38,396 bases of DNA from Bacteroidota bacterium (GTDB lineage Bacteria; Bacteroidota; Bacteroidia; Bacteroidales; UBA12481). The notes beneath the pieces were generated by a model. It was not told where the DNA came from. It searched no databases and worked only from the letters and a program-made list of their open reading frames with translations. Numbering within the stretch: position 1 is the stretch's first letter; every line of letters starts with the position of its first letter. Location of the stretch: contig JABHCC010000001.1 of assembly GCA_018669475.1 (NCBI GenBank), positions 1-38,396 on the forward strand, given 5' to 3'. A program made the position numbers and the translations under genes. This document shows, piece by piece, positions 1 to 38,396 of this stretch.

Positions 1-55
1 AATTTAAAGAATTGGGTCATCCTGACCTGAAAAAATGAAGAACTTTGGAGGAAAC

Positions 56-808
56 ATGAAACGTTTTTCTTTACTATTTATTCTAGTATTTGCTGTCGCT
101 GCTTTCGGTCAGGAAGCTGTGGAAGCTCCTGCTGAGGAAATGGCCACAGAGATGGTCGCTGATTCCGCAGCCGTGGACACCATGGGTATGGACGAGATGC
201 TTATGACTGATACCACCGCCGTTGAAGAGGCTGTGATGGACGAAGATGCTGGCGATGCCCTAGAAGCTATGCTGGCCGAAGAAGGTACCATGGAAACAGA
301 AGTGACCAGTGGCTCTGCAATGATTGGATATACAGTTGGTATTGACGCTGGATACCCCATTTATTTGCATGGTGGATTGGGATCATCCTTTGACACTCCC
401 GGCCCAGCATTCGGTCTAGTCGTTAATACACCATTTGGAGCGGCTGTTGGTCCTTTCGAAATTGGTTTTGGGGCACAGGTCGGAATGTTTAGTTTCACTA
501 ATGAGCCAAACGATGAAGAGCTATCAGGTATTTATGCGCTCGCGACCGCAAACACTGCTCTTTTGGAAACAGCTCAGGGGGCAGTATCAATGCAAGTTGG
601 AGCTGGGTATTTTGGTGCAAGTGTTGGGGTGACAGCTGGTGTGGCATTCGATTATGCTGTTCCAAATATTCCCCTAGTTGTACGACCATATGCACGTTTT
701 AACGGTACCTTGGATAGTGGTGTGGAAACCACTGGTGATGACACTGGGTCCTACTCCTGGCTGAATGCTGGAATTATGCTTTCGTACGATATCAGTACTT
801 TGTTTTAA
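56..808 (+). CDS. Candidate outer-membrane beta-barrel protein with acidic, Met-rich N-terminal segment
   Basis: Function not recognised. The 250-residue product begins with a signal peptide (MKRFSLLFILVFAVAAFGQ). Next comes a low-complexity stretch of about 65 residues rich in Glu, Asp, Ala, Met and Thr, with no aromatics. Residues from about 90 onward are Gly- and aromatic-rich with alternating hydrophobic residues, typical of beta strands of a small barrel, and the chain ends in Phe, as many outer-membrane proteins do. I chose the ATG at 56 over the in-frame ATG at 35 because GGAGG lies at 47-51, at good spacing, and because the signal peptide starts there. It is the only + strand gene, convergent with the polysaccharide operon, and it has its own terminator, so it is probably unrelated to that operon. 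Periplasmic or outer-membrane location is inferred. Confidence 0.7.
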   Translation: MKRFSLLFILVFAVAAFGQEAVEAPAEEMATEMVADSAAVDTMGMDEMLMTDTTAVEEAVMDEDAGDALEAMLAEEGTMETEVTSGSAMIGYTVGIDAGYPIYLHGGLGSSFDTPGPAFGLVVNTPFGAAVGPFEIGFGAQVGMFSFTNEPNDEELSGIYALATANTALLETAQGAVSMQVGAGYFGASVGVTAGVAFDYAVPNIPLVVRPYARFNGTLDSGVETTGDDTGSYSWLNAGIMLSYDISTLF

Positions 809-833
809 AAGTCGATCCAAGTTTTTTGGTTCC

Positions 834-865
834 AAAGCCTTACCACCCGGTAGGGCTTTTTTTTT
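834..865 (+). terminator. Intrinsic terminator after the + strand gene
   Basis: An 11-bp stem (834-844 with 849-859, one G-U pair) closes a 4-nt loop. It runs directly into an uninterrupted run of T at 857-865. It starts 25 nt after the TAA at 806-808. There is no matching A-run on the left side, so it should not act on the leftward operon. In 866-1028 I see no gene and no clear leftward terminator. Confidence 0.9.
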
Positions 866-1028
866 ATCTCAATTGTATGTACATAATCTGATTTTTTGAT
901 AGGAGTGAGGACCTCCCTGAGGAATATTGCCTTCTAAAATCTAGATTAAAACACTCAATTAATCATTGTGTAAATATTCCTATAGAACTAAACCTTCGAA
1001 ATTATTTGCAATTATGGGGTTGTGCGGC

Positions 1029-2351
1029 TTATTTGTTTTCTATAGAGTAAGCGAGAGATAATTTGAATGTCGTGTTGAATTCTTCATTTATGTTTAAATA
1101 AATGAAGATGAAATACTTTTCTCTATACTCGATTAATAGTTCACTTTCAACCCCAAATACATCCCTCCAAGATGCTAAATCCTCATCACTTGCCATTGGA
1201 TACCATTCAGTACCTAATATTGAATTATTTCCCTGCGAATGTTTGAATATTGATATCCAACCATTAAAGCCAGCTCTATCAGAAGCAAAATGACTCGTCA
1301 ATTCAGTTCTTTTTACTTGTGGACCATATTGAGAGAATATTGGAAGCCCATATAATTCGTAGTTTATAGATTTGCCATAGTGAATACCAAGATAATCTGA
1401 GGAGTAAATGCTGTTTAATGAGATTTTTTCTAGAAATTGGTTTCTGTATTCCTTAGATATTACAAACTGAATGCCCCAATCATGATCATTTGTCAATCGA
1501 TCGGCTGAATCAACTTCAAATTCATCTATTACTACTTTGCCAAGTAATTTAATTCCTCCAATATTATTGAGAATTACACCAATGTCTATAGCATGATTGT
1601 CATTATTTTCAGGAGATCCAAAGTTGAATACAGATATTAAGAATGGTTCTAAGGGAGTAAAATACTTCCATTCAACTGACTGATTAATCCCTGAATACAA
1701 TACACGATCGCCAATAATTATTTCATTGGAGTTGGAGCCAAAAGTAATTGTAAGATGTTGTGTAGCATAATATCTACTATAACCGTGATACATGTCCCCT
1801 TCACTAGAATAACCGAATGAAAAATACCCATGGGAATATTCAGCAAAGCCAAAATCTATGGTATATAAAAATCCTGGTACAGACGGTAATTGAAAATTAC
1901 TAAAAATATCCTTTCTCCGGGGTTGAAGAGATGAAGGGAAAAATTTACCTGCCTGAACAGATATGCGATCACTGTAGAAAGCTAAATAGGACTCTAAAGT
2001 ACTATAATCACCAGGTTTTTTCGAGCCAGTGTATTCACCACTTCGCTCATATCTACTCCCAATCCGTTGACCATAATTTGGACTATTGGTGAGAACAAAT
2101 TTGTAATAGTAAATTAATTTTTTATGTAAAACTCCTCTGAACGAAGGGACAAAAAATGCATCAATATTTTTATCGATAATTGAGTTAAAGTCCAAATTAT
2201 ATAGAAAATTTTTATCAGTCCTTTGAGATAGGTCCATTGCAGAATTAGAATTGACTCTATATTTCATCTCACGCACATCTAAAGGCATATACTGTCCGAC
2301 CACAGGTCCAGAAGTAAGGAGAAGAAATAAAGCGCAGTGAACAATTTTCAT
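1029..2351 (-). CDS. Wzi-like capsule assembly outer-membrane protein
   Basis: Probably an outer-membrane beta-barrel of the capsule assembly Wzi family, which in Escherichia coli helps hold capsule at the cell surface. The start at 2351 gives a signal peptide (MKIVHCALFLLLTSGPVVGQ) and a 440-residue product. The reading frame stays open to 2462, overlapping the upstream gene, but those extra residues are not signal-like. The ribosome site before 2351 is weak (GAGGG about 25 nt away). Family-like features are the central IGDRVLYSG and EWKYFTPLEPF segments, followed by NDNHAIDIG and a KVVIDEF strand, the pattern seen around the conserved Wzi core. Aromatic-rich amphipathic strands continue to the end. 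It is the last gene of the leftward operon, 86 nt after the DegT gene. Family assignment is by motif recall, not alignment. Confidence 0.72.
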   Translation of the reverse strand: MKIVHCALFLLLTSGPVVGQYMPLDVREMKYRVNSNSAMDLSQRTDKNFLYNLDFNSIIDKNIDAFFVPSFRGVLHKKLIYYYKFVLTNSPNYGQRIGSRYERSGEYTGSKKPGDYSTLESYLAFYSDRISVQAGKFFPSSLQPRRKDIFSNFQLPSVPGFLYTIDFGFAEYSHGYFSFGYSSEGDMYHGYSRYYATQHLTITFGSNSNEIIIGDRVLYSGINQSVEWKYFTPLEPFLISVFNFGSPENNDNHAIDIGVILNNIGGIKLLGKVVIDEFEVDSADRLTNDHDWGIQFVISKEYRNQFLEKISLNSIYSSDYLGIHYGKSINYELYGLPIFSQYGPQVKRTELTSHFASDRAGFNGWISIFKHSQGNNSILGTEWYPMASDEDLASWRDVFGVESELLIEYREKYFIFIYLNINEEFNTTFKLSLAYSIENK

Positions 2352-2437
2352 TATGAGATTGTATTTATTTATTTTTCCCTCACCACTGCTTTTCTCCACC
2401 AGAGTAAAAAGATTGAAGTCTAATAATCTAGTTTCTC

Positions 2438-3541
2438 CTACTTGTAAAAGGATGAAACACATTCACATATATAGTCAATATCATCATCGGTAACTGTCAT
2501 ATTCATAGGAATCAAGAGGCATCGGGTGAAAAATTTTTCTGTTCGGGGCAATGAAACCTTCAATCCTAGTTTTCTCCATTGGTGCACAGCTTTGCCATCC
2601 CATTGCCTTAAAGTACCAATATCCTTTTTAATCAGATAAGCCTGTAGCTTCTCACGATCCTCAGCCTCAATCTCATAGTTTTGATAGATATCAAAATAAT
2701 CAGGATTTTCATCAGGACCTGGAGGAAGACCTATCTCAGGGATTATTCCAAGTCGAGTACTATATTTTCTTGCGATATCACGCCTTCGAGTAACATCATT
2801 GTGATAGTGCTTAAGCTTAAAATCAAGTACGGCAGCCTGTAAATTATCAAGGCGCGTGTTTCCAGACCACTCTACTATTTCACGGTCTGACCCCCTACCA
2901 TGGTCACGCAACCTGTATAACCGTTCATAGACTTCTTTATCGGCACAAAGTACTGCACCTCCATCACCAAAGGCACCTAACACTTTGGCAGGGAAGAAAC
3001 TAATTGCGCTAGCAAATCCAAATGTACCTGCAGAATTATTTTTGTATCTAGCCCCCAAAGCTTGGGCAGCATCCTCGATAACAATTAGCTTATATTTATT
3101 GGCAATAATCATGATTGAATCCATATCAGAAATACGTCCATTCAATTGTGTGGGTATAATGGCTTTTGTGCGAGGGGTGATCGCTGGTTCTATAGATTCT
3201 ACATCAATAGTCCTCCCAAATCCAACTTCAACAGGAACTGGTTTTGCTCCAACCATAGCGATACTTGCAGCTGTGGCGACCATTGTATGCGAGCAAAAAA
3301 TTACTTCATCTCCTGGTCCGATGTCTGCAGCTCTCAAGGCAATTATCAATCCATCTGTTGCATTCGCAACACCCAGAGCGAACGGTGAGGTAGTGTATTG
3401 CGCCAGGTTATTCTCGAAAGATTCCAACTCTTTTTGCATTATGAATGCACCATTACGGCAGACATTTAAGATTATCTCAGTTAACTCTTTCTCAAACCGA
3501 GTAAATACATCTGGATAATTAAAGAACGGGATTTTTCGCAT
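2438..3541 (-). CDS. DegT/DnrJ/EryC1-family PLP aminotransferase
   Basis: A fold-type I sugar aminotransferase of 367 residues, expected to transfer an amino group to a keto sugar. The PLP-lysine is K186 in SFFPAKVLGAFGDGG, and the cofactor aspartate lies in VIEDAAQALGA (about 154-164). The common IPVHLYG motif is replaced by IPTQLNGRISDMD (129-141), a divergence that may bear on substrate. I chose ATG 3541 rather than the frame opening at 3565 because AGAGGA sits about 7 nt upstream of it and homology starts with MRKIPFF. It follows the E1-beta gene by 13 nt and precedes wzi, so it is probably co-expressed with the E1 pair and may act on their product. It is distinct from the LegC and RfbH homologues elsewhere in the window. 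The substrate is unknown. Confidence 0.85.
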   Translation of the reverse strand: MRKIPFFNYPDVFTRFEKELTEIILNVCRNGAFIMQKELESFENNLAQYTTSPFALGVANATDGLIIALRAADIGPGDEVIFCSHTMVATAASIAMVGAKPVPVEVGFGRTIDVESIEPAITPRTKAIIPTQLNGRISDMDSIMIIANKYKLIVIEDAAQALGARYKNNSAGTFGFASAISFFPAKVLGAFGDGGAVLCADKEVYERLYRLRDHGRGSDREIVEWSGNTRLDNLQAAVLDFKLKHYHNDVTRRRDIARKYSTRLGIIPEIGLPPGPDENPDYFDIYQNYEIEAEDREKLQAYLIKKDIGTLRQWDGKAVHQWRKLGLKVSLPRTEKFFTRCLLIPMNMTVTDDDIDYICECVSSFYK

Positions 3542-3554
3542 ATTTTTTCCTCTT

Positions 3555-4592
3555 TTATCCAACAATCATACCTGGACTATTCATTGAAGGCTTATACTCG
3601 CTACTCATAGATTCTTTGCCTATCGCTATTCTAGCTGCCTTGAAAATTGTCTTTTCATCAGGATAGTAAATTGTCTCCAAATTACTAGCGACAGGTGCAG
3701 GAGTATTTGGTAGTCCAACTCTCACGGGTGCAGATTTTAAATTTTTATTCCAGTTATTAACCACAACAGTTGAAACAATTTCACCTGAAACGGAACCATT
3801 TACCCACGCACTGTCTGCAACCACGAGGTGGCCAGTTTTCTCTACTGATTTACAGACTGTCTTCACATCCCAAGGTTTAACTGTTCTCAAATCGATTACT
3901 TCAGCATTAATTCCTTCCATGGCAAGAAGATCTGCAGCTTCTAATGCTTTGAGTGTAAGATGGCCTATACCAACTATTGAAAGATCCTGTCCCTCCCTTA
4001 ATATGGCCGCTTTCCCAAGTTCAGCTGCATACATTTCTTTGGGCACATCCTCTTCATGTTCATAGCACCAACGATCATCGATATACATAACTGGATTACC
4101 ATCGTTCACAGCAGCTATTAGCAAACCTTTGGCATCGCTAGCAGTAGCTGGCATGACAACTTTTATACCCGGTGTATGAAAGAAAAAAGCATGCAGTGCC
4201 TGAGAATGTTGGGCTCCCTGTTCGCCTCCCCGGTTTATGGCTGCCCTTATAGTTAACGGTACATTCACTTGACCGGAAAATAAATATGACCAATTAGCCG
4301 CCTGATTTACAAGAGCATCTGTTGCGAGGAGCATAAAATCCATTCTAGGATGAAATAGTATTGGTTTCATGCCGCTCATTGCAGCTCCTATAGCAGCGGC
4401 GGTCACCGCATTCTCACTCACTGGTGTGTCTATAATTCTATTTTTGCCATACTTTTTATCAAGCTCAGAAATACTCTGGCCGGCGTACCATGGGCTCCAC
4501 AATCCTTGTCCAATCACCATGACACTGGGATCTGAGGCTAAGAGCTGATCGTGGGCCTCACTAATGGCTTGTGCATATTTTAGTTTTCTCAT
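3555..4592 (-). CDS. Thiamine-diphosphate 2-oxoacid dehydrogenase E1 beta-like subunit
   Basis: A 345-residue homologue of pyruvate/2-oxoacid dehydrogenase E1 beta subunits (transketolase-like pyrimidine-binding domain, then a C-terminal transketolase domain). The catalytic glutamate that activates thiamine diphosphate is E60 in DTPVSENAV. The conserved active-site histidine is H129 in GGEQGAQHSQALHAFF, followed by the usual PGIKVVMPATASDAKGLL loop. It begins 3 nt after the E1-alpha stop, so the two are an obligate pair. No E2 acyltransferase, lipoyl domain or E3 is in the window, and the flanking genes are a sugar aminotransferase and a phosphoglycosyl transferase. A role in sugar modification (acyl or two-carbon transfer) is therefore more likely than central metabolism, but this is inference. 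Known precedent: E1-type pairs attach two-carbon branches to deoxysugars in some antibiotic pathways such as avilamycin. Confidence 0.88.
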   Translation of the reverse strand: MRKLKYAQAISEAHDQLLASDPSVMVIGQGLWSPWYAGQSISELDKKYGKNRIIDTPVSENAVTAAAIGAAMSGMKPILFHPRMDFMLLATDALVNQAANWSYLFSGQVNVPLTIRAAINRGGEQGAQHSQALHAFFFHTPGIKVVMPATASDAKGLLIAAVNDGNPVMYIDDRWCYEHEEDVPKEMYAAELGKAAILREGQDLSIVGIGHLTLKALEAADLLAMEGINAEVIDLRTVKPWDVKTVCKSVEKTGHLVVADSAWVNGSVSGEIVSTVVVNNWNKNLKSAPVRVGLPNTPAPVASNLETIYYPDEKTIFKAARIAIGKESMSSEYKPSMNSPGMIVG

Positions 4593-4595
4593 TAA

Positions 4596-5573
4596 TTATC
4601 TCTCTGAATTTACAAATACATGTGTTAATAGTTGAGTGTCATCTGGTACTGGTGAGGTTACAGCATATTCAACAGCATCCTTCACATTATTCAATACTTC
4701 ACCATCAGCTTCATCGAAGAAATTTTGCTCAACACCACGCGCAAGCATTTGACGTTTTAACAATTCAATGGGGCATTTCGCTGGTTTCCACATACTCAAA
4801 GTATCCTCACGCAACAAACCAACATCATCATCTTCTCTCCAATCAACGTGCCCTCTCCAACGAAATGTGCGAGCTTCAATAATTGATGGACCATCGCCTC
4901 TTCGAGCTCTCGAGACCGCTTTTTCAGCACAATCTCGTACAGCCTGAACATCATTTCCATCTACACGTTCACTAGGCATATTATAGAAATCTCCAAGACG
5001 ATCAAGATTATCTGAAGTTCTTCTCTCTAATAGATGCATATGACTGGCCTGCAAATTATTTTCAAGGACAAAGACAACTGGTAACTTGTAGATTGCGGCT
5101 AAATTCATAGACTCAAAAAAGTGCCCTTCTTCCGTAGAACCATCTCCGAAGAATGGAACAGAGACTCTGGCTTCACGCTTCATTGAGTATGCAAGCGCTG
5201 CACCAACTGCAATTGGAATTGTAGCTGCAACTATGGGTACCGTCCCTAAGATACCTTCTTTAGGAGATACAAGATGCATTGAACCACCACGACCTTTCGA
5301 ACAACCAGTGAATCTTCCAAAGACTTCTGCCATCATTTGGCTAAGATTGGCTCCTTTAGCCAAATAATGACCATGAGATCTATGTGTCCCCCATACGGTA
5401 TCTTCCCTTTTTAAAACATCGCATACCCCAACTGCGATAGCCTCTTGTCCAATATAGAGATGACAAGGAGTTTTAATTACGCCATCGCGACGATAATCAC
5501 CTATGGCTTCTTCAGCATACCGGATTAAGACCATGCTTTTATATAACCGCTTCTGAATATCAACTTCAATCAT
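4596..5573 (-). CDS. Thiamine-diphosphate 2-oxoacid dehydrogenase E1 alpha-like subunit
   Basis: A 325-residue homologue of E1 alpha (PdhA/AcoA type). The thiamine-diphosphate motif is complete: GDG at 143-145 and, after the usual spacing, ENN at 171-173. The RSHGHYLAKG motif (65-74) and the GGSMH loop (96-100) are family hallmarks. The gene starts at ATG 5573, 3 nt after the phosphoglycosyl transferase stop, and is followed 3 nt later by E1 beta, so translation is tightly coupled. The alpha subunit is expected to form an alpha2beta2 tetramer that decarboxylates a 2-oxoacid and holds the acyl carbanion. With no lipoyl acceptor encoded nearby, the acceptor may be a keto sugar. Acetoin-dehydrogenase E1 is an alternative by sequence, but context argues against it. 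Confidence 0.88.
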   Translation of the reverse strand: MIEVDIQKRLYKSMVLIRYAEEAIGDYRRDGVIKTPCHLYIGQEAIAVGVCDVLKREDTVWGTHRSHGHYLAKGANLSQMMAEVFGRFTGCSKGRGGSMHLVSPKEGILGTVPIVAATIPIAVGAALAYSMKREARVSVPFFGDGSTEEGHFFESMNLAAIYKLPVVFVLENNLQASHMHLLERRTSDNLDRLGDFYNMPSERVDGNDVQAVRDCAEKAVSRARRGDGPSIIEARTFRWRGHVDWREDDDVGLLREDTLSMWKPAKCPIELLKRQMLARGVEQNFFDEADGEVLNNVKDAVEYAVTSPVPDDTQLLTHVFVNSER

Positions 5574-5576
5574 TTT

Positions 5577-6269
5577 TTAACCTTTGCCTAGTTTTCTTTG
5601 TTCATCAATAACTACCATGGCCTGCCTCCTTAGAGTTCCATAATCTGAGTATGCAGACAAATTTCCAGGGACGAATGAGCTTTTAAATATACGATATACC
5701 GTATAAAACAATATTTTTATATCATTGGAAAATGAGCTATTGTGATAATAATACAGCTGCAGTTCAATTTTTACTGGCCTAATTACTTTCAGATATACTG
5801 CATCAGCATCTAAAGCACCCTCAAGTATACCACCTTCATCTGAGTTCCAAATGGATGCCCAATCTGTAATCCCTGGTCGCAATAAAAGAATTTTTTTCTC
5901 CTCTTCTCTATACAAGTCTGTGAATTCTTTTACTTCAGGACGTGGTCCGACCAAAGACATATCGCCCTTCACAACATTGATCAATTGTGCCAACTCATCT
6001 AACTTCCACTTGCGGATAAAATGGCCACTTGTTGTAATTCTTGAGTCCTTCAATGAGGTTGATGTTACTCCACTCTTATCTGCATCCCTCACCATGGATC
6101 TAAATTTATAAATTTTAAATTCTGCCCCTCCTTTTCCAACTCTATTCCCACGATAAAATATTGGACCTGCTGAATCCTTTTTTATCCAAAACATAATTGT
6201 TATCAGCAATGGAGATGTGGCCACTAACCCACCAAGAGCGATCATTACATCAAATAATCTTTTTAGCAT
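5577..6269 (-). CDS. Initiating phosphoglycosyl transferase (bacterial sugar transferase, PglC/WcaJ core type)
   Basis: A monotopic phosphoglycosyl transferase that should move a sugar-1-phosphate from a nucleotide sugar to undecaprenyl phosphate, the first step of repeat-unit assembly at the inner membrane. One N-terminal hydrophobic re-entrant segment (about 8-28) is followed by KFRSM (55-59), the catalytic Asp-Glu pair D91-E92 in KWKLDELAQL, then VKGDMSLVGPRPE and a RPGITDWASI motif. At 230 residues it is the short catalytic form without the WcaJ-type N-terminal four-helix domain. ATG 6269 is preferred over the in-frame GTG at 6278, because AGAAAG lies 8 nt before the ATG. It follows the broken methyltransferase gene by 76 nt and is tightly linked to the E1 pair. 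Sugar specificity cannot be read from sequence. Confidence 0.93.
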   Translation of the reverse strand: MLKRLFDVMIALGGLVATSPLLITIMFWIKKDSAGPIFYRGNRVGKGGAEFKIYKFRSMVRDADKSGVTSTSLKDSRITTSGHFIRKWKLDELAQLINVVKGDMSLVGPRPEVKEFTDLYREEEKKILLLRPGITDWASIWNSDEGGILEGALDADAVYLKVIRPVKIELQLYYYHNSSFSNDIKILFYTVYRIFKSSFVPGNLSAYSDYGTLRRQAMVVIDEQRKLGKG

Positions 6270-6345
6270 TGTAATCACTTTCTATTCGTATAGGCGACCA
6301 AGAGATTCGTTGAAACAAAATTCATGTCAATATCATTATTGATAA

Positions 6346-7140
6346 TCATGCGTTCTTATTTATCGTGCGAAAACATGCCACAGTCTTAAATGCATATTTT
6401 GATAAAACTGGTACATTCATTAAATGGTTGTCCATAGACCATAAAATCTTTAGTATTTTATGTGATATCGTTACAGGCAAAAATCTCATCAAAGGAGCGT
6501 AAGCTATTGATAAAAAATTGAAATGCCTAATGCTATTGGAAAGAAATCTTCCTTGAATACTTTGCCAATTGTCAATTTTCATGATGTGTGTAGAAGCCCA
6601 CTGAGTCCTTTTTCCTAAATAGGCACTAATTTTTCGCCTTATATTAAGAACTGGGTTGTGCCCAAGTGTTTCGATACAAACTAGGACTCCATCAGCTTTT
6701 AATATCCTTGTGATTTCAACAATGGCCTTTGAAATATCAATACTGGAGAAGGTTCAATAATCGAAAATCAAATCAAATGAATTATCTGGAAATGAAGTTC
6801 TCTCACAATCCATAACTTCGAAAGACACATTTTGTAAATCTGAATATTTTTCCATAGCCTTACTGATGGATTTATCTGAAATATCTATCCCTTTAAGAAT
6901 TGTCTGATTTCCTATTAGCGGGACTGATTTATCACCAGTTCCACAGCCATAGTCAAGCATGCTAATCTCACCCCTTTCCTTGACTATACCTTTTACAATT
7001 GCATTAAAATACTGGACTGCGTTTTCATTCACGATATCGTTATGATTAACCTTCCGTGGAATTGTCGAAGAGTCTCCGGCATATCTTTCATTATAATGAT
7101 TTTTCTCCCCAACCTTATAATCATCGCTAAGGCTTGTCAT
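6346..7140 (-). pseudogene. Class I SAM-dependent methyltransferase gene interrupted by a single in-frame TGA
   Basis: The frame from ATG 7140 to the TGA at 6348-6346 would encode 264 residues, but codon 129 (6756-6754) is TGA. On both sides the same frame reads as one methyltransferase. The N-terminal half has SAM motif I MLDYGCGTGD (61-70) and motif-II-like FEVMDCERTSFPDNSFDLIFDY. After the stop the frame continues without indel as TFSSIDISKAIVEITRILKADG, then IETLGHNPVLNIRRK and the C-terminal domain starting near 6582. Relatives usually have a glycine-type residue here, so GGA to TGA by one transversion is the simplest explanation. The gene ends naturally in TGA, and its start overlaps the upstream glycosyltransferase stop (TAATG). 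It would have methylated a sugar. It could be a recent nonsense mutation or a sequencing error. Confidence 0.85.
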
Positions 7141-8168
7141 TACCCTGTCCCATTGGCAATATTATTTTGAACTGGGGCAGTTTTAAAGATTAGCTTTAAC
7201 ACTCCATCGATCAATCCCAGACCATGAATAAAATGGAACAAGAAAAAGCTAATTGGTAATGCAATAATATGAAATAATTTGCCATACTTTTGGACTTGCT
7301 GAAAGGCGGATATTATTGCTAATCCAAAATAAATCAATAAGACACTGCCATATATGTAACAGACAAATGAATTTAGAAATGAGAGCAAAGCCCCACTTAT
7401 TATGCCAATTGCGAACAATCCAGTTATTGCGTGACGATATGTGAACGTATATGGTGCTAAATACCACATATAGACATTATATGGCGCTTCTTTGTAAAAT
7501 TGTTTGGCCAAGAATTTTAATAGATTTGGCTGGTTAGTATATCTAACAACCATACTGGGATTTATCCACACCGAACCACCATTATGTCGAATTCTCGCGT
7601 TAAATTCATAATCCTGCGCCCGCAGGAGATTCTCATTAAAAAAACCGATCTTGGAAAAGATCTCTTTTTTAAAGATTCCAAACGAAGCAGTGTCTGCTGG
7701 CCCCTCGACTGCCCCAACTCTAAAACCTGAATTACCAACTCCAAATTTGTGTGTCGTAAGTGCTTGCACAATAGAGGAACTATATGAATCATCAAACGGA
7801 ATCGTTTCGATCACACCACCGGTGTAGTCAGCATTTGACCTGATAGCCGATTGATAGAGGCCTAACAAGTAATCATTTGGATATATGGAGTGGGCACCTA
7901 GCCAAGCCACCCAATCACCTGAGGTCGCCTTAACTCCTATGTTAAATCCGTGTGCTTGTGTTAACTTGAAATTCTCAATAATTCTGATTGAATCATTTCT
8001 CATGTTGTCAATAATATTACGTGTCTTGTCGTCCGACATCCCATCCACAACAATTATTTCGACTGAAAACATGTCATTCGTAACAAATGCAAGAATTGAA
8101 TTAAGACATTCCTCAATATGCCTTTCTTCATTTCTTACTGTCAAAACAACCGATATGATTTTTTCCAT
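7140..8168 (-). CDS. Family 2 glycosyltransferase with C-terminal membrane segments (ExoA-like)
   Basis: A GT-A glycosyltransferase expected to extend the lipid-linked repeat unit on the cytoplasmic face. The N-terminal ISVVLTVRNEERHIEECL motif is the nucleotide-binding start of GT2 enzymes. It is followed by IIVVDGMSDDKT, AHGFNIGVKATSGDWVAWLGAH (the metal-binding DxD position is replaced by a GAH-type motif) and a D/E-rich acceptor region AQDYEFNARIR. Residues about 245-320 form three to four hydrophobic helices, so the enzyme is membrane-anchored, as in ExoA-like transferases. ATG 8168 is preferred over TTG 8171, because GCGGAAA stands at good spacing before it. The 166-nt gap upstream (8169-8333) is AT-rich with a weak -10-like TATAAATTATA tract, so a secondary promoter there is possible but not shown. 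Confidence 0.87.
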   Translation of the reverse strand: MEKIISVVLTVRNEERHIEECLNSILAFVTNDMFSVEIIVVDGMSDDKTRNIIDNMRNDSIRIIENFKLTQAHGFNIGVKATSGDWVAWLGAHSIYPNDYLLGLYQSAIRSNADYTGGVIETIPFDDSYSSSIVQALTTHKFGVGNSGFRVGAVEGPADTASFGIFKKEIFSKIGFFNENLLRAQDYEFNARIRHNGGSVWINPSMVVRYTNQPNLLKFLAKQFYKEAPYNVYMWYLAPYTFTYRHAITGLFAIGIISGALLSFLNSFVCYIYGSVLLIYFGLAIISAFQQVQKYGKLFHIIALPISFFLFHFIHGLGLIDGVLKLIFKTAPVQNNIANGTG

Positions 8169-8333
8169 CAATTTCCGCCTGTATAATTTATATTTTGAGT
8201 GAACTTATCAATTATTTATATGCCAAATACTTTTTGAGTTATTGCTACTCATGTTTGATGTCAGCCAAATTAACCATTACTTAGCAAGCTCACCATACTG
8301 TTGAGATTTTGTGTATTACAACTATAACTTGTT

Positions 8334-9440
8334 TTAATTCAAAAGATTTTTATAAAATTGCCCCAGCTTCTGCTTCTCATTCTCCCAGTTATATCGATTT
8401 TGAATCATAATATTACCATTTTTTCCCATTTCGTGCAATTTCTCGGGGTCTTGCAATGAGTGGATTATTTTATTAGCAATCTGGAGAGGATCAAGAGGGT
8501 TAACAGTAACACCAATACGATTACTCGAAATGAATCTCTGCCACTGAGTAAAATTTGACGCCAATATTGGCAATCCTGCTTCCATGTATTCATAAAGTTT
8601 ATTAGGCTGAGATTCTATATGATTTGGTTCGGGATGAAATAGAACTATACCCATTTGTGATTGCCGATATCTTTTGCTTAATTCCTCTCGGTTTATTTGA
8701 CCAAAATATTTAACGAACTCGTATCCATCTAATTTTCTGACCCGGGTCTCTAACTCTTGTGGAGAGTATTTTCCACACAAGAGTAATGTGCACTGAATGG
8801 ATTTGTTAACAATTACTAATGCTTCTACCATTTCAACGATACCCCTTGCCAAACTGATTGAGCCTGCATATATGAGATTGTGAGTGCTTGAACTATAGGA
8901 TTTCAATCTTTTACGTTTCGCTAGAACCATTTTGCCGATTACTGGGTAATTATTTACTATTGCTGAATTAACACTATAGGGTGCTAGCTTGTTTGCAATA
9001 CCTGGTGTGGCAGAAACAGTCCCATTTAATTTGGGAATAATATTTCTTTCGATAGCCCAAGTTAATGCAGATGCGAAAGTTCTCAGGGCATCTGGTATAC
9101 TATCATTTGACATGATTGAGTTTGAATAATCCTCATGCACATCATACACTACATTTCGCCCAGTAAACCTAAGGGCTCTACCAACGAAGAGTAATTCAGG
9201 ATCATGGAAGTGATATATATCTGCTTGAATCTGTCTGGCGTATTTAAATATCTGATAACTCGAAATCAGCATTCTCATTATCCTAAACGCAGGACGTCTG
9301 ACGGGAAAAATGTTGATCCCATCGATGCATGTTCTTTTGTCAATAGGCGCGAGTAGAATTACCTGACCCCCATCAGCTGCAAGGGAACGACACATTTTAT
9401 TAAATATCCTAGTATCATTCCAAGGATGAACAGATGTCAT
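8334..9440 (-). CDS. Family 4 glycosyltransferase
   Basis: A GT-B retaining glycosyltransferase of about 368 residues. The N-terminal TSVHPWNDTRIFNKMCRSLA segment and VYDVHEDY are typical of GT4 enzymes of polysaccharide loci. The C-terminal donor domain shows IYAGSIS, GRG-like ARGIVEMVEAL, and the E-x7-E-type motif in QPNKLYEYMEAGLPILASN. ATG 9440 lacks a Shine-Dalgarno site and would lose part of the first beta strand. The frame is open back to 9464 (stop TGA at 9467-9465) and would add AIILKIVH, which restores the normal strand. A non-ATG start such as ATT 9461, with GAGAAAG upstream, is therefore possible. The upstream gene ends at 9451, so the longer form would overlap it by about 11 nt. 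Donor and acceptor are unknown. Confidence 0.87.
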   Translation of the reverse strand: MTSVHPWNDTRIFNKMCRSLAADGGQVILLAPIDKRTCIDGINIFPVRRPAFRIMRMLISSYQIFKYARQIQADIYHFHDPELLFVGRALRFTGRNVVYDVHEDYSNSIMSNDSIPDALRTFASALTWAIERNIIPKLNGTVSATPGIANKLAPYSVNSAIVNNYPVIGKMVLAKRKRLKSYSSSTHNLIYAGSISLARGIVEMVEALVIVNKSIQCTLLLCGKYSPQELETRVRKLDGYEFVKYFGQINREELSKRYRQSQMGIVLFHPEPNHIESQPNKLYEYMEAGLPILASNFTQWQRFISSNRIGVTVNPLDPLQIANKIIHSLQDPEKLHEMGKNGNIMIQNRYNWENEKQKLGQFYKNLLN

Positions 9441-9450
9441 ATGAACTATT

Positions 9451-10593
9451 TTAAGAATAATTGCTCAACTTTCTCTTTAGTATCTTTTCAACCAACCGCT
9501 GGATCCGTTTCAATATTTTATAACTGAAGTCCCAATTATTATACTGCCAATACTCTTTCCCAGGGCTTTTACAAATTGAATCTAGTAGGCTGACTTCTAA
9601 CCCAAGTTTTTTTGATATATATCTCATATCAAGGGTCAGCTCATTGCCGTCATAAAGTGGTTTACCAATTTCGTTCAATGCCTCCTCACGTGTGGTTTGC
9701 CCACTCAGAATCTCGCTGGATAAATGAATGAGTCTCTTGTCATATCCAAATTTTTCCGGGAGTAAATAATTTTGGAAAAATCTTGTAAAAACAGATTCAC
9801 CATGTTTCCGTCCATAGTCCTTATATCCTACCTTTTCCTGAAGTTCTCTAAGAGCAGCATCCCTTCTATAAGGCATATAATTAAGCGGACGTACAGTTTT
9901 CATCTTGTAATAATACGGATATCCAATATAGTATTGAAAGGCATTAATAGTTTTGTAATTTTCAAGTTTAACTTGTCCATATTTTTTATGTATGGCTTTT
10001 AAGTTTATGGAATCCATTGCTGAGTGATGCCAAGAATCTACTACCACAGATTCAGTGGCAATATTTCCCCCACTGAAAATATATTTAATATTATTCTTTA
10101 CTGCATAGTGATATAGAGATGAAAAGAAAATATGATCTTGCGGAACATCCTGATTTGCGATCCCGGACTTTAAATAAGCATTTTGGAGGTCGCGCATTTC
10201 TTCCCAATCAATGACAATAGTTTGAAGATCATAATTACAATATTTTACAATCTTCTCTATATTATATACTGCAAGTTCGCTATTCCATCCACCATCGACA
10301 TGAACAACCAAAGGACGCAGCCCAAATTCTTCAATCTTGATTGCTAGGTATGAACTATCAATACCCCCACTCAATCCTAAGATGCAGTTATATTCATTAT
10401 TTCTGCCATCATACTTCACTTGATTTATAATTGACGCTAATTTTTCCTTCCCAATATCATTGGGAAACCAATCTTTTTTCGTTTCTGAAAATGAGTGGCA
10501 ATGGTTGCACAGACCATCATCATCAAATGTTATGTTAGGATCAGTAGTATCCATGACACAGTTGACACATCTCTGAGATGTAATATTAGCCAT
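9451..10593 (-). CDS. N-acetyl sugar amidotransferase (WbpG/PseA-like)
   Basis: An ATP-pyrophosphatase-type enzyme of about 380 residues that, with HisH- and HisF-like partners, converts an acetamido group of a nucleotide sugar to acetamidino, as WbpG does in Pseudomonas aeruginosa O antigen. A zinc-ribbon-like cysteine quartet (C9, C12, C29, C32) precedes the PP-loop SGGIDSS at 75-81, and the conserved IFSGGN lies near 195. The frame opens at 10656, but ATG 10593 is preferred. GGGAG lies 8 nt upstream, the family starts with the MANITSQRCVNC segment, and the longer form would overlap hisF deeply. The chosen start overlaps the hisF-like stop by 8 nt. It is contiguous with both partners and probably acts as part of one complex: HisH releases ammonia and HisF channels it. 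Confidence 0.9.
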   Translation of the reverse strand: MANITSQRCVNCVMDTTDPNITFDDDGLCNHCHSFSETKKDWFPNDIGKEKLASIINQVKYDGRNNEYNCILGLSGGIDSSYLAIKIEEFGLRPLVVHVDGGWNSELAVYNIEKIVKYCNYDLQTIVIDWEEMRDLQNAYLKSGIANQDVPQDHIFFSSLYHYAVKNNIKYIFSGGNIATESVVVDSWHHSAMDSINLKAIHKKYGQVKLENYKTINAFQYYIGYPYYYKMKTVRPLNYMPYRRDAALRELQEKVGYKDYGRKHGESVFTRFFQNYLLPEKFGYDKRLIHLSSEILSGQTTREEALNEIGKPLYDGNELTLDMRYISKKLGLEVSLLDSICKSPGKEYWQYNNWDFSYKILKRIQRLVEKILKRKLSNYS

Positions 10594-11362
10594 TATTCGA
10601 CTCCCTGAATAAATCTTGTAGTTCTTTTGGGCTTGGATAACTCGGCAACACTGCATTTAATTTGCCCTGGAAAATAAACATGTTACCAGCAGCAACTGCG
10701 GATACTTTACCAATATTTATGGCATCTTTAAAGTCATTTAGACAACCGGCGCCTCCGGAGGCAACAACCGGGATGCCTACTTCCCTGGATACCTCATACA
10801 GTAATTCCAGATCATACCCTTTCGCAGTTCCTTCGTTGTTAATTGAGCAGAGAACAATCTCTCCTGCACCTAAATCCTCTAACTGCTTTGCGTACTCAAC
10901 TGGTTTTCTATTGGTTTTTTTTAAACCATTATTCGAATATACAGTGTGAGATCCGATCATATTTCTTTTAACATCAACAGAAATTACAATACTTTGTGAC
11001 CCAGCAATGTTACTAGCGTCAGTTATAAATTGAGGATTATTAAAGACGGCTGAATTGATAATCACCTTTTCAACTCCAATATTAAACAATTTCTCCACTT
11101 GCTTGCAGTTCTCCACACCTCCACCATATGCAAAAGGCATGAAAGCCTCACTAGCAATATCCTTCAAAAGTTCATAATTAGGTCCACACTCTTGGGATGT
11201 CGCAGAAATATCCAAGAATAGTAATTCGTCTACCAGCTTTTTATTGAAAATCTGAACTGCATTAATGGGATCGCCAACATAGCGATGATTTTTAAATTGT
11301 TGTCCTTTTACAAGTCCTCTACCTTTGAGAAGCAAGCTTGGAATTACTCGTGTTTTGAGCAT
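10586..11362 (-). CDS. HisF-like imidazole-glycerol-phosphate synthase cyclase homologue (ammonia channel for amidination)
   Basis: A 258-residue TIM-barrel protein of the HisF family. Visible family features are MLKTRVIPSLLLKGRGLVKG at the start, DISATSQ (the second-strand aspartate region), PFAYGGGV and VIINSAV. C-terminal phosphate-binding motifs are VVASGGAG and AVAAGNMF. No other his genes are present. The gene sits between a HisH homologue (19-nt overlap) and a WbpG-like amidotransferase (8-nt overlap), so it is the polysaccharide-dedicated paralogue, comparable to HisF2 of P. aeruginosa, and not the histidine-pathway enzyme. Its expected role is to receive ammonia from HisH and pass it to the amidotransferase. 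Confidence 0.9.
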   Translation of the reverse strand: MLKTRVIPSLLLKGRGLVKGQQFKNHRYVGDPINAVQIFNKKLVDELLFLDISATSQECGPNYELLKDIASEAFMPFAYGGGVENCKQVEKLFNIGVEKVIINSAVFNNPQFITDASNIAGSQSIVISVDVKRNMIGSHTVYSNNGLKKTNRKPVEYAKQLEDLGAGEIVLCSINNEGTAKGYDLELLYEVSREVGIPVVASGGAGCLNDFKDAINIGKVSAVAAGNMFIFQGKLNAVLPSYPSPKELQDLFRESNNG

Positions 11363-11991
11363 CGCACAATTTCCATGAAGTTCCTAAATATCTGCATCCC
11401 AAAACTATGACTTTTCTCAGGATGAAATTGAACACCTATAATATTTTCCCTCTGGACAATACTTGGAAAACTATAGCCATGTGCAGTAGTAGCCAATATA
11501 TCACTTCCTTCCACACATGATACATGGTATGAATGGACAAAATAGAATCGTGAATTGTCGTCTAAACCACATAAGAGAGCGTTATCCCTTTCATGGTTAA
11601 TGGTATTCCAGCCCATATGGGGAATCTTAATAGAGGGGTTGCTGAATTCTCCATTCGAAAAACGAACCACCTCCCCCTTTAGCCAACCAAGACCTCTTTC
11701 CGTGCCCTCCTCACTTTTTTCGAATAGTAGCTGCATTCCTAGGCATACTCCAAGGAAGGGCAATTTCTGCTGAAGAACTCTTTTGCGTAATATCTCTATT
11801 ACACCTGAGGTGGATAGTTTAGAAATGCCGTTATCAAATGCTCCAACGCCAGGTAAAATAACGGCGTCTGCTAAATAAATATCTTCAGGATCCTTTGATA
11901 TCATTGCATTGCCACCAACATAAGAAATCATGTTTAACATCGAGCCAGTATTCCCCATACCATAGTCCAATATAACTATTAATTCTTCCAC
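11344..11991 (-). CDS. HisH-like class I glutamine amidotransferase
   Basis: A 215-residue triad glutaminase. The nucleophile is C83 in GVCLGMQ, and the His-Glu pair is H190 and E192 in GVQFHPEKSH; the N-terminal DYGMGNTGSM and GVGAFDNGI loops are HisH-specific. The start codon is GTG at 11991-11989, which overlaps the upstream polymerase stop (TAGTG), indicating translational coupling. The 3' end overlaps the hisF-like gene by 19 nt. It supplies ammonia from glutamine to the HisF/WbpG-like partners for acetamidino-sugar formation. The isolated setting within the glycan operon rules against a histidine-biosynthesis role. Confidence 0.92.
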   Translation of the reverse strand: MEELIVILDYGMGNTGSMLNMISYVGGNAMISKDPEDIYLADAVILPGVGAFDNGISKLSTSGVIEILRKRVLQQKLPFLGVCLGMQLLFEKSEEGTERGLGWLKGEVVRFSNGEFSNPSIKIPHMGWNTINHERDNALLCGLDDNSRFYFVHSYHVSCVEGSDILATTAHGYSFPSIVQRENIIGVQFHPEKSHSFGMQIFRNFMEIVRCSKHE

Positions 11992-13343
11992 TATTTTATT
12001 TTTGCCTCATTTCCACCTATACTATAATAAAATTTACCTCTACCTTGAAAAAGCATTATACTTATCGCAATTAACAAGACAACAAAAAAGTAATAGTCCC
12101 ACATATATGCTCCCACACCCTTGATTGATATCCCCATAAAATACAAAGTCATCCAAGCACTCAATCCAACTTTTGTTGAGCTAAATGGGATTTTGTTAAG
12201 TGCAATTTGAAGCCACGCAATAAAAGCACCAATAAATAATGCTAGAAAGAAACTAAAATATCCGAAGTTAGCATACAATTCAGCCCACAATACAGGAGGA
12301 GCGGTGTATAACTGATTTGATGCATAAGTCGGGCGCATCATTTTTATCCATATTTCTTGAGCTAGTAAGTACTGTTTATACGGGAATACTCCCCTTGGAT
12401 TTGGGAAGGACGCCCCCAAAAGGAATTCACCATCATCAAACATTTCAATTGTAATATATCCTGGCACAAGGTTACCCAGCATCGTTCTATTTATCATGTA
12501 GATGAAAGTTTCATAAATCGATAACTTTGAGCCCATAAACAACGGCATAATTATCGATGTTATTATAAGTACAATTATTAAACCAACGATGATGTTTTTT
12601 ATGTATACTCGATTACCGCCTACAATCAGATTCGTAATTAGAAGTCCCAAAGCATAAAATACAAGTGGTCCTTTTGCAGTCTCTATTACGGATCCAACGA
12701 TGGAGAGTGCTACTGCAAATAGCAACAACAGTTTAATTGAATTTTTATGGTATTGCAAATATTCAGCAAACAATATGTAAGAGACTAGTGGCAGGATCAT
12801 ACGGGCGAATAACGAGTACATACCCATGCTATATGTTGATTGGAAGTTAGAAGTCAGCAAAGTGACTCTGGCATTGACCGCTTCTCCTGCTTGACCTCCG
12901 ATAGCCATCAGAATAGGGACAACACCGATGGACCGAACATAATCGACAATAACAATCGCACTAATAAGGACTAGAAGAAAAAGAAAAAGAATACTAAACT
13001 TATTTAGTGGTCGGGTAGTGAATTTTCGGGAATTTCCTGTGTGCCTTTTGAGCTTACTTCGAGATGCAAGCACAGCTCCACATGTTAGCATCATCAATGT
13101 ACCGCTAGATAAAATAAACATTTTGACAATAATCTTATTGTCAGTAGCCCCCCTAAGTATTGAATGGAAGTCCAATCCGTAATACAATATTAGAATACCT
13201 GCATATGCACCCAGCACATAATAAATAAAGAAGAAACTGGGAACTGATATAGTTGATACTTTTATGCCTACTGATCTTAAACTTATGAATGCAACATATG
13301 GGACCATTATGTAGCCCAGGAAAAACATTATGTTATAAAACAT
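11991..13343 (-). CDS. Wzy-type repeat-unit polymerase, polytopic membrane protein
   Basis: A 450-residue integral membrane protein with about 10-12 hydrophobic segments and little sequence conservation, as usual for O-antigen/capsule polymerases. A large outside loop (about 290-345), rich in Tyr, Pro and Arg, lies between late membrane segments, the typical place of the catalytic periplasmic loop of Wzy. Topology and position between the flippase/glycosyltransferase genes and the amidination genes support the call; no sequence-specific motif does. It would join undecaprenyl-linked repeat units in the periplasm. Its stop overlaps the GTG start of the HisH gene, and its start lies 3 nt after the upstream gene. 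A less likely alternative is an O-antigen ligase. Confidence 0.75.
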   Translation of the reverse strand: MFYNIMFFLGYIMVPYVAFISLRSVGIKVSTISVPSFFFIYYVLGAYAGILILYYGLDFHSILRGATDNKIIVKMFILSSGTLMMLTCGAVLASRSKLKRHTGNSRKFTTRPLNKFSILFLFLLVLISAIVIVDYVRSIGVVPILMAIGGQAGEAVNARVTLLTSNFQSTYSMGMYSLFARMILPLVSYILFAEYLQYHKNSIKLLLLFAVALSIVGSVIETAKGPLVFYALGLLITNLIVGGNRVYIKNIIVGLIIVLIITSIIMPLFMGSKLSIYETFIYMINRTMLGNLVPGYITIEMFDDGEFLLGASFPNPRGVFPYKQYLLAQEIWIKMMRPTYASNQLYTAPPVLWAELYANFGYFSFFLALFIGAFIAWLQIALNKIPFSSTKVGLSAWMTLYFMGISIKGVGAYMWDYYFFVVLLIAISIMLFQGRGKFYYSIGGNEAKIK

Positions 13344-13346
13344 GTA

Positions 13347-14873
13347 TTAAGGCACCTGATTCAGTGGGTCGTTTTTTCGCGATAGTATTTTTACGATTAA
13401 CTTTGTAAAATCATTACTAGCATGATTCATCACATTTGCTGAAGAGCTATCCCAATAATCTTCAGAGAGAATTTCTATGACTTTTTCGTCCGTATCGGCG
13501 AATACTGCTAATCCTTCCGTAATTTCATTCTTATAAAGTTCGGCTCCATTTTCATGAATCAAGATAGATTTCACCCCAATATCACGGGCTTCAATGACAA
13601 CCGTTGACCATGCGGTAATATGCTTATCCATTTGCTGAAGAATGTTATATAGTGGGAGTTCATTTGCCTCTGATAAAATGATATTATTTAGATTTCGTTG
13701 AAGCAATAAATTGTTGACCCTAGCAAAAGCATCCTGCTTCGAGGGATGAAGTCGAATCCACCAAATGCAGTTATCGCGCGTCTTTTCAATTGAATTAAGG
13801 AGCATTTCTGGGATATCATCATCCTGCATTGTATATAGAACATGAGTGAAACCAAAGAATTTTTCCTTCACACTATTGATAGTCATTTTTATTCTGTTTG
13901 AACTGGGGCTCAGATCATTTATAAGTTCCTCCAGCCACATATTCCCTATCGCCATCGGATAGTGAAATGACAATACTTTGCTATTCCATTGTTGAATAAC
14001 TTTTTTTTCAGCATTACTCCAACAAATAAAGATCTCTGGAAGTAACGAATAGCCAGCCTCCGGAATTTTATTCCATCTACCATACGCCCAATGCAAATCA
14101 TGCTCGACACCATGCTGAATATCTGCTGATGTAATATTCAATCTTCTGCAAGCCAGATTAAGAGCCATCCCACTTCGTCCGTAGTATTGTGTACTAATTG
14201 CAGTTACAATTTCATTTTTTTTCAATATTCTAAAAAAGTATCGCGACAAATCATTTATTATATTAAACTCAACACGAATTTTATTTATGTTTATTGATAT
14301 TGGTACAGAATATTTATTTTTAATGTACGATTCAATTTTGACTAGGGTACTCTCTGTTGATACAGAATACTTATTTGGTCCGTTGATGATATTCCGATAT
14401 AGTACTATTGAGTTTATTACTCGTTGTATAAAAATAGACTTATTGTTACGTGGGATACGATATTTTCCGATGCTATTTGTTTCTACAATAATACCCTTAA
14501 TACACTGGTTATTCAATTTTGTATATAATGGGTCGATGATTCGATTGTAATATCTGTCCTCGTGCTTAACAAGATCAATTGTATTTGTTAAATATAAAAC
14601 ATCAGATTTGATAAACCGTGAATTATTTCTATAATCTCTAATCGTTGCATAAAACTGACGAAGTGTAGATAAAACAATTACTGCTATTTTTCTAAACAAT
14701 GGCATGAACCTACTAGTCGATCCAATTCTCTTGCTAACAAAGAATGGATTGAGCTGAGTAACAATATCATACCTAATGATTGGCCAAATATGTGTATCAT
14801 CGATGACTAATTCATCAACATTGAAATGCTCTTCAACATCGTTAATAATATCCATATATTTAGACATTTTCAT
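13347..14873 (-). CDS. Putative GT-B-like polysaccharide transferase, unassigned family
   Basis: Not confidently recognised. The product is about 508 residues with no signal peptide. An N-terminal module (about 1-30) has DELVIDDTHIWPIIRYDI, an acidic-aromatic motif I associate with unnamed proteins of polysaccharide loci. A basic linker follows. The C-terminal half resembles GT-B donor domains of capsule enzymes such as CDP-glycerol or KpsC/KpsS-type transferases: DIQHGVEHDLHW, then FICWSNAEKKV, WIRLHPSK, and a late HITAWSTVVIEA. It lies between wzx and wzy, 3 nt before the latter, so it probably adds a unit of the repeat. The start is uncertain: ATG 14873 has no close ribosome site, whereas TTG 14879 has AGGA about 10 nt upstream. 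Confidence 0.6.
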   Translation of the reverse strand: MKMSKYMDIINDVEEHFNVDELVIDDTHIWPIIRYDIVTQLNPFFVSKRIGSTSRFMPLFRKIAVIVLSTLRQFYATIRDYRNNSRFIKSDVLYLTNTIDLVKHEDRYYNRIIDPLYTKLNNQCIKGIIVETNSIGKYRIPRNNKSIFIQRVINSIVLYRNIINGPNKYSVSTESTLVKIESYIKNKYSVPISININKIRVEFNIINDLSRYFFRILKKNEIVTAISTQYYGRSGMALNLACRRLNITSADIQHGVEHDLHWAYGRWNKIPEAGYSLLPEIFICWSNAEKKVIQQWNSKVLSFHYPMAIGNMWLEELINDLSPSSNRIKMTINSVKEKFFGFTHVLYTMQDDDIPEMLLNSIEKTRDNCIWWIRLHPSKQDAFARVNNLLLQRNLNNIILSEANELPLYNILQQMDKHITAWSTVVIEARDIGVKSILIHENGAELYKNEITEGLAVFADTDEKVIEILSEDYWDSSSANVMNHASNDFTKLIVKILSRKNDPLNQVP

Positions 14874-14915
14874 AAACAATACTTTTAATTCCTGATTAAT
14901 ATATAAGTAGACTCG

Positions 14916-16325
14916 CTACCCACTCAATACACTTTTATTTATAATCTTTGATAACTCATTTCTATATTTATGTAATAAAAGTACAGATAAGACCAAGAGC
15001 AGTAATGTTTTGCTAAGCAAACCACTCTGACCATAGTTGGATAACTGTTCCATTAGTATTATCCCGATCAAGGCAATAAATAGTGGGAACATGATCCTCC
15101 TTAGAGGGACCACATGAATCCTTAAGATGAACTTGCAAACTATAAAGGCAAGCAATGACATAAATAAATATGAAATAAGCGTGGTAGTTGCAGCTATTTC
15201 ATAACCATATATTGGTAGAAGAAATTTGTTTAATAGTATATTGAGTATACCACTACTCAATACGATAACAGAGATCCAAATCGTTCTCTTGGCATAACCG
15301 ATATTCCTTCCCCATACTTCATACACGAATGAAACTAAATAGCTAAAAGCTATAATTGGTATAATTTTAAGTCCCCCATGAAATTGATCACCTGTTAGTA
15401 TCATCCCAATAGGTTCTCCATAAAATGAAATAGCTAAGCATAGTACAGCAAGAAAATGAAGCATTTTTGTAACAAAAATATCAATAGTATCATATTCTTT
15501 ATTATTCATTAAGGTAAAGTAATCTGGTGTCCAAGCCATTAGTATGGCGGTGGAAACAGCTGTGAATATCATCCCTATCTGGTACGCCAAAGTGTATAGA
15601 CCAGCGGATTTCGGATCGATTATTGAATTAATCATAATTCGATCAAACTGCGTCAAAATAATTCCACTCAAAGTATATGGAAGCAGTGGAAGGCTATATT
15701 TCAGAATGTATTTAAAATGGCGACTTATCAATTTATTTTCGTACCATTTAAAGATGTATTTCAGTAAAAATACTGTTATAAATAGACCCGACCCAATGTA
15801 CCCATATATATAACTAGTAATTCGATCTTCTTTGAATATTAACATGAGTCCTATTCCCGCGAGTAAACCCAATAGAACTCGAGACAGATCAACCATCGTA
15901 ATCTTAAAACTTCTTTTTTGGGGAATTGACAATTGCTTGTAAAACGAAAAAACAATATTGATAAGAGAATAAGGAACCAGAAGCATAAATATATTCGGTG
16001 ATATTCCCAGTATATTGGATAAATGATTGCGATTCAATATAAGCAGCATTGAAAACACACAGAATATTATAGCACTTATATTAATTGATGTGCCTAAGAA
16101 TGAATTGAAATCATTCCTGTACTCATACCAATACCTACTAACGGCACTATTAAGATTTAGTGTCAAAACGACAGAAGTAATTGCACCATAAGATAAAAAC
16201 ACTGAATACGTCCCGTATTCATCTGGTGTTAACAGGTTAGTAATAACTGGAAGAGAGATAAGTCCAACAATTTTTATTATCACTGCCCCTGAAAAATATA
16301 TTTTTACATGTCCCAATAAACTCAT
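14916..16325 (-). CDS. Wzx-type oligosaccharide flippase
   Basis: A 469-residue polytopic inner-membrane protein with about 12-14 hydrophobic segments, of the polysaccharide transporter (PST/MOP) family. The N-terminal pattern, with a first helix, ISLPVITNLLTPDEYG and YSVFLSYGAI, is characteristic of Wzx/RfbX flippases. Central SLPLLPYTLSGIILTQFDRIMI matches the family's second-half repeat start. It should move undecaprenyl-diphosphate-linked repeat units to the periplasmic face for the Wzy-like polymerase. ATG 16325 has AGGA about 11 nt upstream. It lies downstream of the decayed IS3 remnant, with no gene in the 729 nt before it, so transcription must read through that scar or start within it. 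Confidence 0.92.
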   Translation of the reverse strand: MSLLGHVKIYFSGAVIIKIVGLISLPVITNLLTPDEYGTYSVFLSYGAITSVVLTLNLNSAVSRYWYEYRNDFNSFLGTSINISAIIFCVFSMLLILNRNHLSNILGISPNIFMLLVPYSLINIVFSFYKQLSIPQKRSFKITMVDLSRVLLGLLAGIGLMLIFKEDRITSYIYGYIGSGLFITVFLLKYIFKWYENKLISRHFKYILKYSLPLLPYTLSGIILTQFDRIMINSIIDPKSAGLYTLAYQIGMIFTAVSTAILMAWTPDYFTLMNNKEYDTIDIFVTKMLHFLAVLCLAISFYGEPIGMILTGDQFHGGLKIIPIIAFSYLVSFVYEVWGRNIGYAKRTIWISVIVLSSGILNILLNKFLLPIYGYEIAATTTLISYLFMSLLAFIVCKFILRIHVVPLRRIMFPLFIALIGIILMEQLSNYGQSGLLSKTLLLLVLSVLLLHKYRNELSKIINKSVLSG

Positions 16326-16383
16326 TTTCAGTATAATCCTAATTCGAGGATGTGTTAGTCTTCAAAGCATTTTAGAGTTTAAT

Positions 16384-16861
16384 CGCAAAAATTATGAGAC
16401 ATTGGAACATCTTGTTCTCGAGTGTTTATTTGGCCTGTAGCTTAGCCACTTCCAATGGCGAATGATCTCAAGGTTTTTAACCCTACTGTATCCATATACC
16501 GCTTCTTTCGGTACCCTGACAAATGTAGCACCATTTTAATATGTCAGATCTCAATGCTACGTAGGTGGAGCGCAGAGATACTACATCCGTACTGTTGGCT
16601 TCGCGCACAATATCTCCGAAAAGGCTGTTATTACTTGCCTCCAGAAAGTCCTTGCCCACAATAGTACAGGTTTTTGGCAATACTCGCCTTTCGACTGAAA
16701 AAGGGGAAGGTCTCCTGATCTCTCAAACCTTCTAATAACATCCGAATCTTTTCTGCATTTGAGTATTTCTCGTGGGAGTTTCTATATGTGATTTTGGGCT
16801 CATTACTTTTACATCCTTTTATGCTTTCAGGATAACTAAAATATATCTTATCGAAAATCAT
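16384..16861 (-). mobile_element. Degenerate IS3-family transposase remnant (orfA and start of orfB)
   Basis: The 729-nt gap between wzx and a glycosyltransferase holds a decayed transposase. From 16861 one frame reads YSNAEKIRMLLEGLRDQET and ends NLYYCGQG. This matches the OrfA helix-turn-helix start of IS3-type elements, whose relatives read roughly EEKIRIVLEGLRGE and NLYYRWSKDFLEAG. Near 16648 a one-base shift moves the match to a second frame: KDFLEASNNSLFGDIVREANSTD. A further shift near 16520 brings in a third frame with KNLEIIR, like the EKLEIIRLVE start of OrfB. A last shifted fragment near 16385-16400 resembles the VPxSTFYRW motif. Several frameshifts and stops make it inactive. I could not define terminal inverted repeats or a target duplication. 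No gene is seen in 16862-17054. The match is from memory of the family. Confidence 0.75.
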
Positions 16862-17054
16862 GTTTATTGATCTGGTTTGCTCTGGCAGGATACAAATGCT
16901 CCTAGGTTCAAATTTGTTGGCACAACTCAGATTAAGCGAATTTCATTAAGGTATACACCACCAAGAGATCATAATTTAATGCTTTATTCATGTAAAATTA
17001 TACATAATTTGAGATGAAGCACAATAGTTGATCAGAAGGTTCTGACATTTGCTG

Positions 17055-18017
17055 TCAATTTGATCTTAGGCGGATTCTCTGCATAATAATATATCCTCTA
17101 TTGGCAATATATTTTAACCTCTCTTGCCAAGAACCTTTCCTATTAATATGTTTTAGCCAGACTGGATTAGTTACTTTAACCCACTTATTAAATTCTTTCC
17201 AATTCAACGCACCTAACTTATTTAGGTTATATAAGGAGATATTGGCTTCGCGAATTAAATATTTCTTCGGTTTTAAATATTTAATTAGTCCGCGTACTTG
17301 TGTATTCCATATCATTATTTCAGTTCCCCTATCATATTCTCTTTCCGCTGAAATGGATTTATACATTGGAACTTCTGCCCCGACCTTATTCATAATCTGA
17401 TGATAGTGAAACGTATCTTCAACAATGTGATATTTTCCGCCCTCCTCTTTTAGTAATTCTGCAAATATTATATCTTCTTGTCGGTATGAATAATCATCAC
17501 TAATTTTCTTAGAAACATTTTTCAATATATCTGTGCGCCCAAATTGGCTGCCAGAAAGAGCTCTGATTTGATGTTTTGGTTCAACACCCCAAGTTTCAAC
17601 CAAATGTGTCAATTTTCTTTTACATTCAAACCAATCATACGTATTCTTATATTTTTCCATATTATCAAACCACATTTCTGGCAAATATACATCAGAATGA
17701 AGGTACACAAAAAATGTCGTTTCAACTAATTCAATTAGTTTACGTATCCGATATCCCAAACTAGTGTCAATAAGTGAGACTATCTCCACTCTAGGGAATA
17801 GTCTCGCAATTGTAAGAGTATCATCTGTGCAACCACCATCTCCAATCAGAAGCTTTTTAATTGGAATCTCTCTATAGAAAGATAATAGATTGCTCTCCCA
17901 TAATTCATTGGTATTCAAAACCGGGATAATAACATCTATCGCATTAGCGTTATTCACCAAATACCTATCTTCGAGACTACAAGATTCGTAGTATTGTTGA
18001 AATATTGATTTATTCAT
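17055..18017 (-). CDS. Family 2 glycosyltransferase
   Basis: A soluble or peripheral GT-A glycosyltransferase of 320 residues. The N-terminal half shows AIDVIIPVLNTNELWESNL, LLIGDGGCTDDT (the nucleotide-sugar aspartates) and a probable metal-binding motif, HSDV, in FFVYLHSDVYLPEMWF at about 128-143. The acceptor side carries a QED motif in YRQEDIIFAELL. No membrane helices are visible. It is the last gene after the CDP-tyvelose cassette, 3 nt downstream of the RfbE-like gene, so it is a natural candidate for the transferase that uses the CDP-dideoxyhexose. That is positional inference only. Its downstream side borders the decayed IS3 remnant. Confidence 0.85.
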   Translation of the reverse strand: MNKSIFQQYYESCSLEDRYLVNNANAIDVIIPVLNTNELWESNLLSFYREIPIKKLLIGDGGCTDDTLTIARLFPRVEIVSLIDTSLGYRIRKLIELVETTFFVYLHSDVYLPEMWFDNMEKYKNTYDWFECKRKLTHLVETWGVEPKHQIRALSGSQFGRTDILKNVSKKISDDYSYRQEDIIFAELLKEEGGKYHIVEDTFHYHQIMNKVGAEVPMYKSISAEREYDRGTEIMIWNTQVRGLIKYLKPKKYLIREANISLYNLNKLGALNWKEFNKWVKVTNPVWLKHINRKGSWQERLKYIANRGYIIMQRIRLRSN

Positions 18018-18020
18018 AAT

Positions 18021-19037
18021 CTATGACTCTAACCATTTTAGCATATCTATTATTCCTGTTCTCGTATCCACTAGAGGGGTCCATTTCAAATTCGAAATAA
18101 TTTTGGTATTATCCGCAATAAATACCTTCTGATCACTATTTCTCCATGCAAATTGCCTGTATTCCATTTTTATTCCCAATTCGCTTTCAAGAATTTCAAA
18201 TAACTCAAGTAATGAGAGACTATTCTTTCTTCCACCACCAATATTAAAGACCTCACCTTTGATCTCCTCCATATTTTCAGAGGCAGTAAAATAAAGTTTT
18301 ACAATATCATCTGAATGGAGTACGTCCCTTACTTGTTTTCCATTCCCTGATATACTGAAAGGTTCTCTTAATGTCCCCCTTTTAATTTCTATTGCTTTTT
18401 GGCAAAACCATCCAATCCAGCCTTGATCAATAGTAGCATGTTGATTGGAACCATACATAGAGGAGTGGCGAAATACTGCCGTTTCAATCCCATAAATATG
18501 GTAGTAATCTAATAAATACTGATCAGCAGCTCCCTTAGAACAGCCATAAGGGGATTGGAAATTCAATAAGACGCTTTCGCCAAAGCCCTCTGGGTATTCG
18601 CAGCATACATAACGCGTATTTTGCTCATCAAAAGTTAAGTTAGCAAAGTCCCCATAAACTTTATTAGTCGACGAAAATAATATTTTACTCCCGGATGAAT
18701 ATTTTCTTACAGCTTCAAGTAAATTAAGAGTTCCCAATGTATTAACTTCAAAATCCAATCTCGGATTCGCTATTGATGTTGTCATAGCGACTTGTCCCGC
18801 TAGATGAAAAATAATATCTGGTTTGACATCCTTAATCACGATTTCAACATCATTGTTATTTCTAATATCATATGGGAAATATTTAAATTCACCTATCCCC
18901 TTTAACAATTCTAAATTTTTTGAGCTACCAAAACGAGATAAATTATCAAACACAAACAATTCGTCCCCTCTTTTCAAAACTTCTTCAGCTAAATTTGACC
19001 CAATAAAACCAGCTCCACCCGTTATTAAATACTTCAT
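18021..19037 (-). CDS. rfbE: CDP-paratose 2-epimerase-like (RfbE, tyvelose epimerase)
   Basis: An extended short-chain dehydrogenase of 338 residues that should invert C2 of CDP-paratose to give CDP-tyvelose with bound NAD. It has the Rossmann GGAGFIGSNL motif at 7-16, FDNLSRFGSSKNLELL (highly characteristic of tyvelose epimerases), HLAGQVAMTTSIANPR, SSTNKVYGD and the catalytic YGCSK. DQGWIGWF and QVRDVLHSDDIV are further family features. It follows the paratose-synthase-like gene by 29 nt and completes the pathway RfbF-G-H-I-S-E. Alternative: another 2-epimerase-like SDR acting on a UDP sugar, less likely given the cassette. The stop is TAG. Confidence 0.88.
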   Translation of the reverse strand: MKYLITGGAGFIGSNLAEEVLKRGDELFVFDNLSRFGSSKNLELLKGIGEFKYFPYDIRNNNDVEIVIKDVKPDIIFHLAGQVAMTTSIANPRLDFEVNTLGTLNLLEAVRKYSSGSKILFSSTNKVYGDFANLTFDEQNTRYVCCEYPEGFGESVLLNFQSPYGCSKGAADQYLLDYYHIYGIETAVFRHSSMYGSNQHATIDQGWIGWFCQKAIEIKRGTLREPFSISGNGKQVRDVLHSDDIVKLYFTASENMEEIKGEVFNIGGGRKNSLSLLELFEILESELGIKMEYRQFAWRNSDQKVFIADNTKIISNLKWTPLVDTRTGIIDMLKWLES

Positions 19038-19066
19038 GTTATACCTTTATGTTTGATACTTAATAT

Positions 19067-19924
19067 TTATCTAAATAATTTCTTTATAGTTTTTTCAAGC
19101 CCTTCTTCAATTGTGTATTTTGGTTTCCAACCTAAATTAATTAGATCTGAAATATCAGTTTTAGAAACCATCATTTCATTAGTCCGAAATGGAATGGCAC
19201 CGAAATTTAAATCTGATGAGCTACCCGTTAATTTTTTCATAATTAATAAAACTTTTTTTACTGAATGTTGAACACCGGTTCCCAACTCAAACTGTTTGTA
19301 ACTTTCTTTAATTTCTTCTCTGTTATTTATTAACATCTCAAATGCATCTATTATATCTTCATAGTATATAAAATCACGCTTTTGCTCTCCTGAAGTCAAG
19401 TCTATACGGCTTTCATTGATGATCAAACGATTAATCATTGAAGTTATGAAATTCGTAGAACTACAACCTGGCCCATAAAAATGCTCTAGTTGAAGATTCA
19501 TAACTTTGATTTCATCTTTTCGAAATACTAACCATTCTCTAAACTGGGATTTAGTTAATGCATAAGGACTAACAAAGCGATCAAGTGCGCTGTCAGTATT
19601 CATAAAAAGCGAAACCTTATTTTTAATTGCAATATCAAGTAGTCGAGAAGGGAAATTAAAATTAGTCTCTATTATTTGTTGGAGCCCCTCGGTGTTTCTT
19701 CCATAAACAGTTGCAGTATGAATGATTATATCAATGCGATTTTCTTTAAACACTTCTTCCAGTTTGCCATATTGGGAACTATACACTTTATAAAAAGTGT
19801 CTTTTAATCTGAATAAATTCTCTAATGAATTCTCGAGTCCAATTATTTCAAAGTTTGAGTTGAGTCTCTCAGCAAGATTACTACCGAGAAAACCGTTGAT
19901 ACCAGTGATTAATATCGTTTTCAT
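19067..19924 (-). CDS. CDP-paratose (or abequose) synthase-like SDR reductase (RfbS/RfbJ type)
   Basis: A 285-residue extended SDR expected to reduce C4 of CDP-4-keto-3,6-dideoxyglucose. The Rossmann motif is GINGFLGSNL at 8-17. HTATVYGR, NTDSALDRFVSPYALTKSQF (containing the catalytic YxxxK), EHFYGPG and KRDFIYYEDIIDAF follow. RfbS (equatorial, paratose) and RfbJ (axial, abequose) cannot be separated reliably by eye. Because an RfbE-like 2-epimerase follows directly, and that enzyme uses CDP-paratose, paratose synthase is the favoured reading. The gene ends 29 nt before RfbE and starts 22 nt after the RfbI-like reductase. Confidence 0.82.
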   Translation of the reverse strand: MKTILITGINGFLGSNLAERLNSNFEIIGLENSLENLFRLKDTFYKVYSSQYGKLEEVFKENRIDIIIHTATVYGRNTEGLQQIIETNFNFPSRLLDIAIKNKVSLFMNTDSALDRFVSPYALTKSQFREWLVFRKDEIKVMNLQLEHFYGPGCSSTNFITSMINRLIINESRIDLTSGEQKRDFIYYEDIIDAFEMLINNREEIKESYKQFELGTGVQHSVKKVLLIMKKLTGSSSDLNFGAIPFRTNEMMVSKTDISDLINLGWKPKYTIEEGLEKTIKKLFR

Positions 19925-19946
19925 TCGTTTTCATATTTCAATTTAT

Positions 19947-20630
19947 TTATTCCCAATCGTCGGTTATAATATTTTCTAAGTTTACACCATGCTCTATGAG
20001 TGAATACCTTATACTTTTTATCATGCTGGGGGGTCCTGAGACAAGATAGTTGCTATTTTTGCCATTTTGGGAGAGTATTAATTGAATATCAATTAGTCCA
20101 TCAACATCTTGATAGAAAGTTTTCACATATTTCGATGAATTGCATAATCTGTTAATCTCATTTTGATATATATCATAAGCCTTGGAACGAAATCCCAGAT
20201 AGATTTTTGGGTTGATATAATCATTGAACGATTCATGTGTGAACAATGAGAGGAAAGGAGTGATGCCTGTTCCACCTGAAATAAAAACCGTATTCTCTTT
20301 TGAATGAACTCGGGTAAACAGATCACCATAAGGCATTTTGAGCCAGACAATTTTACCAGGTTTTAAATAATCACACATTGCAGTAGTAAATGCCCCTTTC
20401 ACGGCGTAAGTGACACGAATTGTGCTCTCCTCTGGACTGCTTTGCATGGAAAAACAACGTGAATCTGGCCATTGCCCAACGCCATCGTAGTTAGGGTCGA
20501 TTGCAAGATGAAGAAACTGCCCCGGCTTATATTTATATTTTCCCCGGTCGGGCGCGAATTCAGCCGTGTGAATTCCCTCGATAGGATTAGCCACCTTTAT
20601 AACACGGGATTTATACTTTTTAAATAGCAT
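19947..20630 (-). CDS. RfbI/AscD-like flavin reductase lacking the ferredoxin domain
   Basis: A 227-residue ferredoxin-NADP reductase-type protein. It has the FAD motif RCFSMQSSP (about 58-66), the NAD(P) motif SGGTGITPFLSL, and SGPPSM near the C terminus. It should deliver electrons from NAD(P)H to the RfbH-type dehydrase during C3 deoxygenation. Characterised partners (RfbI, AscD/E3) are about 330 residues with an N-terminal plant-type [2Fe-2S] domain. Here that domain, with its CxxxxCxxC signature, is absent, and the upstream gene's stop lies just 8 nt before this start, so no coding room remains. Either the flavoprotein reduces RfbH directly or a separate ferredoxin serves. No clear ribosome site precedes ATG 20630, suggesting coupling to rfbH. 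Confidence 0.85.
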   Translation of the reverse strand: MLFKKYKSRVIKVANPIEGIHTAEFAPDRGKYKYKPGQFLHLAIDPNYDGVGQWPDSRCFSMQSSPEESTIRVTYAVKGAFTTAMCDYLKPGKIVWLKMPYGDLFTRVHSKENTVFISGGTGITPFLSLFTHESFNDYINPKIYLGFRSKAYDIYQNEINRLCNSSKYVKTFYQDVDGLIDIQLILSQNGKNSNYLVSGPPSMIKSIRYSLIEHGVNLENIITDDWE

Positions 20631-20638
20631 ATCGGGAT

Positions 20639-21952
20639 CTAGAAATTATTCAAATAGGTATCTAAAATATTTGAGGCGTAATCGAGCATACCTGAGCTAA
20701 GACCTGGATAAGTACCCAAGAAGAATGTCTGATCCGTAATGATATCTGTGTTTTTTAGATGGTCAGCAATTCTCCAATCCCGATTCTCAAAACCGGGTTG
20801 CCTGGTCATATTCCCAGCAAAAAGATTTCGTGTTTCTATTAATTTTGCGTTCAAGTGGGCCGTTAATTGATCCCGGGTAAAAGGAGCATCCTCCTTGAGG
20901 GTCACAATAAATGCAAACCAGGCAGGATCAGATTTTAATGTGGCTCGTGGTAAAATAAAGTATTCTTCGTACTTTGAGAATATTTCCATCCACCGATTAA
21001 AATTCTTCCTCCTGGTAGCACAAAAGACTGGGAGTTTATCCATCTGAGCTGAACCGATTGCAGCCTGGATATCCGTCATTTTTAAATTATACCCAATTTC
21101 TGAGTATACATATTTATGATCAAACCCGAAGGGTAATCCACCAAACTGCTGGGAGAACCGTTTGCCACAGGTATTATTTTCTCCTCCAGCACAGTAACAA
21201 TCACGCCCCCAATCTCGAAATGCACGAACAAGCTGGGCTAACAGAGGATCATTGGTGCAAATCGCTCCTCCTTCACCAGTGGTGATATGATGTGCGGGAT
21301 AAAAAGAGATGGTAGAGAGGTGGGCAAATGTGCCAGTCTTTACCCCATTATATTCACTACCAAAGGCATCACAATTATCCTCGATTACCCAGAGATTGTG
21401 TTCTTCGGCCAACTCCATCACTGAATCAATATCAAAGGGGTTGCCCAATGTATGAGCGATAAAAATGCACTTTGTTTTATCCGTAATGGCATTGCTCAGC
21501 ATTTCAACATCAATATTGTATGTGGGAATATGGACATCTACGAATACTGGGACAAGACCATATTGGATGATTGGTGTCACAGTGGCGGGGAATCCTGCAG
21601 CGACTGAAATAACTTCGTCCCCAGGTTTCAGTCTTTTATCCCCAAGTTTTTCGGATGTGAGTGAAGCGAATGCCAGCAAATTTGCAGAGGAGCCAGAATT
21701 TGTCAGCAGAACATTTTCCACATCCAGATATTCAGAAATTTTATCTGCGAATTCTTCTGAAAACCGACCTTCGGTTAACCAGAAATCTAAGGATGCATCC
21801 ACTGAATTGATCAATTCATCTTCATTAAAGACTCTACCTGCATAATTGACTCTGGATTTTCCTGGGACAAACGGCTTGTCTAAATGTTTTAGTCTGTAAT
21901 ACTCTTGAGTCTTCTCAAGTATTTCTTTACGTAACACATCAATTTCACCCAT
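20639..21952 (-). CDS. rfbH: CDP-6-deoxy-L-threo-D-glycero-4-hexulose-3-dehydrase (RfbH/AscC, E1)
   Basis: A 437-residue PMP- and [2Fe-2S]-dependent dehydrase that removes the C3 hydroxyl of CDP-4-keto-6-deoxyglucose. Two diagnostic features are exact. The PLP-lysine of the DegT fold is replaced by histidine (H221 in SFYPAHHITTGEGG). The iron-sulphur ligands are C194-X57-C252-X-C254-X7-C262, the spacing described for Yersinia E1, offset by one residue. ATG 21952 has AAGGAC 7 nt upstream. It lies 35 nt after the dehydratase stop and 8 nt before its presumed reductase partner. The function assignment is strong because the unusual His and Cys set is specific to this enzyme group. Confidence 0.95.
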   Translation of the reverse strand: MGEIDVLRKEILEKTQEYYRLKHLDKPFVPGKSRVNYAGRVFNEDELINSVDASLDFWLTEGRFSEEFADKISEYLDVENVLLTNSGSSANLLAFASLTSEKLGDKRLKPGDEVISVAAGFPATVTPIIQYGLVPVFVDVHIPTYNIDVEMLSNAITDKTKCIFIAHTLGNPFDIDSVMELAEEHNLWVIEDNCDAFGSEYNGVKTGTFAHLSTISFYPAHHITTGEGGAICTNDPLLAQLVRAFRDWGRDCYCAGGENNTCGKRFSQQFGGLPFGFDHKYVYSEIGYNLKMTDIQAAIGSAQMDKLPVFCATRRKNFNRWMEIFSKYEEYFILPRATLKSDPAWFAFIVTLKEDAPFTRDQLTAHLNAKLIETRNLFAGNMTRQPGFENRDWRIADHLKNTDIITDQTFFLGTYPGLSSGMLDYASNILDTYLNNF

Positions 21953-21987
21953 TCAGCAGGTCCTTTTATATTATTATTCTAGATAAT

Positions 21988-23070
21988 TTATTTAGGAATT
22001 GATGAGAAATATTGTCGTATCTGCTGATCAGTAACACTTCGCATCTTCGCACCTGAGAGGGAGATCTTATTCCATTCCACGATTGATTCCAGTGCGGTTT
22101 GAATATCCCATCTTGGAAACCAGGCAAGCTCAGCTTTCGCTTTTGAGCAATCAAGTTTTAAATAATTGGCCTCATGTGGGTGAGGTTGTTTATCAATTTC
22201 ATATTGAGCTGAATCACCCCATAACTCACAGAGCGTTCTGGTAATCCACTCAACATTTTTTGCATCCTGGTCATTTGGACCAAAATTCCATGCACCAGCA
22301 TACACAGATCCATCATTAAATAGTTTCTCTGCGAGGATTAAATATCCTGAAAGAGGTTCTAAAACATGCTGCCATGGTCTGATGGCATATGGGCTTCTAA
22401 TCATTATTTTTTTTTGCTGGGATATGGCTCGAATAAAATCCGGAATGAGGCGGTCTGCAGCCCAATCACCACCCCCAATGACATTTCCTGCCCGTACAGA
22501 AGCTAGGGCAATGTTCCTTTGCCCATCATCTCCTGTACCAAAGTATGAGGATCGATAAGCTGAGGTTACAAGCTCAGAACAGCCTTTACTGCTTGAGTAG
22601 GGATCATGCCCTCCCATGGGTTCATTCTCACGATAACCCCAATACCACTCGCGGTTTTCATAGCATTTATCTGTGGTCACATTCACAATGGCTTTAACAG
22701 ATGCTATCTGACGACAAGCTTCTAACAGGTGTACCGTGCCCATCACATTTGTGGAGTATGTTTCAATTGGATTCCGATATGATTCCTTGACAAGGGCTTG
22801 GGCGGCCATATGAATCACGATTTCTGGCCTCACTTCTTTCATGACCTTATAGAGATAGTCATAATCCCGTATATCCCCGATATACGAATGAACTGAGTCT
22901 TTGACCATTGCCAGTTCAAACATGCTGGGGGAAGTTGAAGGGTCTAGTGCATATCCAAACACTTCAGCCTCAAGTTGGTTCAATAACAGGGATAGCCATG
23001 ATCCCTTAAAACCGGTATGGCCAGTGACCAGGACCTTCTTATTTCTCCAAAATGATGTGCTTATCACCAT
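21988..23070 (-). CDS. rfbG: CDP-glucose 4,6-dehydratase (RfbG)
   Basis: A 360-residue extended SDR that converts CDP-glucose to CDP-4-keto-6-deoxyglucose with bound NAD. The N-terminal VLVTGHTGFKGSWLSLLLN is the hallmark of RfbG. HMAAQALVKESYRNP, the TTDKCYENREWYWGYRE segment and the catalytic SSKGCSE region follow, then GGGDWAADRLIPD and RPWQHVLEPLSGYL. ATG 23070 is used; a TTG at 23079 with AGGG upstream would add three residues. It overlaps the rfbF gene by 7 nt and is followed by rfbH after 35 nt, the conserved order of Salmonella and Yersinia dideoxyhexose clusters. Confidence 0.95.
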   Translation of the reverse strand: MVISTSFWRNKKVLVTGHTGFKGSWLSLLLNQLEAEVFGYALDPSTSPSMFELAMVKDSVHSYIGDIRDYDYLYKVMKEVRPEIVIHMAAQALVKESYRNPIETYSTNVMGTVHLLEACRQIASVKAIVNVTTDKCYENREWYWGYRENEPMGGHDPYSSSKGCSELVTSAYRSSYFGTGDDGQRNIALASVRAGNVIGGGDWAADRLIPDFIRAISQQKKIMIRSPYAIRPWQHVLEPLSGYLILAEKLFNDGSVYAGAWNFGPNDQDAKNVEWITRTLCELWGDSAQYEIDKQPHPHEANYLKLDCSKAKAELAWFPRWDIQTALESIVEWNKISLSGAKMRSVTDQQIRQYFSSIPK

Positions 23071-23834
23071 ACTTTCCAAAATGCCCTATTCTCGTTCCAA
23101 AGTTTGTTCAGATGGGTAACATCTCGCTCATGGTCCATACAGGCCCATTGCCCATCATGTTTGTAGACCATAACTTCACCCCGTTGGGCTAAGTCCTCTA
23201 ATGCACCTACTTCGAAATCGCATTTTTCATCGGGTGTGAGAAGATCAAGCATGTTTTTATTAAAAACCATGTAGCCTCCATTAATAAATGCATTTCCAGA
23301 GAGGGGTTTCTCTTTAAAGCTGATCACTCTGTTATTTTCTTCCTCGAATTCGCCAAAGCGACCACTGGGATGTACTCCCGAGAAGGTGATCGTCTTCCCA
23401 TGGTTCTGATGAAATTGCAAAAGTTCATTAATAGGAATATCTGCTACGCCATCACCGTAAGTGATCATATTTACATCATCCAAATATTTTTCTAACCGCT
23501 TGATGCGCCCACCTTTTAAAGTGTTCAAACCAGTGTCAACGAGAGTGACTTTCCAACTATTTTCATCATGTTTGCTATGATATTCAATTTGTCCGGAGTT
23601 GAAATCAACGGTAAAATCGTTATTCAACGCTTCAAAATTGTAAAAATATTCCTTAATAACATGACTCTTGACACCTAGCGCGATCACAAACTCATTAAAA
23701 CCGTAGCTTGAATATATTTTCATAATATGCCAGAGCATGGGTCTATTACCCACATATACCATCGGCTTTGGGACCAATTCACCGATCTGTCCTAATCGTG
23801 TTCCCCACCCACCTGCTAAGATTATTACTTTCAA
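23064..23834 (-). CDS. rfbF: Glucose-1-phosphate cytidylyltransferase (RfbF)
   Basis: A 256-residue nucleotidyltransferase that makes CDP-glucose from CTP and glucose-1-phosphate, the committed first step to CDP-dideoxyhexoses. The signature ILAGGWGTRLGQ, LVPKPMVYVGNRPMLWHIM, MITYGDGVADI (metal-binding aspartate) and FKEKP are present, and the length equals that of characterised RfbF (about 257). The start codon is TTG at 23834-23832, preceded by AAGGAAAG; no ATG exists before the glycine-rich loop. The 107-nt gap upstream (23835-23941) holds no gene; it separates the dideoxyhexose cassette from the nonulosonate module and could carry a promoter, though none is clear. Confidence 0.95.
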   Translation of the reverse strand: MKVIILAGGWGTRLGQIGELVPKPMVYVGNRPMLWHIMKIYSSYGFNEFVIALGVKSHVIKEYFYNFEALNNDFTVDFNSGQIEYHSKHDENSWKVTLVDTGLNTLKGGRIKRLEKYLDDVNMITYGDGVADIPINELLQFHQNHGKTITFSGVHPSGRFGEFEEENNRVISFKEKPLSGNAFINGGYMVFNKNMLDLLTPDEKCDFEVGALEDLAQRGEVMVYKHDGQWACMDHERDVTHLNKLWNENRAFWKVW

Positions 23835-23941
23835 AATATCTTTCCTTCAATTGAGGTCAGCTCCGACTCTGAAAATTTCATGGCGACCTCGATTCTGCGC
23901 ACACTTGAGAGGCGACATATTCTAACTTTTAACTTCGGGTA

Positions 23942-24760
23942 TTACCAGATGGAAAATCCACCATCAACCACAAGATTGTGACCGGTAACATAGCTTGATG
24001 CATCTGAAGCTAAATAAATCACCGCCCCATTTATCTCATCTGGTTTGGCTTTCCGACCGAGAGGTGTTTTGGCTGCATACTTATCGAGAAATGTCTGATT
24101 TTCACCCTCCATCCAAATTCCACCAGGAGAGACTGAGTTCACCCGAACATTGTATTTTCCATAATAGGCAGCTAGGTATCTAGTGAAGCTGTTGACTCCA
24201 CCTTTTGCTGCATTATAAACACCATGAGAAAATACTTGTTTAATATCTGGAGAATCCTGCACATAAATTTCATGCAAGTTTGACCCCTCATAAATACTCT
24301 GATCATTACCAACGATCCCATAGTGAGAAGATATATTGATAATAGACCCACTTTCTTGCTCCCGCATATAGGGAATGCAAGCCTGAGTGATCATAAATGG
24401 AAGTGTGAGATTTCCGGTTAATCCGATATTCCAGCCCTCTAGGGAGACTTCTTCAAAGGGGAGATAGAAATCATTCCCTTTCATGGTAGTGGATGTCACC
24501 AATATATCGATATGCCCGTTCTCTGAAACAATATCTTTAAAAGCCAATTTTAATCCGCTTTGATCCGTTGCATCTAATTTGATGAATTTATAGCGACCTG
24601 GGTATTCCTTATTGAGGTCTTCACTATTAGGGTTCTCAGGAGATTTTACATCATAATTGTAGATGGTTGCCCCTTGACCTAATAATCCCCTAGTTAACTG
24701 CTGACCGAGATGACCGGATCCACCAAATATTGCCGCGATCTTCTCATCTAATCTAAACAT
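23942..24760 (-). CDS. PtmA-like short-chain dehydrogenase/reductase
   Basis: A classical SDR of 272 residues. It has the GGSGHLGQQL cofactor loop (14-23), the catalytic serine in NISSHYG, YNAAKGG (YxxxK) and SPGGIWME, and a C-terminal VVDGGFSIW. It is close to the PtmA proteins of Campylobacter-type legionaminic acid loci, where an SDR sits at the end of the same gene series (LegI, LegG, PtmE, PtmF, PtmB, PtmA). Its start overlaps the Gfo/Idh gene by 13 nt. The reaction cannot be stated from sequence; an oxidation or reduction of a sugar precursor of the nonulosonate is likely. It ends 107 nt before rfbF. Confidence 0.82.
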   Translation of the reverse strand: MFRLDEKIAAIFGGSGHLGQQLTRGLLGQGATIYNYDVKSPENPNSEDLNKEYPGRYKFIKLDATDQSGLKLAFKDIVSENGHIDILVTSTTMKGNDFYLPFEEVSLEGWNIGLTGNLTLPFMITQACIPYMREQESGSIINISSHYGIVGNDQSIYEGSNLHEIYVQDSPDIKQVFSHGVYNAAKGGVNSFTRYLAAYYGKYNVRVNSVSPGGIWMEGENQTFLDKYAAKTPLGRKAKPDEINGAVIYLASDASSYVTGHNLVVDGGFSIW

Positions 24761-25728
24761 AGTTCAATACCTTTTTGGGATGACAGTTCACAATACTTGA
24801 TCACCTTCATATTTTGCTTTTCTTCCATAACTGTGCAAGCGACCCCCCTGGCCCCATTTACAAATTGTTCCATTTGTACTTGATATTGTTTATCAAAATA
24901 ATCATAACCTTGAAATATAGCTTCTTCCACCTTCTTATCATAACTAGTGTATGAAATTGAGTTTCCTGAAAAGTCGTAGCAAAGCATTCCACTGTCGAAT
25001 AGGATCTCTCCTCCCCTTCTCAAGATGGGTTGCAAATAATCCTGCTGAATTTTTATGTGGACATTGTTTTCATTCTCAGCAATAATATCAACATGATCCT
25101 CAACGTCAATTTTTAACTGACTCATCTTCAGGATCTTTGCATACACTTTGGTAATGTTGCCAAAGAGGTGTTGAGCGAGATCAATTTCATGACTGAGAGT
25201 CCTTAGCACTCCCCCGCCTAGATCTTTCCTGGCCTCGTATCTGGAGCTATAGTCTTGCTCTGGATGCCAGAATGGTAAATAGGAGCCCACGAATAATGAA
25301 GCAGCCAAAATTTTTCCGTATTTTCCAGAATCGATGATGTGTTTTAATTCAACAAATAATTCATGATATCTTAAATTGTATCCGACAATACCAAGATTCA
25401 GCGAATCTTGATTCATCCTCTCTAGCTCACCAACATCCGCACAAATAGGCTTCTCAACAAAATAAGGAATTCCTAACTTTACTGCATCAACAACAGATTC
25501 CAGGTGCATTGATGTGGGTGTACTGATGATCATGTGAGTGGCATGCCACTGGTAAGCAGAATTTTTATCATGAAAAATTGTGATGTCATCAAAAATGGGG
25601 TCTTCAATATTGTGACCCTTCCCACTTCTCAGCGCTGCTATTGTTTGAACCCCAATCGATCGAAGGGCTCTAATATGTCGCAAGCCGATTGAACCGCATC
25701 CAACAATCAAAATTCTCTTCTGTGTCAT
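24748..25728 (-). CDS. Gfo/Idh/MocA-family oxidoreductase
   Basis: A 326-residue NAD(P)-dependent oxidoreductase. The N-terminal Rossmann motif is ILIVGCGSIGLRHIRAL (about 6-22), and EKPIC (the conserved EKP with catalytic lysine) lies near 94-98. GVLRTLSHEIDLAQHLFG is the family's histidine-bearing helix. ATG 25728 is favoured over TTG 25731, since AGGGTG lies 8 nt before it. It is flanked by the SpsF-like cytidylyltransferase (9 nt upstream) and the PtmA-like SDR (13-nt overlap). Gfo/Idh proteins of this position occur in legionaminic-type loci, and the pair may act on the same sugar in sequence. The substrate is unknown. Confidence 0.85.
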   Translation of the reverse strand: MTQKRILIVGCGSIGLRHIRALRSIGVQTIAALRSGKGHNIEDPIFDDITIFHDKNSAYQWHATHMIISTPTSMHLESVVDAVKLGIPYFVEKPICADVGELERMNQDSLNLGIVGYNLRYHELFVELKHIIDSGKYGKILAASLFVGSYLPFWHPEQDYSSRYEARKDLGGGVLRTLSHEIDLAQHLFGNITKVYAKILKMSQLKIDVEDHVDIIAENENNVHIKIQQDYLQPILRRGGEILFDSGMLCYDFSGNSISYTSYDKKVEEAIFQGYDYFDKQYQVQMEQFVNGARGVACTVMEEKQNMKVIKYCELSSQKGIELCLD

Positions 25729-25737
25729 CAAAGCACC

Positions 25738-26493
25738 CTACTTTTTCAGATACATTTTGTTCTGTGAATCCCAATTTTTCTGGAATTTCTGTTTACAGTC
25801 GATATTGATTTTGGGGATGTCTGGGTTGTCATCTAAAAATTGGATGATATCATCCATGGGGGTTTTATAGGTGTCACCGCCAAAATGATCAAATATCTGT
25901 TCAAAGAATCTGAAATCTTCAGCATAATCCAGCGTTAGCCTAAAATCAGGTCTTTGGTGGGAACCAGGGATATCCAGATCAGTTACCTTAAATTGATCAT
26001 TATCCGTAAAATACCTTCCCCACACCTCTGTATTTTGATCATCTTTTATCTCCATAACCTGTCGCAATGCATCTACCTTAATGCCATAGGAGTACATCCC
26101 ATGGGGGAGATCTAAGCAACGAATCAAATCCGCTTTTGTCTCGTGGAAGGTTGAGACAATGGTGTCGAAATATTCAACTGAAACGAGAGGACAATCAGCA
26201 GTAATATTGAGGATATAATCCAGACCAAAATATTTCCCTGCCTCGTATAATCGTTCTACTACATCATCTTCGTGTCCACAGAAGGAAGAAATACCCTCTT
26301 CCCTAGCAATCTCGACCAATGGTTGGTCCTGAATATTATCCGAGGTGCAAATGACGATCTGGTCTAGGATTTCACTCTGCTTAATTCGATCGGTCATCCA
26401 TCTAATCATCTCTCTATCTCGCAGTTTTAAGAGAAGTTTCTTCTCCAATCTAGTAGATTTTAAGCGGGCAGTAATAAGGAATCCGATTTTCAT
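25738..26493 (-). CDS. SpsF-like cytidylyltransferase, probable CMP-nonulosonate synthetase
   Basis: A 251-residue nucleotidyltransferase of the cytidylyltransferase superfamily. The N-terminal FLITARLKSTRLEKKLLLKL is the SpsF-type CTP loop (relatives: QARMGSTRLPGK), not the NeuA form PARGGSKGIPRKN. ITADCPLVSVEYFD holds the metal-binding aspartate, and an LTLDYAEDFRFFEQIF segment follows. It is the only candidate in the window for CMP activation of a nonulosonic acid, so it should serve the LegI and/or the divergent NeuB product. ATG 26493 follows the NeuB-like stop by one base. SpsE (NeuB-like) and SpsF are adjacent in Bacillus spore-coat loci, and the same pairing is seen here. Confidence 0.85.
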   Translation of the reverse strand: MKIGFLITARLKSTRLEKKLLLKLRDREMIRWMTDRIKQSEILDQIVICTSDNIQDQPLVEIAREEGISSFCGHEDDVVERLYEAGKYFGLDYILNITADCPLVSVEYFDTIVSTFHETKADLIRCLDLPHGMYSYGIKVDALRQVMEIKDDQNTEVWGRYFTDNDQFKVTDLDIPGSHQRPDFRLTLDYAEDFRFFEQIFDHFGGDTYKTPMDDIIQFLDDNPDIPKINIDCKQKFQKNWDSQNKMYLKK

Positions 26494-26494
26494 T

Positions 26495-27505
26495 TCATGC
26501 TCCCAGATGCTCTTTTTTAAGGACAGTGTCCTTTTTTAGATCGACCAAGAATGAGCGTCCAATCATATCTATGGTTTCGATTTGAGATAAATTTGAAACC
26601 TCTTCAGTTCTCTTAAAAGCGATAATCTCTTTCAACAGCACCTCACCTGCTTTCACGTCACAGTTCAGCAAAGCAGCTTTTTTCATGGGGCCATATACTG
26701 AATAACTCCTTTCACCAGAATTTAGCTTGAGTGCCCCATCCCCTCCAATCGAGTTGAGGATGCTTAAAGAATTGGACAATTCATTAAACATGTCGATTGA
26801 AATCGCTGACTCCCAATCACACCTTTTTTTGCCATATATATTAGTGACATGCTTTTCAATATATCCAACACCTGAAGCCGCTGCGAGGGAAGTGATAAGC
26901 ATATTATTATCATCATTCCAAGCAGTATGATCGGCATAACCATATTCATATTCTGGGTATAGCTTTTTAACTTTTTTAATCTTATGCAAATTAATATTGT
27001 GATATTTTGTTGGGTAGTTTTGAAACCCAAACATCAATATAATATTATCATGTCTAAGTGTCTCCATGGCCCGCTCAATTTCGTACAAATCTGAACCACC
27101 GACGCCAAGGACAACTTTTTGATCTTTGTGAAGACTTCCGCTGAGATGTTCAAGCAATTTAACATCATTCAAACACACCGAATGAATTTCAACCAGTTTG
27201 GGATTGAATCTCATCCCAAAATCTATGGCTTTCCTATCATTGAGTAGCAACATGATATCCTTTGAACCGCTCCGAGTCCTTCCGATAAGTTCGGTCCACT
27301 GGTCTGCGTCCAGCATCCATTTTTTTAATGTGTCATGTACAGGATGTCGATGATCCATATATTCATCAAGATCCAAGGTTAAATGATATTTAATAAAATC
27401 AGCTTTAGTTTTATTGATCAGGTCAGAAACCAGAGTCTCCATGAATGTATAATCCCCTTCATGATGCCATGCAGTTTCCGCGATGGTTACTATTGATTTA
27501 TTCAT
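26495..27505 (-). CDS. Divergent NeuB-family (SpsE-like) sialic-acid-type synthase
   Basis: A 336-residue homologue of N-acetylneuraminate synthase: NeuB TIM barrel (1-265) plus a SAF/antifreeze-like C-terminal domain (about 275-336). It is clearly different from the LegI in the same operon. The usual KFQ strand reads FIKYHLTLDLDEY, and GYSDHT is GYADHT. EKHFTLD becomes EKHVTNIYGKKRCDWESAIS, so the segment after EKH is remodelled. The PEP-condensing barrel seems otherwise intact (KVVLGVGGSDLYEIE, FGFQNYPT). It overlaps the YhcH-like gene by 4 nt and precedes the SpsF-like gene by 1 nt, so these three are tightly coupled. Substrate unknown; it may make a second 2-keto-3-deoxy acid or be a non-catalytic partner. 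Confidence 0.85.
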   Translation of the reverse strand: MNKSIVTIAETAWHHEGDYTFMETLVSDLINKTKADFIKYHLTLDLDEYMDHRHPVHDTLKKWMLDADQWTELIGRTRSGSKDIMLLLNDRKAIDFGMRFNPKLVEIHSVCLNDVKLLEHLSGSLHKDQKVVLGVGGSDLYEIERAMETLRHDNIILMFGFQNYPTKYHNINLHKIKKVKKLYPEYEYGYADHTAWNDDNNMLITSLAAASGVGYIEKHVTNIYGKKRCDWESAISIDMFNELSNSLSILNSIGGDGALKLNSGERSYSVYGPMKKAALLNCDVKAGEVLLKEIIAFKRTEEVSNLSQIETIDMIGRSFLVDLKKDTVLKKEHLGA

Positions 27506-27948
27506 AGCTTAACTTTCACGACAACTTTTTTTAGATATTCTGGGATTCCATTAACGGAAATAGTAGTTTCATGCGGTTCGTCAGGGAAAATTGCGATAAA
27601 ATGATTTGACTTCATTCTAATCTCGTGGGTCACGAATAAATCCTTAAACAATTCGCAATCTGTATCCTCGTTATAGGAGGTAAAAATCTTCGCTTTGTCT
27701 ATTTTTCCAATTGAAATATTTTCTGATCCAGACACAACAAAATGGATGTCAATACACTTCTGGTGATTTTCAAAAAGATGACTTCTTAATGCTACTGTTT
27801 CTGATTCAATAACAATCAGGTCAACCTTTTCATTGATGACATTCACCCCCTGCTTTAAATCATTTGTCTCCATGTACTTGAAAAAGCTGTCCACATTGGG
27901 AATCAAGGCCGAATATTTGTTTATGTTTGATATTTTATCAATGATCAC
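27502..27948 (-). CDS. YhcH/YjgK/YiaL-family protein (NanQ-like sugar anomerase candidate)
   Basis: A 148-residue cupin-like protein. It has the family's metal-binding pattern: ENHQKCIDIHFVVSG (relatives: EAHRKYIDIQ), the SYNEDTDCELF region, FIAIFPDEPHET with the conserved histidine, and the C-terminal VVVKVKL found almost unchanged across the family. E. coli YhcH/NanQ is reported as an N-acetylneuraminate anomerase, so its coupling here to a NeuB homologue suggests it handles ring forms of a nonulosonate or its precursor. That is inference. The start codon is GTG at 27948 with AGAAAG about 10 nt upstream; the stop overlaps the next start (ATGA). Some family members are in sugar catabolism, an alternative reading. 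Confidence 0.85.
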   Translation of the reverse strand: MIIDKISNINKYSALIPNVDSFFKYMETNDLKQGVNVINEKVDLIVIESETVALRSHLFENHQKCIDIHFVVSGSENISIGKIDKAKIFTSYNEDTDCELFKDLFVTHEIRMKSNHFIAIFPDEPHETTISVNGIPEYLKKVVVKVKL

Positions 27949-28014
27949 TTCGATATCTTTCTATAATTAATGCTTTGAGCTATGATGGATGGCAGGTTCA
28001 CAATTATACAGTTA

Positions 28015-29055
28015 CTAAGATAAATGCTTTGCGATCTCCTGAGCTCTTTGATAATCATCATGCTTCCCAATATCTATCCAGTATCCCACGATAGGGTTTT
28101 GAATGATCACCATTCCCATTTTTAATAGGCCCTCAATAAGATCAGTGATATCATAAAATGAATTTTGAGGTATGTATTGAATTAATTCCTTGCGGAGAAT
28201 ATAAACCCCGGCATTAGCATAATGGGTGAAGACAGGTTTCTCTCGAATAGATCGGATTTTTTGATCTTCTTCATCAAATATCCCATAGGGAATCTTCACC
28301 GTGTGTAAGACTGAGGCTATTCCCATATCAGCTTCATTTTGGTTAATGCTTAAAAATAAGTCCTCAATATCAACATCAGTAAATAGATCACTATTCATGA
28401 GAACAATATATTTTGTTTCAATATTCTTGATGAGGGTCAGTGCACCTGCTGTACCGAGAGGTTTATCTTCCCAGATATACTCAATTGAGATTCCCTTGGC
28501 AGATCCATCTCCAAAATAATCCATAATCTGCTGGCCCAAGTATAGGATCGTGATGTAAATTTTTTCAATTCCATAACTTATCAGTTGATCAATATTGTGT
28601 TCAAGGATCGGCTTTCCACCAATCTCCAACATGGGCTTAGGAGTATCATCAGTAAGGGGTCTCAACCTTTCACCTCGACCACCAGCCATAATTACGCACT
28701 CAAGCGGTAGATTGCTTTTCCTAGTCTTAAGATCATATACCTTTTGAATGTGCCCAGAATCATCTAATTCTGGCAACAAACGAATTCCCACATTTCGAAT
28801 GGTTTTAAATTCGGAGACACTCTCGCTATTATCAATAGTCCTATACTCGGTGGTCATGAATTCAGAAGTCTTGCCCGATAAATCCAGACCACGAAGAAAA
28901 CCACGCCTAATATCACCATCAGTGAGGGTCCCGATCAATTTATTGTCATCATTCAGAACAAATAAGGTGAGAGTGCTAGGGATAGTCTCCAGCTGTTGCA
29001 TAGCTTCAATGACGCTTGATCTATGTGAAATCAGGTTAGGTGTAAAGTTAATCAT
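28015..29055 (-). CDS. PtmE-like CBS-domain sugar-1-phosphate nucleotidyltransferase
   Basis: A 346-residue fusion. Residues 1-115 hold two CBS repeats (VLNDDNKLIGTLTDGDIRRG is typical). Residues 119-346 are a nucleotidyltransferase with MAGGRGERLRPLTDDTPKPM (123-142), LMNSDLF (metal-binding Asp), EDKPLGTAGAL and GYWIDIGKHDDY. The architecture is that of PtmE, reported in Campylobacter jejuni to make GDP-GlcNAc for the legionaminic pathway. CBS domains bind adenosyl nucleotides and may regulate flux. It follows LegI after 16 nt, the same order as in Campylobacter. The 66-nt gap downstream (27949-28014) contains no gene. Nucleotide specificity is taken from the family, not seen. Confidence 0.88.
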   Translation of the reverse strand: MINFTPNLISHRSSVIEAMQQLETIPSTLTLFVLNDDNKLIGTLTDGDIRRGFLRGLDLSGKTSEFMTTEYRTIDNSESVSEFKTIRNVGIRLLPELDDSGHIQKVYDLKTRKSNLPLECVIMAGGRGERLRPLTDDTPKPMLEIGGKPILEHNIDQLISYGIEKIYITILYLGQQIMDYFGDGSAKGISIEYIWEDKPLGTAGALTLIKNIETKYIVLMNSDLFTDVDIEDLFLSINQNEADMGIASVLHTVKIPYGIFDEEDQKIRSIREKPVFTHYANAGVYILRKELIQYIPQNSFYDITDLIEGLLKMGMVIIQNPIVGYWIDIGKHDDYQRAQEIAKHLS

Positions 29056-29071
29056 TTCAGTTCACTATTAA

Positions 29072-30076
29072 TTACCATTCGATCTGGTCGTCTTTTTTAT
29101 ATTCCCGGGTCGCTGCTTTTTTCATCACATCTTCGATTTGCATGGGAGATATGCCGTTCCCAGGTCGTTTTGTCGTGATGTTATCCTTTGAAAATATCTC
29201 TCCCATACGGATAGCCCGAGAGGCAACTAAACTCTTTCTGACCACAGCAATGTTCTTTTTCTCAGAAAGAGAGGGTTGTTTTTGTCCTCCTCCCAAGGCC
29301 AGCTCAATATTCCTGATCGAGTGGACCATAGCTTTCAATTCATAGGGTTCCAGTGAGGCTTGATGATCTGGTCCTGGCAAGGTTCTATCGAGTGTAAAAT
29401 GTTTCTCAATAATTGTGGCCCCCAAAGCAACAGCAGCAATTGGGACCTCGATCCCACTGGTATGGTCAGAATAGCCTATGGGCAATCCAAGGGTCTCCTG
29501 CATGGTTATGATAGCTCTCAAATTCACATCCTCAAAGGGTGTTGGATATTCTGTATTACAGTGTAATACAGAGATCTTGTCTCGCTCAGTCCCATGAGAG
29601 ACCAACACATCCAGAGCAGCACGTATCTCAATCATATCTGCCATACCAGTTGACATAATAATGGGCTTATTATACACGGCCATGGCCTCCAAATAGGGAT
29701 AGTTAGTGATTTCACCAGAGGGGATTTTGAAAAGTTTAACACCCAGTTCATTGAGCAACTCGATGCTAGCGATATCAAATGGGGCAGAGAGAAATTCAAT
29801 TTCCACCTCTTCGCAATAATGCATCAACTCCAAATGGTTTTCTCTTGTAAGTTCTAGCTTTCTAATCATCTCAAACTGGGTTTCACCAGCATCTGTGGTA
29901 GATTTTTGATAGCTGGCCTTTTCAGCAGATTCCGTAACTAATTCATTGGCTCTAAAAGTCTGAAATTTGACGATATCAGCACCGGCAGATTTTGCTCCAT
30001 CAATGAGTTTGAATGCCAAGTCCATACTGCCATTATGGTTCACTCCTGCCTCTGCTATGATCAAGATTCTAGGCAT
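29072..30076 (-). CDS. legI: Legionaminic acid synthase (LegI, NeuB family)
   Basis: A 334-residue canonical NeuB-type synthase that condenses PEP with a 2,4-diamido-2,4,6-trideoxymannose to give a legionaminic-type acid. Family features are AEAGVNHNGSMDLAFKLID, ADIVKFQTFRA, SAPFD, FKIPSGEITNYPYLE, STGMAD, LHCNTEYPTPFEDVNL, GYSDHTSGIEV, EKHFTLDRTLPGPDHQASLEP and a C-terminal SAF domain (VVRKSLVASRAI onward). The motif DRTLPGPDHQASLEP fits Leg/Pse synthases better than sialic acid synthases, and the flanking LegG and PtmE favour Leg. It overlaps LegG by 8 nt. It is the classical synthase, in contrast to the divergent NeuB homologue at 26495. Confidence 0.92.
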   Translation of the reverse strand: MPRILIIAEAGVNHNGSMDLAFKLIDGAKSAGADIVKFQTFRANELVTESAEKASYQKSTTDAGETQFEMIRKLELTRENHLELMHYCEEVEIEFLSAPFDIASIELLNELGVKLFKIPSGEITNYPYLEAMAVYNKPIIMSTGMADMIEIRAALDVLVSHGTERDKISVLHCNTEYPTPFEDVNLRAIITMQETLGLPIGYSDHTSGIEVPIAAVALGATIIEKHFTLDRTLPGPDHQASLEPYELKAMVHSIRNIELALGGGQKQPSLSEKKNIAVVRKSLVASRAIRMGEIFSKDNITTKRPGNGISPMQIEDVMKKAATREYKKDDQIEW

Positions 30077-31226
30077 AAGAAAACTCTAACTGTTTGCGCA
30101 TGAGCTTCTGATCAACTTGGGTCGATCTTAGCACATGGATAATACGTTCTGCGGCGTGACCATCTCCGAATTTGTAATCCATTTTTTCCAGAGAAGATTT
30201 AAATTCATGATCCAGAGCAATCTTGATTGCCTTGCTGATAGACTCTCTCAAATAGGTGCAATCTAGGACACTTTCATGTCGAATGCGACCAGTTTGACGA
30301 TCGCCAATATTCACCGTTGGAATTTTGAAGAATGGCACTTCCAATATTCCGCTAGAAGAATTTCCAATAACAAACTCAACACATCTCAACATGGATTGAT
30401 AACGTTTGATCCCCAGAGACTGGATAAAGATGTAATCTGATTTTCTGGCCACTTCAGAATGTATCAATTCAAATAATTTTTCATGCCCAGTATCAATATT
30501 GGGAGCTGTGATCATTACCTGAAAATCAAATGATTCAAGTGCCATAAAAAGATTTCGAATCTGCTCCTCATGCGAGAATCCAAATTCTAGGGTAACAGGA
30601 TGATAGGTGAGCAACACTGTCGGTTTACTTATATCTAGCCTGAACTGATCAAATAATTCTTCTCTTGAAAAATCTGCTTCCTCACTGATGGAATCCACAC
30701 CCAGCGCTCCTACGTTATGCACTCGCCAAGCCTCTTCACCCATTTTAATAATATTCTCCTTATACGCTTCTGCTGCGCAAAAATGGAGATGGGAAGCCTT
30801 GGTAATCATATGTCTGATTTGATCATCAATTGCTCCCGATGTTACTTCTCCACCATGGATATGAATAATAGGTTTTCTAAATATTATAGCAGTCTGTACA
30901 ATGGGTAGCAATTCTATTCTATCGCCTAATACACAAGCATAGTCAAAGATATACCCCTCGAATAGTTCACTCAGTTGAAACGACTCAACAGCCATTGATT
31001 GTGTGAGGGTCTTCTCTGTATCAGTATTAAGCAAGAAATCGAAGGTGATAATATTACTTCCTCTTGGTTCAATTTCATCAATTGATCTACCCTGACTGTC
31101 CAGGTGATGACTCCCTCCAACAAAAAGCAAGTATTCAAAATATTGATCATTTTCAATAGTATCTAATAGAGTTGAAAGTAAACCATATTCCGCCCTACTT
31201 GTTGTAAATATTCCTATCGTTTTCAT
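30069..31226 (-). CDS. legG: Hydrolysing NDP-sugar 2-epimerase (LegG, NeuC family)
   Basis: A 385-residue GT-B-fold epimerase that removes the nucleotide and inverts C2, giving the manno-configured diamino sugar used by LegI. Family motifs are GIFTTSRAEYGLLSTLL, VLGDRIELLPIVQTA, IIHIHGGEVTSGAIDDQIRH, LHFCAAEAYKENI, LLTYHPVT, the FVIGNSSSGILEVPFFKIP loop and NIGDRQTGRIR. Its ATG overlaps the formyltransferase stop by 4 nt (ATGA), and its stop overlaps legI by 8 nt, so the order formyltransferase-epimerase-synthase is translationally coupled. LegG normally acts on the GDP/UDP-linked N-acylated 4-amino sugar, so here its substrate may carry an N-formyl group. Confidence 0.92.
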   Translation of the reverse strand: MKTIGIFTTSRAEYGLLSTLLDTIENDQYFEYLLFVGGSHHLDSQGRSIDEIEPRGSNIITFDFLLNTDTEKTLTQSMAVESFQLSELFEGYIFDYACVLGDRIELLPIVQTAIIFRKPIIHIHGGEVTSGAIDDQIRHMITKASHLHFCAAEAYKENIIKMGEEAWRVHNVGALGVDSISEEADFSREELFDQFRLDISKPTVLLTYHPVTLEFGFSHEEQIRNLFMALESFDFQVMITAPNIDTGHEKLFELIHSEVARKSDYIFIQSLGIKRYQSMLRCVEFVIGNSSSGILEVPFFKIPTVNIGDRQTGRIRHESVLDCTYLRESISKAIKIALDHEFKSSLEKMDYKFGDGHAAERIIHVLRSTQVDQKLMRKQLEFSYA

Positions 31227-32116
31227 TCAAATCTATCCCCGATGCGAACAGTGCCATTATAATCATAATGCACTAATTCTATGAATGTATCCTGTGTTTT
31301 AACCAAGATAGAGTTGCCTCGCTTACCGATAATTGCTCCGGGTATCAGCTTGTAGGTAGGTGCATCATTGATTATAGTTGCTTTGGAAATTTGCATCTCA
31401 GTACCCTTAAGAAAGGTTCTTGCATTTGGACCTGGATGACATATTGCTCTAATAAAATTAAAGATTTCCCGACTGCCTTGATTCCAGTCTATTATCTCAT
31501 CTCCAGCCTGTCTCCTATTGCAATAAAAACCAGTCGGATGAATGGTTGACTGAACAATGGGCGATGTTTTTTGACAATATATTAGTATAAGGGATTCATA
31601 CAAAACGTTTGCGCATTCCTCATAGGCAATCGCCAATAACGTGGAATAATCGTCACTGTCGGAAATTGGAATCTTTCGTTGAAGTATAATATCACCAGTA
31701 TCTATTCCTTCATCCACATAATGAACTGTAATGCCAAACTCACTCTCATCATTAATCAACACCCAATTAAGAATATTCCTACCTCTATAAAAGGGGAGCA
31801 TACCAGCATGACAATTGATAGTTTTAAGTGGGGGATACTCTATAAAGTTCTTTCTAAATATTTGGTTAAAACTCATTGAAACAAAAATATCACACTTGTA
31901 TTTATCGATTGACTGCAGAAAATCGTTGGAGCTTACTTTTGGATGTCTAAGCAAATTTATATTGGATTCTTTTGCATATTGTTTTAACACCATATCCCCT
32001 GAGTCAAACCTCACGCAAATAAACATAATTGCAAAACGATCATCATGAATAATCTTATTGAATGTGCTATGTGCCCATGGACCATCAGCAAAATAACCAA
32101 TTTTTAACCTTTTCAT
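31223..32116 (-). CDS. Sugar N-formyltransferase
   Basis: A 297-residue N10-formyltetrahydrofolate-dependent formyltransferase. The catalytic triad is visible as N101 and H103 (INCHAGMLPFYRGRN) and D139 (YVDEGIDTGDI). A C-terminal domain (about 200-297) is of the methionyl-tRNA formyltransferase type. It lies between LegC and LegG with ATGA overlaps on both sides. That is the pathway step at which LegH would acetylate the C4 amino group; no acetyltransferase is found in the window. The simplest inference is that the 4-amino group set by LegC is formylated, giving a nonulosonate with N-formyl at C7. Alternatives: action on another aminosugar of the repeat unit, or a housekeeping paralogue (unlikely, given no tRNA-related genes). 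Confidence 0.9.
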   Translation of the reverse strand: MKRLKIGYFADGPWAHSTFNKIIHDDRFAIMFICVRFDSGDMVLKQYAKESNINLLRHPKVSSNDFLQSIDKYKCDIFVSMSFNQIFRKNFIEYPPLKTINCHAGMLPFYRGRNILNWVLINDESEFGITVHYVDEGIDTGDIILQRKIPISDSDDYSTLLAIAYEECANVLYESLILIYCQKTSPIVQSTIHPTGFYCNRRQAGDEIIDWNQGSREIFNFIRAICHPGPNARTFLKGTEMQISKATIINDAPTYKLIPGAIIGKRGNSILVKTQDTFIELVHYDYNGTVRIGDRFE

Positions 32117-33276
32117 GAATTAAGTCTCCTTACTCCGCTAGGAACATTTACAATTCTGTCTTCTAGAAATAAGGAATTTTCCAAACCATCATGCTGGCAA
32201 TGCATATAGATATCCAATTTATGCATTAATTTCCATAGAGGCCGAGTCATGACACCATTGTCATTTGTGGCGATTAGGAATGCATCCCTCTCGCTCCGAT
32301 TCTTCATTATGATAGCATTGAGCCAATTATTGGCTTGCCCTTCGGCAAGACCCTGGAAAAACTCTATCGAATGGGATTTGCAGAATGTGCTGTATGCCTC
32401 GCTTGTTTGGCGTTTGCTGACGAGATATTCTTCAAGTTTTTCCATTTGAGCTACCCCAATGCTGGCACTAACATTATTCAGACGATAATTATAGCCGATT
32501 TCATCATGAGAGAATTCCCATCTGTGGGAAATTTTGGCTGTTGTAGAAAGATGTCTGGCTTTCGCAGCCAGTTCTTCATTATTAGTAATGATCATTCCAC
32601 CACCACCTGTAGTGATGGTCTTGTTACCGTTATAGCTGAAAACGCCCACAAGACCAAAAGTACCGGTGTGCTGCTGTCTGTAAGTTGAACCCAGGGATTC
32701 AGCAGAATCCTCGATAACTGGAATATTGTATTGATTTGCCACAGCGACGATCTCATCAATCCGGCAAGGATTTCCAAAGGTATGCATGGGTACGATGCCC
32801 GAGATGGTGCGATTAGTGGTTATATTCACTGCACTTTTGGTTTCAGCATCCATGAAAACATTTGATTTTAGCCATTTTGACAATGCTACAGGTGACATCC
32901 CCAATGTATCCATATCCACATCAACAAAAACAGGCTCTGCACCTGCGTGGGCAATGGCATTGGCAGTTGCTACAAAAGTCAGTGATTGGGTAATGACCTC
33001 ATCTCCTCGCTCGACGCCAGCGACCTGCAGCGCAATATGTAGGGCAGCTGTACCATTCACAAAGGCCACTGCGTGCTTTGCGCCGGTATACTGAGTAGTT
33101 ATCTCTTCAAATTGAGTCACGTATTTACCTACAGATGACACAAAAGTGGTGTCAATGCAATTCTGCATATATTTCTTTTCATTTCCGGTAAAAATGGGCG
33201 CATGAAGTGGAACAGGATATAAACCTGGATATAGAGATTTGATAAATTCGATGAGGTCTTGAAAAGGTTTGGTCAT
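32113..33276 (-). CDS. legC: LegC-type PLP aminotransferase (4-keto-6-deoxy-HexNAc to 4-amino)
   Basis: A DegT-family aminotransferase of 387 residues. The PLP-lysine is K219 in FSYNGNKTITTGGGG. The N-terminal YPVPLHAPIFTGNEKKYM, IDTTFVSSVG and QFEEITTQYTGAKHAVAFVNGTAALH blocks match the LegC subgroup, and IEDSAESLGS carries the cofactor aspartate. It should aminate C4 of the LegB product. The frame is open to 33321 with ATG codons at 33291 and 33276. I chose 33276 because GAGAAG lies about 8 nt before it and homology starts with MTKPFQ; the start is then 1 nt beyond the LegB stop. It overlaps the formyltransferase start by 4 nt. Confidence 0.92.
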   Translation of the reverse strand: MTKPFQDLIEFIKSLYPGLYPVPLHAPIFTGNEKKYMQNCIDTTFVSSVGKYVTQFEEITTQYTGAKHAVAFVNGTAALHIALQVAGVERGDEVITQSLTFVATANAIAHAGAEPVFVDVDMDTLGMSPVALSKWLKSNVFMDAETKSAVNITTNRTISGIVPMHTFGNPCRIDEIVAVANQYNIPVIEDSAESLGSTYRQQHTGTFGLVGVFSYNGNKTITTGGGGMIITNNEELAAKARHLSTTAKISHRWEFSHDEIGYNYRLNNVSASIGVAQMEKLEEYLVSKRQTSEAYSTFCKSHSIEFFQGLAEGQANNWLNAIIMKNRSERDAFLIATNDNGVMTRPLWKLMHKLDIYMHCQHDGLENSLFLEDRIVNVPSGVRRLNS

Positions 33277-33277
33277 G

Positions 33278-34462
33278 TTACATCTTCTCATCCAGAAATT
33301 TGCCTTTTTCCTGATGATCAAGATCGGGTAAGAGCTGTTTAAATATTTCGAGAATATCAGTGCGAGTCCAAGCTCCAGATCTGCTTAATCCAGCAATACT
33401 CGCTAGAAAATGGTTTAGCTTTTCGTCTGAGGCATTCGCACTATTCTTCACTATCCCCAAAGTATTGTATTGAGTCAGGTCGACCTCTTCATGGTCCATA
33501 TAGAATTCTTCATAGGCTTTTTCGCCTGTCGTATCACTCGAGCTAAAATAGCAGGGCCACTTTTTCTCGTCCTTTAGCTCGTAGATCTTGCCACGAGCTT
33601 CTTCCTCACTTTTGCATAGGTAAGGTGCGAATCCATTCTGGATCAGGAACTTCTCTGCAATCTCAGCGAAAGTGATCATATTGAGATCACCATTTAGCTT
33701 GGGGAAGTAAATCTCGCCATTTTCCCCTCGTAGTGTTGATAGAAGACACAATTCACCTGATTCCTGAGGTGTAACAAAATAACGTCTTACATCGTTGGGT
33801 GCTGCAATGGGCTGATCCTTCATAAAGCGCTGCCGGAATCCATGTAGCAGACTACCATCGGAAAAAGCCACGTTGGCAAATCGGGCAGTGGATATGGGGA
33901 TCTGGTTACCATACTTCTGCAGAAATATTTCCATGATACGTTTGGAAGCACCCATCATGTTCACTGGATGGGCTGCCTTGTCAGTGGACACGCAGAAATA
34001 TTTCTTTACACCACTATCAATCGATAGTTCAATGGTTTTGATGGTATTCAGAATATTAACTTCCACCATACGCATGAGGGAATATGGGTCCTTCTCACTT
34101 CGCACATGCTTGAGGGCCGACAGATTGAGTACATAATCAAAAGGACCTTCATTTTTAAAATAGAACTCGAATTCCAAGGAGCCGGCATCCAATACAAAGG
34201 ATTTGAATTCACCATCTATATAGCCATAAGAGCTACGGATATCACGCACGAGCTCAACTAAATTATTCTCAGAAAGATCTACGACATGAAGCTTCAGGGG
34301 ACTCCTCTTGAAAATTTCCATTACGACTGCTTGACCGATTGATCCTGCACCTCCAATCACTAAGAACTTTGAGCTTGAGATTGTGCGACACAATTCAACA
34401 TCATATTGATGAAGGTCTGAGATAAGATTAGTGTTACGCCCGATAAGTGAGAGAATATCCAT
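33278..34462 (-). CDS. legB: LegB-type NDP-N-acetylglucosamine 4,6-dehydratase
   Basis: A 394-residue SDR of the polysaccharide-biosynthesis dehydratase family (CapD/FlaA1/WbpM core). GGAGSIGQAV is the NAD motif at about 37-46. VLNLSALKHVRSEKDPYSLMRM and the catalytic STDKAAHPVNMMGASKR follow; the usual Tyr of YxxxK is Met, as in the SMK-type triad of WbpM. A C-terminal extension of about 100 residues (EEFYMDHEEVDL onward) is characteristic of LegB against the shorter PseB. Expected product: the 4-keto-6-deoxy HexNAc used by LegC. It is the first gene of the nonulosonate module. The 136-nt gap to wzc (34463-34598) has no gene and could hold a promoter or attenuator; no motif is decisive. Confidence 0.92.
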   Translation of the reverse strand: MDILSLIGRNTNLISDLHQYDVELCRTISSSKFLVIGGAGSIGQAVVMEIFKRSPLKLHVVDLSENNLVELVRDIRSSYGYIDGEFKSFVLDAGSLEFEFYFKNEGPFDYVLNLSALKHVRSEKDPYSLMRMVEVNILNTIKTIELSIDSGVKKYFCVSTDKAAHPVNMMGASKRIMEIFLQKYGNQIPISTARFANVAFSDGSLLHGFRQRFMKDQPIAAPNDVRRYFVTPQESGELCLLSTLRGENGEIYFPKLNGDLNMITFAEIAEKFLIQNGFAPYLCKSEEEARGKIYELKDEKKWPCYFSSSDTTGEKAYEEFYMDHEEVDLTQYNTLGIVKNSANASDEKLNHFLASIAGLSRSGAWTRTDILEIFKQLLPDLDHQEKGKFLDEKM

Positions 34463-34598
34463 AAATAAGACCTATATGCATGATTAGTAGCATGAATGCT
34501 CTTTAGTAAATTTAGTTATTGTGTTCACACTCAAAAGAAGGAAGGCCCGGAAATACTTTTTTATGAAACAAAATATAATCATGAAATGTTCTTCCTTA

Positions 34599-36965
34599 TT
34601 AGTCGGATTTAGAGCTGTCATCAGAATGATAATAATAATTATAATAGGAATAATAGTATGCGTACTTACCACCCAGGTTTTCTTGACTAGCGCCATTTAA
34701 GATTGCGCCAATGAGCGGTGCTTTAACATTTCGGATTGTATCTAAAGCACGATCAACTGCTGAACGCTGTGTTTGACCAGCCTTGACCACAAGTGCAATG
34801 GCGTCTATTTCCCCCGATATCATTGATGCATCAGTTACAGCAACAATGGGCGGGGAGTCAAAAATGACGATGTCCCAGACTGATTCAAGATGGTCAACAA
34901 GTTTTGACATTTCATCGGACCCTAATAGTTCAGATGGATTTGGAGGCAGACCGCCAGCTGTAAGAAGGTTTAAATTTTCAACTTTTGTAGGAAATATAAT
35001 AGAGTTTACGTCTTTCACATCACCAATTAGATACTCAGAAAGACCGGGACCTCGACCATGTCCAAATACATTATGCTGAACCGGTTTGCGTAGATCAGCA
35101 TCAACGAGGAGAGTCTTTTTTCGGAGTTGAGCAAAGGCGATGGCTACATTAGCGGCGGTAGTGGATTTTCCCTCACCTGGTTGGGAACTAGATATTAATA
35201 GACTCTTAATTTTTTGATCAGCTGTGGAAGCATAGTTTATGTTTGTCCTCAATGAGCGATAGCTCTCAGAGATAGGAGATTTCGGATCCTCATACGTAAT
35301 CAGACGACGTTTGAATTCTGTGCCCCCCCGAGAAGGAGAGGACATTTTTTTGAGCGAAATCTTGGGGTCAGGTCCGAGCATATCAGGAATAATTCCCAGA
35401 ATTGTCAGACCTTTTCGTTCCAAGTGCTCTACAGCTTTTACGGTATTATCAAGGAATTCTCTAGCAAATGCGATACCTATCCCAAAACTGAGTCCGAGAA
35501 AAATGCCTAGTAGCAAATTCATTTTTTTGTTGGGCTTCACTTTCTCTGCCACTAATGCTGGATCTAAAATACGGACCCTCCCCAATTGACCAGCCTCGGT
35601 AATTCTGGATTCCTCATATTTTTGCTTCATCGTGAGGTATAGGTTTTCATTGAGTTTTAAATCACGTTCGAGCCTGGCATATCGAAGGGTCTGAGTTGGC
35701 AAACCTATAAGACGATTGGACATTTGATCCACCAACTTCTTATATTCTTCCGCTCTCGAGCGAGACGAGTGGACCTCAACCTCCTGTTCTACAATTTTAT
35801 TGAAGATTTCCTGGGAGGCTTTAAATGGATCCTCCTCGCTCCAACCTGATAATATTAGGGTTTCAGTTAATCCGGTGAGCTTAGATTTCATCTCTGAGAT
35901 ACGGCGATTAAAATCTTTGGCTTGAAGTGCTTCTTCGTCCCAGCCTTCATCTACCATCTGTTGAACCTTTTGGGCCTCCAACTCAGCTATTTTCCCCCTC
36001 AAAGCAACAATCATGGGATTATTGGTATTGGTTATCTCTTCCATAAGAGCCTTTTCACTCTGAGTCAGTTGACTTTTCAGATAATTAACACGCTCTTGAG
36101 CGACCTCCAGCTCAGCAATATTAGTAAAATAGATGCCTTCGTACGTGGTTAAATCTTTTAGCAATAGCTCAGCTGACCCATCTAGAGAATAAATCTGAAA
36201 TTCGGACTGAAACACCTGCAGGTCATTTTCAACGAGTCTAAGACGGCGCTCATATTTTGTAATTTGGCTATCCAGAAAAGTGAGAACAAAATGCAACTCA
36301 CCCTGACCACCAGCCAGGTCCAAATTACGGTAAATATCTGAAACTTTATTGGCAAGAAACATTGCATCAGATGAATCGGGTGAATTAACAGAGATCTTAA
36401 GGACATCTGTATCACGGACAGTAGAAATGCGAGTATTTTTTCTGAGTTGCTCTACAACCTTGACACGCTGTGAAAAATCAAGTAGCCTGGGAGGAGTTAT
36501 CAGTTTTTGCTCAGAACCAATCCAGTCCATGAGATAATCCTGAAGACGATATCGCACTCTCACATATCGGGTTCCAAATAGTGCAAGTTGATCCGCACTT
36601 CCATCGTTAATCAGTGAGCTCACCACCTGTTCATGAAGATTGAAACTTTTAAGCACTTCAGTTTCATTTTGAAGACGTTGTTGGGACTTATTTAAACCAA
36701 AATCAAAGACAAAAGATGATGGATTCGCCCCGCTATCCTTGATCATCACGACAGTGGTGGCCTGCCAGACTGGCGAGGTGGTCAGCGTGAAATATATGGT
36801 AATAGCCAGAGCAACAGCAAAAATCATAATAATGGATTTTCGATAGCTCCAAAATATTCTCCATATTTCCTTAATATCAATTTCATCTTCGAGGTGTAAT
36901 TGTTGACTTGGGATTGGATTTCTCTGAATTTCACTCATTCTCATATTCTCATATTCTCGTTTCAT
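34599..36965 (-). CDS. Wzc-like polysaccharide co-polymerase with bacterial tyrosine kinase domain
   Basis: A 788-residue inner-membrane protein that controls chain length and export in Wzy-type pathways. A Wzz domain starts after EDEIDIKEIWRIFW, with a first membrane helix at about 43-62. A long periplasmic coiled-coil/GNVR region (about 230-470) leads to a second helix (MNLLLGIFLGLSFGIGIAF). The cytoplasmic BY-kinase has Walker A SSQPGEGKST (593-602), Walker A' TLLVDADLRKP and Walker B IVIFDSPP. The C-terminal tail at 768-779 has nine tyrosines in twelve residues, the autophosphorylation cluster. The start is uncertain (ATGs at 36965, 36944 and 36938; no strong ribosome site). No Wza or Wzb partner is in the window. 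Confidence 0.95.
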   Translation of the reverse strand: MKREYENMRMSEIQRNPIPSQQLHLEDEIDIKEIWRIFWSYRKSIIMIFAVALAITIYFTLTTSPVWQATTVVMIKDSGANPSSFVFDFGLNKSQQRLQNETEVLKSFNLHEQVVSSLINDGSADQLALFGTRYVRVRYRLQDYLMDWIGSEQKLITPPRLLDFSQRVKVVEQLRKNTRISTVRDTDVLKISVNSPDSSDAMFLANKVSDIYRNLDLAGGQGELHFVLTFLDSQITKYERRLRLVENDLQVFQSEFQIYSLDGSAELLLKDLTTYEGIYFTNIAELEVAQERVNYLKSQLTQSEKALMEEITNTNNPMIVALRGKIAELEAQKVQQMVDEGWDEEALQAKDFNRRISEMKSKLTGLTETLILSGWSEEDPFKASQEIFNKIVEQEVEVHSSRSRAEEYKKLVDQMSNRLIGLPTQTLRYARLERDLKLNENLYLTMKQKYEESRITEAGQLGRVRILDPALVAEKVKPNKKMNLLLGIFLGLSFGIGIAFAREFLDNTVKAVEHLERKGLTILGIIPDMLGPDPKISLKKMSSPSRGGTEFKRRLITYEDPKSPISESYRSLRTNINYASTADQKIKSLLISSSQPGEGKSTTAANVAIAFAQLRKKTLLVDADLRKPVQHNVFGHGRGPGLSEYLIGDVKDVNSIIFPTKVENLNLLTAGGLPPNPSELLGSDEMSKLVDHLESVWDIVIFDSPPIVAVTDASMISGEIDAIALVVKAGQTQRSAVDRALDTIRNVKAPLIGAILNGASQENLGGKYAYYYSYYNYYYHSDDSSKSD

Positions 36966-37095
36966 GGTCCATAGTTCTACACCAACAGCCTATATAAAAA
37001 TGGATTAATGTCCCGCAGATCTTTTAATTTCCATTCGCTCAAAATCGGTTTCGCATCTAGCATATTAATGTAATCGGAGAAGGAGAATGAGCAGG

Positions 37096-37248
37096 TTATT
37101 TTTTGATGAAATTATCTGGTTCGAACAGGCATTGTTTGGTCCAATATCTTGAATCTTTAAGATGCAAGCCACCCTCAAGATCTGGAAATTGATTGCAATG
37201 TAAAAAATATTTGAATGAAGAAGTAGGACATAAACAAGTGTTATTCAC
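37096..37248 (-). CDS. Possible 50-residue ORF in the wzc leader region
   Basis: A GTG-initiated frame of 50 codons runs from 37248, overlapping the end of the upstream lipoprotein-like gene by 8 nt, to TAA at 37098-37096. The translation includes FPDLEGGLHLKDSRYW and CLFEPDNFIKK and has three cysteines. I recognise no family, and chance is a real possibility. A second short ATG frame (36977-37063, 28 residues, WKLKDLRDINPFLYRLLV) ends 11 nt before wzc. The stretch 36966-37240 otherwise shows no clear promoter, ops/JUMPstart element or terminator. Confidence 0.2.
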   Translation of the reverse strand: MNNTCLCPTSSFKYFLHCNQFPDLEGGLHLKDSRYWTKQCLFEPDNFIKK

Positions 37249-38068
37249 CTACAAAGAGAAAAGTTGCCCAAGGGGATTCGGATCCAGCTGTTTCAAAGTC
37301 ATCAATGTATTGTGCTCCAGTATCAATGCGCCACTTGTAGACCTCGTCTGGCTCCAATGAAACAGACACTGGAATTGTCCACGATTCAACAGCACTGGTG
37401 TAGTTTCCAGGATTGAACACCTCTCTCCAAACTAATTCGTTGCCATCAGTAGTAATTGTCAGACAATACGTTTCCATTTCAATATCATATCCATAGTTCC
37501 ATCGCAGTTGCCTTGCTCCATCGAGCTTGTCGATTGGTCCGTTTGGTACCATCGTGCTTAATTGAACTGTTGGTAAAAGAGAATAGCTCCTTGAATCAGA
37601 ATAGTCGCTAAGATTACCTGTCATATCTTCTGTCTTAAGCTTATAATTGAAATAAGTTCGCAATTGAATATCTGTGTCAATATATTCTAGTAAAGCTGAT
37701 GATTCACTTTCCAAGCGAGTTAACAGCTCATAATCACTAAGACTATCATTTTGATCAAAATATTCAGCTCGAAATATCAAGTATGCTGATATGTTCTCTC
37801 CAGAATTAGGTGCCCACTCTAAATAAATACCAAATTCATGAGCATCAATCCCTCGCTCAGGCCACTCATCAGGTAAGGATTTTTGAACCCAGACCGGAGG
37901 AGTGGGTTGAGTTGGATCTTCCACATCTATACCACAAGAATGAAAATTGAAAATTGAAAATTGAATTAGGACGATATAAATGGTGGGTGACCAATAACGA
38001 TAGAATATTTTTAATATTGGTAGAATTGAATAAGTGGACAGGGTGAAATCTTCATTCGATTTAAACAT
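37241..38068 (-). CDS. Putative exported or lipid-anchored fibronectin-III-like protein
   Basis: Function unknown; 275 residues. A hydrophobic stretch (about 29-44) ends at a cysteine in FNFHSCG, a weak lipobox. A Pro/Thr-rich linker (DPTQPTPPVW) follows. Two beta-rich modules come next (about 65-165 and 168-272): WAPNSGENISAYLIFRAE and YFNYKLKTEDMTGN look like a fibronectin type III strand pattern, and EPDEVYKWRIDTGAQY is like the end of a second one. It would be secreted or attached to a membrane, possibly binding glycan. It lies between ahcY and wzc in the same direction, 275 nt before wzc, so a link to the polysaccharide system is possible. The start at 38068 leaves an unusually long N-terminal region before the hydrophobic core. 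Confidence 0.6.
   Translation of the reverse strand: MFKSNEDFTLSTYSILPILKIFYRYWSPTIYIVLIQFSIFNFHSCGIDVEDPTQPTPPVWVQKSLPDEWPERGIDAHEFGIYLEWAPNSGENISAYLIFRAEYFDQNDSLSDYELLTRLESESSALLEYIDTDIQLRTYFNYKLKTEDMTGNLSDYSDSRSYSLLPTVQLSTMVPNGPIDKLDGARQLRWNYGYDIEMETYCLTITTDGNELVWREVFNPGNYTSAVESWTIPVSVSLEPDEVYKWRIDTGAQYIDDFETAGSESPWATFLFVGE
37941..37961. repeat. Three tandem heptamers in the signal region of the lipoprotein-like gene
   Basis: The heptamer TGAAAAT is repeated three times without interruption, followed by a partial fourth copy. It lies in the hydrophobic N-terminal coding segment of the gene at 37241-38068. Because 7 is not a multiple of 3, gain or loss of a unit would shift the frame. Confidence 0.9.
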
Positions 38069-38212
38069 GCTGAAAGATAATCTATTCCCAAACAGGTCAA
38101 AAGGCAGAATTCTATCCTAGGTATAGGTGGACAAGACTGGTTATTTATTCGAGTCGTCCAAAGAGATTAATCTATTATCGTCAACCCCATGAATATTTTT
38201 TTTCTTTTTTAT

Positions 38213-38396
38213 TTAGTACCTGTAATGCTCTGGTTTGAAAGGACCTTGCTTTTTGATCCCAAGGTATTCAGCCTGATCTTCAGAAAGTGTAGTCAGTTTA
38301 GCATCAAGATGAGCGAGGTGCAGTCTGGCCACTTCTTCATCAAGCTCCTTGGAAAGTACCTGAACACCATCAGCAACACTACCTTCATATAAAGCC
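38213..38396 (-). CDS. ahcY: S-adenosylhomocysteine hydrolase, C-terminal fragment
   Basis: The window's right edge cuts a leftward gene; only the last 60 codons and the TAA stop are present. The translation contains [29 protein letters not shown] and the terminal [10 protein letters not shown], the near-invariant C-terminal tail of adenosylhomocysteinase, which carries the NAD-binding Lys-Tyr pair at its end. The enzyme splits S-adenosylhomocysteine to adenosine and homocysteine and is a housekeeping function, so this marks the right border of the polysaccharide locus. The 144-nt gap to the next gene (38069-38212) has no recognisable gene. Its leftward strand starts with an A-rich tract, with no intrinsic terminator seen. 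Confidence 0.95.

Follow-up and report, generated by a model that had tools for sequence, protein, structure and literature searches.

In the legionaminic acid route, LegH acetylates the 4-amino group between the LegC and LegG steps. Work on Campylobacter jejuni and Legionella pneumophila has characterised the pathway with LegH (PMC6137143, PMC6388019). A formylated form of the sugar is also on record: 5-N-formyl-legionaminic acid is reported from Halorubrum sp. PV6 and the virus HRPV-1, and the excerpted text of that study describes a transcribed gene for a putative formyltransferase (HrrPV6_1050) next to legG, together with a proposed LegH, HrrPV6_1014, annotated as a nucleotidyltransferase (PMC6137143). 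Among related sugars, excerpts of earlier work describe 7-formamido pseudaminic acid (PMC3210612, PMC7281560) and, in Geobacillus, a formyltransferase proposed to stand in for the acetyltransferase FdtC in the making of a different sugar (PMC5109656). Formyl and acetyl transferases are described as interchangeable for perosamine, a 4-amino-6-deoxy sugar on GDP, where WbkC transfers formyl and its counterparts PerB and WbdR transfer acetyl (PMC5981137, as excerpted); we count this in favour of formylation at C4 in the locus described here.

The window analysed is a stretch of 38,396 nucleotides from a Bacteroidota bacterium, and all of the genes named below lie on its minus strand. The leg cluster consists of a PF02719-type 4,6-dehydratase gene in the place of legB (33278-34462), legC for a LegC-type aminotransferase (32113-33321 from a TTG start, or from an ATG at 33276), a gene for a formyltransferase of 297 residues in the place of legH (31223-32116), legG for a hydrolysing 2-epimerase (30069-31226), legI for a nonulosonate synthase with a SAF domain (29072-30076), and, 16 bp beyond it, a gene for a CBS and nucleotidyltransferase protein (28015-29055) that we take to be ptmE. 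The coordinates confirm the order and tight coupling from legB to legI given in a preliminary description of this DNA: legB and legC overlap by 44 bp with the TTG start (the ATG lies one base past the legB stop), the formyltransferase gene overlaps legC and legG by 4 bp each, and legG overlaps legI by 8 bp. The span assigned there to the whole group, 31223-34462, covers legB, legC and the formyltransferase gene, with legG and legI just outside. Its further statement that the window has no acetyltransferase agrees with profile scans of the 35 larger ORFs (28 against Pfam, the other seven against NCBIfam), in which neither LegH nor another acetyltransferase was recognised; six of these ORFs (35-808, 1029-2462, 11991-13343, 13347-14879, 17055-18017 and 37241-38068) match no Pfam family.

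Compared with the LegH pathway, the locus has the same LegC, LegG and LegI families, the same step order and a ptmE-like gene, but it carries a formyltransferase for LegH, a PF02719-type dehydratase for the TIGR04180 type, and no LegF of the usual type, none being seen in the window. Halorubrum sp. PV6 resembles it in having a putative formyltransferase gene in a leg context and a legionaminic acid with one formyl group (predicted here), but the formyl group is reported at C5 there and predicted at C7 here, and the enzymes are compared by their descriptions in the excerpted text (PMC6137143). The preliminary description knew of no Leg pathway of this kind, which holds in part: N-formyl legionaminic acid and a putative formyltransferase gene by legG were already known from that archaeon (PMC6137143, as excerpted), and neither 7-N-formyl legionaminic acid nor a Leg route in which a formyltransferase does the work of LegH was recognised among the matches listed, a weak negative since the search covered open-licence literature.

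The flanking proteins were assigned by profile models. LegC passes TIGR04181 (515.6 bits, cut-off 420), lies below the cut-off of the PseC model (214.6 versus 423.5), and has no LegC-type companion elsewhere in the genome, where the runner-up reaches 34% identity over part of the length. The dehydratase (PF02719, 140.2 bits) had been named LegB in the preliminary description; its place agrees with this name, but it is of another type, and no match to TIGR04180, the NCBIfam LegB model, is listed for it. The gene in the legB place of the related cluster L043 passes TIGR04180 (530 bits), whereas PF02719-type dehydratases also occupy this place in other leg clusters; the same-place genes of L044 and L047 are 64% identical to that of the window. 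The genome contains no second dehydratase match of the window kind, and the other type of LegB has no close match there (best 32%). LegG (TIGR03568 389 bits, cut-off 235.9) and LegI (TIGR03569 502.3 bits, cut-off 399.65) pass models that do not separate Leg from Neu enzymes; the best PDB match of LegG is the GDP/UDP-N,N'-diacetylbacillosamine 2-epimerase 5zlr (251 bits), and LegI contains PF03102 and PF08666 and lies below the PseI cut-off (296 versus 340.25). The ptmE-like protein (PF00483 129.9 bits; CBS 23.2 bits, just below the cut-off of 24) suggests a GDP-sugar route. Further along are a second NeuB-family protein (26495-27505; PF03102 88.1 bits, TIGR03569 96.3 against the cut-off of 399.65) and a CTP_transf_3 cytidylyltransferase (25738-26493; PF02348 70.4 bits) that is a possible CMP-activating enzyme of the product.

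The formyltransferase passes both of its domain models, PF00551 (89.6 bits, cut-off 26.1) and PF02911 (50.2 bits, cut-off 21.1). Its residues N101, H103 and D139 form the Asn-His-Asp triad that is catalytic in folate-dependent formyltransferases; the triad, previously noted as intact, is invariant in 88 of 88 aligned rows, of which L045 and L128 are one gene. Family membership points to N10-formyl-tetrahydrofolate as the donor. The structure model (pLDDT 95.6) adopts the Fmt/ArnA fold, which structure comparison finds in Fmt, ArnA and WbkC alike. The best PDB sequence match is the formyltransferase domain of ArnA (8gjh, E = 4e-23), with the same two-domain fold (Z 30-32); ArnA, whose formyltransferase substrate is UDP-Ara4N, has a fused second domain whereas the window protein stands alone, with 125.5 bits in the ArnA model (cut-off 777). 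The GDP-perosamine N-formyltransferase WbkC (PDB 5vys and others) has the same fold (Z ~25 over ~240 residues) but is shorter, 24% identical and active on another sugar, and the modelled likeness to it shows neither the substrate nor the nucleotide of the window enzyme. PseJ (PDB 6ci2, 6ci4), which serves as formyltransferase in pseudaminic acid synthesis, also belongs to a nonulosonate pathway, but a pseudaminic rather than a legionaminic one; its PDB entries have 192-217 residues, compared with 297 for the window protein, and the match covers 93 residues (E = 2.5e-12).

A survey for legC-formyltransferase-legG adjacency, as the preliminary description had proposed, covered 395 genomes of the phylum, 35 of them with a LegC ortholog by a cut-off that leaves out matches of up to 289 bits as well as G141, whose LegC fragment is 52% identical (245 bits). 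The same exchange recurs in other clusters of the phylum. Formyltransferase orthologs occur in eight of the 395 genomes, more often together with LegC than by chance, since all eight are among the 35. Seven of these eight clusters are without LegH and one has it; LegH is present in 23 of the 27 LegC clusters without the formyltransferase, directly after legC in 21, and in 21 of the 23 the distance from the legC match to the start of LegH is at most 81 bp. The difference (23/27 versus 1/8) gives a Fisher p of 3.4e-4 with relatedness ignored and counts for formylation at C4. In five of the eight clusters the formyltransferase starts within 17 bp of legC; in two it lies 2.3 and 6.3 kb away, which counts against its holding the LegH slot. 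On the LegC tree the formyltransferase-only state takes six changes, at least five of them on well-supported branches, but a comparison of six independent pairs, which takes relatedness into account, reaches only p = 0.0625, and this too is counted against.

Two clusters from one genus, G187 with the formyltransferase and G159 with LegH, are 87.5% identical in LegB, 86.6% in LegC, 83.1% in LegI, 82.0% in LegG and 85.1% in PtmE. At this level of identity in LegG and LegI, the special variants of both enzymes that had been thought necessary for a formamido substrate look unnecessary. LegF is only 40.1% identical, so more than the LegH slot differs in this pair. The four of the 27 clusters with neither enzyme are varied: an ATP-grasp protein occupies the slot in L189, another formyltransferase domain in L185 (a 4.2 kb contig), a GNAT/FemAB protein lies further down the cluster in L186, and nothing was recognised in L205.

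Because the place after LegC holds either LegH or the formyltransferase with similar genes around it, we consider it likely that the formyltransferase acts in place of LegH and N-formylates the LegC product at C4, leading to 7-N-formyl legionaminic acid; the genome comparison in this way supports the replacement of LegH acetylation put forward in the preliminary description. In the proposed pathway, LegB and LegC would yield NDP-4-amino-4,6-dideoxy-GlcNAc, probably GDP-linked given the ptmE-like gene. The formyltransferase would then use N10-formyl-tetrahydrofolate to formylate the C4 amine, after which LegG would remove the nucleotide and invert C2, and LegI would add pyruvate. The resulting legionaminic acid would carry N-formyl at C7 and, barring later modification, N-acetyl at C5; substrate, nucleotide, formyl position and stereochemistry are all predicted from the genes.

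Relatives of the formyltransferase occur in at least 12 named phyla; no relative was found in the plasmid collection at E 1e-40. Cultured environmental strains are among them, Marinoscillum furvescens DSM 4134 (L126) and Labilibacter marinus Y11 (L120). We read the best 80 of 234 loci, of which the structure alignment took 39, leaving out the frame-broken match of L074. Leg genes accompany the formyltransferase in 77 of the best 80 loci (legI in 70, legG in 61, legC in 57), the other three being without legC, legG and legI. The formyl-for-acetyl swap in many bacteria suggests that a formylated sugar is probably made there. Counted against formylation at C4 are 23 of the best 80 loci without a LegC above 300 bits in the stretch read; some of them are short contigs, and others, L138 for example, showed no recognisable aminotransferase near the formyltransferase. 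Also counted against are 15 of the best 80 loci in which LegH lies directly upstream of the formyltransferase, so the two can coexist and a strict exclusion of one by the other is rejected. Three clusters that share a genus code suggest that the tandem arrangement could be a transitional stage: in the LegC tree the tandem one, from G303, has as its sister a cluster with LegH only, and the third carries just the formyltransferase. The C-terminal GxP motif of LegH is found in 0 of the 15 tandem loci versus 18 of the 23 LegH-only clusters, counts that were read by eye from the alignment and entered into a Fisher test with relatedness ignored. Its loss need not equal loss of LegH activity, because the five LegH-only exceptions, all of one genus, have no formyltransferase nearby. 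Of two LegH matches that are not adjacent to the formyltransferase, one keeps the motif (L093) and one does not (L133).

Three other explanations were weighed. The formyltransferase scores below every NCBIfam formyltransferase cut-off and matches the Met-tRNA formyltransferase model TIGR00460 best (138.9 bits), which, with the shared fold, could point to an Fmt duplicate present in the cluster by chance. This is exceedingly improbable: the TIGR00460 cut-off of 201.5 is missed, leg genes accompany the relatives in 77 of the best 80 loci, and the genome encodes its own Fmt on contig C111 (276.3 bits, passing) and its PurN on C27, so that either housekeeping identity was rejected. An unlikely but more serious alternative is that the formyltransferase acts on the other nitrogen, at C2 of the hexose and C5 of the nonulosonate, while a LegH acetylates C4. 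The tandem loci fit this alternative, as do the 5-N-formyl-legionaminic acid of Halorubrum and the putative formyltransferase gene beside legG, with neuD adjoining (PMC6137143, as excerpted). A candidate enzyme also exists in the host genome, a LegH-type acetyltransferase on contig C214 (TIGR03570 196.9 bits, cut-off 160.8). The preliminary description had regarded a LegH elsewhere in the genome, needed for Leg synthesis, as evidence against formylation; the protein is there, and the data speak neither for nor against such a need. However, six of the seven other formyltransferase genomes have no protein near the C214 LegH (best E 2e-7), although a LegH of another family is possible there, and G303 has one at 53%. 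Formylation at C5 is further at odds with the seven phylum clusters in which the formyltransferase replaces LegH rather than joins it, with the missing GxP in every tandem LegH, and with a better candidate for C5: a different formyltransferase, adjoined by a PIG-L deacetylase, in eight of the best 80 of 234 loci and in the LegH clusters L193 and L208, both without the leg-slot formyltransferase.

The contig C214 also raises the idea, which falls somewhat short of an even chance, that a single LegB/LegC pair feeds both the window formyltransferase and the C214 LegH, and that both acyl forms are made; it is compatible with formylation at C4. The C214 cluster has its own legH, legI, legG, ptmE and legF, with LegB and LegC absent in the 20 kb read, and LegC and LegB of the window kind are single in the genome. 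The nearest PDB relative of the C214 LegH is GDP-perosamine N-acetyltransferase, and the C214 LegG matches the diacetylbacillosamine epimerase with 326 bits and human GNE with 179. On the other hand, C214 could make Neu5Ac, for which no LegB or LegC is needed; its LegI passes the model named N-acetylneuraminate synthase (the window LegI does too), and the assembly, in 215 contigs and 95.4% complete, may lack genes.

Returning to formylation at C4, a broader view stands at about even odds: the step after LegC would be an exchangeable N-acylation slot, filled by LegH, the leg formyltransferase family, the L185 formyltransferase, the L189 ATP-grasp protein or perhaps the L186 GNAT/FemAB protein, while PIG-L and the second formyltransferase set C5. 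The outcome would be combinatorial legionaminic acids in many phyla, including 7-N-formyl and 5,7-di-N-formyl forms, and here perhaps an acetamidino group at C5 too. The window contains a WbuX - HisF2 - HisH acetamidino module (9451-11991; TIGR03573 294.6 bits, cut-off 203.2; NF038364 342.3, cut-off 310; TIGR01855 238.5, cut-off 105.4) that possibly acts on the C5 N-acetyl group, so the product mass predicted earlier may shift. Of the loci with this module, 11 have the formyltransferase without LegH and eight have LegH without the formyltransferase, so the module is uninformative on the slot; a narrower first query had found only three loci. Mutual exclusion of the module and PIG-L at C5 was rejected (PIG-L in 4/19 amidino loci versus 16/94 others, p = 0.74; L045 left out, being on the same contig as L128).

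If formylation at C4 is correct, sequence alone would suffice to predict the 7-N-acyl group of a legionaminic acid, by the gene after legC, and exchanging a single gene would alter a sugar on the cell surface that may be recognised by phages, predators or hosts. The leg formyltransferase family is easily mislabelled, because the three members tested (those of the window, L044 and L079) miss every NCBIfam cut-off and have Met-tRNA formyltransferase as best or second best among the models listed. Campylobacter coli has an additional gene annotated 'methionyl-tRNA formyltransferase', at most a possible member of the family, which has been read as a translation trait (PMC12102941, as excerpted).

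The minus strand of the window carries genes for a dehydratase, LegC, the formyltransferase (31223-32116), LegG, LegI and a ptmE-like protein, joined by short overlaps or gaps, which bears out the coupled order legB-legC-formyltransferase-legG-legI proposed in the preliminary description. The window had also been said to lack an acetyltransferase, and none was recognised among its 35 larger ORFs, six of which match no Pfam family. Window LegC, LegG and LegI exceed their NCBIfam cut-offs, and the window proteins fall below those of PseC and PseI, the equivalents in the pseudaminic route. The dehydratase gene in the LegB position is PF02719-like, with no NCBIfam match to TIGR04180, the LegB model, listed for it; both types occupy this place in related clusters.

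The formyltransferase matches both formyltransferase domains and passes the cut-off of no NCBIfam formyltransferase model. Its structure model, for which 40 sequences were used, has high confidence along the whole chain (pLDDT 95.6, pTM 0.90). Over most of its length the closest structures are those of Met-tRNA formyltransferases (Z 31-33) and of ArnA (Z 30-32); WbkC matches over about 240 residues (Z about 25). The triad N101-H103-D139 is unvaried in all 88 alignment rows. Fmt and PurN are separate genes of the same genome, on contigs C111 (276.3 against 201.5 bits) and C27 (170 against 150.1 bits).

We searched 395 genomes of the phylum, including the window's own, with the formyltransferase and LegC. 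Eight genomes held the former at 246 bits or more (next match 109), all of them among the 35 that held LegC at 360 bits or more (next match 289). In the 34 other genomes of these 35, up to 20 kb surrounding the gene was profiled (4.2 kb only in locus L185). LegH occurs in 23 of 27 LegC clusters without the formyltransferase versus one of eight with it (p = 3.4e-4, relatedness ignored). In 21 of these 23 LegH clusters, no more than 81 bp separate the legC match from the LegH start. The adjacency survey suggested earlier placed the formyltransferase start within 17 bp of legC in five of eight clusters; the distance is 2.3 kb in genome G199 and 6.3 kb in G195, and in G303 LegH is followed by the formyltransferase. 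On the LegC tree, the formyltransferase-only state requires six changes, at least five of which fall on branches with good support. Such branches yield six independent pairs in which one member has the formyltransferase and the other lacks it; LegH differs in the opposite direction in 4.9 of them on average and never in the same direction (median p = 0.0625). The exchange is thus a repeated event, and mutual exclusion, with relatedness allowed for, is only suggestive. Other proteins in or near the LegH slot are an ATP-grasp protein (L189:10594-11556), a GNAT/FemAB protein (L186:6689-7756) and another formyltransferase domain (L185:1045-2013).

The clearest exchange lies within one genus, with the formyltransferase in G187 and LegH in G159. 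Their LegB (87.5%), LegC (86.6%), LegI (83.1%), LegG (82.0%) and PtmE (85.1% identical) are closely alike; LegF is only 40.1% identical, so it differs in this pair besides the slot. Formylation had been thought to demand LegG and LegI variants that accept a formamido substrate. The likeness of LegG and LegI in the pair suggests otherwise: judged by sequence, no special variants would be needed.

Could a LegH elsewhere supply the acetyl form? The best NeuD/PglB-family protein of the window's genome is a LegH-type protein on contig C214, in a second nonulosonate cluster (L042:10286-15056) whose order is legH-legI-legG-ptmE-legF, the fourth protein being PtmE-like; the 20 kb read around it contain neither LegB nor LegC. 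LegB and LegC of the window's kinds are single-copy and lie within the window, and LegB of the other type has no close match in the genome (best 32%). The window's LegB and LegC may supply the C214 cluster as well, so that the cell makes both acyl forms, or that cluster may make Neu5Ac; its LegG scores 326 bits against diacetylbacillosamine epimerase versus 179 against human GNE, and the nearest PDB entry to its LegH is GDP-perosamine N-acetyltransferase. Among the seven other formyltransferase genomes, a C214-like LegH occurs in G303 (53%); in the other six the best match reaches only E = 2e-7, and a LegH of another family is possible there. The G195 cluster has a weak GNAT-type gene (25.3 bits, cut-off 25).

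PMC5981137 demonstrates that formyl and acetyl groups interchange on perosamine, a 4-amino sugar. A 7-formamido pseudaminic acid is documented (PMC3210612, PMC7281560), and PMC6388019, treating pseudaminic and legionaminic acids jointly, names N-formyl as one of their N-acyl groups. Our search of the open-licence literature turned up no description of a formyltransferase that performs the LegH step. These widely spread clusters would represent a variation on known N-acyl chemistry.

Scanning a single genome for each species identified 234 formyltransferase relatives. The best 80 of these span 12 named NCBI phyla, with four records lacking a phylum, and have legI (70/80), legG (61/80) and legC (57/80) nearby; all three are missing in 3/80. 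The legI start follows within 300 bp downstream in 59/80. LegH is present in 17 of these 80 loci, directly upstream of the formyltransferase in 15 (L074, L078, L085, L087, L088, L094, L095, L116, L117, L128, read as L045 of the same contig, L137, L145, L146, L149 and L152). None of these tandem LegH proteins has the C-terminal GxP, versus 18 of 23 in LegH-only clusters, a difference that may reflect specialisation or decay of LegH and proves neither.

Because a gene that takes the place of LegH likely shares its target amine, the formyl group most likely sits at C7 of the nonulosonate, via the C4 amine, if LegH acts there. A Halorubrum sugar is reported as 5-N-formyl in PMC6137143. A PIG-L deacetylase lies beside a different, second formyltransferase in eight of the best 80 of 234 loci and in L043 (5884-7424). 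Leg clusters contain this pair whether LegH or the window-type formyltransferase fills the slot, among them L090, L091, L112, L119, L144, L151, L193 and L208; L193 and L208 have LegH and no window-type formyltransferase. The pair would suit C5, where an acetyl group might be removed and a formyl group added.

In the position behind the ptmE-like gene, which LegF occupies in other clusters, the window encodes an additional NeuB-family protein and one of the CTP_transf_3 family (25738-27505). L113, L200 and L201 have a comparable pair behind ptmE. The cluster also contains a YhcH/YjgK/YiaL family protein (27502-27948; TIGR00022, 87.4 against 45.5), which scores 80.5 where the N-acetylneuraminate anomerase model requires 160. 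WbuX amidotransferase, an AglZ/HisF2-family protein and HisH (9451-11991) make up an acetamidino module within this polysaccharide locus; the module may convert the C5 N-acetyl group on this or another sugar; similar modules occur in 19 of 113 leg loci.
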